NCBI GenBank assembly: GCA_012976225.1
Contig: JAAVVG010000006.1
Location: 992,001-1,056,000 of the forward strand
From: Golubevia sp. BC0850
Lineage: Eukaryota > Basidiomycota > Exobasidiomycetes > Golubeviales > Golubeviaceae
Length of the DNA stretch: 64,000 nt
Reading direction: 5' to 3'
Shown: one piece after another, positions 1 to 64,000 of the stretch
How positions within the stretch are numbered: position 1 is the stretch's first letter
Layout: the number at the start of each line of letters is the position of its first letter
Translations under genes and position numbers: made by a program
The notes under the pieces: generated by a model
Database searches by the model: none
What the model saw: only the letters and a program-made list of their open reading frames with translations
Told to the model about the DNA's origin: nothing

Positions 1-347
1 GAGAAAGAGAAACTCCGCCACCCTCGCACAAACCTATCCCTCAATCTACTTCTTCTTCTACCTTCTCTTCTCGTACTATCCTTTTTTACTCAATCCGTTT
101 CGAATCCACTTTTGCTCCCAAGATGCAAACAACTGTTCTTCGCACGCACCCACCCAACGCCCTTGTTCATCCTCCAAACACAACTCAGGTTTCAAACAAG
201 AGCATTCGTGACATTGTATTAGATATTGCAAAGAGAACAGAAAAAGAGGAAACAACTTCAATGATGACGATGGTTTTTATTTACAGCTCAACTCATTCCC
301 CAACCTTTCCTGAGAGAAAGACCTCAAACCCCTCGAAAACTTCCCCT
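1..347. other. 3' flank of the dioxygenase gene, no gene seen
   Basis: This edge stretch lies downstream of the stop codon of the minus-strand dioxygenase. Plus-strand reading starts at position 123 but runs into the antisense of the dioxygenase coding region, so it is treated as a chance frame. No RNA gene or repeat is recognised. Confidence 0.5.
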
Positions 348-1910
348 CTACTTCGCAGGTTTGCCTCCAGCCTTTCCAGAAAGTGGATTCCACTTAGATT
401 CATAACTAGCGTTCATATCGATTCCAACAGTGATATAACCAATTAAACCTTGAGAGACGACTCCACCAAGAGGTTCAACTTCAAAAGTAGGTTGATGACC
501 ATTGGCGTGAGATTCTTGATAGATTTTCAAAGAGTCATCCCAATTTCTCGTTCTACCTCTTGAAGGACCCATTTTAAAAAGAGGGTTCAAGGAGTAAGGC
601 CAGATCTGAAAAAGGAGAGAAGATAAGGCGGAAGATGAAAGAGGATCAATTTCAGAGGCTCTTGAAACCAAAGCTCCAGACTGAGAGGCGAAAAGAGAGA
701 GAGAGACCTTCTTTACCTGCACACTCACCTTATCAACCTGTTCATTAATATGATCCTCCACAAAAAATTGACCAGTATGAGCCAATCTGCCTTCCAAGAA
801 AGTGTTATTTTCCAAAGTAGTCCATTCCGGGAAGATTTTGGTATGAACATGAGTTGCTCTTCCTTGATAGAAACCTGGGAAGATTGAAGTGAATTCTGCG
901 ACTCCATTGTTGTCTGTTGGTAAAGCACCTCTCAACCAAGTTTCTTCTTGAACCGTTCTTGGATACATGGAGAGGAGACCTTTTCTGGCACCCGTTGAAG
1001 CTGGTTCTTCATTGATCTTGTCTGGAGCTGGAACTGGATGACCGGCGTAATAACCTGTTGCATTTGCATGCCAAATATCTACTAAGACGTTTGGTACTGG
1101 TTCACAGGTGTTTACATCTATGACTCCTATGTTCATCATCTGGCCGGGGAGAGGGGAGAGGGGAGTGAAGGTCAGTTCTCTACCACCGCCTTCGACTCGA
1201 ATCAGAAACCTTTCTTATTGCTAGAGGAGAAAAAACTCACGAAAAGTAATCCTAGTTCCCATTCTGCAATGTTATTTCGAATAGGATGACCAGCAGAATG
1301 ATAGTAAGGACCTTCAGTAACTTCCGGAGCTGTCGGGAACGCAGGTCGAGAATGTCAAACCAGATGAAGAAGAAAGTCAGCTTTCCAATTCTCCAAATCT
1401 TGTCAAACCAGAATATTGGAATTGTTCCAACTCTTTCGCAAAAGTCGGTCTCTTCTCCAAAACTATCGAAGGGATTTCCTAAAACTCACCCAAAACACAA
1501 GTCTGATTCCTAATCCTACTTTCCATAACCGGATCACAACTCATCAACCTTTTACCTTCTTGCATTGCTTTGTCCACCTTGTCTGAACTTGAAAGTCCCA
1601 TGTCATCAAAGTAACCATCTACGAAAAGGTTTTTATGAGCTGTGGAATCTCCTCCTAAGACCTTTTGGGCGAAAGATCTTTTACGTTGGGCTGTGTAGGC
1701 TGCTACTGCTGGGGCACAGTGATAAGCTGAAGATTGTCTATCGAAGTAGGCCTGAACTTCTTCGGGTGTTTCTGGGCCGTGAGCTGGGAGAAAAAGAGAG
1801 GAATGAGTGGGTGAGGATAGGAGGATCGAGGAGGTTGGAGAAAAGGAAAAAGACTTACCTGAAACTAGAGTTGAGAGAAGAGTTAAGGTTGATAGAGCTG
1901 GAAGTAACAT
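348..1910 (-). CDS. Secreted intradiol ring-cleavage dioxygenase
   Basis: Five exons (1859-1910, 1490-1783, 1241-1329, 717-1139, 348-605) splice into about 371 residues. The first 18 residues form a signal peptide (LLPALSTLTLLSTLVSG), so the enzyme probably acts outside the cell. The core is an intradiol dioxygenase: TEGPYYHSAGHPIRNNIAEW, then GVIDVNTCEPVPNVLVDIWH, then GYYAGH and RATHVHTKIF. In this family two Tyr and two His bind the Fe(III) that opens catechol-type rings; the GPYY/GYY tyrosines and the HVH pair fit those roles. The last intron is 111 nt and in frame, so unspliced reading hides it. The gene is divergent from the AhpD/lactonase fusion, and the pair suggests use of aromatic compounds. 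The exact substrate cannot be read from the sequence. Secreted intradiol dioxygenases of this kind are common in fungi. Confidence 0.88.
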
Positions 1911-2246
1911 GATAGGTGAGATGATAGTTGATGGATAGGATGAGATGGAACAGAAGAGAAGAAGGACAAGAACTGGAAGAAGAAGAAGTTCTCTCTTCCT
2001 CCTTTTAAAGGTCTTGCTTCAATCGATGTTGCTTGAATCTTGAGTTGGTTCCTATCATGTAAATCCGATTCAATCCAGCGGAAAATCATCGTTTTTGTAA
2101 GGAGCATTCTTGATTCGTCCGTCTCTGCCGTGGGCGGATGAAAGTTCTGGACCGAGGCAGTGTGAGCGTCTTCTCGACCACATCTTCTCTTTCTCTTCCT
2201 TCTCATCTTCCCATCCCATCCCATCCAATCCCATCAACGAACTATT
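1911..2246. promoter_or_regulatory. Shared bidirectional promoter of the aromatic-catabolism pair
   Basis: These 336 bases separate the start codons of two divergent genes, the dioxygenase and the AhpD/lactonase fusion, and must hold both promoters. A TATA-like CTTTAAAAGG reads on the minus strand at 2001-2010, about 90 bases before the dioxygenase start. The CT-rich stretch at 2170-2240 is a probable leader of the plus-strand gene. No known operator is recognised. Confidence 0.55.
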
Positions 2247-3804
2247 ATGCCGAGAGTACCTTATCGATATCCAGCAGCAGGTAGCGATTCAATCGCGGAT
2301 GCTATCAGACAAAGAAGAGGTGAAAGAGGTTTAACCCCTTTAGATGGAATGTTACTCAATTCACCTCAATTCGCCAATGGTTGGAATTCTCTACTAGGTG
2401 CCGTAAGAACTGGAATGTCTTTAAAAGATGATTTAAGAGAAGCCATGGTGAGTCACTGACTGCACTCATCTTCACTCATCCACTTATCTTCCTTCGTTCT
2501 GATGATTCTCTCCCTTCTTTACTCCCTCACAGATTCTCCGCGTAGCCGTTCACAACCAAGCTTCTTTCGAATGGATTCAACATGAAAAAATTGGACGTCA
2601 AGCAGGTTTGACGACTCCTCAATTATCCTCAATCGGAAACCTATCTCTAAACCTATCTCATTCAAGTTCTCAGAACTGTGGATTAAGACCTTCGATCCTC
2701 TCAGCTTTGAAATTCACAGATGCTTTAACTACAAGAATTAAAGTTCCGGATTCGATTTTCTCAGAATTGAAAGAAGAATTCCTCAAAGAAGGTTCTTCAG
2801 AGAAAGAAGCAGAGAACAAGATGGTAGAAGTAACAGCGACGATTTCAACTTATAATATGGTTTCTAGATTCTTAGTAGCTTTAGATATCGATGATAGATC
2901 TCAAGATCCAGTTCCAATTCCTCAATCTGAGAATCACACAATCTCTCAAATTGGAGGTTTATTAGGTGGTTCGAATCAAAAAGAAGAAGAAAGAGGTTTA
3001 GTTCAGTTAATCGATGGAAATACTTTATCTACTAGGGTCTATTTCAACTCCAATACATCCCCTTGGATTTTATGTGTGAATTCTTTATTGACGAATTTAC
3101 ACATGTGGGATTTAGCTCTACCATCTTTAAGATCGAAATACAATGTTATACTTTATGATCAACGTGGACATGGATTATCTTCGGTTCCAAAAGAAGGTTC
3201 TAATATGCATCAATTAGCAGATGATGCTGCTTCCATCTTAGATGCTCTAGGGATCTCAAAATTACATTCAATCATTGGAGTCTCTCAAGGTGGTGCCACA
3301 GCATTATCATTTGCAATCAGACACTCAGATCGAACCGCAAGAGTTATAGCTTGTGATACCCAACCTTCAAGTCCAGAAGCTAATGTGAAAGCTTGGGATG
3401 ATAGAATTCAACTTGCAAAAGATTCAGGGATGAAGGGATTGGCTAATGTTACTGTTCCTAGATGGTTTGGAAATGGTTCCATCGCAACTGATAGTTTGAA
3501 AGAAGAATTGAACTTACAGGTTTCTAATACCAAGTTGGAAGGGTTCATAGTTGGTGCTAGAGCTCTTCAAAATTATGATCTGTTTAAAGATGGTTTGATT
3601 GAAAGTTTACAAACAAAAGGTTTCAAGAGTCTTTTGATCGCTGGTGAAATGGATGGGAAATTACCTGAAGGTTTGGAGAATTTGAAGGATCAAGTTGGAA
3701 GTGAGGATTGTGAATTTAGTAGGATTCAGAAAGCTGGTCATTTACCTATGTGTGATAACCCGAGGGAATGGGAAAGGGTCGTCATGGATTGGTTGAACAA
3801 GTGA
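2247..3804 (+). CDS. AhpD/CMD-like domain fused to 3-oxoadipate enol-lactonase-like hydrolase
   Basis: Two exons (2247-2447 and 2533-3804) give about 490 residues. Residues 1-190 are an AhpD/carboxymuconolactone-decarboxylase-like helical domain: FANGWNSLLGAVRTGMSLKD, then ILRVAVHNQASFEWIQHEKI, then a helical stretch ending TISTYNMVSRFLVALDID. It lacks the CxxC pair of bacterial AhpD. Residues 225-490 are an alpha/beta hydrolase close to 3-oxoadipate enol-lactonase: YDQRGHGLSS, the nucleophile elbow GVSQGG, an Asp at AGEMDG and the catalytic His in AGHLPMCDNP. The two activities would be consecutive steps late in the beta-ketoadipate pathway. Bacterial PcaL fuses the same two activities in the opposite order. 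Whether the N-terminal domain still decarboxylates is not shown. No targeting signal is seen, so it is probably cytosolic. Confidence 0.82.
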
Positions 3805-4238
3805 GAAGCGGGTGAGCGATGTAATCGGCACAGCGTAGAACAAACAAATAGAAACTTTATGTTCGAGCTTCAAATTTCTGGGTTTTAGCTATTCAGCCTA
3901 TTCTCCCTGTCCTTCGCCCTATGGTTTGAAGATCTGTTCCACTCTGTCTCTTTTGCTTCCACTGCGCTCGCTCTCGTGAAGTCGTCAAACCACTAGCAAA
4001 ATGCAACAGCAGACCAATAGACAGATGAATCGATTGATTGATTGTAGTAGAGTAGACGAAAGAGAAGTCTAATTCTGAAAGTTCGATACAAAAACAGGAA
4101 CGGGCATACGATAGAAGGAGCAAAATGGAAAGGGGAGAATGTCTTTGAGTATTAGGGAAAGAAAGGGAAAGAAAAAGCGGAGGGGTATCTCTTGAAGGTG
4201 GGATTGATGAAGACAGAAGCTAGAAGAATCTCGATAAT
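3805..4238. other. Convergent 3' flanks, no gene seen
   Basis: This gap lies between the stop codons of the lactonase fusion (+) and the phospholipase D gene (-), so it holds two 3' untranslated regions. I see no further gene, repeat or RNA structure. Confidence 0.5.
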
Positions 4239-7200
4239 CTACAGGTAGATCGGCAAAGTCGTGTCGTTGACTTCGATACCTCTAGATCCCTTGGCGAGAT
4301 TCTCTTCTTCTAGGAAATGAAGAGGTAAGTTCACGAGACTTCCCTTGACGCTACCTAGTCTTTGCTTGATCCATTGAAGATCCATAGACATGTCAGCGAC
4401 ATGACCGGTCTTGATAGGTGGCTTTGGGAAGAATGAATCGTAATCCTTCCAGTTCTTGACCTTGTTCGAAGGAACAACTCTGAAAATTTCATCGTAGACT
4501 TCGGTGTTGTGGTCAGCTTGCTGCTTCCACTGCGAAATAGAACAAGAAAGATCGAGAAAGTGTCAGGAGGTATTCCAGTCAAATCGAATCTCGACTCCAA
4601 GTCGCGACGACTTCCTGCTTCTCTGCACTCACCATCTTCTCGACCTCATCGCTCAATGGATCTTCCACCAACTTCTCGTATTCATCCTCGATCTCAACAC
4701 TGTAGGACACGGCAGAGCGTCAAGGGTCAGTAGATTGACTGATTTTGAGAAAGAGAGATCTGAAACTCACCTTGGATTAGGATGAGGAGCCGGTCTCATA
4801 GCAGCAGTAGGATAGTTCTTTGAGGTGTTGGGGGTGCACTCTTGAGGATCGATCAGACCGAGATGTTGTCTCCAGAGGTGTCTTCTGAAAGAGGCCGCGA
4901 ACTTGGAAGCTAAGTACTTCTCTCCATTCATCTTAGACTCGAAAAGGTCTCGATCTTCGATGACCACTGCGACCTCTGAGTCACCATCCCCCTTCTGTGA
5001 ACGGTCGTTGAGGTTGGCTGATCCAATTAACACTGTTCGATCATCTACAATCATCAACTTGGAATGAATGTAGGTTTCCTGAGGAGGAGAAGAGAGAGAG
5101 AGGGGGCGACGTCAGGACCTTTTGACACTTTTGAAAGATCTCATCTTCCTACTCAGCTACCGCAGAAAATTCGCAGACCTCCTCAATTCTTCGGAGAACT
5201 CACTTCAGTAACGTAAGCCGCTTTCTCAGATTCTTCACTTCCATACCAAGGCTCATCCTTGGTGTCGGGCTGGCCATGAAGAATGTTCGAAGAAATAGAA
5301 TCACGAACGTTGTAATCGTCACGAGGAGCGGCTTGTTCTGCAAACGAAACAGGAGAATAAGGAGAACTTTGATTAGAGATTGCGATCGACCAAAGCACTC
5401 GACCAACAGACAACTACTCACGGAACTTGTTGATGATTTCTCTAGCTTCCTCCTCGCTGCTAGGCATAACCACCTCTTCAACCTTGGGAGGTTTCTTCTT
5501 TCCCTCTGAATCCAACTCTTCGCCCCCTTGAACAGGAACCTTGATAGCAACTTTCTGTCCACTGACATAGCCTTGATCTCCCAAGAATAATCTAGCACTA
5601 GCAACTTCAGCTTGATGATACGTAACTCCAGAAGTCTCTTCCATTTTCTTGATCATTTCAGGATCGTTATTAAGACGATCATAACCTCTTAGATGATAGA
5701 AACTGATGTATTCGTTAGGATCAACTCCAGCTTCTTCTACCATTTCAAAGATAGATTTTCCACCTCTATTAATCGATTTGTATTGATAAGCCATGATGCA
5801 TCTAATTCCAGCAGCTTCTGGAAGCTCTCCAGAGAAACAAGGGATGGTAGGGATAATCACCACAATCTTGAATTTCCTACCATCCTTAGCAGCTGATAAG
5901 ATCCTTTCAACCAAAGCTGCTCCAATAACGTTAACCACTTTCCCATCCTTTTGAGTGGAAGTAATGAAGAATTGATTCTCGATGTAGATGTAATGGTTTG
6001 CAGTTCTAATCAATTCGATGTAGGCATTTTGAATCGATTGTTCCTTGAGGATTCCTGACGACCAATCTGCTGAGGAACGACAAACCTGGACTGCCATTTG
6101 ACCTGCGTTTGGCGAATGGTTTCCGTGAGATGGATCTTCAGTTCTGTGATCTGGATGCCATGGATGAAGGAATTTTTCTCCTTTGGCGTGGAAGTAAGCT
6201 GTGTGAGGATGACGCTTGACTGAGTCGAAAGAATCGTGGACATCGTCTGCAGGATCAGCTCCGTGAGGGAAGGCTAGCAAATTGTAGTCCTTGTCTCCAC
6301 GGTACTTGAACTAAAGTGACAATTCAGAAGGGATAGAAGGAATGAAATCAGAGGACGGCGGCGTGGGGAGATGGGTAAAGAGATTCAATCTTCATCGATA
6401 CTCACTCTCTTGACGAAGTTCCACCTCTCAACGAAGTGGTGAGCTGATTACGAGGAAGGAGAATGAGATAATGAAATCAGCGCTTTGGTCAAGAGTTGAG
6501 CTTCATCTCGCTCTTCTCCAAAACGTCAAACTCACCAACATCGAGAACCGAAGGACCTCTCATCGTGATATGAACATCATGCCAAGGCATCTAAAGAGGA
6601 GAAAGAAAGGAGTATGAGATCAAGACATCAGCAAAGGTCGATCCGACTTTCAAGAATAAACGAACTTCCCTCCGCCCGCTTTCATCTCCGACCATACTCA
6701 CTCTCCCAACTTCTAATTTACTCTGTTGATTACTCATGAAGTCATCCACTTTCTGGAAGTCTTCTATCCTAGCATTGTTATAATCCTGTCCTGGAAAGAC
6801 AGTTCTCTCAAATTCAGTGGGATGACAATCACTAAAAGGATGACTTTGAGTATCCCATCTACCGAAGCAGATATCCAATCCTCCAATACAAGCACGTTCG
6901 TTGTCTACACAAACTAGCTTTTCGTGATGAGACCAGAAGAGAGTGACTTCTCCACCCAAATGATCCGGGTGACGGAAACATTTGATGTTAGGATGGAGGC
7001 CTTCTAGGTGATGTTTGGTGTGAGCTGAAGACATTGTCATTGTTTGAGTGACTTCTTTGTAGACTATGAGGAGGGAGGAAGGGAGGGGAGGAGATGGAGA
7101 AGGAGACCGATTAACAAGAGGCAACAAAGGAACTAGGAATGATAGCAAACTATCCATTTCCTTGTCCCGAGAAACGTCTTGACAGAGAAACAAGAAATTC

Positions 7201-8165
7201 GCAAAATTCTTTCTCAAAAACTTCTTATCGGAAACCAGTCCCGAGGAAAGTGAAACTTCCAAAGATCCTCACCGATGACATAGATCTTGACACCTTGTTC
7301 TGCCTTTCTCTTCAAGATTCGATCTAATCTCCATTCTGGGAAGAGAGCTGGAGGTCTACGCAGGTAGAGTTCGGCTGTTGGAAGGTAGGGAGGGAAGGAT
7401 GAAAGATTAGGAATTGAGTGTTAAGGATCCTCAGAACTCATCTCTTGAGAGTAACTCACGAGTCAACCACCAATCGAGAATCTGAAATACCACAAGTTTT
7501 GATAGTGTAGAAAATCAAGCAGTGTCAGAACTGTCATTCTTGGAGAACTTCTTTCTCAAACCGGCGGGCTGGTTTTGAATGTTCTAGTTCCAACTTTCTC
7601 GAGCTCTCTTCTCCTCCTCTCATTCCAATGTGATCTCGAATGGTCTACTCACAAAGATGCATTCCTTAGCTTCCTCCAACATTTCACTCAAAGCCCAGAA
7701 GTAATCATGACCATCTGAATACCATTTAGCAGTATTATTCTCTCTTTGATCAGAGAAGGATCTGAATCTATGAGAATCACAAATGGATTGACGTAGTTCG
7801 TCTTGTTCTTTCTCGTGTTTCTCGTCGTGCTGGTGGAAATTGGGAGGGAGTGAGATGGAGAGTAATTAGTTGTAGTTGGAGGAGGATTGATAGGTGAATC
7901 CGAAGCTTGCTTTGGAAAGGAAAGTGGTGACTAACTCTGTGATTCGGGTTTAAAGTTGAGGCAAAGGTCACAGCGAGTCGATCCTGTGAGGAACAGATGG
8001 GAGAGATAAGAGAAAGAGGATGAGGATTGGGATTGGCAGCCAAAGCGGAAGAAGTGCAAGACTGCAAGGTGCTGTGTGTCTCCCCTTGGATTTGATTCTT
8101 ACCATTGACTCTTTGATCTTCTCTGGATTCTGAATGTGTTTCTTCAAAGTATCTCCGATTCCCAT
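4239..8165 (-). CDS. Phospholipase D (two HKD motifs, no PX/PH domain)
   Basis: A multi-exon gene starting MGIGDTLKKHIQNPEKIKES at 8165 and ending LPIYL at 4239. Both catalytic HxKxxxxD motifs are visible. The first is HHEKLVCVDNERACIGGLD (around 6880-6930), followed by CFGRWDTQSHPF. The second is ETYIHSKLMIVDD (around 5035-5075), followed by RTVLIGSANLNDRSQKGDGD. The stretch around 7690-7790 gives HRFRSFSDQRENNTAKWYSD and DGHDYFWALSEMLEEAKECI, typical of the fungal PLD N-terminus. The enzyme hydrolyses phosphatidylcholine-type lipids to phosphatidic acid. The short lead-in leaves no room for the PX and PH domains of Spo14-type enzymes, so this is the shorter class, where membrane binding must come from elsewhere. 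The first exon ends right after ESM, at a GTAAGA donor. Exon borders in the middle were not all fixed. Confidence 0.88.
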
Positions 8166-8372
8166 CTTGACTTAAAATCTGTTGGTCGGTTGCAAGGTTG
8201 CGAGAGAAAATCAGAATTTTCAGGTGGAGTGAGTTGGCTTGCATTCTAGCTCGCCTCGTGGTCGTTGGCTCTTGCTTCAGCAGCAGACATTCGCTCCAGT
8301 GAAATGAACACAAAGAATTGATTAGAAAGGTAGGAAAAGATGAAGTTCAATTCGAAAAGAAGACTCATAAAT

Positions 8373-8850
8373 CAAATTCAAGCAAGGAAGTAACTTGAAG
8401 GATCGCCTGCTTGCTCCCAGCTCCATCCAATCTCTGACGATGATTTTCTTTCCTTTCCTGTTTTCTGTCTGCAATCATCTTTGCAATCGGAGATGAGAAC
8501 AACATTCCTCCAACTGATGGAATGGCTCCTCTTGTTTTGATGTGGTTGGTTTGGGGTACGTTGAGACGATTTGAGGTAGAGAAGTCGGCGACGTGACGTC
8601 GTGACATGACGACGGGCAATTCTGACAACCCCTGATCTACCCCTCTCTCACTCTCAGGTATCGGAGCTACTTTAGGTTGGCAGACAGCCTATGCCGTCAA
8701 TCCAGGTGAGTCTGTGTATTCTCTCGAGACTTCGGAGAGTTTCTTCTCGACGCGTCGACTTGTGCCAACTCTCCACCACTTCCTTGTTGAGGGAGAGGAT
8801 CAAGAGAGGTACACTATCTGCTGGAACTGGAAAAGATGTGAGGGAAGATG
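8373..8850 (+). pseudogene. Broken partial copy of the aquaporin gene
   Basis: Bases 8373-8782 match 29740-30150 of the aquaporin gene in the same orientation at roughly 90 percent or better. They cover the end of one intron, the exon encoding FAIGDKNNTPPTDGM..., the next intron and the exon with WQTAYAVNP. Bases 8783-8850 then match 31531-31601, downstream of the aquaporin gene, at about 85 percent. Introns are kept, so this arose by DNA copying, not from mRNA. The intron acceptor CTGCAG of the real gene is CTGCAA here, so the exon could not be spliced normally. There is no start, no pore-forming first half and no second half. It is a dead fragment inside the PLD upstream region. Confidence 0.85.
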
Positions 8851-8965
8851 AAATTCACTCAGCAAAAGGTCTTGCGAAAGTATCTTGAAATGGTACAACT
8901 TTCTTCGAGTGAGCTTCAGAATTATTCTGATGTATTGTTGACACATGATGTTGGCAGCCCGTATA

Positions 8966-8977
8966 CCCTAACCCTAA
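8966..8977. repeat. Two-unit telomere-like motif
   Basis: The sequence CCCTAACCCTAA is two units of the TTAGGG repeat used at many fungal telomeres. It lies 116 bases beyond the end of the aquaporin fragment. Two units may be chance; it is noted because interstitial telomere units often mark repaired breaks. Confidence 0.3.
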
Positions 8978-9138
8978 AAGAGGGGAGAAGAAACAGTTAT
9001 AATATTCAGAACTTAAGAGATTTCAGTAGGATGGCAGTAAAATACGTAAGAAGTACAAGGATATAAGAAACAAGGGGCGAAGAGAGGTAACCTGAGATGG
9101 AGCGAATCCTCGACATCATTCAAAGTCATTGAAACAAC

Positions 9139-9631
9139 TTATGGAGTGAGGTTTCCAGAGTTTCCTGAGGCGCTACCAAGTCCAAGGAGCGAGCCTACAC
9201 CGGCGAGTCCAGCACCAGCAGATCCAGCACCACTGAGAAAGGAAAAAAAGGGGGGGAGGTAGAGAAAAGTCAGAAGGGAGACTTCGTCTATGTTATTCAA
9301 GACTTTAATACTCACGCTCCACCTGCACCAGCCAATCCTAGAGAGAGGAGGGGAGAGGGAGAGGAAGAGAGAGGAAAAGACGACAGTCAGGCAACAGTGG
9401 GAAGGTCGCACTCATGAAATCTCCGTTCCCAATGCACTTACCTCCGTTTGAAGCTGATCCTGTAGCTCCGTTGTTGGCATTTCCTCCATTTCCTGAAGCG
9501 GAACCTCCGAAAGGAGCACCGATAGCTCCAGCGAGACCGGCGGCGGCGTTGCCTAGACCAGCTCCTCCTCCCAAGGCAGCTCCACCTCCGTTGCTGTTTT
9601 CGTGAGATAGAGAGAAGAAGAATAAGTGAAA

Positions 9632-9671
<40 letters not shown>

Positions 9672-10695
9672 AGAGGGAAAGTAAGGGAGGCGATGAACAA
9701 GACGTTAAGGATCAGGGGAGGAAGGCGACCTTTCTTCTGCTCTCGACCTTTTTGCACTCACGTTGAAGCAGAACCTCCATTACGCTCTTCTAGAGATCTT
9801 GGCAAGTTACCAGCGTTTCCGTTGGCACTTCCGAGTCCTAGCAAGCTTCCGACACCTTTGAGGAGAGAAGAGAGGAGGAAAGAGAAGAGAATTGGAGTCA
9901 GACAGCTGCTTGTCATGTCATCCCCTCACCCTCCCCTGCCAAATCCGTCTTTGGCTTCCTCTTTGATAACTGAACTTACCAGCTAATCCAGCACCAGCAT
10001 TACCGGCACCACTAGGAAAGGAAGGGGAGGGGAAGTTAGAGAAAAGTCAAAGGGAGACTTCGTCTAGTTTGTTTGGGATCTTAACACTTACGCTCCTCCA
10101 GCTCCTCCCAAACCTCCGTTGGAGGCACTGGAGGGGAAACAGAACGATAGTGGAGAAAAAGAAGAGAGAAGGAAGGCGAGGCAGGGGAGTCAGAACGAAG
10201 AACGACCTCGAGTCACCAGAGGTATTCCTCCTCTACTTCATTCTGTCACTCACCCTGCGTTGGCTCCGTTCTGGCTGTTGCCTCCGTTACCGTTTGCGAC
10301 ACCTCCGAATGGAGCAGCAAGAACACCAGCCAATCCAGCAGCTGAAAACATGATTCGATCATGAATCATAGGCAATGATTAGTATAGGTCATATAGATGG
10401 AGAAAGATGCGAAGGGAAAGGAAGGCTGAGACACTCACCAGCGTTTCCAGCTCCAGCTCCAGCTCCTAGACCGGCACCCCCTCCAGAACTAAGATGGTCA
10501 AAGCAACGAGAAGAACGAAAGAAAGGATGTTCAAAGAAGAGAGAGAGAGAGAGGAAAGAAAAGTAGGTGAGCAAGGGAAATCCAAACCAGGGGTGAGGCG
10601 ACGTCGACTTACGTGCTAGCACTACCACCGTTTGGGAGTGGGGCAGCAGCGACTAGACTGGCGAAAGCAGCAATGGCGATGATTGAGAATCTCAT
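9139..10695 (-). CDS. Secreted Gly/Ala-rich protein made of two tandem halves
   Basis: About nine short exons, nearly all ending in GTGAGT or GTAAGT donors. The start (10695) gives signal peptide MRFSIIAIAAFASLVAAAP and then LPNGGSAST. The mature chain is built of short Gly/Ala/Asn motifs: GGGAGLGAGAGAGNA, AAGLAGVLAAPFGG, SASNGGLGGAGGA, SGAGNAGAGLAG and VGSLLGLGSANGNAGNL. After a PRSLEER linker the series repeats: NGGSAST, NGGGAALGGGAGLG, LAGAIGAPFGG, LAGAGGA, SGAGSAGAGLAGVGSLLGLG, ending GNLTP at 9139. The exon ends match between halves (both copies break after NGGSAS-AC), so the gene doubled by tandem exon duplication. No enzyme domain is visible. A wall or extracellular-matrix protein is the natural guess but is inference. 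A TATA box lies about 100 bases upstream. Confidence 0.8.
9635..9668. repeat. (GA)17 microsatellite inside an intron
   Basis: A pure AG run of 34 bases lies in the intron between the two halves of the Gly/Ala-rich gene. On the coding (minus) strand it is a (TC)n run upstream of the acceptor, so it forms part of the pyrimidine tract. Confidence 0.9.
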
Positions 10696-10792
10696 TTGGA
10701 GGTTAGAAGAGTTGAGTTGAGAGAGAGTGTGTGAAGAAGAGGGAGAATAGTGGGTTGGTGGAGAGGGAAAAGTGTGGTCGTCTTACCCTCCC

Positions 10793-10798
10793 TTTATA
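10793..10798 (-). promoter_or_regulatory. TATA box of the Gly/Ala-rich gene
   Basis: On the minus strand the sequence reads GCTATAAAGGGAGG, a good TATA box 98 bases before the start codon at 10695. Its strength and position suggest an actively transcribed gene. Confidence 0.6.
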
Positions 10799-11234
10799 GC
10801 TTTTCGAGATGGATCTCGTCTCCTCTAAACAGTGTTCATGAGATCGATCATTTCAGTCTAGTTAGCTTTCAGCGGATATAATCCCTGATCGAACGATCAG
10901 TTCCCTCTAGGAGGTCACTTTAGCAGCAGCGAGTGATGCCGTCAGCCGTCAGGCCCTTTGTCCCCTTAAAATGTGGGGTTGCCCTTGCCCCTTGATACCA
11001 ATCAGAAGCTAGGACCGTAAAGATAAATACGTAATCTTGATCGTAACGAGATCTCGAGTCCCTCGTGGACACGGGAATCACAGAAACGCTTCGCCACCAA
11101 TTTGCTGGGAGATTCTACCTTCAAGCCCCTCCTGAAGGATTTCACAGGATGAGATCATATTAAAAGTGAAAGTTTAGGCGACGAAAGAATTATTTTAGAA
11201 TGAATACGAGGTTCTAAAAGCTTTGTTCGAGCTC

Positions 11235-11253
11235 GGGGAGGGGAGGGGAGGGG
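11235..11253 (+). other. Four-run G tract, potential G-quadruplex
   Basis: Four runs of GGGG separated by single A bases lie about 670 bases upstream of the CLGEA gene and 540 bases upstream of the Gly/Ala gene. This fits the G-quadruplex sequence rule exactly. A regulatory role is inference. Confidence 0.55.
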
Positions 11254-11920
11254 AGAGCATTCGTAGAGATTCCAACGATTCAGCTGTGTTCGGTCCTTCA
11301 TTGTACCCCGCTGATCGTCGTCATCGCGTCATCGTCCCTCTGCCGCGCGAGATCCCAACTTTCTTAATTTGGCGTTCTTTGGAAATTGGCCAGAAAGTCA
11401 GAGGGAAGCTTTATCTCCGTTACTCCGTCTTGATCGTCAGAGTGATCTCAGTGTGATCGAAGGGAGGGCTTGTGAAAAGAACCTTCTCCTCCTCGACAAC
11501 GACCTCTCCTCCTCCGGGTTTTCTCTTCTGAGACTTCGCATGCAGAGCGAAAGTAATTTGCTGAGAACCAATTCAATGCACCATTTGAATGTCAGACCCC
11601 CACAATAATTTATGACCTTCCCTCTCTCCTCGTTCTTTCTAAATTTCTTCAATCTTTCCATCGCCATCTTCCCCTCTCCAATCCAATCAAAGAACAAAAA
11701 TACCTAACAGCTTCATCAATTGATCTCGAAAAAAAGGTTCAGCAAACGCCCTCTCTCCCCAAAGAACCCACAACATAATCGAACGAACCTTCTGGGCGCA
11801 CTAATCAAAAGTTGCCCCTGAACACACCGACTTTCTGCTTTCTCTCTCTTTTCCTCCTCTTCCTCCTTCTCCACCCCTTCAACTTCTCTTTAATATCAAG
11901 ACAAACTCAGACTCCTCGAA

Positions 11921-13120
11921 ATGAGGTGCTTTCGCTCAACTTCACCCACGGTCTTTACTCTTTTCACTCTCTTTTTAATCAAAAACGCTTCGGGTACTCC
12001 AATTCTTCAAGATGAACAGAACCTCAACCTCAGGATCGAAAGAGCTCAACCTGGTACTGAAAGAGGTGAACCTGTCGTTCTGGTAGAGAGACTGCTTTCC
12101 TACCATTCGAAAGAAAGCGAGAGCGCTCCAGCTGCTCAAACAACTGGAGCTGTGAGTAAGATCGAAGATCCGAGTTCTTACATTCCGTTCTGGTTGACCA
12201 CGCTTCCTTCTACCCTTGATTTTCCCACTGGAAACAGCATGGATATGGATATGGAATCAATCCTGATGATGGAATTGGCAAGAGCGAAGCCGACGGAATC
12301 GGAATCGAGATCTGTTTGCTTCACGAAGGGATCTGCCTAGGAGAAGCAGCAGCTCTAGCACTCGGAGGTCCAGATGGCAAAGCCGATGGGTATGGCGGGT
12401 GAGTAATAGACATAGAGTCCTTGTAGGTCGAGTTTGAGATCTCAGACTGAGTGAATGGCATCTGACAATTTGTATTCCTCTGTCGTTCCAACTCTAGTGC
12501 CCTCAACGGGGATGAGACAAAAGGTTCTGTAGCCCAAGCAGGGGTTGACGGTCTGGGAATAGCGGGTAGGTAAAGAAAAACAAGAGATTTCGTCCAATTC
12601 GCCTGCTCCTTTGAGGGGGACAGCAATGTGGTGTGGGAGCTTCCGACTTTTGCCCACTCTGTCTCTCTCTCCCTTTTCTTCCCATCTGTCCCCATCCCTT
12701 TGGACTTTTCCACTCATTGTCTCCCCTTTCTTCTCAAACAAATCAGGGGCCGACGCGCTCAATCTGTGTCTCGGAGAGGCGTGCTTTGGACTTGCAGGAG
12801 CCTTTGCTTATGGAGATGCGTCTGCCAGCGCTCAAGGAGGAGATCTCACAAGTTTCACCAAGCCTGTGGTCCCCACTGCAACGAGTCTGAGCATTCTCAC
12901 TCCAGTCACCTCGAACAGCGACTCTACTGAAAATTCTACTGTCACTTCCATTCTAGCGACTCCCACCCCTTCTTTCACTTCTACGATGACAGCAACCATC
13001 TCCGTCGCCTCCAGGGTGCCTCACGGCCTCTTGGCAGCTGCCCTTGCAGAGGTCACCAAGATGGTTCAGATCAAACAGCTTCATCTCAGAGAAGAAGCGG
13101 CGCCTACCCCAGCCAACTAG
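11921..13120 (+). CDS. Secreted protein with repeated CLGEA motifs and Ser/Thr-rich tail
   Basis: Four exons (11921-12151, 12238-12398, 12498-12565, 12747-13120) join in frame into about 277 residues. The first 25 or so residues form a signal peptide (MRCFRSTSPTVFTLFTLFLI). After a pro-like stretch comes HGYGYGINPDDGIGKSEADG, then IEICLLHEGICLGEAAALAL, then a Gly-rich link, then LNLCLGEACFGLAGAFAYGD. The CLGEA block is repeated once, with Cys in both copies, so a disulfide-stabilised repeat is likely. The tail is Ser/Thr-rich (PVTSNSDSTENSTVTSILAT) and suits O-mannosylation. No dibasic sites and no GPI signal are evident. Reading without splicing gives a premature stop after exon 2, so the intron model matters. 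I do not recognise the family. It is convergent with the CRAL-TRIO gene. Confidence 0.7.
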
Positions 13121-13846
13121 AGATTCGAGACCCATTCAATTTGTCTGGTCCTTTCTCACATCGCCAGAGCACTCCGCTTCTCTTTCTCTCTCTTCCCCTT
13201 CGTTTCACTTTTTTCTTTTACATTTCATTTTCTTTCCTGTACTTTTATTCTATCTTTCTCTACTTGGAAAAGAAGACGCTCTTTCTCTTCAGCTTCACTC
13301 CGGAATTCATTTTTTGTCTACTTCGTATTTGTGTCGCCCAGCTCCTATCTGCATCTACCAGCCGCAGCAACGAATGTCTACCAGATCAAAACCTTCAAAT
13401 CAAAGTTGAGTATCAAAGGGTATCGAATCGATTTAAAGCAAAAAGTGTCTTACGTACAACAGATCTATACTTTTGAGAAACACAAAAAGAACCGATTTTG
13501 GTCAAGGCAGCGAGCGGTCGAAAAGAGGTAGAGAAAAGACGACGGGAATATTTGATACTGATAATTGAGTAAAAGTAGCGAGGTAGCAGGGGATATCCAG
13601 AACGAGAAATAAGAAATGAGGCGGAATAAGATAAAAAGAACGAACAAAAACTAGGGGGCCCAAAAGACTTCAAAGATCAAAGACGAAGAAAGAGCAGAAC
13701 GAGATCGAGAAAGGGGTAGACAAAGGAAGTGTGAAATAAGGCAGGCGAAAGTCGAAAGATAAGCAAGACTTGACGAAGGAAAGAAGACTCTGGCGCAAAG
13801 ACTTGAAATTTAGATCGATGAGGGACGAGGGAAGAGGAAGCGACGT
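13121..13846. other. Convergent 3' flanks, no gene seen
   Basis: This gap lies between the stop codons of the CLGEA gene (+) and the CRAL-TRIO gene (-). It is T/C-rich on the left and A/G-rich on the right, as expected for two 3' untranslated regions. No gene is supported. Confidence 0.5.
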
Positions 13847-16801
13847 TTAAGCCATGATCTTGCTCTTGATGCTCCTAGAGAAACGCCTAGTCATAGACAT
13901 CTTCTTGTCATCTCCGTTTCTAGCAGCGACTGGTGCCTTCTCTTCTTCAGCGGCAACGTGTCCACTTGCGTTTCCGTTAGTTTCGACAGCTAGGTCCTTA
14001 GCGTCAGCCTTCTCAGCTCCATCGACGGCCTTGGAAGTTTCCTTTTCACTGGCGACTGGAGCCTCGTGGAATTGATCGGTTTCCTCTGAGGCAGAAGCAG
14101 CGGCGACTGGAGCAGCAGCAGCAGCAACTGGAGCAGCTTCTTCAGCTTTAGATTCTGGTTCAGCTGCTGCTGGAGCTGCGGCTTCGGTTGGCTCGGAATG
14201 GACAGCGTCAGCTGGGACGGTTCCGGAGGCACCGAGCTCTCCTTCCAGTCTCATGGCGGTAGCCTATTAGAAAAAGGGTAAGTCGAGTAGAAATATGGGT
14301 CAGACGCGTTGAAACTTTGTCTGGAAGAGTGAATTAGACAAGATCTTTACTCACCTCATCTCCGTAAAGAGTAACCCAATCATCGTTCTCCAAAGCCTTA
14401 AGAGACTTGTCCAAGACTTCCTTTAAAGGCTTACCCTCTTCGATCTCTTTGAGTTCACGTTCCATGGTAGCCACACAGTCTTGAGAGAAGAGGAGGGGGA
14501 AACGGAAAAAAACTCGTCAGTAAGTATGAGTTGGACTCGTAGGATCTCACAAGTAGCTCACCTTTTCGACCAACGACGTGAACGATTTCGGTACCATCCT
14601 TTTGAGGGTAGACCCATCTGACCTTTCCTTCACCATCTAGGATTCCATTTCTGTGGTAGACAGTTAAACCTCTGGTGTAAGGTTCTTGCTTGTATTGAGC
14701 TAGACGAAGTCTCTTGGCGAGAATGGTACGATCATCGGTGAGTTTGTCACTAGAGAAATGGAGGTAGGAAAAGACAAGAGTAAGCTGTGATGATCTTTGC
14801 TTCTGTTTGTTCGAATGGCTTTCCGAGAATGGAGGAACCTTTTTCGACACTCACTTGTCTCCCTCATTCTTGGCCCAGCGCTGGGTAGTTGATTCCCATT
14901 CATCAGCAAGCTTCATGTAGTTGGCCCAAAGTTCCTCTCTCTTGGCGGTATCCTTTAGCTTGTCATTCTCTCCTTCCTTTGGTTCGATGAACTCGAAGTC
15001 TCCAGTAACATCACCTCCGATTTCTTCCAAGAGACGATCGGCTGGCACATTCTCAGCGGTGTCTTCAGCTTTCTTGGAGAATTGAACCTTGTTACGGACT
15101 ACTGGGTCGAGGAGAGGCCCAAGAATCTTCCAGCTAAAGGTAGTTAATTTGAAATTAAGGAGAAATTGGATCAGCTTTCGTTCACTTTCCGAGTGATCGA
15201 GCTCTTCCGCCCCTCTTTGCCATTGATACTCACATTCCAGAGAAGATCCAAGGAGCGTTATGAATGTAAAGCGTTCCAAGGGATTCTGGGTAGTAAGCCT
15301 CTAGACATTTGACAATCAAGAGAATACAACTCCAATCCATGTTTCGGAGCCCGAAACCAGTCAAGTCGAAGAAGAGAACGACTTTGTCATTTGGAGGTGG
15401 CATCATGGTTCTGAAACTCTCCATGGCGAAGAATACGTATTTGGACATTGAAGCACCTGGTTGGGCGAAGGTGAAATGCCTGAGGAAACAAACATTCAGA
15501 GAAGGCAAGTCGAGGTCAGACACTGACTCGGACATGTTTATTCCCACTCGTTCGATTTCATTTTCTATGAAAGACTGAGAATGTTTACTCACCTACGGAC
15601 TCTGATGTAACAGGTTGGGAAACCTTTAAGACCAGTTCCCAAAGCGAAAGTCTTTCCACTTCTTTGTTGTTCGAGAAACTTTTCGATGGAAGCATTTCCT
15701 AGATCTGTGTTGAGTTAAAACGATAGTAGAAGTGGATGCGAGTCAGAGAGATGTTTTATCGAAGGATCGGAGAGGAATTCGAAAATCAGGCTTCTTGAGG
15801 ACAAGAGGAGCAAAGATGAACTCACCTCCTTCTTCAGCTAGCTTTTCAACTCCATTGTCAAGACGCCACTTCATACAAGAAGCAAGCATGGCAATAGCAC
15901 GAGTGACATCCCACTGTTTGAATAAGAAGGGAAGGGAAGGGAAGGGAAGGGAAGGGAAAGGAAGGGAAGGGAAGGGAAGGGAAGGGAAGGGAAGGGAAGG
16001 GAAGGAAAGATTAGCACCCATAGTAGGAGATAGCGACATTCCATCATATCGTTCTCTCCCTTCTTCTCTTGAAATCTTCCCCCCTGCAGAACTTCTATCC
16101 TCAATCCAGATTTCCTCGCATCTACAGTGTTCCTTCCCCGAACTCTGCATCACCAAAAGCCCATCTACACCCAGAAGCCAATCTCACTCACCTTACGAGC
16201 ACGTAAGAATCTTAGCATACAGGTGTCTGGGGAATCGAACTTGCAGAATTTCCTGTGAGATGCACAAATGAGATAGAGTGGGTGTTAGGAGATGGAGAAG
16301 CTTTCGATGAAAAGATATGAGAAGAGTCGGCTACTAACCAGAAGGTATCTCTGAGAGCATCAGATCCGTATCCATCCAAGAGTTCCTTCAAAGCAGCTTG
16401 TTCTTCCTTTGCTTTGGCTTCATCCTTGGCTTTGTCATCCTCTAAACACGGGGGTGAGAGAAGAAGAGGAGAGGATGGATGACGAAACGAGTGATCCGGA
16501 AAAAGAGGTGACTTGGCATGAGGAAGAGGAACTTCTCTACCTGCTGCTTGATAGCAGAAAGGGCAACGCCAGATAAGTAAAAGTGAGGCTACTCACTTGG
16601 AATACCAGATTTCTTTGGATCGATCTCTTCCATAGCTTGGCCAGCCCCACCTGCAGGTGAAGCACCAGAGCCATTGCCTTTTGCTTTCGCAATGCAATCA
16701 AAGAAAGAGAGCCACATTTCCTTCAACTTGTCCTCTTGTTCTTTAGAGAGGTTTCCAACATATCCATCTAGAGTTTCGAACTTTTGGTAAGCTGAGAGGG
16801 A

Positions 16802-16833
<32 letters not shown>

Positions 16834-16910
16834 TGAGTGAATAATCAGAAATCGGAAGATCAGAAGGTGGGTGGTGGGTGGCACTAACCGATTTGAGTTT
16901 GTTTGACCAT
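13847..16910 (-). CDS. CRAL-TRIO (Sec14-like) lipid-transfer protein
   Basis: A multi-exon gene starting MVKQTQIAYQKFETLDGYVG (start 16910, first exon only about seven codons). It carries a CRAL-TRIO N-terminal region (MLRFLRARKWDVTRAIAMLA) and then the lipid-binding CRAL-TRIO domain: KVVLFFDLTGFGLRNMDW, CLEAYYPESLGTLYIHNAPW and LLDPVVRNKVQFSK. In this family the domain carries phosphatidylinositol or other lipids between membranes; the order resembles the yeast Csr1/Sfh group. The last 135 residues are an Ala/Glu-rich disordered tail, ending with a basic stretch (MTRRFSRSIKSKIMA) that could bind membranes. Two introns carry microsatellites in their pyrimidine tracts. The subfamily assignment is inference. 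Confidence 0.85.
15926..16006. repeat. (GGGAA)n minisatellite in a CRAL-TRIO intron
   Basis: About fifteen units of the pentamer GGGAA, with one unit enlarged by an extra A, lie inside the intron 15914-16191. On the coding strand it reads (TTCCC)n and ends about ten bases before the acceptor, so it forms the pyrimidine tract. Confidence 0.95.
16802..16828. repeat. (GA)n microsatellite in CRAL-TRIO intron 1
   Basis: A 27-base AG run, (TC)n on the coding strand, lies just upstream of the acceptor of the first intron of the CRAL-TRIO gene. Confidence 0.9.
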
Positions 16911-17526
16911 GGTGAAGAGAGCGTGATTAGAGGGAACAGAATTAGATGGATAGATGATAGAAAGGGGATAGAAAAAGGAATGAAGAGAAGAAGAAGAAGA
17001 TCAAGAAGACAAGATGTGTGGGGTATGCCTCTAGCGTCGATTGATGGCGATTGGCGTGAAAGGAGGGAGCGCATAGCTGATAGTTACCAACGAACGTCCA
17101 TGAATTCCCTTACCTTTTCTCTGTTTCTTTGTTCAACTCAATTCATATCATCTTTCTTTCTTCCTTCCTCTAGAATTGCATTGAAGGAGGCCTTGGTGGG
17201 GGTCTCTCCTCCTTCTCGTCCATCTTTCACGTCCTTTCAAGCTTCCACCTTCCTCTCATCTCCATGCGGTTCTTCAACGTCTCAGCTCTAAACCTAAACT
17301 GATGGTGTTGCAATTGAAGCTTCTAATCACGATCAGCCAAGACCTGGGAAGATATGAATCCAACCAGTCTTTTGGAAAGATCGAGAAAGATCAACGTCCG
17401 AACGTAACAAACACTTCCCGATACAACTCTTCATCGAAGTCAAATAATTCAAATTTCAAACATTAAACCTAAGAAGACAACAAGTGATGAAAGAACTACG
17501 AGAATGGGAAGGAGAAGAGGTGTAAT
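16911..17526. promoter_or_regulatory. Upstream region of the CRAL-TRIO gene
   Basis: This gap lies between the CRAL-TRIO start (-) and the stop of the KR-repeat gene (-). It must hold the CRAL-TRIO promoter and the 3' end of the upstream gene. No distinct motif or gene is recognised. Confidence 0.4.
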
Positions 17527-19969
17527 CTATCCTAGAAGATCGAAGTCGTCAACGTTGTTGCGAGCTTCAGCTCTGACTTGATCTCTGATCAAGTTGATCA
17601 AGTCAAAGTCATCGGCATCAACATCGACATCACGAGTAGCAATGTTCTTAACCACAGACCCAGCTCCGAAAGCAGCAGCAATAGCTCCTAGTCCCCATTT
17701 GATAGAAGCTGCAGAACTAAGTCTCTTCTCAACGTCGAGGTCCTCATCTAGGCCGTCTCGGGCTCGAATAGCATTGAAGCCAGAGATAATGGCAGCTAGA
17801 AGGGAGGAGAGCAAAAGGGGGTTGAGAAAGTGAAGTGAGATTGGAAGTCAGTATAGGTGATTCAAGTGTCGACAAGCAGGGTGGTTTCCTTTGGTTAGAC
17901 TCACCGATCATAGATCCATAATCAGCTTTTCCACGAGCTTCGAGACCGTTTGAAGAAGCCAACTCAGCGAGAGCGTCTTGACCTTCTTTTGTTGCGAAGT
18001 ATCCACCCGTAAAGGAGGCTCCCATTGCAGCTAGAGTTCCGGCAACTTTAGCATAGACTGGAACACTGAGTCTCTTCTCTGGGTCATTGAGGTCGCGAGA
18101 TTCGAGAGACTGTTTGAAAGAAGGAAGGGGGGGTCGGATGAGAATCTGTAGACCGGACATTGAAAGACGGACAAGGAATCAAAGACTCACTGCAAGCTTT
18201 GAAGCAAACTGTTGACCTTCTGAGGAAGCTAAGAACTCATCAGCAGCCTCTTTGGATCCGAACATTCCCTTGAGAACCTGATAGAAGACAAAGGGGAGCG
18301 GGAGAAGGGGGTCTCGTCCGTTAGTCAAGAGCAAGAACTTCTTCGAATCGAGGCTTCACTCACTGCTCCAGCCGTCAGACCGATCATGGCCGCTGCGTTC
18401 AATCTCTTTTGCGGAGAAGACTCATCACGAGTTTGGACCTGGAAAAGGAAACAAGGAAGAACAAATCGGGGGTAAGAACAAGCTGGCCCTAGAAAAGCAT
18501 CTGGGTTGAGACTCTTCATCAATCATCCTCTTCATCTGGTAGGACTTGATAAGAGTTTTTGAAAGCCATGATAGGTTTGAAGAAAGAAGCGTCAAAAGAA
18601 GAACTCACTCCGTAGTTCTGCTTGAACTCTTCAGCCTCCTTGATGTATCCGTTTCCTTTCAACCCATTGTAGATGGCCGTAGCAGCAAAGATACTTGCAC
18701 CGATACCTGGAAGTAGAGAGGGGGAGGAAGGGATACCCAAGTAGAGATTGCATGAGAAAGGCAGACCTTCTTGCCTTATCCCAGATAAAGCCATGCGCAA
18801 ACTCACCGGCAGCGTTGAGTCTTTTCTCAGAAAACTGGAGTTGAGGAGAGAGAGAGGAAATGATTCGAGATGGTGAGTGATCAGGGGTAGGGTAGGGGGA
18901 CCAGAGGAACTTGAAGAAGTCACAAGAAAAACTCACAACGTCATCATCTCTAGCTTCGACATCGTTGACTGCCAGTTTTGAGACAAAGTCTTGACCTTCT
19001 TGAGTGGCTAAGAAGTCTTGACCTTCCTTGGTAGTAAACCCTGTACAGTGAGAAAGTAGAAATGGAAGGTAAAGTTGTGGTCAGCTCAGGAGCAGAACCG
19101 AACCAGGACCAGGGATCGAAAGCTATGAGGTTTGGTGTCATCAAAGCCACACTCACATCCAACAACAGCTGCCGCTGCTCCAGCAGCTGCTTTTCCCCAT
19201 GAGAGTCTCTTTTCTGGAGATTCGAGCTCAGAGTCTGAGTCAAGATCTCTAGATTCAATGGAGGCTAGCTTAGAGGCGAACTCCTTTCCTTGGTCGGTAG
19301 CAAGGAACTCATCTGCAGCTTCCTTTGAACCGAAGATTCCTTTGAAAACCTGAAAAGAAGAAGAAAAGAGATGTAAGCCGGTGAGTTCACGATGGGCCAA
19401 AGGGAAGGAGTCTTTGGCTTTGACAATGAACTACTCACTGATCCAGCAGTCAGACCAATCATCGCGGCTGCATTCAATCTCTTTTCTGGAGAAGAATCTT
19501 GAACCTGGAAGAGACGAAAGGTGGAAGGAAAAAGAATTAGGACTGACTTAGACTTCAATCGAATGCTGAGAGAGAGACTTTATGGAGCACTCACGCCGAA
19601 TTGTTGTTTGAATTCTTCAGCCTCCTTGATGTATCCATTTCCCTTGAGGCCGTTGTAGATGGCAGTGGCCGCGAAGATGCTTGCACCGATACCTTTTGGA
19701 AGGAAAGAAATTAGATATTGCATGAGAAAGTGAACTTTTCTCAGACGAGATCATTTGCAAACTAACCAGCTGCGTTGAGTCTCTTGTCCACGACGACCTC
19801 TTCACGCTGTTCCTGTCAAGGGGAGAGTTGATAGGGCGGAAAGGTCAGGAGGAGCTGAACGCTTTGAAGAAAAGAAGATTCTGGATCATCGGAAACTCAC
19901 CATGATAGGAGCCGCAGATGCCAAAGAAACGACAAAAGTTAAAGATAGAGCAATTTTGGAGAAGTGCAT
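17527..19969 (-). CDS. Secreted multi-peptide precursor with seven Lys-Arg cleavage sites
   Basis: Twelve exons splice in frame into about 446 residues. The start (19969) gives signal peptide MHFSKIALSLTFVVSLASAA. Seven KR sites follow, each preceded by an acidic or Ser/Pro stretch (VVVDKR, SSPEKR, ESPEKR, VFSEKR, SSPQKR, NDPEKR, LDVEKR) and each followed by LN or LS. The released units would be about 44-79 residues, in the order A (LNAAGIGASIFAATAIYNG), B (LNAAAMIGLTAGSVFKG), C (LSWGKAAAGAAAAVVGW), A', B', C', D (LSSAASIKWGLGAIAAAFG). Each opens with a small-residue hydrophobic helix-like segment. B and C share a KE..DFLA..G..F.SKLA block. The layout is that of fungal Kex2-processed repeat proteins, whose products include pheromones, repellent-type wall peptides, RiPP cores and lytic peptides. 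Which applies here is unknown. Intron positions repeat between the two A-B-C sets, so the gene grew by tandem exon duplication. Confidence 0.82.
18609..18706 (-). repeat. Second copy (A') of the duplicated A-peptide exon
   Basis: This 98-nt exon encodes IGASIFAATAIYNGLKGNGY and the following EAEEFKQNYG. It has the same length and splice phases as the exon at 19595-19692 and 30 of 32 identical residues, but 14 further codons differ silently. Confidence 0.85.
19595..19692 (-). repeat. First copy (A) of the duplicated A-peptide exon
   Basis: This 98-nt exon is the partner of 18609-18706. It encodes the same peptide with only Q-to-N and F-to-Y changes near the end (KQQFG against KQNYG). Confidence 0.85.
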
Positions 19970-21448
19970 TGTTGAGAAGATTTGAAAGAAATAGACTTGA
20001 GAAGATTTGATTTGAATAAAAAAAAGAGGTAAGAAGAGACTTCTTAAAAGATTGGATAAGATTAAGAAGAAAAAAAAGAAGCTTTTGAAAGAGGTTTGGA
20101 AAGAAGAAGTAAGAAAAAAAAGGAGTAGCCGGCTACTGGAAGAAGTTGAAGAGAAGTTGAAGTTGCAGTTTTTGGTGGGAACTGAAAAGATCACTTTCGA
20201 GTCTCTCTTTTATACCATTTCAGTCCCAGTCTTGCTTCTCTTCTCAACCGAAAAGACCGAAAAGACCTCAGCGGGTGGCCTCACTACGTGCTGCACGTCG
20301 CTACGTGCTGTCTGACCGCCTTGACCACTTGGCTTCAATTTTGATTGAAGCGAATCTCCTGAAATTGGATTAAGGCTTTTGAGGAAATACCTTACTCTGG
20401 CTTCTAGTGGAGAAAAGAGATTCGAGTGTCTCTGCTAAAGTCATCTCAAGTCCACTCTCCCCTCCGTTCTTTATTGATGGGACGAGTGGCGACCTCAATT
20501 TTTGACTGAAGAAATCTTTTCAAGAAGAAATCAGATCCTTAACATATGCTTCACTCCAACTATTGAGAGAAAAGACAACGGACAGGAACTACAGTGATGT
20601 TGGTTTGTGCTTGGATTTTGAGGCAAAGCTTTCAGTCATTCAAAACGTCTGTTTTCGCTCATCCCCATCATTCACTGCCCCTTATCATCAGACTGAGGGT
20701 GGGAGTTCATTGGAAGAACCTTCTTCCCAAAGAGCGCTCCGATGGAGTCCTTCACTATCATGTGCCTTATGTTGACCATCCTCGTGTTGCTGCGCCAATG
20801 CTTCAATAAAGGTTCGAACCTCGTCCTCGGCAAACCCACCTTCAATTGTTTGGGGCTTAGTTTCTCCCCTTTATCCTCGAGTCTGCGGAACCATCGGAAC
20901 AATAGTGAGGTTGCGGTGGTGGCAAAATGCTTTCCAAATGCGATCCCCTAGCACTTTACCACTTATCACCCCAAGACGACAGACCACAAACACCAGATCG
21001 AAATTCGTCTCTAACCCAATTTCAAAACCAAGTTGATTGGCTAAAATTTAGAATGGGAGAAAGATCGATTTCTAATGGGTTGTAGGGACAGGCTGGTTTT
21101 AGACTTTGAGTTCCTCTTCTCCGAAGATAGGTAGAACAATTCCACACTATAAAGACAAGAACCCTGGGGAAGAAGAAGAGCCAGTAAAGATGAGAACAAG
21201 AATCATCGAAAGGTGGGCGTGAAGCAGCAGGGGTCTCTCCTCTCTCGAGTTGTTCTAAACCTTCTCGCCTTCTCGCGACATCACTCTTTCAAACTTCCAA
21301 CCTCACAAACTCAACAGATCCTGTACTCTACACATCGATTCTCCCCTTTCAAATAATTATCGCTTTCAAGCACGCCCCGAGATCGAAGAGAGGAACTTTC
21401 AGATCGTTCGAAAGATGGAAATAGTTTAGAACATCACGACGGAACTTT
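19970..21448. promoter_or_regulatory. Upstream region of the KR-repeat gene
   Basis: This 1.5-kb gap lies between the KR-repeat start (-) and the stop of the peptidase gene (-). It holds a TATA box at 20207-20214 and an A/G-rich leader (20000-20150). It also holds a 120-codon minus-strand frame broken by one stop (20688-21047) that may be a gene relic or chance. Its left-most 3' flank of the peptidase gene (21253-21448) is part of an inverted repeat. Confidence 0.45.
20207..20214 (-). promoter_or_regulatory. TATA box of the KR-repeat gene
   Basis: The minus strand reads GGTATAAAAGAGAG, a near-consensus TATA box about 240 bases before the start codon. That leaves roughly 200 bases of leader. 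Confidence 0.6.
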
Positions 21449-22194
21449 TCAGGTAGCCGACTTGTATTGATCAGTTGCTTGGATCAACAAGTTCATGATA
21501 CCTGGCTCTTTTGCTGAATGACCTGCGTCAGGAACCAGGTGGAAAGCGGCAGAGGGAAAGGCTTTATGAAGAGCGAAAGCAGTGGTGCAAGGGCAGACGA
21601 CGTCGTATCTTGGAAAAGGGGTGAGAAGAGAAGAGAGGCATGAGGACAGAAGAGAAGTCGGAACGAGAGGAGAAAAGGAGAGATGAGACAAGTTGTGAAT
21701 TAAGACAAGACCCAAGACAGAATTTTCGACTGAATGCTTCAGCTGCTCCTGTTCCAGTACTGGTAGGATCGACTTCTATCCCAACTATTTTCTCCGTCCT
21801 ATCAAATGACTCACCTTCCTTGAACGATAGTTGTAGGGATATCTCTAATCTTATCAATATTCTCCTTCTTCAAAAGCTGACCATCTTCCATCCAGCCAGC
21901 ATTAGTGAAATAATGATTTTCGATCCGAGCGAATTTTTTAGCCCAATCAGGATCATCGCCTCTTTTGATATGTTCCTCATCTAAGTACAATTTGGAAGTT
22001 GCATTTTCCCAAGTACTCCATTTTTTAGCAGCTTCTAATTTAACCTCTTCATCTTCTCCTGTCAATCTTTTGCCATAGGCTTTGATGAGATCTCCTCTTT
22101 CAGCTTCTGGGATGAATTCAAGGTAGGGTTGGAATTGTTCAGGGAAAAGATGAGAAGCCCCATCTTGATAGAAAAAAGAGAGTTCTGATTTTCT
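21253..22194 (-). repeat. Inverted repeat arm A (resident copy)
   Basis: These 942 bases recur as the reverse complement at 31744-32686. The coding part translates identically, and only a handful of changes are seen in the 3' flank. Arm A belongs to the complete peptidase gene, so it is the probable source. Confidence 0.93.
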
Positions 22195-23331
22195 CAAGGT
22201 GAAAATCCCACGAAGGATTAGGGCTGAAACTCTGGAGGGATGGGTTTGTGAATAGGCTAGAGATAAAGTACTTCCCCAACTTCCTCCAAAGACATGCCAT
22301 TTTTGAATCTGCGGGGAGAGAAATAAAAAGGGTTACTGTCAGATTGGGAAACGTTGTGATTGCCAGAAAGCAGACTGGGGGGGACGAGGGACTTTGCTCG
22401 CTTTGGACTGGGTGCTCTGAAGGTCGGGGCCGACGTGAGTTGAGTTTGTGTTCTCTGTTCCACTTACCTCAAACTTTTCTCTTAGTTTCTCGATGTCCGC
22501 CACTAAATCCCAAGTGGTGTTGTTGTCGAGACTTGCAGCTCTGTCGAATGAAAAAGAGATCAGAAGAAAGTTCGCTTTCCTTTAAAGATGAGGAGGACCG
22601 AGAACTCACGGGGTTGATTTACCAGCTCCACGCTGATCAAATGTGAGCACTCTGTAGTGGGAAGGGTCAAACCATCTCTGAGAGTGTATTGAGGGGATTC
22701 AAATAAAATTTGAGTGGATCCTGGATAGACAGGACGGTCTTGGGAGAGGCAATACTCACACGGTCATCGCTTGATACTCCTCCTCCTGGACCTCCATGAA
22801 GGAACACGGCTTGAATTTCAGAAGCGAAGACAGAGAAGGAGGGAAGAGGGAAGTGAGCTGGCCACCCACTCCATCTCCAAAGGCTCTATCAGTCCCCACT
22901 TGCCAGCCAGCCTCTGACTCCTCGCCAATCCTAAGCAATACCAGTTCTTTAAGCTCAGAATTCAAGCTTAAATACTTTCTCGAGGACTCACCTGGCCACC
23001 CATCTTTCTTCCCCGACCATTCCCAGGAGATCCGGTGCCCAGAATCTCCTACGTCCAGCATTCCACTATCATAAGGCTCTATTTGAGGGTAGAGTTTTCT
23101 CAAGGCGTCCTTTGGAGAATTGAGAGAGCGAGCTTCAACTGAATAGTCTGGAGTAGGTTTTGGAGTAGAAGAAGAAGCCACTGCTGGAGCTGGTGCTGCA
23201 GATGGAGCCGATTGAGCGGCTGTAGTTGAGGTAGAGGCAGAAGCAGTTGGTTGTTGCTGTTGAGATGAAGTAGTTGACTTCTTTCCACCCAAAGACAATC
23301 TCTTGGTTAACTTGGATAATGGATTGGACAT
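21449..23331 (-). CDS. Prolyl aminopeptidase (proline iminopeptidase)
   Basis: Six exons. The start is the ATG at 23331 (MSNPLSKLTKRLSLGGKK); further upstream the frame continues only to a non-ATG codon. A Ser/Gln/Ala-rich lead of about 80 residues precedes the enzyme. The enzyme is an alpha/beta hydrolase of the peptidase S33 family. It shows the oxyanion loop HGGPGGG, then FDQRGAGKSTP, then the nucleophile elbow GGSWGSTLSLAY, then a cap domain, then the Asp in GRYDVVCP and the His in PDAGHSAKEPG. All three triad residues are present. The family removes N-terminal proline from peptides. The disordered lead with KK/KR runs is unusual compared with the roughly 310-residue family norm. The 3' half of the gene lies in a near-perfect inverted repeat. 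It shares a 155-base promoter with the GH5 gene. Confidence 0.9.
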
Positions 23332-23486
23332 CCTGACGTGCTGGTTGAGGTTGCCGATAAGGAGCTGGAGAGTGAAGCGTGAAGGTCTGAAGCGTGAAGT
23401 GGATTCCAACTCCTACTCCCTCCGTCTTCTTACGACTTCCATTCAATCCAATTGAGAGTAGAGTAGAATAGAGTAGAAGCATTTAG
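23332..23486. promoter_or_regulatory. Short bidirectional promoter, peptidase / GH5
   Basis: Only 155 bases separate the two divergent start codons. No TATA box is evident. The two genes are probably co-regulated or rely on short core promoters. Confidence 0.45.
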
Positions 23487-26400
23487 ATGGTGAAAGTCCC
23501 AACTGAATCTCCCATCACTGGAGAGAAAGGTAAGTTTCAACTCTCAATCCGAACCCACCTCTCAATCTCATGATTCTCATCCCACCCTCCCCTTTCCTTC
23601 TCTTCTTCTGCAGTTGCACCCAATTACCTTCATTCCTCGGATCTATTCTTCAGAGATACTTCAGGTAGAGCTGTCCTTCTGAGAGGAGTCAACTTATCAG
23701 GTTCATCCAAAGCTCCCATCGGTCAGCCATCTCAGAAATTGGAGGGGTTCTGGGAGAAAGCAGAGAATGGCGGCGAAAGTTTCATAGGACAACCTTTGAA
23801 TCTACAAGATGGAAGTGCAGACCTTCATTTGACAAGATTGAAAACTTGGGGATTCAATTCTTTCAGATACATCTTTACTTGGGAGGCTTTGGAACATCAG
23901 GGACCGTGAGTCTTGAGGGGAGGTGGAGATGGAGATGGGGCGATATGATTAGACGGAGCGGCGAGGTAGACGCTCAAGTTGAACGATAGAGTCTTGGAGA
24001 AGATTTCCAAAGGAATGGAAGGATGATAAGAGCTACTTGAGAGCTTGGGTGGAGTGCTCGAGCTACCTACCTCTTAGAGCCAGAACTCATAATCTCCGCC
24101 TCTCTTTCTCCCCCCCCCCTCTCTCCCTCTCCTCAATAGTGGGAAATTCGATCACGAATTCATGGATTACACAGTAGCTGTTCTATGCAAGATCAAGGAG
24201 TACGGTTTCAAGGTCTTCATGGATCCACATCAAGATCTGGTGAGTCTAGGATCTTTCTCTCTTTTCAAGAGATGGGCGGTAGGCGTGTCTTGCTGACCAC
24301 ACCGCTCACTCAAACTCCCCTTATCTCCGTTATTCACAGTTCTCTCGATTCACAGGAGGTTCAGGAGCTCCCTACTGGGTTCTACCAGCCTGTGGAATGA
24401 ATCCTAGGAACTTCACCGCCACTCAAGCTGCCTTCCTCCACTGCGAATGGCCCTCAGCCGAGAACCCTTCTCCAATAGACTTTCCAGACATGCTTTGGGC
24501 TACCAATTACACGAGGTTAGCAGCTGCAACCCTATCAGTTTTATTCTTTGCTGGAAGAGATTTCGCTCCCAAATGCATCATCGATGGAAAGAACATTCAA
24601 GATTATCTTCAAGATCATTATTTCAATGCCATTGCTGAATTAGCTAAGAAGATCAGAGATTCTAAAGACAAGTTGTTCGAAGATTGTGTGATTGGTTGGG
24701 ATTCTTTCAATGAACCTAATCAAACTTATTTGAGCTTGGAAGATCTTAATGTCATTCCTAATCATTGGCAATTGAAGAAAGGACCTATGCCTACTCCTAT
24801 TGAACAGTTTAGATTGGGGACTGGGATGAAACAGACGATTACGAATTGGGTCTTTGGTGGAACTGGACCGAAGAAAAGTGGAGTCGTCGTCGTAGATCCG
24901 AAAGGGAAATCGATTTGGATGGACGCTGAGATGGATTCGAGGATAGGAGGTTCTAAGTGGGGATGGGAAAGAAGCTCAGATTGGCCTCTTGGTCAGTGTG
25001 TCTGGGCAGGTCATGGAGTTTGGTCGCAAGACAATGGACAGCTTTTAAGACCAGATTACTTCAAGAAGTTCGGTGGTCCAAACAATGGAACTAAACCTCT
25101 AGATTTCGCCGAAGACTACTGGCTTCCTCATTGGAGAGGTTACGAAGCGACTCTACGACCTATTCATAAAGATGGAATTATGTTTTTACTTCCTCCAGTT
25201 TTCGAGCCTCCTCCAAGAGGTCTTACAGATCGAGATCTCAAGAACAGAGCTTGTCTCAGCTCTCATTTCTACGATGGGTTAACTCTGATTACCAAACATT
25301 GGAATTGGTATAACGCTGATGCAGTAGGAGTCTTGAGAGGGAAATATCCGGGTGTTATGTGGGCGATTAGAGTTGGAGCTAAAGCGGTGAGGAAATGTAT
25401 GAGAGATCAATTGGGTTACTTAGCTGCAGATGCCAAGGATTCAATGGGAAAGTATCCGACTATGATTGGAGAATTAGGAATCCCGTACGATTTGGACAAC
25501 AAGAAGACCTACTTCGGAGATGGAAAAGGAGGCAACAAGGGAATGGGAGACTACTCTTCTCAGACCTTAGCCATGGACGCAAGTCTCAATGCCTGTGATG
25601 GACCTAATCTTCTCAGCTACTCTCTTTGGACCTATTGCTCGGATAACACTCATACCTGGGGAGACGGATGGAATGGAGAAGATCTGAGTATCTGGAGTCT
25701 AGACGACGTCAAGGGAGGAGGAAGTGGGAAAGACCTGCTGGGATCGAGAAGCCCTTCGCCTGCCTCTCTTCAAGAGTCGAGGGATCCGAGTCTCTCTGGG
25801 TCTGGCTCAGACTCATCAACAGGTACCTCAACTCCGACCAAGAGGACAAATGAAGCTCAAATTCGACCGTCCTCTTCCTCCTCCTCCTCCTCATCCGCTT
25901 CTAGCTCTCGACTTCCACCAGCTCTGGTGATGACCTCCGACGGAAAAGACTCTGCTGCCTCTCCGCTTACTTTGGAACCAGCAGAGCTTGCTTCATCTTC
26001 AGTCTCGGTCAATTCAAATGCTTCGGAGAGGTTAAATCCAGGTCCTCTTTTCTCTACCTCTAACAACTCGAACTCTTCCCTCAAGGAACCTACAGTACCA
26101 CTCCTCACGAACGGTAGCAGATCAGCAACAGCTTTCTGTCGACCTTACCCGGTCGCTACTGTTGGAACTCCGGTGAACATCGATTTCGACATCAAATCTT
26201 CGGAATTCATTTATTCTTTTGAGGTGGATCAGACTGACACGAGTCAAGAAGAGGACGAAGAGGTTAGGAACTATAGAGCTATGCTTGGAGAACCTGAATA
26301 CGGAATGGATGACGGATTGATGAAAGTTCCAATCAAGATCTACTTACCTTTCATTCATTACGCTAAAGACGCGCTCCTAGGAGCTGCTTCTGGGAATCAG

Positions 26401-27309
26401 TTCGACTGTGGAAAGCAAGCTCCTTCGACTTACAAAGCCAAGAAGAACGTCAACAGTGTCAAGAGAAGAGGTTCATCCGCCAGTATGGCTTCTAATAACT
26501 CGGATGCGGTCGATGGAATGTCCAAGCTTAGACTCACTTCTTCAGGCTTCTTACCTCCTAGGGGGCCTTTCTACGATGGAGGAGAAGAGAGGAATAGCTC
26601 GACTAGCAGTCTAGGATTCGGAACTACCAAGAAATCTACCAAGAACAAGCTGGCTCTTAAACATAAGATCGGAGAAGTCGTTCTCAAGACGAAAGGGTCG
26701 AAATCCAGTCTCAAGAGTTCAAGAAGTAGAAAGACAAGTGGAGATCTCTTGGCAGTTCCAGTTGATGGTCGAAGTAGATCCGATTCTACTTTTTCTAACA
26801 TTTCAACTGGAGGTGCTCCTCATAATCCAACTGCTTCAATGTTAGCAGAGTTAGATTTGGAACTGGATTTGAACGTTGAATTGTCAGCTGGAGATTATGT
26901 TGTTAGAGGTCAATATCTTTATTGGTATCTTCCAAAAACTGCTTCTCCAGATCCAGAACCAACTTCAAATTCAACTTCAACTCCTAAACAATCTCAATTC
27001 GCAGCTGCCACTTCTGCTGTAGATTCTGAAATCTCGAAAGACTTAAGTTCGGAAGAAGTTCAAATCAATCATCAAGCTCCAGATCCTCCAACTTTAACTC
27101 CAGATGAAAAAGGAAATGAACCACCAGTGATTCCTGTTACTATTGCCGTCATTCCAACTCAAGCTGTTAGGAATCAAGATGGTAGTGCTAAGACTTCCGT
27201 TTTGACTAGAACTAGACATACCATTAGAGTAAAGAGAGCTAGTGGTCCGATGGAACATGAGAAAAGTGCTAGCGCTTGGGATTTGTTGATGAGTTTGGGA
27301 ATGATTTGA
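23487..27309 (+). CDS. Sterylglucosidase/endoglycoceramidase-like GH5 hydrolase
   Basis: Four exons, the first only [14 protein letters not shown]. The last (from about 24340) is very long. The N-terminal half is a GH5 barrel: [60 protein letters not shown]. The acid/base Glu is in [10 protein letters not shown] and the nucleophile Glu in [14 protein letters not shown]. This arrangement matches fungal sterylglucosidases (Cryptococcus Sgl1/EGCrP2, yeast Egh1), which cut glucose from ergosteryl glucoside. No signal peptide is seen, consistent with an intracellular enzyme. A long Ser-rich region (around 25740-26110) and a second low-complexity region (around 26430-26800) interrupt the C-terminal beta-sandwich ([18 protein letters not shown], then [18 protein letters not shown]). 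Acting on another glucosylated lipid is possible. Confidence 0.88.
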
Positions 27310-27763
27310 GTGTGGGTTTGGAGTTGAGGATTCGTCTTTCAATCAGTTTTCTCTTGTTTCTCTACCTCTCCATTTTGTGGTCTCGTTGTTGTCTACGTAG
27401 ATTCTCAATATAACACCATGACTTGCTTTGTTTTGTTTTGCTTGACGAAGAAAAAGTGAGGGAGAGGTTGGTCTGGAGGACTATCGGAGCGGTGTGTGCG
27501 CAGGTAGACGGGGCCCGATTCTTCGCCCAGTGTAACGGTCGGACCCACTTCTTATAAAGACTGCCACTTGAACAGCAGAGCGGATTCGCGACGACAAGCC
27601 TCAAGATGTCAGGGGGGACTCGTCTCGCCGGTTTTATTTGGCTAAACCCGTGGGCGAATTTTCGATAGAGGAGGCTTTTCGAACGCCCTTTCTTTTTCTT
27701 TTCTTCCCCATCATCCCCACTCTCTTTTCTCCTTTCTTCTTCTTCTTTACCCTTTATTCCAAG
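27310..27763. promoter_or_regulatory. Upstream region of the aquaporin gene
   Basis: This gap holds the 3' end of the GH5 gene and the promoter and leader of the aquaporin gene. A pyrimidine-rich leader precedes the ATG (27680-27760). No TATA box stands out. Confidence 0.45.
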
Positions 27764-30629
27764 ATGGAACACCCAACATCTTTGGATCAGAACGATACGT
27801 CGTTGGTCGAAGAGATCGCAGAGCCTGTGCACAACATTCCAACCGCTCCCAACAGCAGAGCCAACAGTATCTTACATCTACCTTCAGAATCAAGGAGAGG
27901 ATCCACTGATATCGGTTACAATCCAGGTTATGAACTACATCCAATCCAGCCTGACGATCAGGTCAACGTTGAAGCTCTTCCAAAGAACCACTCAATTATC
28001 AAAGACACAAAGACTGGAAAGTTCTTCAAGAAAGTTCCTGCTCCAATTAAGGTAAGTTTCTCTTCTCTTATTCACCTCGGAATGAATTCTCTTTCTACAG
28101 ACACTGATTCCCCCTTGTCCCACCTTTTCCCCCTTGTTCTGCCACAGAATCCATCTTGTTCGTCCGGCCCGAGAACTTTCCTCATCCCTCATCATCCGCG
28201 CTCACCTTCTTCCTCTCTTCTCTTTTGAACAACCTTACAGACTCTTTAGCTCACACTTCAGGAGCTCCTCACTTAGAGGCGGCAGCCAGAACTCAAGGAA
28301 ACATTGGTCTTGCGGTGAGTTTTTCTCTTCTCTCTCTGGAAATGAAGGCATTTACCAATTTTTAACGCTAATCCTCTCCCGCACCTCACAGCATGGCTTC
28401 AGAGGGAAAGCGCAAGCAAACAATCCAGACACTAGACCAGGTTCGAACAAGACTACTCCTCGTCACTCTTTCTCTGTGGAAGATTCTAATGCAACCAAGG
28501 AGCTCATGACTTCCTTGAGACTGATGATCGAAGACGCTGTCAGGAAATCGAACCTTGGACACGCTGAAGAGCTCAAGAAAGCTGCCACTACTGGTCTGAC
28601 TGAAGAGGAAAGAGAAGACATCAAGAAGGAAATCGTCAATGATTTGGATTTGGAAAATGGAATGGATAGCGATATGAAGTCTACGTCTAGTAGCATCTTC
28701 GCCTTGGCTGATCCAAGGTCTGCAGCTCGCGGACCAGATTCTGAGAACGACGAGGAAGAGGTCGTAGACTTTCCAAACCCCATCGCTAAGGGAAGATACT
28801 TCATGAGAGAATTCTTCGCTGAAATGTTGGGATGCTTCATCTTGATGGTGAGTGAGGTGGAGGGAAGCGGGGAGACTTGTCTCCGCAGGGGTTAGGCGGA
28901 GGTTTGAAGATTTTTCGCTCTCCTCTCCTTGGCTGACCTATTTTGTCCTGAACGTCATCGCTTTTCTTGACCTTTCCGAATGCAGACGTTTGGAAACGGT
29001 ATCAACAATCAGGTGAGTTGCGGGAGCTTGAGAACAGTCGTTCCAGTCTCACTGACTTCTCTTCGTTTCCTACAGGTCTTCACTTCAGCTCTTTACGATC
29101 CAGATGCTCCCAAAGGATCTTATCTCAGTGTTTCCTTTGGTTGGGGTGTGGCCGTCATGATGGGGTGAGTAGTCAGGGAGAGAAAGGAGATGGGATGCTT
29201 TCAAATCTGACAAGACGCTCTCTCTCTCTCTCTCTCTATCTCTGGATCTCTCTCGATCTCGATCTCTCGACTCTAGCGTTTACGCTTCAGGAGGAATCTC
29301 AGGAGGAATCCTCAATCCATCGCTTACTATCACTCTCGCCGTATTCCGCAAATTTCCCTGGCGCAAGGTTCCGTACTACATTCTAGGTCAAATCACTGGC
29401 GCTTTCTTCGGATCACTTTGTATCTGGGGACTGTACTCGGTTCCAATTTTGCTGGTCGATCCACAAAAGACTGAGACTACCGCAGCGTTGTTCACTACCT
29501 TCCCTGCCGAGTTCCTTAGAGAAGGCACTGCCAACAGAGTGTTGGGCATGTACAATGAGAGTAAGTATTCCGGCTTCTCGAGCTCTATCACATGAGCGCA
29601 TTCTCTGACTCTTTACTCTTCTACTTTCTATCTACAGTATTTGCTACTATGATTCTTGTCATCAGTGAGTCATGCTTCTTCGGCGGCCGATGCTGGCTCA
29701 TCAACAGACTGGCCTAATTCTTCCGCGGAAAGGAAGAAACAAACTCAAGCAAGAGAGAAACTTGAAGCATCGCCTACTTGCTCGATCCAATTTCTAACCG
29801 AGATGATTTTCTTTCCTTTCCTTTCCTCTTTTCTGTCTGCAGTCATCTTTGCAATCGGAGATAAGAACAACACTCCTCCAACTGATGGAATGGCTCCTCT
29901 TGTTTTGATGTGGTTGGTTTGGGGTACGTTGAGACGATTTGAGGTAGAGAAGTCGGCGACGTGACGTCGTGACATGACGATAGGCAATTCTGACAACCCC
30001 TGATCTACCCCTCTCTCACGCTCAGGTATCGGAGCTACTTTAGGTTGGCAGACAGCCTATGCCGTCAATCCAGGTGAGTCTTATTCTCTCGAGACTTCGG
30101 AGAGTTTTCTCGACGCTTCGACTTACGCCAACTCTCCACCACTTCCTCCCCTGTGTTTGCTGCCTCTCTCGACAGCCAGGGATCTCGGACCTAGAATGAT
30201 GCTCTCTATGGTGAGTTGACCTTTTGACCTTTTAGAGACCCTTCTCGACGCGATCTTGCCCTGGTCGATGTCGATCAGAGACTGACTTGCCTCCTATCCT
30301 GTTCTTCTCACTCAGATTGGCTACAAGGGACTGTGGACATTCGATGCAGCCTACTGGGCTTGGACACCCGAGCTAGGTTCATTGGTGAGTCTCTAGGGCG
30401 CAAGTTGCAGAACGAGGGAGCCCCTCTCTCACGGAAGACCGTCGACTGACGCTGTCTTCCCCTTATTCAGGTCGGTGCTCTTCTAGGCGGCACAGTTTAC
30501 GACACCTTGATTTACACTGGAGGAGAATCTCCAATCAACAAACCTTGGAAATACAACGGGATCCGTTGGTTGAGAGGATCTAAGCAAAAACAACCCGCCG
30601 GTCTCGACAAAGCGAATCATCAAGCTTAA
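27764..30629 (+). CDS. Aquaglyceroporin-like channel with long N-terminal tail
   Basis: About eleven exons. A long cytosolic N-terminal part (MEHPTSLDQNDTSLVEEIAE onward, about 290 residues) precedes the six-span MIP channel: MREFFAEMLGCFILM, TFGNGINNQ, SVSFGWGVAVMMGVYASGG, the first pore loop GGILNPSLTITL, PYYILGQITGAFFGSLCIWG, MILVIIIFAIGDKNN, MAPLVLMWLVWG, the second pore loop AYAVNPARDLGPRM, and SLVGALLGGTVYDTLIY. The first box is NPS instead of NPA. The Asp after the second NPAR is typical of glycerol-permeable members. A long N-tail is known in fungal Fps1/Yfl054-type channels. The join from exon 1 (27764-28051) to the next exon near 28250 is unclear: the best donor and acceptors differ by one in phase. 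Part of the gene is copied at 8373-8782. Confidence 0.86.
29219..29237 (+). repeat. (TC)n run in an aquaporin intron
   Basis: A short TC microsatellite followed by TCTCGATCTC repeats forms the pyrimidine tract just upstream of the acceptor before the exon beginning VYASGG. Confidence 0.8.
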
Positions 30630-31530
30630 GCTCTTTCGTTTCTTTTCTCTAGTAATGACAGAGTGCCTTAAGCCTCAAAAGTCTTTCTTCGTCACCGTTT
30701 CCTCAGCTTCTACTACTATCTTTCAACGAATCGAACTTTCTTGTCAATTTCTTTTCCTTCAGACGTCCTTCAAAAGTCACCACCTCCTCTCTCCATTCTG
30801 CTCAAATCCTAAACCATGTCTATGAAAAGAAATGTTTGTCTCAAATTTCCAAACTCCTCTGCTCAATCTCCATCTTTTAACAAACTTTTTGCCTCATCTT
30901 CTCATTCCCTACTCCCCTCTCTTCATGCTGTAATAAAAGATAAACATACAAACAAACAATCGCGCATCAAATCACATCCAACGAAGAGAAGTGTCGACGA
31001 GGCTTTTTGATGGATCTTTGGTGTTGCTCTACCAGAGGTACCTGAAGATTCTCGCGCCGGGGCCTCAGTCTGATTCTCCTCTTAGCTCTAGCTTTGATTA
31101 GAGTAAAAAAGTGTGATTCTGAAAGAAGAGTTAAAGAAGGATAGACTCGCCTTCTCCTCTCGTACCGCCGTACCCCTTGATTATTCTTGCCCTTCTTCCA
31201 ATGCGTTCAGTTTTGTCTAGTTTTCAATTCCAGACTCTCATTTCAGCGTGAAGGCGTCATGAGCTACGCTAATGTGTTTCTTTGGATATAACTACAAGAC
31301 AAGCGGCCATCATTCTTGGGACACTTGAAAAAAAGTTGGGTCAAAAAGGTCGATTGACAAGATCGGGACTGACTGAGAGGACTGAGTAACAGCTGGTCTC
31401 CCCTTTCAAAGCTTAACATCGAAGAAGTATTGACGTTGAACAGAATGAAATGAAAGACAAAATTGGCAGCGAGCAAGTGGCGTCGACAACATTTGTGGGC
31501 AAATTACGCCTTGATGATTAGATTGTTGTT

Positions 31531-31601
31531 GAGGGGAAGAATCAAAGGAGGCACACTAGAGATCCGCTGGAACTCGAAAACATACGAGGGAAGATGACTC
31601 A
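31531..31601 (+). repeat. Block shared with the fragment at 8783-8850
   Basis: About 70 bases beginning TTGTTGAGGGG and ending GAGGGAAGATGA match 8783-8850 at around 85 percent with a small gap. At 8.8 kb the block is joined directly to the aquaporin-derived piece, which shows that both parts came from this neighbourhood. Confidence 0.75.
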
Positions 31602-31704
31602 AGATGAAACTGACTGTTGGAATGTTGGAACACATCTAGATGTCGAAAGCCCATGTTGACTGTGAGTGAAATCCAGGAGACAAGATCATAAGCTTCCGAA
31701 AGAA

Positions 31705-31734
31705 TGAAAGAGAGAAAAGGCGGCAAAGAAACTG
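31705..31734 (+). repeat. Left 30-base direct repeat flanking the inserted copy
   Basis: Thirty bases containing AAAAGGCGGCAAAGAAACTG recur at 32698-32727 with a single mismatch. The two copies bracket the peptidase-derived segment and are absent from the parent peptidase locus. Confidence 0.85.
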
Positions 31735-31743
31735 TAAGCGTGA

Positions 31744-32686
31744 AGAAAATCAGAACTCTCCTTTTTCTATCAAGATGGGGCTTCTCATCTTTTCCCTGAA
31801 CAATTCCAACCCTACCTTGAATTCATCCCAGAAGCTGAAAGAGGAGATCTCATCAAAGCCTATGGCAAAAGATTGACAGGAGAAGATGAAGAGGTTAAAT
31901 TAGAAGCTGCTAAAAAATGGAGTACTTGGGAAAATGCAACTTCCAAATTGTACTTAGATGAGGAACATATCAAAAGAGGCGATGATCCTGATTGGGCTAA
32001 AAAATTCGCTCGGATCGAAAATCATTATTTCACTAATGCTGGCTGGATGGAAGATGGTCAGCTTTTGAAGAAGGAGAATATTGATAAGATTAGAGATATC
32101 CCTACAACTATCGTTCAAGGAAGGTGAGTCATTTGATAGGACGGAGAAAATAGTTGGGATAGAAGTCGATCCTACCAGTACTGGAACAGGAGCAGCTGAA
32201 GCATTCAGTCGAAAATTCTGTCTTGGGTCTTGTCTTAATTCACAACTTGTCTCATCTCTCCTTTTCTCCTCTCGTTCCGACTTCTCTTCTGTCCTCATGC
32301 CTCTCTTCTCTTCTCACCCCTTTTCCAAGATACGACGTCGTCTGCCCTTGCACCACTGCTTTCGCTCTTCATAAAGCCTTTCCCTCTGCCGCTTTCCACC
32401 TGGTTCCTGACGCAGGTCATTCAGCAAAAGAGCCAGGTATCATGAACTTGTTGATCCAAGCAACTGATCAATACAAGTCGGCTACCTGAAAAGTTCCGTC
32501 GTGATGTTCTAAACTATTTCCATCTTTCGAACGATCTGAAAGTTCCTCTCTTCGATCTCGGGGCGTGCTTGAAAGCGATAATTGTTTGAAAAGGGAGAAT
32601 CGATGTGTAGAGTACAGGATCTGTTGAGTTTGTGAGGTTGAAAGTTTGAAAGAGCGATGATGTCGAGAAGGCGAGAAGGTTTAGAA
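31744..32686 (+). pseudogene. Truncated inverted copy of the peptidase gene (arm B)
   Basis: This segment is the reverse complement of 21253-22194. It begins inside the codons for LRKSELSFF and keeps the cap domain, the last intron and the final exon with the Asp (RYDVVCP) and His (DAGHSAKEPG). About 200 bases of 3' flank follow. The start, the oxyanion loop and the GGSWGS nucleophile elbow are missing, so it cannot make an active enzyme. The retained reading frame is undamaged, which together with the near identity points to a very recent copy or ongoing gene conversion. The intron is kept, so the copy was DNA-mediated. Confidence 0.92.
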
Positions 32687-32697
32687 ACATCAAAGAC

Positions 32698-32727
32698 TGA
32701 AAGAAAGAAAAGGCGGCAAAGAAACTG
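32698..32727 (+). repeat. Right 30-base direct repeat flanking the inserted copy
   Basis: Partner of 31705-31734; the same AAAAGGCGGCAAAGAAACTG core with one mismatch in the 30 bases. It starts 12 bases after the end of arm B. Confidence 0.85.
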
Positions 32728-32801
32728 AAAGCATTAGGAGCAAAAGCTGGTTGACAGGCGAGCGATCGAAAGAATTTAGTGATTGCACAAAGCGTCGAAA
32801 T

Positions 32802-35792
32802 CTAATCAATCTCGTCCGCATCGGGAGCGTCTCCCTCTACTTCTCCATCCTCGAAGAAGGCGTGGAGCTGCGAATCGACATCATCTCCCGAATCTTCTCC
32901 TTCTTCGTGGTAATGATGATGGTGGTGAGCTTGTGAAAAGAGTTCTGCAAAAAGCGAACCAAGGATCTCCTCGGTGACAGCTCCCATCATTTCCCCCATT
33001 CCCATGCCATCCTCTCCGAAAGGATCTCCACCGCCGAGGGGGACCATTCCAGGTGGAAGGTTGAAGAAAGGGCTGCGAGTTTAAGGTAAAGTAGGAGAGT
33101 CAGAACATATCACGGTAGTAAGAATGGGTCCCAGGACATGGAGATAAAACTCGATCTCACTTGGGGAATCCCGCTGGCATACCATTCATGTCGTCCTCTT
33201 CATCTTCTAGATCCTCTTCTTCACTGAATCCTTCATACATTTCTTCCGCAACAACGCATCTCATGACACGATTTTCAAAGTCCTCCCACCCAGCGATGAT
33301 TCTCTCAGCGTTTCTCAAAGAGTGAAGACCGCTGCAGATAGAAGAGGGGAAAGTCAAAGGGAGGACGACGAGTCAGTGTAAGGCTCTGACTGTTCTTTTG
33401 AAGCTTGTGAAAAAGAGTTGACCACAAAATACCCCAGCATTCGACTCACGCTAGAGCTCTATAAACCTCCTCAGCGTCAAGCTCATCTCTCTTCTTGACC
33501 ATCTCGATAGTTTCCTTCTCGATTTGCTTCAACCAATGATGTTTTCTAGTCGATGCAGGTGGAGGGTGAGATGAATGCGAATGGGAAGGAATAGCAGAGA
33601 ACTCATTCTTGACTGTAACGAACCTGCAAAGAAAGGGGAAGGGGAGGAAAGCTCATTAGAGATCGTACTGGAAATCCTTCTCAACCCTCTCTCTCTATTC
33701 CAGTACCCTCGAAAATCCTTCCCAGCCCTCTCTTACTCACCCATCCGTGCAAGCATTTGCATCATTATCTTCAACTGTCTGACCGCAGCGATGTTCATAA
33801 AACGAAAGCGGAGGTGGGTAGGAGAAAGGTCCAAATCTTTGAGATCGAGCGACTACTAGTCTTTTCCAAACTGATTTGTCGAAGCTGGGAAAGGAGATGG
33901 GACGCAAAGATTGATTAATAAGCTCGAGGTTGACTCGTAGTCTCACGTTGTGAAGTCGAAAGGAGATGATTCAGTAGATAGTACTCACCTGAAATGATAC
34001 ATGAATCTTGACGTGGCTCTCCAAGCCAAAAGGGACTTCTCTCCCAAAAAGATTTTCTTGAAATCGACAGGTTTTGGAATCCCACCATCGTCTGAATCAG
34101 AAGATTCTTCCCCATCTTCATCTGAAATGGTCACTTCTTCAGATGATTCCTCATCTTCCCATTCATTCTCACCATCATCCTCGACTGCTTCTTCATCTTT
34201 ACTTGAGCTTGAAGCCTTCCTCTTCTTAGTTCTCTCCCTTTTCTCTTCCTTCCAATTAGATTCACAAGTCCAAGGTTGCTTCCCACTTAAATTGATAACA
34301 TGGTATCCAATAGAATGAATTAATTCAGTAGGTAAAGCTGCGAATCTATTAAGTCCACCATCTCCATAGACTTTCCCCCTCCCTTTACCTTTAACAATTT
34401 CGATATCGAATTCCGAGTTATGCTCTGGATCTAAAGCTTTGATAGATTTATCTTTAAGAGCTGCATCATCCTTAGAATATTCCATTGCCATTTCTAAAGA
34501 TAGGAAGCTAGGATCAGCAGCTAGATGAGCAGTTTGAGGATCTTCGATATCGAATTCTGAATGCCACTTCATCTTTCCACAGCCATTGTTGAAACGAACG
34601 GTTTGAGAAGATGAATCAGAGATGAATTGGTTTGGAGTACCGCGTAGGATGTCGAAGACTCTACCACCAATTTGAGGTAGTAAGAAGTTTTTGGGCCCAT
34701 GAGGATGAACTGAAGCTGAGTATTCAGAGTTTCTTTCCAAGATTTGACTGGGAGAAGGAGGGCAGAAAGGGCGGAGGGTGTTTGGGAATGGGATCGGTAA
34801 GGAAACGGAAGGGTCTCTAATCGCTGACCTTCCATCGTCCTTCTGTCCTAAGCAGACTCTCCCAAAAATCAGAGTGCCTCTCCCTCTATCTTTCTCTGCA
34901 TCACTGATTCCGCTTTCACCGGGTACTCACAAGCAAGCCTTGTGGACTGGGCGGTGGCAAGCTCCATGGTTCCTGTTGTAGGCTGCGTCGATCTTGATGG
35001 GAAGATGATCTAGCCAGATCTGGTTGTAGGGACCACGGGAGCGAATCCTAAGGGGAAAGATAGGAACAACAGATTACGCGTCAGTGGTCAAGAATTAAGG
35101 AGAATAGAACGATGTCGTCAGACAAGAAGCGGAAGGAGGAGAAAGGGCTGCTAGATAGTGTTAGAGGACCACTCACTTCCCAGGTCCAAGCATAGTGCAT
35201 CTTTCGGTTGCTGGAGTCATCTTGATGATCACTAGAGGAGGGTAGAAGGAGAGAGAAGTGAGAGGAGAGGAGATCAGATTGATGAAATCTTCCTTATCAG
35301 AGGAGAGGTCAAAGCTCTATCTTCACTATGTAGTCTACTCACTCCAATCGTCCAGCCAAGCGATGGCATCTCTGTTTTCAATCCCTTTACAGTCTGAGCT
35401 TCCACTTCCACCGCAAACGCTGAGCGACAAAGGAACAGGAAGAGAGGGGAGTGAGAGAAGGACATCGCTGATCTTCGCTATCACTCTGCACTTAACTTAT
35501 GAGATCAGATACTCACACACAGACTACTTTGTGATTGGCTTGATCTAAACATTGAGATTCATCTTTCTTCTTCTCCTTTGCAACACTTGCTTTACGTCTT
35601 CTTTTCTCTCTTCTATCTTGAATTTGCTTCCTGATAGCAGCTCCATCTTTGGGAATGCTAGCAGATCCTCCACTTGTGTCGCTATTGGTGCTGAAGTTTG
35701 TAGGTTGAGGTGAATTGAACGAGAAAGTGAAAGAAGATTCTGGAACTTCGGTTTTACTAAAAGAAGATTCAGAAGAAGTCGAAGAAGTCATC
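32802..35792 (-). CDS. Acidic F-box-like protein of unknown function
   Basis: A multi-exon gene starting MTSSTSSESSFSKTEVPESS at 35792. A basic segment (IRKQIQDRREKRRRKASVAK) is followed by a conserved-looking domain: IRSRGPYNQIWLDHLP, then RNHGACHRPVHKACLI and VFDILRGTPNQFISDSSSQT. A possible F-box follows (FAALPTELIHSIGYHVINLS ... LLAWRATSRFMYHFR), interrupted by a long Glu/Asp/Ser-rich insertion (around 34060-34250). Later exons carry another acidic stretch (EGFSEEEDLEDEEDDMNG) and a His-rich segment (SQAHHHHHYHEEGEDSGD) near the end. If the F-box reading is right it would recruit a substrate to an SCF ubiquitin ligase. The call rests on the LPTELI...SR pattern only. The His run could bind metal. 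I do not recognise the N-terminal domain. Confidence 0.6.
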
Positions 35793-36467
35793 CTCAATGG
35801 ATGATGCTGTTGGGGTCAGAAGAGTGAGTACAGGGAAGCCTCTCCTTCCCTCACCTTCTCTCCGTTCACAACTTCGATTCTGAGTGGATGGCACTCAGCA
35901 TCCATTAACTGACTTCCTTTCAGCAATCTGCTGAACTTTCAAATAGCACGGCGCTCGCCTTTCAGACGAGGAGCACATTTCTAAGAGTCGAGTCTGTCTC
36001 TCTCCAATCCACTCTCGCTCTCAGCCTCTCCAGCTTGAATAAAGAAGCTTCAAGCTCATTCCCAAATAAAGACACAATTTCATGACATGGCTGAATGTCG
36101 GCTTTGAGAGACTAGAAGATCTCTCTGGATTCTCAGCATGGATGCCGTGAAGTGTTCAAAAGGTCAATTTTACAGTTCTGCTCATCCTACATATTCGCTC
36201 GGTTTTACACAGATCAGAATCTGCTCAAGCTTCAGTCACTCAAAGTACGAGCACTACAAGCATCGAGAGAGAAGCAAAGCACATCTCTCAAGGACCTCGG
36301 CGTTTCTCCAGAGAGCAGTCTCCCCTAGTCCTCCGTCTCTTCCATCCCACCCTTCCAGCTTCCTCATCTCCTATCATCCAGTTCTTCTCCAACAAAGAAG
36401 ATCATACGTAAAACCTTACCACACTCTCTACTCCTACTTCATCCATCAAACCCTGCAAAGAATCATA
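35793..36467. promoter_or_regulatory. Divergent promoter, F-box-like gene / GMC oxidoreductase
   Basis: This 675-base gap lies between divergent start codons. An ATG at 36138 is in frame with the GMC start at 36468 without a stop. The intervening translation is Ser/Pro/His-rich and does not resemble the family, so it is treated as leader. No clear TATA box is seen. Confidence 0.45.
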
Positions 36468-39400
36468 ATGGGACTCACTACTTCCACTCTAATCAGCAAT
36501 CCTCACTCCTACGCTTCCCCAGCTGGAGAAGAGCCAAAGGAATACGACTATATCATCATCGGTGGAGGAACAGCAGGTCAGTATTACATTCTAACGTCTA
36601 TTCCAATTCAGAGGCTTTGAAATTGAGACGGTCATCGAGGAATGGAGGAGTTGCCTCGATCCCGGAGCAAACTGATAACTGACACTCAACCACACTCAAC
36701 CTCTTCTCTCAGGATGTGTGCTAGCCAATCGTCTCTCTGAAGATCCAAATGTTTCTGTCCTAGTTCTCGAGGCAGGTGAGTTCTCCATCTGATGTCCTAG
36801 ACGGAGTAAGAGAGCTTCAATTGAGGTCCTCCTTGTTACCCGCAACCAGGCTAACCCCACACTTTTTGAATCTGCCTCTACTCACGCAGGTGGAACGAAC
36901 AACGTCTTGGAATCCAAAGCTCCAGTAGCTTTCACCAAACTATTCCACACTGATAAGGATTGGGATTGTGAGTAGGCAGCGAAGGTGTAACGTTGGAGGT
37001 GTCATAGGGATTGAAGAGCAGGATAAAGCTTAAACGGGAGTAGAGAATAGTCTCAACAGCAATACCGAAGCGAACTACAATGGGAATGGAAGCAAGAGCT
37101 TTTGGATCGCAAGCAAATAGAGCTACCGACCGACTTTTTAGAGCTACCGGTTGATTTTGCCTTGGTCCTACCCTTTCCTACTCCTCGTCGATCGTAGACT
37201 ATACCACTCCTCAGAAGAACGTCGATGGTCGTGAACAATTCTGGGTGAGTTTTAAGAAAGCTCGGCTTATCCCTGAAGAGGAGGAAAGGTCGTCGCAGGC
37301 TCCCAAACTGAACCCCGACTTCCCTCCCTTCTTCACAGCCTCGTGGAAAGCTCTTGGGAGGTTCAAGCTCTATCAACGCTATGATGGCGTGAGTAGTGTT
37401 TCTAGATTTACAAATCTCTTTGTCCTTTGAACGATGCAGAATTCGAGAAGGAAAGGTGCTCACTGTCCCTCTTTTTGCCCTCGCCTTTCCTTCGATTTAC
37501 CCTCATCAATAGTCACCAAGCCGCTCCAAGTGACTATGATGAGTGGGAGCAAGAGTTCGGCTGTAAAGGATGGGGTTACGATTCCATGAAGCCCTACTTC
37601 CGCCGCATGGAAGGCTTCACTGCCAATCCAAACAGACCAGCCATCGACCTCAGCCACAGAGGTCAAGAAGGATTCATCAGAACTGGATACTCGTGAGTCG
37701 CGTCCGCCATAATTCTCAGGAGATCGAGCCATCTTTTGCTGATCTTTTTGTCACCTCTCCAACTCTCCCTCCCCTTCGCTCAGCCACCTCTCTGAGATCG
37801 GAGAGCAGGGGTTCATGAAAGCTTGTGAGGCTGTTGGAATTCCTGTCAATCCAGATCTCAACACTCATGCAGGTACAGAAGGAGTCGGTGAGTTATCTGG
37901 GCTTTGAGTGGTGAAGCATCATGACGAAGATCTGACCCGAACTTTTCTCTTTCTCTTCTCCTTCTTTAACCTCAGGCCGCATTATCACCTACATTGATCC
38001 AAAGACAGGATCAAGATCAAGCGCCGCTACTGCTTATCTCCCACCTTCAGTCCAAGCTCGCAAAAATCTCAAGATCGCCATCGAGGTTCGCGTGCAAAAC
38101 ATCGTCTTCGATGAATCGGGAGCCGAACCAGTCGCTACTGGCGGTGAGTATCCGCTCGCTAATCTCACTCCTTCTTGCACCTTTCGAACTTGAACTGAGC
38201 TATCTCTGCCTTTTGGCTTTCGATCTTCCAGTCAACATTCAGACCTACGAGGGTGGTCCGACTTTCTCTGTCAAAGCCAAGAAGGAAGTGATTCTCTGTG
38301 GAGGAGCTATCGGAACTCCTCAAGTCTTGATGCTTAGTGGTATCGGACCAGCTGCTGAACTCAAGAGACATGGAATCAAGCCAGTCAAGATCAATGAGAA
38401 CGTTGGACAGAACATGAGAGATCACTTCTGCTGTAGTGGAATCGTTTGCAAAACCAGCTCTGGAGGATCTGTGGGTTCCATTCGCATTCCCACTTGACAG
38501 CTTGTTCAGTATAACTTCATCCTATTTGGATGCTGACTCAATTCCCTCGCATCCCAAAATCTCTCTTCGTCTCTTCTCCCCCCCTTTTCTTTTCTTCCAT
38601 TTCTCTTTTTCATCTCTCCTACTCTTCTTCTCCTCTAGTTGGACTACTTAGGCAGTGATATCAAGTCTATTCCAGCTCTCATTCAATGGTTGGCCTTCGG
38701 AACTGGTCCTATGACCTCGAATGCCGGTGAAGTCGCTGCTTTCATCAGATCGAATGACTCAGCCGTCTTCAAGTCAAAATACCGCACGTCCAAGTTCCAT
38801 GGCTCGCTACAAAAAGGTCCAGACATCGAGATTATCGCCACTCCTTTGACCTACAGAGATCACGGGGCTACAGCCTCTCCCAATGGAGAAGGCACCATGT
38901 CTCTCGTTCCAATCGGTTTACGTCCTCAATCCGTTGGAAGCATCAGCCTTAAGTCGAAAAATATTTGGGACAAAGCTGTCATCGAACCTAACTACTGGTC
39001 AGATGCAGGAGACAACGATAGAAAGGTTCTTCTGGAAGGTATGAGAGTCTGTCTAGATATCATTCAACAACCAGCTCTGACGAAGTACTTCGATCAGAAC
39101 GTTCCAAAATCAGATGACATCAACAACTTCTACTGGCCCTTCTGTGCAACTGACATCAACAAGATTACAGACGAACAGCTACTAGAATATATGCCCAAGA
39201 CTTCTTTCACTCTTTATCATCCAGTCACTACTGCTAGAATGGGAACCAATGAGAGCAACAGTGTCGTTAATTTCGAAGATCTCAAGGTTTGGGGAGTCAA
39301 AGGTCTAAGAATCGTCGATGCCTCGATTTTCCCAGAACAGATCGCAGGGCATCCTACCGCTGCTGTAAGTAATCTCACGGGCCTGGTTTGAAGATGGAAG

Positions 39401-39599
39401 GAGAGAGGAAGAAGGATCGAAGAAAGGATGGCGCGCGTTTTAACCTCGATAGATACTGACTCTCAAACACTTGTCCCCTTCACTTCTCTCGGACCTACAG
39501 GTCTACGCCACTGCCGAGAAGGCTTCCGATATTATCAGAGGAGTAGCTCCAACTATCGACGGAAAAGGAGTCACCAAACTCTCTCAACCACATCTATAA
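36468..39599 (+). CDS. GMC-family FAD oxidoreductase
   Basis: About ten exons. The start at 36468 (MGLTTSTLISNPHSYASPAG) is placed just before the FAD-binding fold YDYIIIGGGTAG-CVLANRLS and its end VLVLEAGG. Other family marks are GKLLGGSSSINAM around 37075 and 37340-37390, KAKKEVILCGGAIGTPQVLM, SGIGPAAELKRHGI, and the C-terminal active site SFTLYHPVTTARMG with the second site IAGHPTAA. The family oxidises alcohols, sugars or choline and passes electrons to oxygen or another acceptor. The order is that of choline-dehydrogenase/aryl-alcohol-oxidase-like members, and the substrate cannot be read. No signal peptide is visible at this start and no clear peroxisomal tail (it ends SQPHL). Partner redox genes are not adjacent. 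Confidence 0.88.
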
Positions 39600-40250
39600 A
39601 GAGTCGGGAGAGAAATGCTTCCCCTTGCTCTTGCTAACATTGCTTCTCTCAAGAACATCTATCGCTTTCATTCACTTCAAGCTGTCCATAGTCTCTCCTT
39701 CGGTCTTCCTCTCACCTTCATTCTTACGACGTCGAAAACAAAAGACGTCAACTTTTTCAAAACGATTCTCAGGTTCTCATTTACGACCGAGCTACCGCTC
39801 TAACCTCAAATGGTTTATTACCAACAAACAAAGCTATCCGAAAATTTTCAAAAGACCCTACCCTGTGTTTCAGAAGATCTCGTTACTTCTATTGTTCATT
39901 ACGAAACTCTTTCCCCGGCTCATTTTTGGTTCTTTCCCTTCTTGGTTCTCATTCGCTCCTTCTGCTCTTTAGTGACCTCTTTTTCTACCTCCTGTAGCCT
40001 TTCTTCTCAAATTTTATGACTCTTTTATTCTGTGTTTTGAGAGTTGACTATCAAACTGATAGATGGTCAGCTGGTGAAAACCGGCGGCAATTGTCGCCTT
40101 CTCTTCAACATCGGTCCGACTGATGATAGAAAAGGACTGACTCACACACGATGCTGAGTCAGATCATCTTTGTTCGCCTGTGCTCACTTATTATTTTGAG
40201 CTTTTTTGGGTTACGCATCTGACGTATAGTCACCATTTCACCTTTTCAAC
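39600..40250. other. 3' flank of GMC gene and upstream region of the next gene
   Basis: Both neighbours run on the plus strand. The stretch is T-rich, with several short frames and no supported gene. The promoter of the gene starting at 40251 must lie in its right half. Confidence 0.45.
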
Positions 40251-41562
40251 ATGAGGAAGGGGCTCGAGATTTCCGGCTCGATCTTTCAGGCGTTCAGGGG
40301 CTCGTGGGTGAGAGGTTCTTTAAGAGCAAATTTTTGCCTTCACTTCTTCCCTTCCTAACGTTCACTCCTTTTCCAATGGATCAATTTCAAATCGACCAAT
40401 CGAAGACAGGAGTCAAGGCTCATTCCAGAAGACGTCGCAACGGTGATCGTCAAGCATGTCAGAAGTTGGGTCGGAATAAGTGGAGACGAAGAGGGGAGGT
40501 TAGCGATGAGAAGGTGCGTTGTATCAGGATTCGCAATTTCGGTCGATGAAAATGATGACCTAGAGATTGAATCCCTCGCCTTCTTCATCTCTCCTCAGAT
40601 TAAGAGGCTCTACTCTGAGAAGCGTCACTCTACTTTGCAGCAAGACTCAGATCTGGCAACGCAGCCTGTTGTCCGAAGTCACCGTATCACTAGCTACCAT
40701 TCTATCTCTCTATGAATGCTTGCGAAGGAACAGAGTCGAGCCTAGAAAACTGATCAAGTCAATCTACTGTTACCACGAACCTAATGACGACCTGCTCCAA
40801 GCAGTTGCTCCAAAATTCCTCCCGTTCTCCAGCCTTCCACCATCAGCGCGTCCTCAAGCTCACTTAGAGGACGCTATCCAAATAGCGAGACAAGCAGTTC
40901 TCGGAAGTCTCTTCAATCTTCAATTTCTCATAATCAACGAGGCAAACTTCATCCCTCAACTTCAACGAAGATCCGTTTATAATCTACTGCAAGTTATAAA
41001 ACGCTTATCTTCATAAGAGCTTAGTTGTTCGTCTAAAGCTATCAGGGGACGTCTCGGTGATGAAACAGAACTATACTCAAACTGCTTTTCAAGTCTTCAA
41101 CTTAGCCTGGACACGATCAAGCATCTGCGTCTGCTTGGAATTCTTTTTGCTCGCTATGATTTGACCGATTTTTCCAAATTCAAAGCTTTAAAAATCTGGT
41201 CGTTGGATATTGTTGCTTTGAGCACTCTCAACAGAACTAATGTGAAAGTGCCATCAAATGTAGAAATCCTTTATGTGCCCTGCTACTTTAGCTACGTCGA
41301 CAAGAGTGTCCTTCAATACGACTTTTCAGAAGAGTTCAGCTTAGCGATTCTCATCCGATCGACTTCTCTCCCCAACCTGAGAGTTGTTGCAGTGCCAGCG
41401 TCTCCATTCGACGCAACTGGGAAGGCCCCAGATGAGGCCCCAGATGCTTCAACAGACTTAACGACTTGGAAGAAGAACAGGAAAGCGCTTGAAGAAATGG
41501 AAGTCGTCAAAAGTGGGAAAGTCGTTTTGAGAAAGTTGAAAGCTGGAGACTTGGGTGAGTAG
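40251..41562 (+). CDS. Uncharacterised protein, possibly F-box/LRR-like
   Basis: A four-exon model joins in frame: 40251-40307 (MRKGLEISGSIFQAFRGSW), 40410-40513 (ESRLIPEDVATVIVKHVRSW), 40599-40974 (RLRGSTLRSVTLLCSKTQIW onward) and 41020-41562 (ending VVLRKLKAGDLGE), about 359 residues. The first two introns have normal borders and pyrimidine tracts. The third is only 45 nt (GTTTAT...AAGAG) and is inferred because the frame otherwise meets one TAA at 41014, after which the same frame stays open for 180 codons. Leu-spaced stretches (GSLFNLQFLIINEANFIPQL, DTIKHLRLLGILFARYD) suggest leucine-rich repeats, and the IPEDVA segment could be a degenerate F-box. I do not recognise the family. It may also be a gene cut short by one stop. 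Confidence 0.45.
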
Positions 41563-42819
41563 GCCGCGAGAGGACATTATTAGACAAGGAAGGTCTTTCT
41601 CAGGGACTCGGTCACAGAAAGCACCTTTGTTTTTGCATCCTTCTGTTCCAGCTCCACTTTAATTCCTTCTTTTATCCCTCCTCTTTCTACCTTTCTACCC
41701 AGTCGGTGATGCTTCGAAGGGAGATCTGTCTATCCTATCTCAATGCTTTCTATCCTTTTAACCTCTTTTCTTTTCTTTCGTATGCTTCTGTCCTATGTAT
41801 CGAAGGAAAGGATTGAATCAAATCGATGAATCAAATCGATGGGAGAAGATGGCACATGATTTGAGCTTGCAGATTTCGATCCGAATCGCCAGGAGAGAAT
41901 TGGACAAGAAACAAAAAAAACAATGGTATTACAAGAATTAAACAACAGGATTAGGTGCAAGAGAGAGGATAGCATTAAGAAGGAGGAAAGATTTGTCCAA
42001 AGAAACGTTAGAGTGGTGATAATAAGTGAGAAAAGCTGAAAATAGAAGAGAAAGAGTCGAGAAGGGACGAGAGAGAATGAGAAAGAGGTGTTCTGGAAAG
42101 GTCGAAAGAAGAAGCCGAAAAAGATGAGGGAAAGTTTACGATGAAGTTGAGCTTCTGGGAAAGATGAGAGAAAAGGTTTGGAGAGAGAGAGATAGAGGGG
42201 GGGAGAGAGCTGGTTGAAAAGTTGCGAGGATAACGTTTTGAGGGAGAGGAACGTTAATTTAGAGTGTTGAGGCAAAGGTCAGGCTTTTTGGATTGAGGTG
42301 AAACTTAATGAAAGAACATGCAAATAGCCTCTGATTCTGGAGAAATGTTGGTTCGAGGAACTGAAATAGGCTGGAGATGGTTTAGAGACCTTTTTTTTCA
42401 AGAGGTTTTGGTTTTCTAGTTTCCCAGAGGAAACCCACTCCCCCAATTGGCTGATTCTAATTGATGATAGGACTTCTCAATTTGGTTCGTAAATACCGAC
42501 TTTCGACCCCATTTCTTCTTGGGATAATCACTTTGGGGGGTTTCTAATGAAACTCTTGAAACCCATTTCTGCGTGAGGACCTTAGAATCTGACCCTCTCT
42601 TTCTATTGAACTTTGCATATGAATCTTCTGAAAGGAACTTATAATCTAATCGGATATCTCTTTCAAAATCTCTACTACTTTTCTTGGTCGCATTTCCATC
42701 CCTATTTGACCTTCTATTCTCTCCACTTGCTCTAAGTTTACCCGACTCGACCATTCTAATCTACCCTCATCCCAACATCTTAACCCAAGCTCCTCCCATG
42801 ACCCATCTTGGAGAATCTT
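41563..42819. other. Convergent 3' flanks, no gene seen
   Basis: This gap lies between the unknown gene (+) and the Ser/Asn-rich gene (-). Frames on the minus strand here (41793-42275, 42416-42754) are low-complexity or lack support. No repeat or RNA gene is recognised. Confidence 0.45.
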
Positions 42820-43773
42820 TCATTCAAGTCTATTCTTACTCCTACTTCTCTTAGGTTCAATGATGATAGTCCCACCCATTCCATCAGGAAAGCATCTTCT
42901 TTTCTGAACTTTCTCTCTACTACTTTCTCTTTCCCTTTCTCTTTCAATCTCCATGACTCCCATCTGTTTAGATTCTTCTGTATTCAAAGGATTTGAGATC
43001 TGACTAGTAGGAGAAGAGACAGTGGAACTAGAATGACTACTACTGTTACTACTACTTGAAGTTGTTGAATTGAAGTTGAGATTCAAGCCTTCTCTAGAAG
43101 GAGTCTTGGTGAAACCTAAAGCAGAGAGAGCAGACAATCTACCAGTTGAAAGTGAAGACGCAAAGGAAGTTCTGCGTGGTGGATTTGAATTTGAAGTGGA
43201 AGTTGAAGAATTGGAATCTTGTGGAGTTGGAGGATTGGAAGTTTGAGTAGCAGGCCAAAAACGAGGCGGTAGGAAAGTTGAAGCTGGAGTTGAAGTTCGT
43301 CTTGGTGGATGGAAAGGGTGAGAGGTTGATTGTGGTGGATTGACGTTATTATTAGTTGAATGGTTGTTTGAGAAAGGATGTTGATTGAATAGTTGATGAT
43401 GGTGATGTTGATTGAAATGATCCCCAATGATTGAAGAAGATGGTGAAGAGGAAAGTGAAGATGAAGCTGTACCTGTTGTAGGTTGATTGGATCTATGACT
43501 GTGAGTATGGAGTTGATGATCGCAATCTGAAGTTGAAGTTGAAGAAGATGAAGAGGAAGATGAAGATTGCTGGTCTACCAAGTCAGGAGTGGATCTAGAG
43601 AAGCTGAAGGAGGATCGCTGACTTGTACCTGCTGCTCCCTTTGACGATGATGCTTGATCAGTTGAAGTTGGCGCCATTACTTGAATCTTCTTGGGTGAAT
43701 TTACCGCTCTAAAGGTGGAGTGGGTGTGGTTCGAGGTAGTAGTATTAGGTTGAATGATGCGATGCGATGCCAT
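42820..43773 (-). CDS. Ser/Asn/His-rich disordered protein
   Basis: A single uninterrupted frame of 317 residues from the ATG at 43773 (MASHRIIQPNTTTSNHTHST). It is almost wholly low complexity: runs of Ser ([17 protein letters not shown]), Asn/His (HFNQHHHHQLFNQHPFSNN), Pro-rich parts with PPRRTS phosphosite-like motifs (twice), RLSALSALGFTKTPSREGLN, and a basic end (RCFPDGMGGTIIIEPKRSRS). No folded domain is visible. The long open frame in an otherwise stop-rich area, and the conserved-looking last 40 residues, support a real gene. It could be a kinase-regulated adaptor, but that is a guess. It is divergent from PER1 across 177 bases. Confidence 0.6.
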   Translation of the reverse strand: MASHRIIQPNTTTSNHTHSTFRAVNSPKKIQVMAPTSTDQASSSKGAAGTSQRSSFSFSRSTPDLVDQQSSSSSSSSSTSTSDCDHQLHTHSHRSNQPTTGTASSSLSSSPSSSIIGDHFNQHHHHQLFNQHPFSNNHSTNNNVNPPQSTSHPFHPPRRTSTPASTFLPPRFWPATQTSNPPTPQDSNSSTSTSNSNPPRRTSFASSLSTGRLSALSALGFTKTPSREGLNLNFNSTTSSSSNSSSHSSSTVSSPTSQISNPLNTEESKQMGVMEIERERERESSREKVQKRRCFPDGMGGTIIIEPKRSRSKNRLE

Positions 43774-43950
43774 GGGTTTCAAATTTCAAGTCGAGATGAT
43801 TTGAGGCTGCTTTGATTGGCCATCACTCTGCAATCTAGCAGCCTAACCGTATCCTGTTCATTCATCATTCGAATTATCAAGATTATCAAGAATATCAAGG
43901 ATTGAATCAACTGACTCAATTCATCAGCATCAGCGTCGGCTTCCAATGAA
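43774..43950. promoter_or_regulatory. Short bidirectional promoter, Ser/Asn-rich gene / PER1
   Basis: A 177-base gap between divergent starts. No motif is recognised with confidence. Confidence 0.4.
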
Positions 43951-45519
43951 ATGATTCTGTCAAAGTCAGCTTCACCTTTTATCTCAATCTTCTCTCTTCC
44001 ACTCCTTGCACTTCTCCTGCTGTTCAACTTTCCAACTTCAATCCTCTGTTCAATAGGAGACAAATCACCAGAATATCAACTTTGCACTTCTTCCTGCTTT
44101 CAAGATTCCTGTTCTTCAAATTCACCGATCGATGATGGAACTTCGATTCCCTTCTCATCTTCTTCTCATAAGCTACCTTTCTACCTTAGAATCACCAGTT
44201 GGAACTGTCAAGATGATTGTAAATATCACTGCACTCATAGAGTCACCAATGAAGCAATAGCAACCGTTTCAAGAATCAAAGAGCAAGTCATAAGGCAGGT
44301 TGAAGCAATAGAGTTAAAAAAGGTAAAACATTCAAATCCAGGTGGAATCGATCGAGATAGGCTGTTGGATTCGAAAGAGAAGGAACAGCTGATCAACAAA
44401 ATGATACAAGATGAGTTAAAAAACCTTAGAAAGGTTCAAAAACAAATGGTACAATATCATGGCAAATGGGTTTTTGTTAGGTTTTTAGGTGCTCAAGAAC
44501 CGATGAGTGTCCTTTTCTCTTTACTCAATTTATCAGTCAACTTTTTATTCTTCTTTAGAATTGATAAAGAGATTTCAACCAACTTTCCATTAAAGAGGGT
44601 CTATATGGTTCATTGTTTGATTTCAATCAATGCTTGGATTTGGTCTTCAGTCTTTCATACAAGGGACAAAAATCTAACTGAAATCTTGGATTATTTTTCA
44701 GCTGGTGCAACAGTTTTGAGTAGTTTTTTCTTTACAAGTTGTAGAGTTTTTCAATTGAGTCCAAGAGACCAAGTTTTCAAACTTTTGAGAATGATTTGTT
44801 TAATAGCTATCATTCTTCATTGTAGTTATTTAAGTATAGGAAGATTTGATTATTCTTATAACATGATTGCCAATATCACTGTTGGAATCTCTCAAACTCT
44901 GCTCTGGTTGGCTTTCAGTTTGAATCCTAAAAGGTTTAGCAAAAAGTCGATTCTTCAAAAGGGATCTGAAAGAGAATTAACCAGAAAGAAGGATGAAACA
45001 ACCAATCCTTTCTCTTCAACTTCAAATACTTCTTCAACATCAACTTCAAACTCCTCAATTCCTTATCCCACCTCCTTACTCTCCTCTCTCCTCCTACTCC
45101 TCCTCTTAACCCTTCTATCAACTTCCTTTGAACTTTTCGATTTTCCACCTTTCTTAAGATTACTAGATGCTCATTCTTTATGGCATCTCTCAACAGTTCC
45201 ACTCACTTACAAATGGTATCAATTCTTGATCCAGGATTCCAATCATCTAGTTCAAAACCATCTTTGGCAGGACGGAGAACTTGGGGAGGAGAGGAAAAAA
45301 CAAGATGAAAGGATTAGAAAAACCTTACAAGGTTCCGTTAAAAAAATCTTTAGGAATAAATGGATCAGATTGGTTGGGAATGAAGGATTTAGGATTGGGA
45401 AAAGAGGAAAGGATTGGTTGGAGTTGAAAAGTGGGGTTAGGATTGGTTGGGCTGATGAAGTTGGGAGAGAGGGGATTCCCTTGAGTGCTGATGAGGAAGA
45501 AAGGAAGAGAGTGGTTTAA
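43951..45519 (+). CDS. PER1: PER1/PGAP3-like GPI-anchor lipid remodelling protein
   Basis: A single-exon gene of 522 residues. A signal peptide (residues 1-34, SIFSLPLLALLLLFNFPTS) is followed by a Cys-rich luminal part (CTSSCFQDSCSSN, SWNCQDDCKYHCTHRVT) and then seven or so membrane spans. Family marks are YHGKWVFVRFLGAQEPMSVL, SLLNLSVNFLFFFR, NAWIWSSVFHTRDKNLTEIL followed by DYFSAGATVL, and near the end LLDAHSLWHLSTVPLTYKWY with its conserved His pair. In yeast and mammals PER1/PGAP3 removes the sn-2 acyl chain from GPI anchors in the ER or Golgi. The protein is longer than the usual 320-360 residues: it has a charged insertion after the Cys-rich region (VSRIKEQVIRQVEAIELKKV onward) and a long charged C-terminal tail. 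The codons here are more A/T-rich than those of its neighbours. Confidence 0.92.
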   Translation: MILSKSASPFISIFSLPLLALLLLFNFPTSILCSIGDKSPEYQLCTSSCFQDSCSSNSPIDDGTSIPFSSSSHKLPFYLRITSWNCQDDCKYHCTHRVTNEAIATVSRIKEQVIRQVEAIELKKVKHSNPGGIDRDRLLDSKEKEQLINKMIQDELKNLRKVQKQMVQYHGKWVFVRFLGAQEPMSVLFSLLNLSVNFLFFFRIDKEISTNFPLKRVYMVHCLISINAWIWSSVFHTRDKNLTEILDYFSAGATVLSSFFFTSCRVFQLSPRDQVFKLLRMICLIAIILHCSYLSIGRFDYSYNMIANITVGISQTLLWLAFSLNPKRFSKKSILQKGSERELTRKKDETTNPFSSTSNTSSTSTSNSSIPYPTSLLSSLLLLLLLTLLSTSFELFDFPPFLRLLDAHSLWHLSTVPLTYKWYQFLIQDSNHLVQNHLWQDGELGEERKKQDERIRKTLQGSVKKIFRNKWIRLVGNEGFRIGKRGKDWLELKSGVRIGWADEVGREGIPLSADEEERKRVV

Positions 45520-46609
45520 AAGTTAATAATTGAGCAAGCTTGGAAAGCAGGGCAAGTTGAAAAGAGGGTAGGAGGATGATAAAGGAGCGTTCTATGGAAG
45601 AGTTAAAACGCCAATCCTCTTGATGAAGGTTTCATAACATTCGAAGACTTTTTACACTCTTTCCATTTCTCGAACGTCAAGAAATCTCACTCAAAAATAA
45701 CAAAGGAACCTTGGAACTTCACTTATCAAGAGAAAAGAAAGAATCCCTCAAAAGATAGAACACCGACAGGCTGGAACCCGATCAATAGCTTCTTTTCAAC
45801 TTTTCCTTCGATCAAAAGAAGGTTACAGGAAATCAGATCCCTTTTAGTCTCGGTTTATCTCTTCAAGCCCTTCAATTGCCATCAAATCCGTCTTCAAATG
45901 GCTCTCTCATAGCTGCCGAACTGGTTTTCAAGGATTTGGTAGCTTCAAGGTCCTCCTTCTCCGCACTTCTATTAGCTCCCTTCAAATTCCTGTGGGCTGA
46001 TTTGATTTTGCTAGTCATTCGATTCCTCGCAGCCGTTGTAGGAAAGCGCGAGAGTGGCGCTGAGAATTATCTGAAAAGCAAACCATTCTCCTTTCGGTGA
46101 AGATTAAATCACTTTCTAATCGAAAGCAAGATTCAATCTCAGTTGCCTGACTGCAGACTTCACTTCTCTAACTTGGATTCTTCCACGCCTATTCCAATTG
46201 TCAACCCAAATCGAGAAGACTAGAGTAGCCTGTGATTCGCATGGATCTCAAGATTTTAATTCCTCACCTCCAAAAACCTCCAAATTTGCTCCTTTAGCCT
46301 CGATTCTTTCTGTTTTGTTGCTGCCTCTCAGTTTCCCGTTTCGTAATCAAGGACAGTGCCTCTTTCAGAATAATTTCCGAGTCGCTTTTTCTTTCTTCAT
46401 TTGTAATCTTACAGCTAATTCTCAATCTCAGCAAGTGAAAAGTCTTTAAAAAGTGTCTGACAGAGTGGAAAGAACTCGACGAGAAATTGACTGAGTCTTC
46501 AGAAGTTCTATAGATTAGTGAAAGCAGAGATGTAAATTACAAACAGAAATGATGCGAAGCAAGGAGCCAAAAAAAAAACAACCAAGAGACAGTTTCTCAA
46601 AGACGTCTC
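45520..46609. other. Convergent 3' flanks, no gene seen
   Basis: This gap lies between PER1 (+) and the transcription-factor-like gene (-). Only short unsupported frames occur. An A run lies at 46569-46578. Confidence 0.45.
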
Positions 46610-49600
46610 TCAACCGTTTGCATCAGCTCCCTCTCCAATAACATCCGTGTCTAAGAATTGATCCAAAACAGAAAAGAAGGAGTCATGAGTTTGAGGTTGG
46701 GTCGAGTCGAATTGTTCGGGTCCAAGAGATTGAACAAAGTCATCGAGAGCCTTTTCCATCAATAAATCTTCCTCCATCGTCAAAGTCTCTGGCTTCGCTT
46801 CGATGTTGATATTGCGATTCGGTTGACCTCCCAACTGTCTTTGTGCGAAGATCTCACTGATGGAGCTGCTATCGAGTCCTGATTCAGCAGGGTAGTGAAT
46901 CGGAGGGAGGAGATGAGAGTGCAAAAGGTCTCTAGCTTGGTTCGAAGAAATCGGCTTGATATGCTGTCCGAATCGTTTGATGGGTAGATTGCTGGGAAGT
47001 TGAGGATTGAAAGTGATTGAGGGTAGAACAGAATTTCGATTGTGTCGATTTGGAAGAGGTTTGATCAGAGGTTTGAAAATCGCTGCTTCTTCCACCGTCT
47101 TTGCGTTTCTCCATCGATGATGACTGACTCTGAAAGAGGTCCGAAGAGGAGCAAAAGAAAGCGGGCAGTTGGAGAGTCAGTCTTGGGCTTCAAAGGATCT
47201 TCGCTCGTCTCTTGCCTCCCACGATTCACTTCACTTCCTTGGGACTCACGCAGATCGAAGCGACTTGAGGACCAAAGCTTGCCTGTGGAAGAGTGCAAGC
47301 TTGCAGTCTTCAGCTGCCCTCTCTGTGTAACTGATAGCTCGATTGATGTCCGTAAGAACCTGAATGTTTCAGAGAGGAGTAGAATGTCAATCTCTTCATC
47401 TCGATCTCGATCGATACCGACACTGTTCTTCCAACGTCCTGCTCTCTCTTCCCTGCCTGGGAAGCTGAATTCTCTAACTCTCTATCTCGGCTCCTTCAAC
47501 AGTTTTCTTCAGAACCAGAATCAGAGTACTCACCTCCATTGCTTCATTTCCAGTAATTGTCTCTTGCGCCAAGTGAACGAGCAAGACAGAGGTGGCGGGA
47601 AATAGAGGAACGCTACCGTAAAATCTCAGGAACAACAAATGGGAGCATTGAGAAGCTGGACCATCTAGTTTGGCACCCAATACCTCAGCATTGAGCATTC
47701 GGAGGAGCCAGGAACTTGCAGAGAGTGAGGCCTCGAGGGATCGAGAGTATTGACGATCTGAATACGATTTGGCTTGAAAGGGCTTGTGTAAATTGAGCAA
47801 AGCGATGGCGGTGTTCAGTCCCAGATAAGTCTTTGCTAGCACTAAATAGGGCTTCTCGTTTGTCTCGGAGATGACTTGAGGAAGAAACTCTGAATATCCA
47901 TCAATCTTGAGGCTGAGCGGTAGAGATGAAGAGAAGGCTCGGATTTCCTCATCTAGTCCAAGTACTTCTTTATAGTTCCCAACTTTCGAGACTTCCCAGA
48001 CGCGGCCTAGCACCTCAGTAGTAGCTGAAGCATCCATAAGTGACCAACGCTGGGATAGAGATGGATGAAGGGGGGGGGTCGAGCATCAGCTCCCTTTTCT
48101 TTCTCTAGCCTACTGCCGCTCTTTCTGTCTGACCATTCACTCACTCCTGAAGTCTGAAACTCAGTTGGAAGGGAGACTCCATCTCTGAGGTCGTCATCGT
48201 CAATCTTCATTGGAAGTCCAGTCACCAAAGGCACTTCAGGCTGCGTGAATCGAGAGAGACACGCATGGGCATGAGAGATGTGCTCCAGTGCTAGCAACGA
48301 CCTCCAGACCCTTCTGGCTTCCTCTCTTTGAACGTGAGACTTGTAGCCAAACTCGGGTCTCGAAGGAGGAGAAGTTTCCGCGCTCCATCTAGCTTCGTCT
48401 GTCGCAGCAGTTCCAAGCATTCCAAATCCCAGGAACTCGGCCGCTCTCAGAGCTGTCGTCTGTCGGAATGAAAAGGAGATCCGAGGGGGAAGAGTATGAG
48501 AAGAAGGAGAGACGATGAAGAGCCAAGGTGCGAGATGTCCTTACATGCATGACCTTTATCGACAGAGCAAGGGAGGTTTCCGTCAGAAAGAAACGGGACA
48601 GGATATGTCAGCGAAGGAACCTAGTCCGAGTTTGATCGACACTTTCGTACTTACGGCCGTATGAGGGAATCTACTATTCCTCCAATAGAACCCTTCAAAG
48701 AGGAAGAATGGAGAAGATAAAAAAGATGAAAGTCAGGAATCGGAGAAAGAGAGGTCGTATCCGTCTTTCCTCCTCAAACTCACGTCGAACGACAATGACG
48801 GATTGAAGAGCATTGATATCAGGAGTTTGAACCCAGTCCGAAGCTGCTAGCAAGGTCAGATAAGCCAGATTCCATTTCTCCAAAATCTCGTTGAAATCTT
48901 CCAGAGATTCATTGCGAACTCCGATCATATGCCATCGATCCTTTGTTAGAATACTTGCAGATCCCAACAGAAGAGCGAAGAGCAGAGCGAGAAAACTGAG
49001 CTCCTTAGTGTCGGTTCCTTTGTTCGAAGGGTCGGTAGTCCAGAATGAGTTCAGGGAAGAGAGGAGACGTCCTCGATGAAAGCAGTGATCCATAACATCT
49101 AGCTCTTGATAATAAAACTCGATCATGGTGTCAAATTGAGGTCTAGGTGGAAGATACGAGATAAGTGCTTTATAGAGCGCAGTCCTTTGTGATTTTCCGA
49201 TTGGAGAGAATGGAGATTGGAAGAGAGTTAAAGGAGAGAGGGAAGACTTTCCGTATACATCCTCGCCCGTCCGAAGCTCATCTCGACCTTTGCCCGACGA
49301 CCCATTAAATCTCCAGTGGGTTTCCATCTTGGCAGAGATCTCGTCGATAACCTGGTGAAGAGGTAGGAGGTTGGAGATACGAGAAAGAAGGAAGGGAGGT
49401 AACATGAGTAATTTCTCGTCTTCTGTCGCAAGTATTGTTTAGAACAATAGTCAAAGCACTCACAGTATTTTCGGAAGGTTCATCATCTTCAGCTGCATCG
49501 CCCGCGTTCGAGTTCTTCCTTTTGGAAGTGGAGCCTGAGGTTGAGTCTGGAGGTGAGAGTCCGACGAGTTGGGTCTTCATCATCGAATTCTCCTTCTCCA

Positions 49601-49829
49601 TATCAGCTAGTCTAGCCTCAAGTGAAGCAACTTTAGATGTATATTCATCGACTGTGCTATGAGCCTGAATTGAAGATTGCAATCCACTCGGTCGATTCAT
49701 TCTATGCAAGAGGGATCCAAAAGCCGTAGAATGGTAGAAGAGGAGATGGTCGAACGAGGTGAATGTATGAAAGTCAGCCATCAACAAGAGCAGAGGAGTA
49801 TTGAATGAAGTTGTAGAAGTTATAGCCAT
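46610..49829 (-). CDS. Fungal transcription factor (middle homology region), no zinc cluster seen
   Basis: A multi-exon gene. The upstream ATG at 49829 (MAITSTTSFNTPLLLLMADF) directly follows a possible acceptor, while a second ATG at 49701 (MNRPSGLQSSIQAHSTVDEY) may be the real start. A coiled coil (VDEYTSKVASLEARLADMEK) and a Ser-rich link precede the fungal-specific transcription factor domain: LPPRPQFDTMIEFYYQELDV, then LSFLALLFALLLGSASIL and, later, EEARRVWRSLLALEHISHAH. The tail is acidic and Gln/Asp-rich (EEDLLMEKALDDFVQSLGPE), like an activation domain. Such domains usually sit behind a Zn2Cys6 cluster. I find no CxxCx6C pattern in this frame or in the 300 bases upstream, so either the DNA-binding exon lies further away or it is absent. 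The protein should be nuclear; target genes are unknown. Confidence 0.72.
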
Positions 49830-51881
49830 CTGAAACTTGAAGGTAAGGTTGGAAGCAACTCACCTGGATCTTTTGGAGTTGCTGTCAAAAATGTCAAAGG
49901 AACCGGAAGTTGAAGAGCTCGCATTTGAAGCAAATCGGCGCCGAAAGGTCTCTTCCACCATTATTGGCTTCGAAACTTTTGAATCCCAGGATTGAGGAGA
50001 AGGTAATTAAAGGAGCGACTTGTTGTTGGCAAGAGGTGGACTGATGTTCTGATGTTCTTGTTGATTAAAGGCCACTGAACTTCGGCTATTGGACCACTTC
50101 TTCCTTGTCTAGTCTTGGTACGCGTAGGATGAATCGATGAGTCGAGGAAATGTGATGCTGAAGGAAGAAAAGATCGAGAGAAGAAGGGAAGAAGGAATAA
50201 AAGATGAAGAGAATACTTAAGTTTGATGAATGGCGCCTCAATGGCATCGGACTTCCTGGTCCTAGTACCCCTGCTTCAAAATTGCGCCTCTTCAAGAATC
50301 GTCATCCCTTAAATCGATACCCTAAAAACCTTGAGATACATAGTGATCTAATCGATTCAATACTATTTACGGCATGAGAATGTTCAGCCAAAGCGCTCAT
50401 GATTCTTTCTTTCAATCCCCGTGAGCACCGAATGGAGATGCGACCTTCTGACTCTCATCGAGATAGATTTAATGGGTATGCTAATTGAAAGGCAGAGGTC
50501 GATTACCGCAGAGAAATCGGAATGGAAGGAAGAAGAGAACAAAAGGAGTGGAAGCGAAGGAGCCGCTTGAGTATAAATTCGAGACGGGAGATTGATCTGG
50601 AGATTCCAAGCTGAATACTTCTAGCTTTCCACCCTGAACAGTAAGTTAGTAGGTACAGGTAGAATCTCGAAGTCACTTCTTCTCCCATCGAAGCCAATCT
50701 TGGTCTTAATTTTGACTCGCACACGTTCGAGAGAACGACTCCAATCTGTTTCAACTGGTTTGTCTGCAACATACACAATGGCAGAAAATGGAGCAGCAAA
50801 GATTTGGGCTGTGATACGGCCTAGCCGTTCTTATCTTTGAGAGTAACTTGGTCCTGGGAAAGTGAGTCCAATCCATATTGACAGATAGCGACGAAGGAGG
50901 ATAGCTGTCCTTAGCGGCCGTTTGGTTCCAAGCACTTACCTTCTAGACGAGGAGATTGTCATGCTCCCCATGTTAAGCTGCTTAATCCCATCGATCCCTC
51001 TACCCTAGCGGAGAGACCCGTGATTGCAGCCACATAAGATGGAGGGAGAACCGACCAGAATGAGAATAGAACTCAACACCTTCCCACTGTCCCGACAGCT
51101 TCAATTTCTTTCCTGTATTTTGTTACTGTCTTGCTTGTTCCTCACACTCTGCTTTCTCTCTATAGCGGCTTCACGAGAAAGAAGTCGCGAGGGGAATTCT
51201 GGACGATGTGATTTCTGAAAAAGTAGGAGGACAAAATTATCAACTTTGAGATGAGCGGAGCGGGGCGAAAACAAAGACTCGGTAGGAGAGAAAACCGGAA
51301 CGGAAAGACGAGACAAGGCCACAAGAAGCGGATGGAAGTCGAGAGCCAATAGAATGTTGAAGAGTTTAAAAAGAACAAAGAAAGACATTGAGAGAATTGA
51401 GTAGTGGCTGTGACAGTTGAAGATTTGAAGCGAAAGATTGAAGAATTGGGAGGGACCATGAGCTTGAGAAGACGTTATTGGGGAAAGAAGCTGGAACAAG
51501 AATTTATTTTAGGAGAAAATGAGAGTCGAGAAAAAGCTGGGAGTGGGAAGTCTTGAAAGCCTGATAAGAGATGAGGTTGGATTTGTATTGGTTTTGTTAT
51601 TTCATCGTGGTTAGAGAAAAACGATCTTGATATTGGAAGAGAGAGCTAGCTGAGAAACGGAAACCATAGACATCGTGATTGAGGGGAAACTTGATTAGTC
51701 GATGTTCATTTGAGGAGAGCTGGGACTTTACTTGCTGGTACTTCTCGAGTTGAAGCACAGCTCTAAATCATAGAAGGAGGAGTCTCGATAGACGCCAGAG
51801 CGCAGATGAACCTTGAGTGAGAAGAGAAGTGTCAGACAGCTTACATCGCATGTGCCCATCTCCACAACACACTCGACCAAC
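49830..51881. promoter_or_regulatory. Long upstream region of the transcription-factor gene
   Basis: This 2-kb gap lies between the transcription-factor start (-) and the stop of the FHA gene (-). Frames at 50086-50295, 50503-50799, 51024-51218 and 51101-51499 lack introns, motifs or composition that would support a gene. It probably holds the transcription-factor promoter and an untranslated first exon. Nothing specific is recognised. Confidence 0.4.
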
Positions 51882-54800
51882 TCACCCAAATGCAACTGAA
51901 GCAACTCCAAGAGTATAGCCTACACCAACAGCAATTCCATGGAGATAGCCTCTTCTGGCTCTAATTGAGTCGGTTGGAGGAGAGACTTCAGAGCGTTGAC
52001 GTTTGGCAGAGGTGATGATAGAACTTCCCAAAGCTGCTTCACAAGAGCGCTTGAGACCAGTACTAGTTTCAATCTCTTTGGATGGCCTAGTTGCTTCCAA
52101 GTTTTGAATCGCTTTTTGGATAGCGTCGTCGACTTGACTCATACTAACATTTCTTCCAGAAACTCTTGCAAGCGATTTACGAACAGCTTGAGAAGAAGCA
52201 GCCGCGTTGGAAGACTGTACGTTTGGTCTGGATGGGCGATTGATTCTCATGGCTGGGTAGAGAGCTCCTAGATTGGAAGGAGACTCAAAACCTGTCTTGG
52301 CAGAAGAAGCATCCGAGTCTGGAGTACCTTGAGATTCGCCGTTCTCGCCCATTCCGTCCCAATCATCCTCTTGAGGTGCGTCTTCTTCGTATTCACCTCT
52401 GTCCTCCCAATTGTCAGGAGCTCCATCCATGAACTCGTCAGTTTGATCAAGGAACTCCTCATCAGCGAATTCGAATCCATTGGAAGATTGGACGATTGGA
52501 GCAGAGGCGTCTACCTCTTTTTCTGCTTCCTCTTGACGACTTTCTGCCTCTTTGAATGTGAATCCCACGGTATTCCTCTGTGCTGAGATCGGTTCCATTG
52601 GCTCAGATCCAGACAGATCCATGGTGTCGTAATTGACCTGGACGTCCTCCGCCTCTGCTTCTGCTTCTGGTTGAGATGGACCTTGAGATTCGCTGTTGAC
52701 GGTGAGAGACTGATCTTCTTCAGCAGCTCCTGGAGGTGGGGAAGGGGACGGAGAAACGACGGCGACCTTTCCACGAGGGGTGCTCTCAGCATGAGAGTCG
52801 GGATCCAGTTGATCGTCCTTCTTCTCTTTTCTAACTCGAGAAGCAGTTCCCTTGATTTGAAGACCAGTCCTTACACTCTTGCCACTCCTTCCCTCCCTTG
52901 GTTGTAAGATCATCTTTCTAAGCATCTTGCGTTTGCTACTCTTATTTCGAAGAGGATTGAAGAGATTAGATCTTTTGTTGAGATTGACAGACGAAGTAGA
53001 GGTAAAAGTAGAAGTACAAGCCATAGCAGAGCCTCTTGGAATTGAAGTCAAGACATGAGAACGAGCTACACCTCCATAAGGAGAGAGCTTGGATACGTAA
53101 GTAGACTTCTGGATAGAAGGTAGAACTCTTGCGGGAGCATGAGGCGAGGAGGTGACCACTGGGGAAAGGCTGCTCCTGTTGTTCTGTTGGGGAACTGGGT
53201 AACCTTTAGGAACTGGACAAGCTTGAGTGTTGGTCTTGACTTCTGCGCCAATCGTAGCCGCATCTTTGATCCCGAATTGTTGAGGAGAAGAAGCACCTTC
53301 AGAGCTGGATTCGAAGTCTTCGATCCTTTGAGCTCTTCCTCCAATGCTTTGAGCAGATTCATTACTGGTCCCCTTCTCTTCCTGATTTACTTCTCCTCCT
53401 TGATGGTCATAGTTCTCAAAGTCTCTAGAATTCGCATAGTTCTCAAAGTCTCTAGAATTCGAAGACTCTCTCTTAATCTCAACTCCAGATTCGGAAGCTC
53501 TTCCAAATCCTCTAGTTCCGAAGAGACGCCCATTAGGAGACGAATCTCTCTCCTTAATCTCATGATGTTCGTCCTGTTCTCCTTGAACTTCCAAATGCGG
53601 CTCTTGATCACCAGAGACATTGGAGTCGGAATCATCCATGTCCGAATCTAGACCGTATCTGTTTCCTCTGGTGGATTGAGGATCTCTTTGGAGAGAAGAA
53701 GAGGCTCTGCCATCGACTCTTCTGTCTTCGAAGAAGTGATCAACAGTTTTAGCTTTGAAGGGTTGAAGATGAAGATCGTAAGGACTCAATTGACTGAATC
53801 TTCCGTTGGAGGAAGAAGCGACGAGATCTCTATCCTCTCTCCAGGTGTCCTCTAGATCCTCTGAATCATCTTCCAGCTCTGGATGGATGCCCTTTTCAAC
53901 ACGACGAATGTCGGCCTCTTCCTCGTAGGAGAATGCAAAGCCCTTGGAACTCAAAACTGCAAGAGGTAAAGCTTCCTCCTCCTCCTCCTCTTCCATCTGT
54001 TTGACACCGGGTTCGTCGGAATCGGAATACCCTTCCTCTCTAGAATCTTCCTCTAGATTTCCTTCTTCACTTTCACTGTAAGCCTCTTCGATAGCAGCTG
54101 AACAAAGTGGAACATCGGTTCCAGAACCAATTTCAGAAGCAGATTCCGAATGGAACCCAGTTGAAGAGGATACTTCTTGATAGAGAGTAGGTTTGCGACC
54201 GAGGAATTGACGGAAACTTGGTCCGTAAGAATCTTCTTCCTCTGGAGGAGTGAGAGGTTTCTTGATTCCACTGAAGAGAGGAGCTGAATTGATGGGAGAG
54301 GTGCTACGAGTTTCTTCTTCGCAGAAAATCTGAAGGTCAAAGAAGGTGAGGTGGGTCGAAAGAGGATTGAAGAAGGTCAGTATGTGGGTGACAGACAGAG
54401 AAATGGAGGTTGAATGAGATTCGCCACCGAGGAGATGCATTGGGGTTGGGTGCAAGCTGAGGGGCTTTCGCCTCCTGCTTTTGACGTCTGATATGCTATT
54501 TATCCATTTTGATTGACTAATACGACGAAGACATCTTCTCTTTCCGGACTGAAAGAGAGTTGTACCCTATTCTACCTTATCAGTCAAGTGACTGAGCATG
54601 AGCAGTCACCATCCAATCAAGTGCTCTCCCTCCATCATATATCCAGTATGTCTGGGTTCAGTTTGTACTCACATAACCTCTAATTGCACCATGCCACATT
54701 CCATCTTTCCCAACATCTCTACCTAATTGGATGAAGTCTCCATTCTTGAGCTCAACAGCTTGACCTGGGATACATTTCTCTAGATCCTCTCCATCACCTT

Positions 54801-55314
54801 CTCCATCAACGTGAGGATTTCCAGTCTCGAATCGAAACTTGTTGGATCCGACTGGGGTCGGAAGTGCAGCATTTCTACGACTGATGTAACTACCATGGGA
54901 GCTATTCAGATCAGTGATTGAAAGCTTCATTCTTCCATCTTCACCCATTAGAACTGTGAATTCAGCATGTTCTCTACTCAAAACTTTGGATTGAAAGGCA
55001 CCTCTATTGACGAGTTGAGATTTAGTCTGAGTCTTTTCTGGATGTTGAGACTGAGTGAATTGAGATGCTGCTGATTTTGGACTTGTTTGAGTTGAGGGAC
55101 CTAAGATGTTGAAACCTTGGTCTGATTCATCAGTAGAGTAAGAAGATGAAGTTCTGACTATCATGAGAGAAGAAGAAGGAGAGATTGGTAGTAAAGCCTT
55201 GTAATAGGTTGGAGTTGCATGTGGCGAGGAGGAAGAGAAGGACTGATCTTGATCTGAAGAAGTTGAGGAAGAATGAACTTGATTGTTCCAATAGAATGTG
55301 ATGGATTCCATCAT
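51882..55314 (-). CDS. Tail-anchored FHA-domain protein
   Basis: Two main exons (about 54672-55314 and 51882-54329). Exon 1 starts MMESITFYWNNQVHSSSTS and carries a forkhead-associated domain: VNRGAFQSKVLSREHAEFTV, ITDLNSSHGSYISRRN, GQAVELKNGDFIQLGRDV. The SREH and NSSHGSY motifs are the phosphothreonine-binding core. Exon 2 (about 815 residues) is highly acidic and disordered, with many SE, EE and DSD runs. Near the end come a short basic segment and a hydrophobic span (YLHGIAVGVGYTLGVASVAF), so the protein is probably inserted tail-first into the ER or nuclear envelope. FHA plus C-terminal anchor is the plan of SLMAP/Far9-Far10 (STRIPAK) proteins, but their coiled coils are not seen. The stop overlaps a GGTGAGT donor-like site, so a further small exon is possible. 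Confidence 0.78.
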
Positions 55315-55626
55315 TTCCAAGTTGTTAGATGGAGAAAGTTAAAGGGGTAAGGTTGAGTTGATAAGGCTTTTAAGGGGTCAGGTGGGTTGTGGTGGAAGAA
55401 GCAAGGAGAGTCAGAACAACTGGATTCTCAACCTGTAGCAAGATTCAGATGATTCCAGGAGTTACTCACAGTTTATTTGAAGTTATTTTCACTGGGTTCT
55501 TGTGGCGATGGTGAGTTGATAAGGAGGTGATTAACTTTTTTTGCTCACACTTTTGAATTTTGATTGCAGCTTGGCCGAGAACATCGTTTCCTCTTATCCC
55601 CACATCCTCTCCTTTTCTCTTCAGCT
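55315..55626. promoter_or_regulatory. Divergent promoter, FHA gene / GH9 gene
   Basis: A 312-base gap. It contains an ATG (55508-55510) directly followed by a GTGAGT donor, with a matching acceptor at 55567-55569. Splicing would place this ATG in frame 20 codons ahead of the annotated GH9 start. Confidence 0.45.
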
Positions 55627-57615
55627 ATGGTGGACTTTTTCCTTCTGATTCTTCCTTTGCTCCCTCTAGCGACATCACAATCATCAACTTTCGAACCGCC
55701 GCCCTCATCTCAAGGTACTTCTTCCACTCTCAGTCCTCAAGAGCATTGGTCTAACCTTCTAGGAGATTCTCTTTGGTTCTACGACGTTCAAAGAGCTGGT
55801 GTTTTACCTTCAGACTATCGCATCCCATGGAGAAACGACTCTACTCTACAAGACGGAAGTGACATTGGACGAAATCTCTCAGGAGGTCACTTCGATGCGG
55901 GAGATTACTTAAAGACGACTCTACCGTATTGTTGGACCTTGACTTCACTGTCTTGGGGAGCTATCACTTATGGTTCAGCTTACGATACAGCCAATCAGAC
56001 GAGTTATCTGAGCGAAACTCTTCAGTGGGGTTTAGATTGGCTGATGGAAGCTCATCAAGAACCGAATCCGGATGACGAAAATGATTTGGGCTCTTTAGTT
56101 GTTATGGTTGGAGAACCTAGTAGAGATAATAATTACTGGGGTGGAGATCAAAACATTCCACTTCCTAGACCTTCTTATAGAGTCAATGCTAGTAATACGT
56201 GAGTCTGCAAGGGCCTCTCTCTCTTCCCCAAGTCTTCCGATAGCTCATCTTCTTCCGATCGTCCTTTCTTCCTCAAATCTTCATTTTTCATTCAATTAAA
56301 TCTGTCACTTCATTCAACTTTAGTGGGACCGACGTTTGCGCTTCTTGTGTTGCTGCACTCGCTTCAGCTTCTATGCTCTACTCTTCGAAGTCCTTTCCTC
56401 TTTCCACCGATGGATCGACAGCATCTTCAACTGCCTCTCTTCGAAATAATTCTTACTCTTCAATCCTACTGAATCGCGCAGAATCACTTTTCAGGTTAGC
56501 TCAAGCTTCACCTCAACAAGTCTATCAAAATTCAGTTCCAGCAGTGACAGATGTCTATCCTTCAACAGATACAACAGATGATCTAATAATGGCAGCTGTA
56601 TTCCTAGCAGCAGCAACCGGAAACATCTCTTACTCTCAATTAGCAGATGATCTTTATCGAAATCCTCCAAACGCAGGTCAGAAAGGGTTTGGAGGACCTT
56701 TTCCTTATGCTCAGAACGCAATGAACTGGGATCAGAAATCTCCTGCTTTGCCTTTACTTTTACTTCAACTTTCGGTATTCAACGAGGGCTTCGGATTGGA
56801 TAGAGAAAAATATTTGAAAGACTCCCAAGTTTGGTTGGACGCTTTGGTAGGAAAAGATATGAACAAACAGTCTTTTACCAAGGGAGGTCTGGGTTATTGG
56901 AAGGGAGACTCTGATTCTGCAAGTTTGAATCCAGCTTTGAATTCGGTTTTCTTAGCTACGTTGACCAAAGGTTTCGTGGAGTCTGAGAAGAAGTCGGATT
57001 ACGAGGCGTTGATCGATTCTCAGTTGGATTACGCCTTAGGTGACAATCCGATGAATACAGTTAGTTTGCCTTTTATATCTCTTGAGCTTTATTCTCCCCT
57101 CGATCTCACTCTCAGCTCATCGTTCCCTTTCTTCAACCCAGGTCTACATCGGAGGAATCTCTCCCAACTCCTATCAGAACCCACATTCAGCTCTAACCTC
57201 CGGAGGAAATCAAGTAGGGCAAATCAATTCTTTACCTCCTCTCAATGAAAGTTTACATATCTTTTACGGCGCAGTCGCTGGAGGTCCGAATGAAGATGAC
57301 GAATTCTATGACATTAGGAATGATTATCAACAAACTGAAATAGCTCTAGATTATAACGCTCCTCTGTTAACTTTGGTCGCTAGCAAGATCGTCGAAAATG
57401 GGTCTGATCCTTTCTACGTCACTTTAATAGACAACAGAGTAGTTCCAACGAAGAAAGATAGTGGAAGTGGAGGTGGATTATCTCAAGGTGCTAAAATCGC
57501 TATTGCTGTCATTGTTATCGTGGCGTTCTTTGTTATTGCTGGATTTATCGTTTTTTGGCAGAGGGAAAACCTTAGGTGGTATCTTAGAAGGAGAAAATTA
57601 GGGTTACGACTTTGA
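55627..57615 (+). CDS. Membrane-anchored GH9 endoglucanase-like hydrolase
   Basis: Three exons (55627-56198, 56324-57059, 57142-57615) encode 593 residues. The start MVDFFLLILPLLPLATSQS is a signal peptide. GH9 marks are GVLPSDYRIPWRNDS, then GGHFDAGDYLKTTLPY (the Asp pair of the catalytic base), YALGDNPMNT-VYIGGISPNS with the His in QNPHSAL, and the acid Glu in DYQQTEIALDYNAPLL. All catalytic positions appear filled. The family cuts beta-1,4-glucan. A Gly/Ser link leads to a C-terminal membrane span (IAIAVIVIVAFFVIAGFIVF) and a basic tail (RRRKLGLRL), so the enzyme is held at the plasma membrane facing the wall. That plan suggests trimming of the cell's own wall glucan more than plant-cellulose digestion; this is inference. 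Confidence 0.92.
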
Positions 57616-58328
57616 ATCAGTTCGCTTTTCTCTCTACTTTCAAATAATTCAGCTTCTCCTTGGATCAATAGCTAGGATCGTCGCTTCATTTAATTCCGTT
57701 TCGTCGACAAAGGTCATGCTTCTCATCCCTAACATCAATCTTTCTCTCCATCTCGCCTCTCTTTCGCATCTGTCGACTCTTCTCGTTCACGAAATTTTCC
57801 ACGTGCTTTCTATTCTTCCATTTCATTTCCCTTCTCGAGAGTCTGATCGCGTTCTTCTGTTTCTTCTTTTGTTCTCGTATGCACGATTCGTTTTTACTCG
57901 CTTCTGCTTTCGTCGATCTCAGCCCTCTAAAAGATCTCAAAACGTCAACACAATCTTCTCCAATTTCGTTAAACACTTTTTCTGCAAAATCTGGCAATCA
58001 CAAAATGGACAATGGTTAATCACTCTTTCTTCTTTCCTTGATGGTTTGAGTCACTAGCAGTCGATGCGACAAGATGCACGACGAGGTCCAGAGAGAGCAA
58101 AAATTGTCAGTGAGAGTCGAAGTACACTCAAGTATCTATGATCTCGCAAGACCACTTCACAACTTTCGAAAGACTTGTTGAAAACGAGATGAGATTGAAA
58201 GGCAAAAGAGGGGATGAAGAGAATTCTATTGGAATGTGGAAGATTGTTAGATGACTTTGGGTGTAGAGTACAGGGTGGCAAGATGGATGAACCAGTGGGC
58301 AGAGTCAGCATTAAAGTGATTTTGGATT
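57616..58328. other. Convergent 3' flanks, no gene seen
   Basis: This gap lies between the GH9 (+) and permease (-) stop codons. It is pyrimidine-rich on the plus strand. A Lys/Arg/Glu-rich minus frame at 57686-57997 is the antisense of that bias and lacks an ATG start, so it is not called. Confidence 0.5.
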
Positions 58329-60484
58329 CTAAAGTGGAGTCTTTTCAAAGGTCGTCACTTCAGTACCGTCTTGTAGTACCTCTGGTTTCGGAACGAGCTC
58401 GTACTTTCCGAGACGTGGTAGGAGCTTGGCCCAAACACTCCAGTACAGAGCTCCGGCAGACAGGATCCCAAGTGACACAGCTGGAGCCAAGGCGTACCAG
58501 ATGTGTTTGTCTGAGGGAATAGAAGGAGAGGAGAGTTCGTCAGAGCAGTCCATCACTCTTTTCGACCAACTGCAGCACTCACAGACAGCATCTTCGGCTC
58601 TCTTGGGAGGGATCCAAGGAGCAACAACCAAGAAGGCAGAGACGAAGGTGAAGAACACTGCCACTGGCATTGTTGCGTTGAAAGGAGAAGTCCAATCTCT
58701 GAGATAGCTTGGTCTCCATTTTGGTGGGAGGTAGACCAGGACCAGAGAGAGTCCCACGAAGAAGTTGACGACGTTTAATGGGTAGGAAGATAAGTTGAGG
58801 ATGAAGTTGTAGCTATCTCCAGCAGGTGGAGCCAGAAGAATTATCAGCTGTGAAAAAAAAGTTGGACCAGGTCAGAATCGAAAAGAGATGAGGGAAGACT
58901 TCCAGATATATGAAGCTATTACTCTACTCACAGTCACGAAGACGTGCCACCCGATACCAGCTAGAGGAGCGTTGAAAGGTCTGTTAGAGGCCAAAAACCT
59001 TGAAAATGGAACCAGACCTTCTCGTCCTAGCGCTTGATTGAGGCGACCTTGTGAGAAAATGACCGAGTAAACGTTGGCGACAGCTGAGAGAGCTACAAAG
59101 ACAGACAGAGCACGAGCGGATCTCTCCCCAAACATGTTTTTGAAGAAGAGAGCGGCAATAATTTGCTCCGAACCAAGAACTTCCTCCTTTGGTACGGCAG
59201 CGTAATAAGCGACCTGAACCAAAACATAGAGAACGGTGATCTGGATATAGGCATGAGAGAGAAAAAACAGAGAAGAGGGAGTCAGAGAATTTGAGAGAGA
59301 GGACAGAGTTCGGAGAGACAGGTCTTCGACAACTCACAGATAAGAGTGCTAGGGGACCACCTAATTTGATGGTTCGAAGTGGCCGACGGCATTCGCCGAT
59401 GGCATAAAACAAGTTGGAGTATCCAACGTAGGACCAACCAGCCTAGACGGAAGAGAGAGAGCGAAGGGGGGAGATAAGGAGAGGTCAGGGTCTGAAATCC
59501 AAATCAGATCTTAGAGATGGTAAAACTAACGTTGTATATGCAGTTACCGATACCATAGACGTCCGACCTGCTACCTTCGAAAGCGTTCGTGAAATTGTCT
59601 AGAGTTGGAGCTTTTGTATGACCAGCAAGAGCTCCAAAGCCGGCAAAAACGATGAGAGCCAAGATGACAACCTTGAACATTCCCAGGCCGTTCTGGAACA
59701 GAAGGCCATATTTGAGGAAACACCCATGCATGATGAGAGCGGAGAGTAGAATGGCGACTCCAATCGCTCGAGCTGCCCAGACGTTAGGTTCGCTCCCGCC
59801 ACTTCGGATGAAGTATTGGCCAGCAGTGTAGGCGTTCCCTGCAGCTTGGCCAAGAAGAAGAGCTTGAGAAGCGTATATTGCCATGACCAAATGGCGAGGC
59901 TTTCGATAAGCGTATTGAAGGTAGTTCAACTCCCCGCCATTCTTTGGCAGACTACTTGCCCAACTTGCATAGCAAGCGAACCCAGCGAAGGCGATGATTC
60001 CACCGACAACCCAGTAGCTGAGGAGACGAGAGGTAATGGGTGCAGATGAGAGTGAGCGACAAAAGACAAGAGGCAAGAGGCAAGCTTTGCAGCAGGGACT
60101 TACATCAGACTCAATCCCACAGAACCTGATTGAGACAGGAGCGTGCTAGTAGTTGCGAAGACTCCAGTTCCGACAATTCTATTGACCATGAGAAACTAGA
60201 AGAAAGGGGAGAGAGTTGGATAGACCATGGAAGGAAATCAGCGCTGCCACCGTACCACGAGTCCTGCATACCGTCTCTTTCTTACTCACGACAGCAGAAA
60301 CGAGACCAAGCTGTCTTCCTTGAGGAAGATCAGTGTGGTCAGGATCATCTTTGGACGCCTCTCGACTGTTCTCTACTCCTACCTCTGACTCTTGAACTGG
60401 AAGCTCAGGTGGCGAAAGGGAAAGGGAAGACGAACTGCCTTTGAGATCTGAGCTTGATCTAGCTGAAGTGACATTGGCTGTCAT
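58329..60484 (-). CDS. Mup1-type amino-acid permease (probable methionine transporter)
   Basis: A multi-exon gene starting MTANVTSARSSSDLKGSSSS at 60484. A disordered N-tail of about 60 residues with acidic and Ser-rich parts precedes about twelve membrane spans. The first span region gives FLMVNRIVGTGVFATTSTLL, with the GTG motif of the APC/LAT fold. Then come SLPKNGGELNYLQYAYRKPR, LFQNGLGMFKVVILALIVFA, AGWSYVGYSNLFYAIGECRR, ALSVFVALSAVANVYSVIFS and SQGRLNQALGREGLVPFSRF. These are hallmarks of fungal high-affinity methionine permeases (Mup1/Mup3). The last intron splices EDAV to YKHIWYALAP. In yeast the N-tail of Mup1 controls ubiquitin-driven endocytosis; the tail here could act likewise. 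Substrate specificity is inferred from the family. Confidence 0.85.
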
Positions 60485-61181
60485 TTTCTGATAGTTTCAG
60501 AAAGAATAGGAATGGAGTTGAGAGGTGAAGATTGAGGGAAGGAGGGAAGGAAGTTTTTTTCCAAGGCTTGATTTTGTAGAGCTCTTCTCTGTGGCGTGCT
60601 TGATCACGCCACGTGGTTCTGCCACCAAGATCATCCCTCATTTTGAGGGTTCAAGAGTCAAGAAGGCTTGAAGACTGAAGCTAAAATATTGGTCTTGATG
60701 ATCATGAGCTTCTCGTATTCGCAGAGCAGCTGCGCTATTGTAAGTCGAAATGCAAAAGAGATGCTTTTCCTATGGCTCTGACGTGCTCTCAGAGACTTCC
60801 GCTATCCCGTCATTTGGTTTCGTTTGAAAGATTTTTCACCTTCAACAGCTCAAAGCTGTTGCAATTCGTCGAAGAGGATCGAGGATGTCTTAGGATGCCT
60901 CTCTGAAGTGTCTGAGGTCTCGTGCTGGATCTGCAGTCTTTTCCCTTGATGAAGGTGAAATGCGTGATTCTAACAAAGGGATAAGGACACAGTTTAATCG
61001 AGAACTGATAAGCGCAAATTCTGTGGAGCGCCCGCCCAAATGAAAATGAGAAAAGACCTCGTTAGACCACAGTTCGTGAGATGGGCGGGTTGCCCTAAAG
61101 CGCAACTTCAAACAGAAGAGAAAGTAAATGAACTACTAGTGAGTAACAGAAATTTCAACCAACACATGGAAGCAAAGGTTT
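60485..61181. promoter_or_regulatory. Upstream region of the permease gene
   Basis: This gap lies between the permease start (-) and the stop of the multi-span protein gene (-). An inverted CGTG pair with GGCGTGCTTGATCACGCC (60593-60610) forms a short palindrome of the kind bound by dimeric regulators about 110 bases upstream of the start. No gene is seen. Confidence 0.4.
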
Positions 61182-62916
61182 CTAGGTCGACTCTTGTGAA
61201 GGGAACACGATGACTCTGCTCTCTCTCTCCATCTCAGTGTGGACAAAGCCCCCAAATCCATCTGACTTTACTCTAGCACCATCAGTCATCGAAAAAGTTC
61301 TCTCAGTTCCATACTGTGAAATTGATTTCACCGAACCATGGCTAGATTCAGGAGGGACCGCAGACGGAAAGGGACTTCTCCTTCCAAAACCTCTCAGCAA
61401 CTCCAAAGAAGCTCTTGAGAATTCTTTCCTTAAGTTCTGAGATCTTGAAGATGTAAGATGAAATGAATCTCCTGCTTTGGTCCATTGAAGTGGTTTGATA
61501 GTGGGACGAGCTGGTGTACGAGTTGAATTAAGGCTGCTAGTGGGTTCGCCACCGTCCCAGTTTGGAAGAGAACGACTGCAATGAGGACAGGACAAATGAT
61601 CAGTGCTTGACAGAGGTGAAGGTAACTCTCAATATAAACACTCACGGAGTTGGAAAAGTGGCAATGGAAGCGTTCCGAAGGTGTGCTGGAGGTGGGAGTG
61701 GCTCAGAGATGGCTAGTGGAGGTTCGGCGTTGACTGGAGTTCTCCTCCGAGAAAAGATTCTACTCAAGGTAAATCTAGGCTGGCCAGAGCGAATATCCGA
61801 GTTCGGGGTATCAGCGTTGCTGAGTGCATAAGCAGGAGTGTCTTCGCACAGCTTCTCATCTTGATTGGCTCCTTCATTCTCCTTCCAAGATTGACCCTTC
61901 GCCAACAGATTGTTTCCACCAAAGCTTTCAGATAGCGTTCTGACTATCTCCACTCTCGGAGAGGAACCCCTAAACCTCTCTCTGGTATTCGAACTCGAGG
62001 ACGGGATGAATAAATGATCGTCCATCAGTTTGCTGGCGACGAAGAAGTTGAAGACCAAAGACAGACCCATTATTTCGACTCTTTTCAAAGAGTCTTTAGA
62101 ATCGAAGTAGATGGCTAAGAAGAATGAAAGATTCAAGATGTTGGAGCTAACCAAAAGGATGGAAGGCTTTGATTTGGAAGAGGCTGAGGCTGATTTGTGA
62201 AGAAGTGAGACGAAGACTATAGAAGAAACGAATTGAAGAATGAAGGGAACGAAGTACCAAGATGGAGGATCTTGAAGCTGACATACACCCCGAGGTCCAG
62301 AACCGTCACTGAATTTCACGAAATGAGTTGAGAGAATCATCGTCGCTAAGTGGGTTGCCAAGGTGGCAACACAGAAGAAGACGACGACGCCCTTGAGATG
62401 GCTCTTCCTCAAGTTCCATCTTGCTGCTATAGAAACATAAGTGGCTAAGCACTGTATAGGTGGAGGGTTAGATTAGAGCTGCAAATTTAAATTTGAAGGG
62501 GCAAAGAAGACGTTGGCAATCCAACTCACGAGTAAGATCCAACACAAGAGCTGTCCTACGTAGATGTAAGGTAGTAAAAGTGTGCACCTAGCCACATTGG
62601 ACTCAAAGACATAGAATGCTCCAGGGATGACACCAGCAGAGACCGAAAGAACAAGCTGAGGATTTCGAAAAGGAATGATCAGCTTTGCCTTGACCACCTC
62701 TCAGTTCCAAGTGAAACTCACAGCTATTTTGACGCCTAAGCCTAAACGATTCAACTTCTCTTCCTTAAAGCCCGTAATCAGCCATGAAGTTAAAGCTAAG
62801 GAAAGAGATAGCGCTTCTGAAAGCGCGAGTCCACACGCCAATAGCCAGATTTGGGAGAAGGATTCTGCAGATGATTTGACGAGAGCGAGATGCTGAGGTT
62901 GTATTGTTCCAGCCAT
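61182..62916 (-). CDS. Multi-span membrane protein of unknown function
   Basis: Four or so exons starting MAGTIQPQHLALVKSSAESF at 62916. The N-terminal two thirds hold about seven hydrophobic spans: QIWLLACGLALSEALSLSLA, LVLSVSAGVIPGAFYVFES, TLLLPYIYVGQLLCWILL, then GVVVFFCVATLATHLATMIL, WYFVPFILQFVSSIVFVSLL, ILLVSSNILNLSFFLAIYF and IMGLSLVFNFFVASKLM. The rest is a Ser/Pro/Arg-rich cytosolic tail (RFRGSSPRVEIVRTLSESFG onward) with many potential phosphosites. The layout, seven spans then a long tail, is like several basidiomycete-specific receptor-like families, but no signature is recognised. The exon 1 to exon 2 join (KIA-LVLSV) uses a donor GTGAGT and acceptor CCTCAG. It is divergent from the wax-synthase-like gene. 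Confidence 0.7.
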
Positions 62917-63278
62917 GGTGTTCAAAGAGGTTTGTTGGTAGTGAGGATCAAATGGGAGAATGGAACCAACGAGGAAGTCTTAAAGAAGTTTCTGGTTGTT
63001 AGGGGCCTCGCAGGTTGTCATGGCGAGACGGCCAGAGAGCCACCGAGAATTTCAATTCCAGGGACAAGTTCGAGGTCCTGATTGCACCTTTCAACTACCC
63101 AGGAGGCTTTCACTTTTAAACTGGAAGGGTGATCACCTGGCCGAGGCGAACGATGCCTTTGGGTCTTGGGAGAAAGAAGAATTTTCTCTCGACTCAGTAC
63201 TCAGTCGACTCAATCTTCTCTCATTCTGCCTTCCAAGCAAAGACATCGATATAGGTCATCCATCCTTTGAATCAGGTT
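62917..63278. promoter_or_regulatory. Divergent promoter, membrane protein / wax-synthase-like gene
   Basis: A 362-base gap between divergent start codons. Another plus-strand frame runs through it from an ATG at 63020 but ends at 63541 inside the wax-synthase-like gene, so it is considered a shadow. Confidence 0.4.
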
Positions 63279-64000
63279 ATGAGGTTTCTTCCATCTATAG
63301 AATCTCGTTCTCTCTCCACTCCGCTGCAACTTCTTCTCCCCCACTTTCTCCTCTTAATCTACCTAACCTTCCCTTCCATCCCTCAACTACTATCCCGGCT
63401 CCCCTTCAACTCAGGCAAGATACTCTTTGGCTCAATTCTAGTAGTCGGTCATTCGATAAACTTCCACATCTTCACCACGATTGGAGGCCCACCCATCGCG
63501 GACTTTGGAAGTGCAAGTATTTCGTGGTATCATGCAGCTAAAGCATGGAGCTTAGTGGTACTAGAAAATCCTCATGAAGATGCTAGAAGGATCGTCGTTG
63601 GGGGAGAAACAAGGAAAGAGAGGACCGGAGAAGAGAAGATGAATAAATCGAAGAACGAAGAGAAACGAGAGGAAGAATCATCAAGAGATCACGGACTTTC
63701 TCCTCTAGAGACCCAAGAAAGCGATTCTAAAAGGTTGGTAGAGCCGAAATCAACTATTTCAAGTACCTCTAGTCAAACGAAGAGATTGAGATTGGGAGAA
63801 CAGCTCGAACCTCCATCAAAAACTTTCGACCTTTTCAATCGCTTCAAATGGTCTTGCGATTTAATGATGACGATGAGAGGGTTCAATTTCTCTTTTGGTC
63901 AGTCGCATCTCCGAGATCTATTAGAGAAATCGAGGGTAGATTTCAACCCATACGGAAAGGATGAGAGATCACATTGGTTGAGGCTGGAATTGAAGAGAAT
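63279..64000 (+). CDS. Wax-synthase-like membrane acyltransferase, 5' part
   Basis: An open frame starts at the ATG at 63279 (MRFLPSIESRSLSTPLQLLL) and is still open at the end of the window (240 codons). It begins with two hydrophobic spans (LQLLLPHFLLLIYLTFPSIP, KILFGSILVVGHSINFHIFT) and then gives SISWYHAAKAWSLVVLENPH. A long charged loop follows (KERTGEEKMNKSKNEEKREE onward), and then FNRFKWSCDLMMTMRGFNFS. The KW..DL...RG.. pattern is typical of the fungal wax-synthase domain family (membrane-bound O-acyltransferases that esterify alcohols or secondary metabolites). The catalytic His region would lie beyond the window. The 5' end is complete and the 3' end is cut off by the window. Confidence 0.65.
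   Translation, partial: MRFLPSIESRSLSTPLQLLLPHFLLLIYLTFPSIPQLLSRLPFNSGKILFGSILVVGHSINFHIFTTIGGPPIADFGSASISWYHAAKAWSLVVLENPHEDARRIVVGGETRKERTGEEKMNKSKNEEKREEESSRDHGLSPLETQESDSKRLVEPKSTISSTSSQTKRLRLGEQLEPPSKTFDLFNRFKWSCDLMMTMRGFNFSFGQSHLRDLLEKSRVDFNPYGKDERSHWLRLELKR

Follow-up and report, generated by a model that had tools for sequence, protein, structure and literature searches.

What is encoded by the intron-rich gene on the minus strand of this stretch of Golubevia sp. BC0850 DNA (64,000 nt, the window), and what might become of its product? Re-splicing of the minus strand reproduced the gene as it had been annotated on a first pass, in its coordinates, strand, 12 exons, seven Lys-Arg (KR) sites and unit order A-B-C-A'-B'-C'-D. 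The gene runs from 19969 to 17527, and in a GT-AG reading its exons (19969-19901, 19812-19767, 19692-19595, 19504-19439, 19349-19157, 19040-18937, 18834-18807, 18706-18609, 18438-18364, 18277-18191, 18109-17905, and 17795-17527 including the stop codon) join into a 1338-nt coding sequence for 445 amino acids. The 11 introns are all GT-AG and 74-170 nt long, with GTGAGT as the donor in ten and GTTAGT in one. A gene finder trained with this coding sequence returned the model exactly, which is partly circular, and the same finder trained without it gave nine of the 12 exons identically and chose other splice sites for exons 2, 3 and 12, yielding 385 amino acids and five KR sites. The incomplete agreement of the finder trained without it, together with a model built without transcripts, could speak for a gene-model artefact or a pseudogene. 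The closest paralog, L028 (C61:720.4-723.3k), was located exon by exon in a translated search, and splicing by the family-trained finder gave it 12 introns. Eleven of these equal those of the precursor in place and phase, and the remaining one duplicates the last. The retention of 11 of 11 introns in a diverged paralog and a module dN/dS of ∼0.1 leave an artefact very improbable.

The precursor is under selection on its protein sequence. In the comparison with L028, the NG86 dN/dS values for the seven unit pairs are 0.055, 0.104, 0.101, 0.325, 0.266, 0.182, and 0.018, the last of these being unit D with 2 nonsynonymous changes in 62 codons. The pooled modules give a dN of 0.041 and a dN/dS of 0.10 (301 codons), the pooled spacers a dN of 0.127 and a dN/dS of 0.166 (90 codons), which indicates weaker constraint than in the modules, and the signal and propeptide part a dN/dS of 0.142. 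Within the precursor itself, A versus A' gives 0.049 (dS 1.19) and B versus B' 0.062 (dS 2.12), ratios that rest on saturated or nearly saturated divergence.

The predicted chain opens with a putative signal peptide, called by pattern (MHFSKIALSLTFVVSLASA, 19913-19969), and a short propeptide (APIMEQREEVVVDKR, 19780-19912) that is split by intron 1 and ends with the first KR (19785-19780). Seven units follow on the minus strand: A (LNAAGIGASIF...DSSPEKR, 19478-19779), B (LNAAAMIGLTAG...IESR then DLDSDSELESPEKR, 19206-19477, with a monobasic boundary Arg codon at 19250-19248), C (LSWGKAAAG...VEAR then DDDVFSEKR, 18820-19205, Arg codon 18951-18949), A' (LNAAGIG...VQTR then DESSPQKR, 18403-18819, Arg codon 18429-18427), B' (LNAAAMIG...LESR then DLNDPEKR, 18071-18402, Arg codon 18097-18095), C' (LSVPVYAK...LEAR, then a further module and an acidic spacer ending DVEKR, 17722-18070), and D (LSSAASIKWGLG...NIATR then DVDVDADDFDLINLIRDQVRAEAR then NNVDDFDLLG, 17530-17721, whose C-terminal tail is common to several paralogs). 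The further module inside C' (GKADYGSMIAAIISGFNAIRAR, 17932-17758) is split by intron 11 and is also present in the paralogs L028, L029, L035, and L040. Without KR, the units measure 44 (A), 59 (B), 54 (C), 47 (A'), 53 (B'), 78 (C'), and 64 (D) residues.

The KR sites are far from a chance outcome of composition. Each of the seven is followed by Leu and then by Asn (four sites) or Ser (three sites), as had been claimed at the outset, and when the chain, minus its first 19 residues, was shuffled 20,000 times, KR occurred 1.25 times on average (maximum 6) and KRL 0.10 times (maximum 3), against seven observed for both; in the same part of the chain, RR, KK, and RK are absent. This excess supports the initial proposal of a KEP-type precursor from which Kex2-type cleavage would release several peptides. 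Likeness between units was also scored by shuffling, with z values of 39.7 for A/A', 33.6 for B/B', 11.4 for B/C, 12.6 for C/B', and 10.0 for C/C'. B, B', and C are thus mutually alike (z 11.4-33.6), and near-identical copies occur in pairs only. The remaining pairs are weak, with z of 0.4-4.0 for the A-types versus the others, 2.8 for B/C', 2.3 for B'/C', and 0.0-1.9 for D versus all; the highest of these, A'/B' (z 4.0), has a score of 36 against a shuffle maximum of 37. One or more of the units could be hormone- or pheromone-like ligands with the rest serving as spacer, as KEPs include pheromones in the available portions of the literature (PMC6339444, PMC7329392) and unit D is nearly invariant relative to L028. 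Such a signalling role is improbable, since the units are far longer than alpha-type pheromones (9-24 residues) and no short core is repeated identically in the precursor.

A common layout underlies the units: a hydrophobic Gly/Ala-rich segment, Lys-Glu-Ala/Gly (KE[AG]), a second half, Glu-x-Arg before Asp, an acidic spacer, and Lys-Arg before Leu. In an alignment of 21 B/C- and related-type units, chosen by eye, the Lys-Glu pair is the sole invariant; ten A-type units retain a YNGLKGNGY-KEAE-like core, and a third module type (RGK-DYG...FNAIRARD) is present in eight copies. The segments that precede KE (KN in unit D) are 20-27 residues long in all seven units of the precursor, with a net charge of +1 and an Eisenberg mean hydrophobicity of 0.44-0.55. 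The membrane-active-looking N-terminal helices of the first-pass annotation are therefore borne out in their hydrophobicity but not in amphipathicity, the helical moment being low (0.05-0.25) in all seven. Likewise, in six tested units the halves after KE did not exceed their shuffles in amphipathicity (p 0.46-0.83), and the net charge of these halves is negative in five of seven units, 0 in A', and +2 in D. AlphaFold gave helices at low confidence, the mean pLDDT being 56.7 for P0003, a database protein modelled from a seven-row alignment, and 48.3 for the last exon of the precursor.

A second cut may separate each peptide from its acidic spacer. In six of the seven units, all except A, the second half closes with an Arg followed by Asp or Gly (with a hyphen at the boundary, ESR-D, EAR-D, QTR-D, ESR-D, EAR-G, and ATR-D), and the same position is dibasic (EKR, ERR, or QKR before Asp or Gly) in the paralogs L041 (three units), L042, L043 (one of two units), and L046; in L058, which lies outside the unit alignment, the spacer boundary reads VEKR-D. 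Because the site is dibasic in some paralogs, the acidic residues lying between both cuts probably form a spacer that is removed, one candidate free form being DLDSDSELESPE. Cleavage at the boundary Arg would give peptides of 47 (B), 47 (C), 41 (A'), 47 (B'), and 46 (C') residues, alongside 44 for A with its KR trimmed, and would divide unit D into 30 residues, an acidic fragment, and the tail. In place of the proposed 44-79 residues (44-78 for the KR-to-KR units), the mature size, given the site Glu-Ser/Ala/Thr-Arg before Asp, is probably nearer 41-47 for A to C', a regularity that was spotted after the fact. A mechanical rule that took the first Arg boundary in 66 KE[AG] modules classed 33 as monobasic, 25 as dibasic, and 8 as absent, where some of the dibasic cases are the unit's final KR and some of the monobasic cases an incidental Arg.

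The enzyme for the first cut has a candidate gene. Matches to the S8 and P-domain families lie side by side on C5 (266.5-268.0k), and the spliced prediction, incomplete at the N-terminus, contains DDG, HGT, and GTSAAAP, which we take to be kexin motifs, followed by a hydrophobic stretch and a tail. In a search that read the genome exon by exon there was only one P-domain match, and one putative kexin locus was thereby recognised. For single-Arg cleavage, several products of mushroom KEPs expressed in Pichia appear to end at a single Arg in the available text of PMC9769878, and PMC2515848 yielded nothing on such cutting beyond a reference.

The precursor does not stand alone: 25 related genes, itself included, were modelled in the Golubevia sp. 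BC0850 genome. A genome search with the precursor protein gave 64 matches at E ≤ 1, spread over many contigs, and further searches gave 23 matches with L041 and 40 with a piece of L035 (E limit 1 each), and 11 with L054 and 16 with L058 (E limit 0.01 each). From these, 23 and then 7 regions were fetched (30 loci), along with a stretch of the window itself that was left aside, and the 25 final models are the precursor and 24 from 23 loci; L030, L033, L044, L045, L047, L050, and L057 stayed outside the set because the model was partial or wrong, was excluded by rule, or was not obtained. L057 was a weak match from the outset (E 0.155), and the matches at C7:555.0k and C7:121.8k lie outside the fetched regions. 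By crude rules, the N-terminus is signal-like in 19 of 25 models and the C-terminus LLG-like in 15 of 25, the weakest models being L049, L055, and L056. The crude signal-peptide rule was failed by L031, L036, L046, L048, L049, and L055; L031 is signal-like by eye, and in the other five the model starts may be wrong. KE[AG] is found in 25 of 25 models, a count that proves nothing because it is partly our own selection rule. Many unit types occur across the family.

KR is again in excess across the family, with 75 sites in the 25 models against 17.6 expected from composition; Leu follows 43 of the 75 and Glu precedes 51. At least one KR is present in 24 of 25 models and at least three in 15, with nine models having one or two and one having none. 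In L040, for example, a lone KR accompanies three modules whose only boundaries are single Arg residues, so that some members would depend on monobasic cleavage or remain joined. KR-poor members such as L040, and hydrophobic segments that can be read as membrane segments, would suit an uncleaved secreted or membrane protein of helical modules. This is, however, an unlikely account of the precursor, as KR is far above chance there and always KRL, and with KR before and acidic residues after each hydrophobic segment, successive segments could hardly alternate in topology.

L028 carries a 384-bp tandem copy of its last cassette (4067-4828, 98.7% identical), and a database protein that is 98% identical to L028 (P0001) ends without this copy, which suggests either that unit number varies between strains or that the assemblies differ. 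L036 and L037 (C55:1054.8-1055.9k and 1081.0-1082.2k) form a duplicate pair with almost identical B and C units and more divergent A and D units. Their overall dN/dS is 0.324, and the pattern hints at conversion or at shifting constraint at the ends.

Database searches agreed with the first-pass annotation that the precursor fits no recognised family. Four Pfam families matched at E 0.019-0.097, all far below the cut-off and taken as chance, as were the best matches in the PDB, designed helical proteins (E 0.15). A profile of the A unit (unit A, 19779-19478) also matched interferon gamma in the PDB over 19 residues (E 0.0063), probably a chance resemblance between helices. In the protein database, the precursor query, limited to the 8000 candidates with the most words in common, retrieved P0002, which corresponds to the precursor itself (98%), and P0001. 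Profile A1 gave 12 protein matches, 10 of which share ≥97% identity with loci of the Golubevia sp. BC0850 genome, and profile A2 gave one, P0015. Among P0001-P0014, 12 of 14 match the fetched loci and the window at ≥97%; for P0003 and P0010, the best matches listed among the fetched loci are at 76% and 72%, and these two may belong to a close relative or be paralogs outside the fetched loci. No clear relative outside Golubevia sp. BC0850 appeared in the three protein searches, and the collections are probably poor in intron-rich spliced fungal genes. In the literature, six motif strings of the family were not found, and a search for a multigene family of such precursors returned nothing. A RiPP reading gained no positive support; a genome search for UstYa (DUF3328) gave no match, but its control was silent too.

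The genes around the precursor, which encode a GH5 C-terminal domain (24283-27306), a GMC oxidoreductase (38639-39388), Per1 (43915-45516), and GH9 (56244-57245), have no obvious link to it, and Rfam and tRNA scans of the window found nothing. The same alpha/beta-hydrolase sequence (GASHLFPEQFQPYLEF...) occurs at 21811-23003 (minus strand) and 31640-32127 (plus strand), possibly as a partial copy, and a simple purine-rich repeat with a KGREGKGREG frame on the plus strand lies at about 15915-16010. The highest codon adaptation among the 16 window genes (0.603) belongs to a predicted protein of 194 aa at 9139-10695 (minus strand), which is signal-like at its start and Gly/Ala-rich thereafter. 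The precursor is third (0.488), which is moderate; the genes that make up the reference set, EF-1alpha, EF-2, and actin, reach 0.72-0.77.

Taken together, the gene probably encodes a secreted, kexin-cut polyprotein that releases surface-acting peptides of ∼41-47 residues from excised acidic spacers, within a family of at least 25 models that shuffle modules. Kexin would cleave the secreted precursor behind each Lys-Arg to yield a series of peptides, each consisting of a hydrophobic Gly/Ala-rich helix, Lys-Glu-Ala/Gly, and a polar half, and a second cut at Glu-x-Arg before Asp would remove the acidic spacer, which probably keeps the hydrophobic peptide soluble or masked in transport. The released peptides would most likely act at surfaces, either coating the wall or interfaces as repellents do or inserting into the membranes of neighbours; among a wall coat, membrane action, and a signal, we lean towards surface action. 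A wider view, to which we give somewhat less than an even chance, is that of a hitherto undescribed, lineage-specific superfamily that shuffles hydrophobic-helix modules among at least two dozen precursors, whose two-step processing (kexin at KR before Leu, then a mono- or dibasic cut at Glu-x-Arg before Asp that would free an acidic, chaperone-like spacer) would yield combinatorial surface or membrane peptides.

The surface action favoured here could take two forms. In a repellent-like form, the peptides would assemble on the wall or at an air-water interface into a hydrophobic or adhesive surface tuned by the paralogs. This form is entertained as a real, if tentative, possibility, in keeping with the hydrophobic segments, the strong constraint between the precursor and L028, and the Rep1 peptides of 35-53 residues in the available text of PMC4617103, which are close in size to the inferred 41-47. 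Against it, the Rep1 repeats are described there as amphipathic, the precursor's segments are hydrophobic with AlphaFold helices at low confidence, and the codon bias is weaker than would be expected for a very abundant coat protein. The other form, in which the peptides would insert into membranes of a host or of competing organisms, as antimicrobials or in the manner of candidalysin, is rather doubtful. Hydrophobic segments of this length, the many unit types, and the cationic amphipathic segments of L041 and L043, with moments of 0.50-0.57 and a charge of +2 or +3, are consistent with it, as is the number of KR sites in Ece1p; however, the units of the precursor are not amphipathic, most of their second halves are net negative, and the strong constraint between paralogs (dN/dS 0.018-0.325) is a poor fit to a toxin in an arms race.

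Little is known of what KEPs do. Knockouts of kep genes in Coprinopsis cinerea had no detectable phenotype in the available text of PMC9769878, and the presence of many related precursors in one genome is a possible reason why single kep deletions may be silent. The family also offers natural variation for mapping which parts of the units matter, and the roles of the spacer and of single-Arg cleavage are testable.

Known systems provide several points of comparison. KEPs, as characterized in the accessible parts of Le Marquer (2019) and Umemura (2020), carry a signal peptide and three or more repeats delimited by Kex2 sites, and the published criteria, as far as they appear there, are at least four fragments between KR/RR sites and repeated sequences of no more than 100 aa. 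The precursor resembles them in its putative signal peptide and its several KR-separated units, seven KR sites and lengths of 44-78 aa being within these bounds, and the kexin that the KEP plan implies has its candidate on C5. Yeast-like basidiomycetes reportedly have KEP peptides that exceed the 9-24 aa class in length. Unlike the usual KEP, the precursor combines several kinds of unit (A type, B/C type, D, and the DYG module): in the 2019 survey, one motif type was present in 1114 of 1193 KEPs and two or three in 79. Basidiomycete strains have a mean of 5.30 KEPs, and the richest of 1461 strains, a zoopagomycete, has 43; 25 related models, counted by our own rules, are therefore many, with a parallel in the KEP surveys.

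By description only, and from partial texts, the precursor resembles Ustilago maydis Rep1 (PMC4617103) as a basidiomycete polyprotein with Kex2 sites and peptides of a similar inferred size. The Rep1 peptides are Kex2-released, are described as amphipathic, and form amyloid-like fibrils, whereas the precursor's units combine a hydrophobic segment with a KE[AG] half. Similarly, Candida albicans Ece1p (271 aa) has seven KR sites, as the precursor does, and gives eight peptides, including a 31-residue amphipathic toxin (available text of PMC12153327), from which the precursor differs in its low helical moments, with the higher values confined to the L041 and L043 units. Ustiloxin-type RiPP precursors share the putative signal peptide and Kex2 sites; in contrast to them, the units here are 44-78 aa long, with at most two near-identical copies and no short, highly repeated core. 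The precursor is thus ordinary in its plan, which is of the KEP type, and new in its family and in the design of its units.
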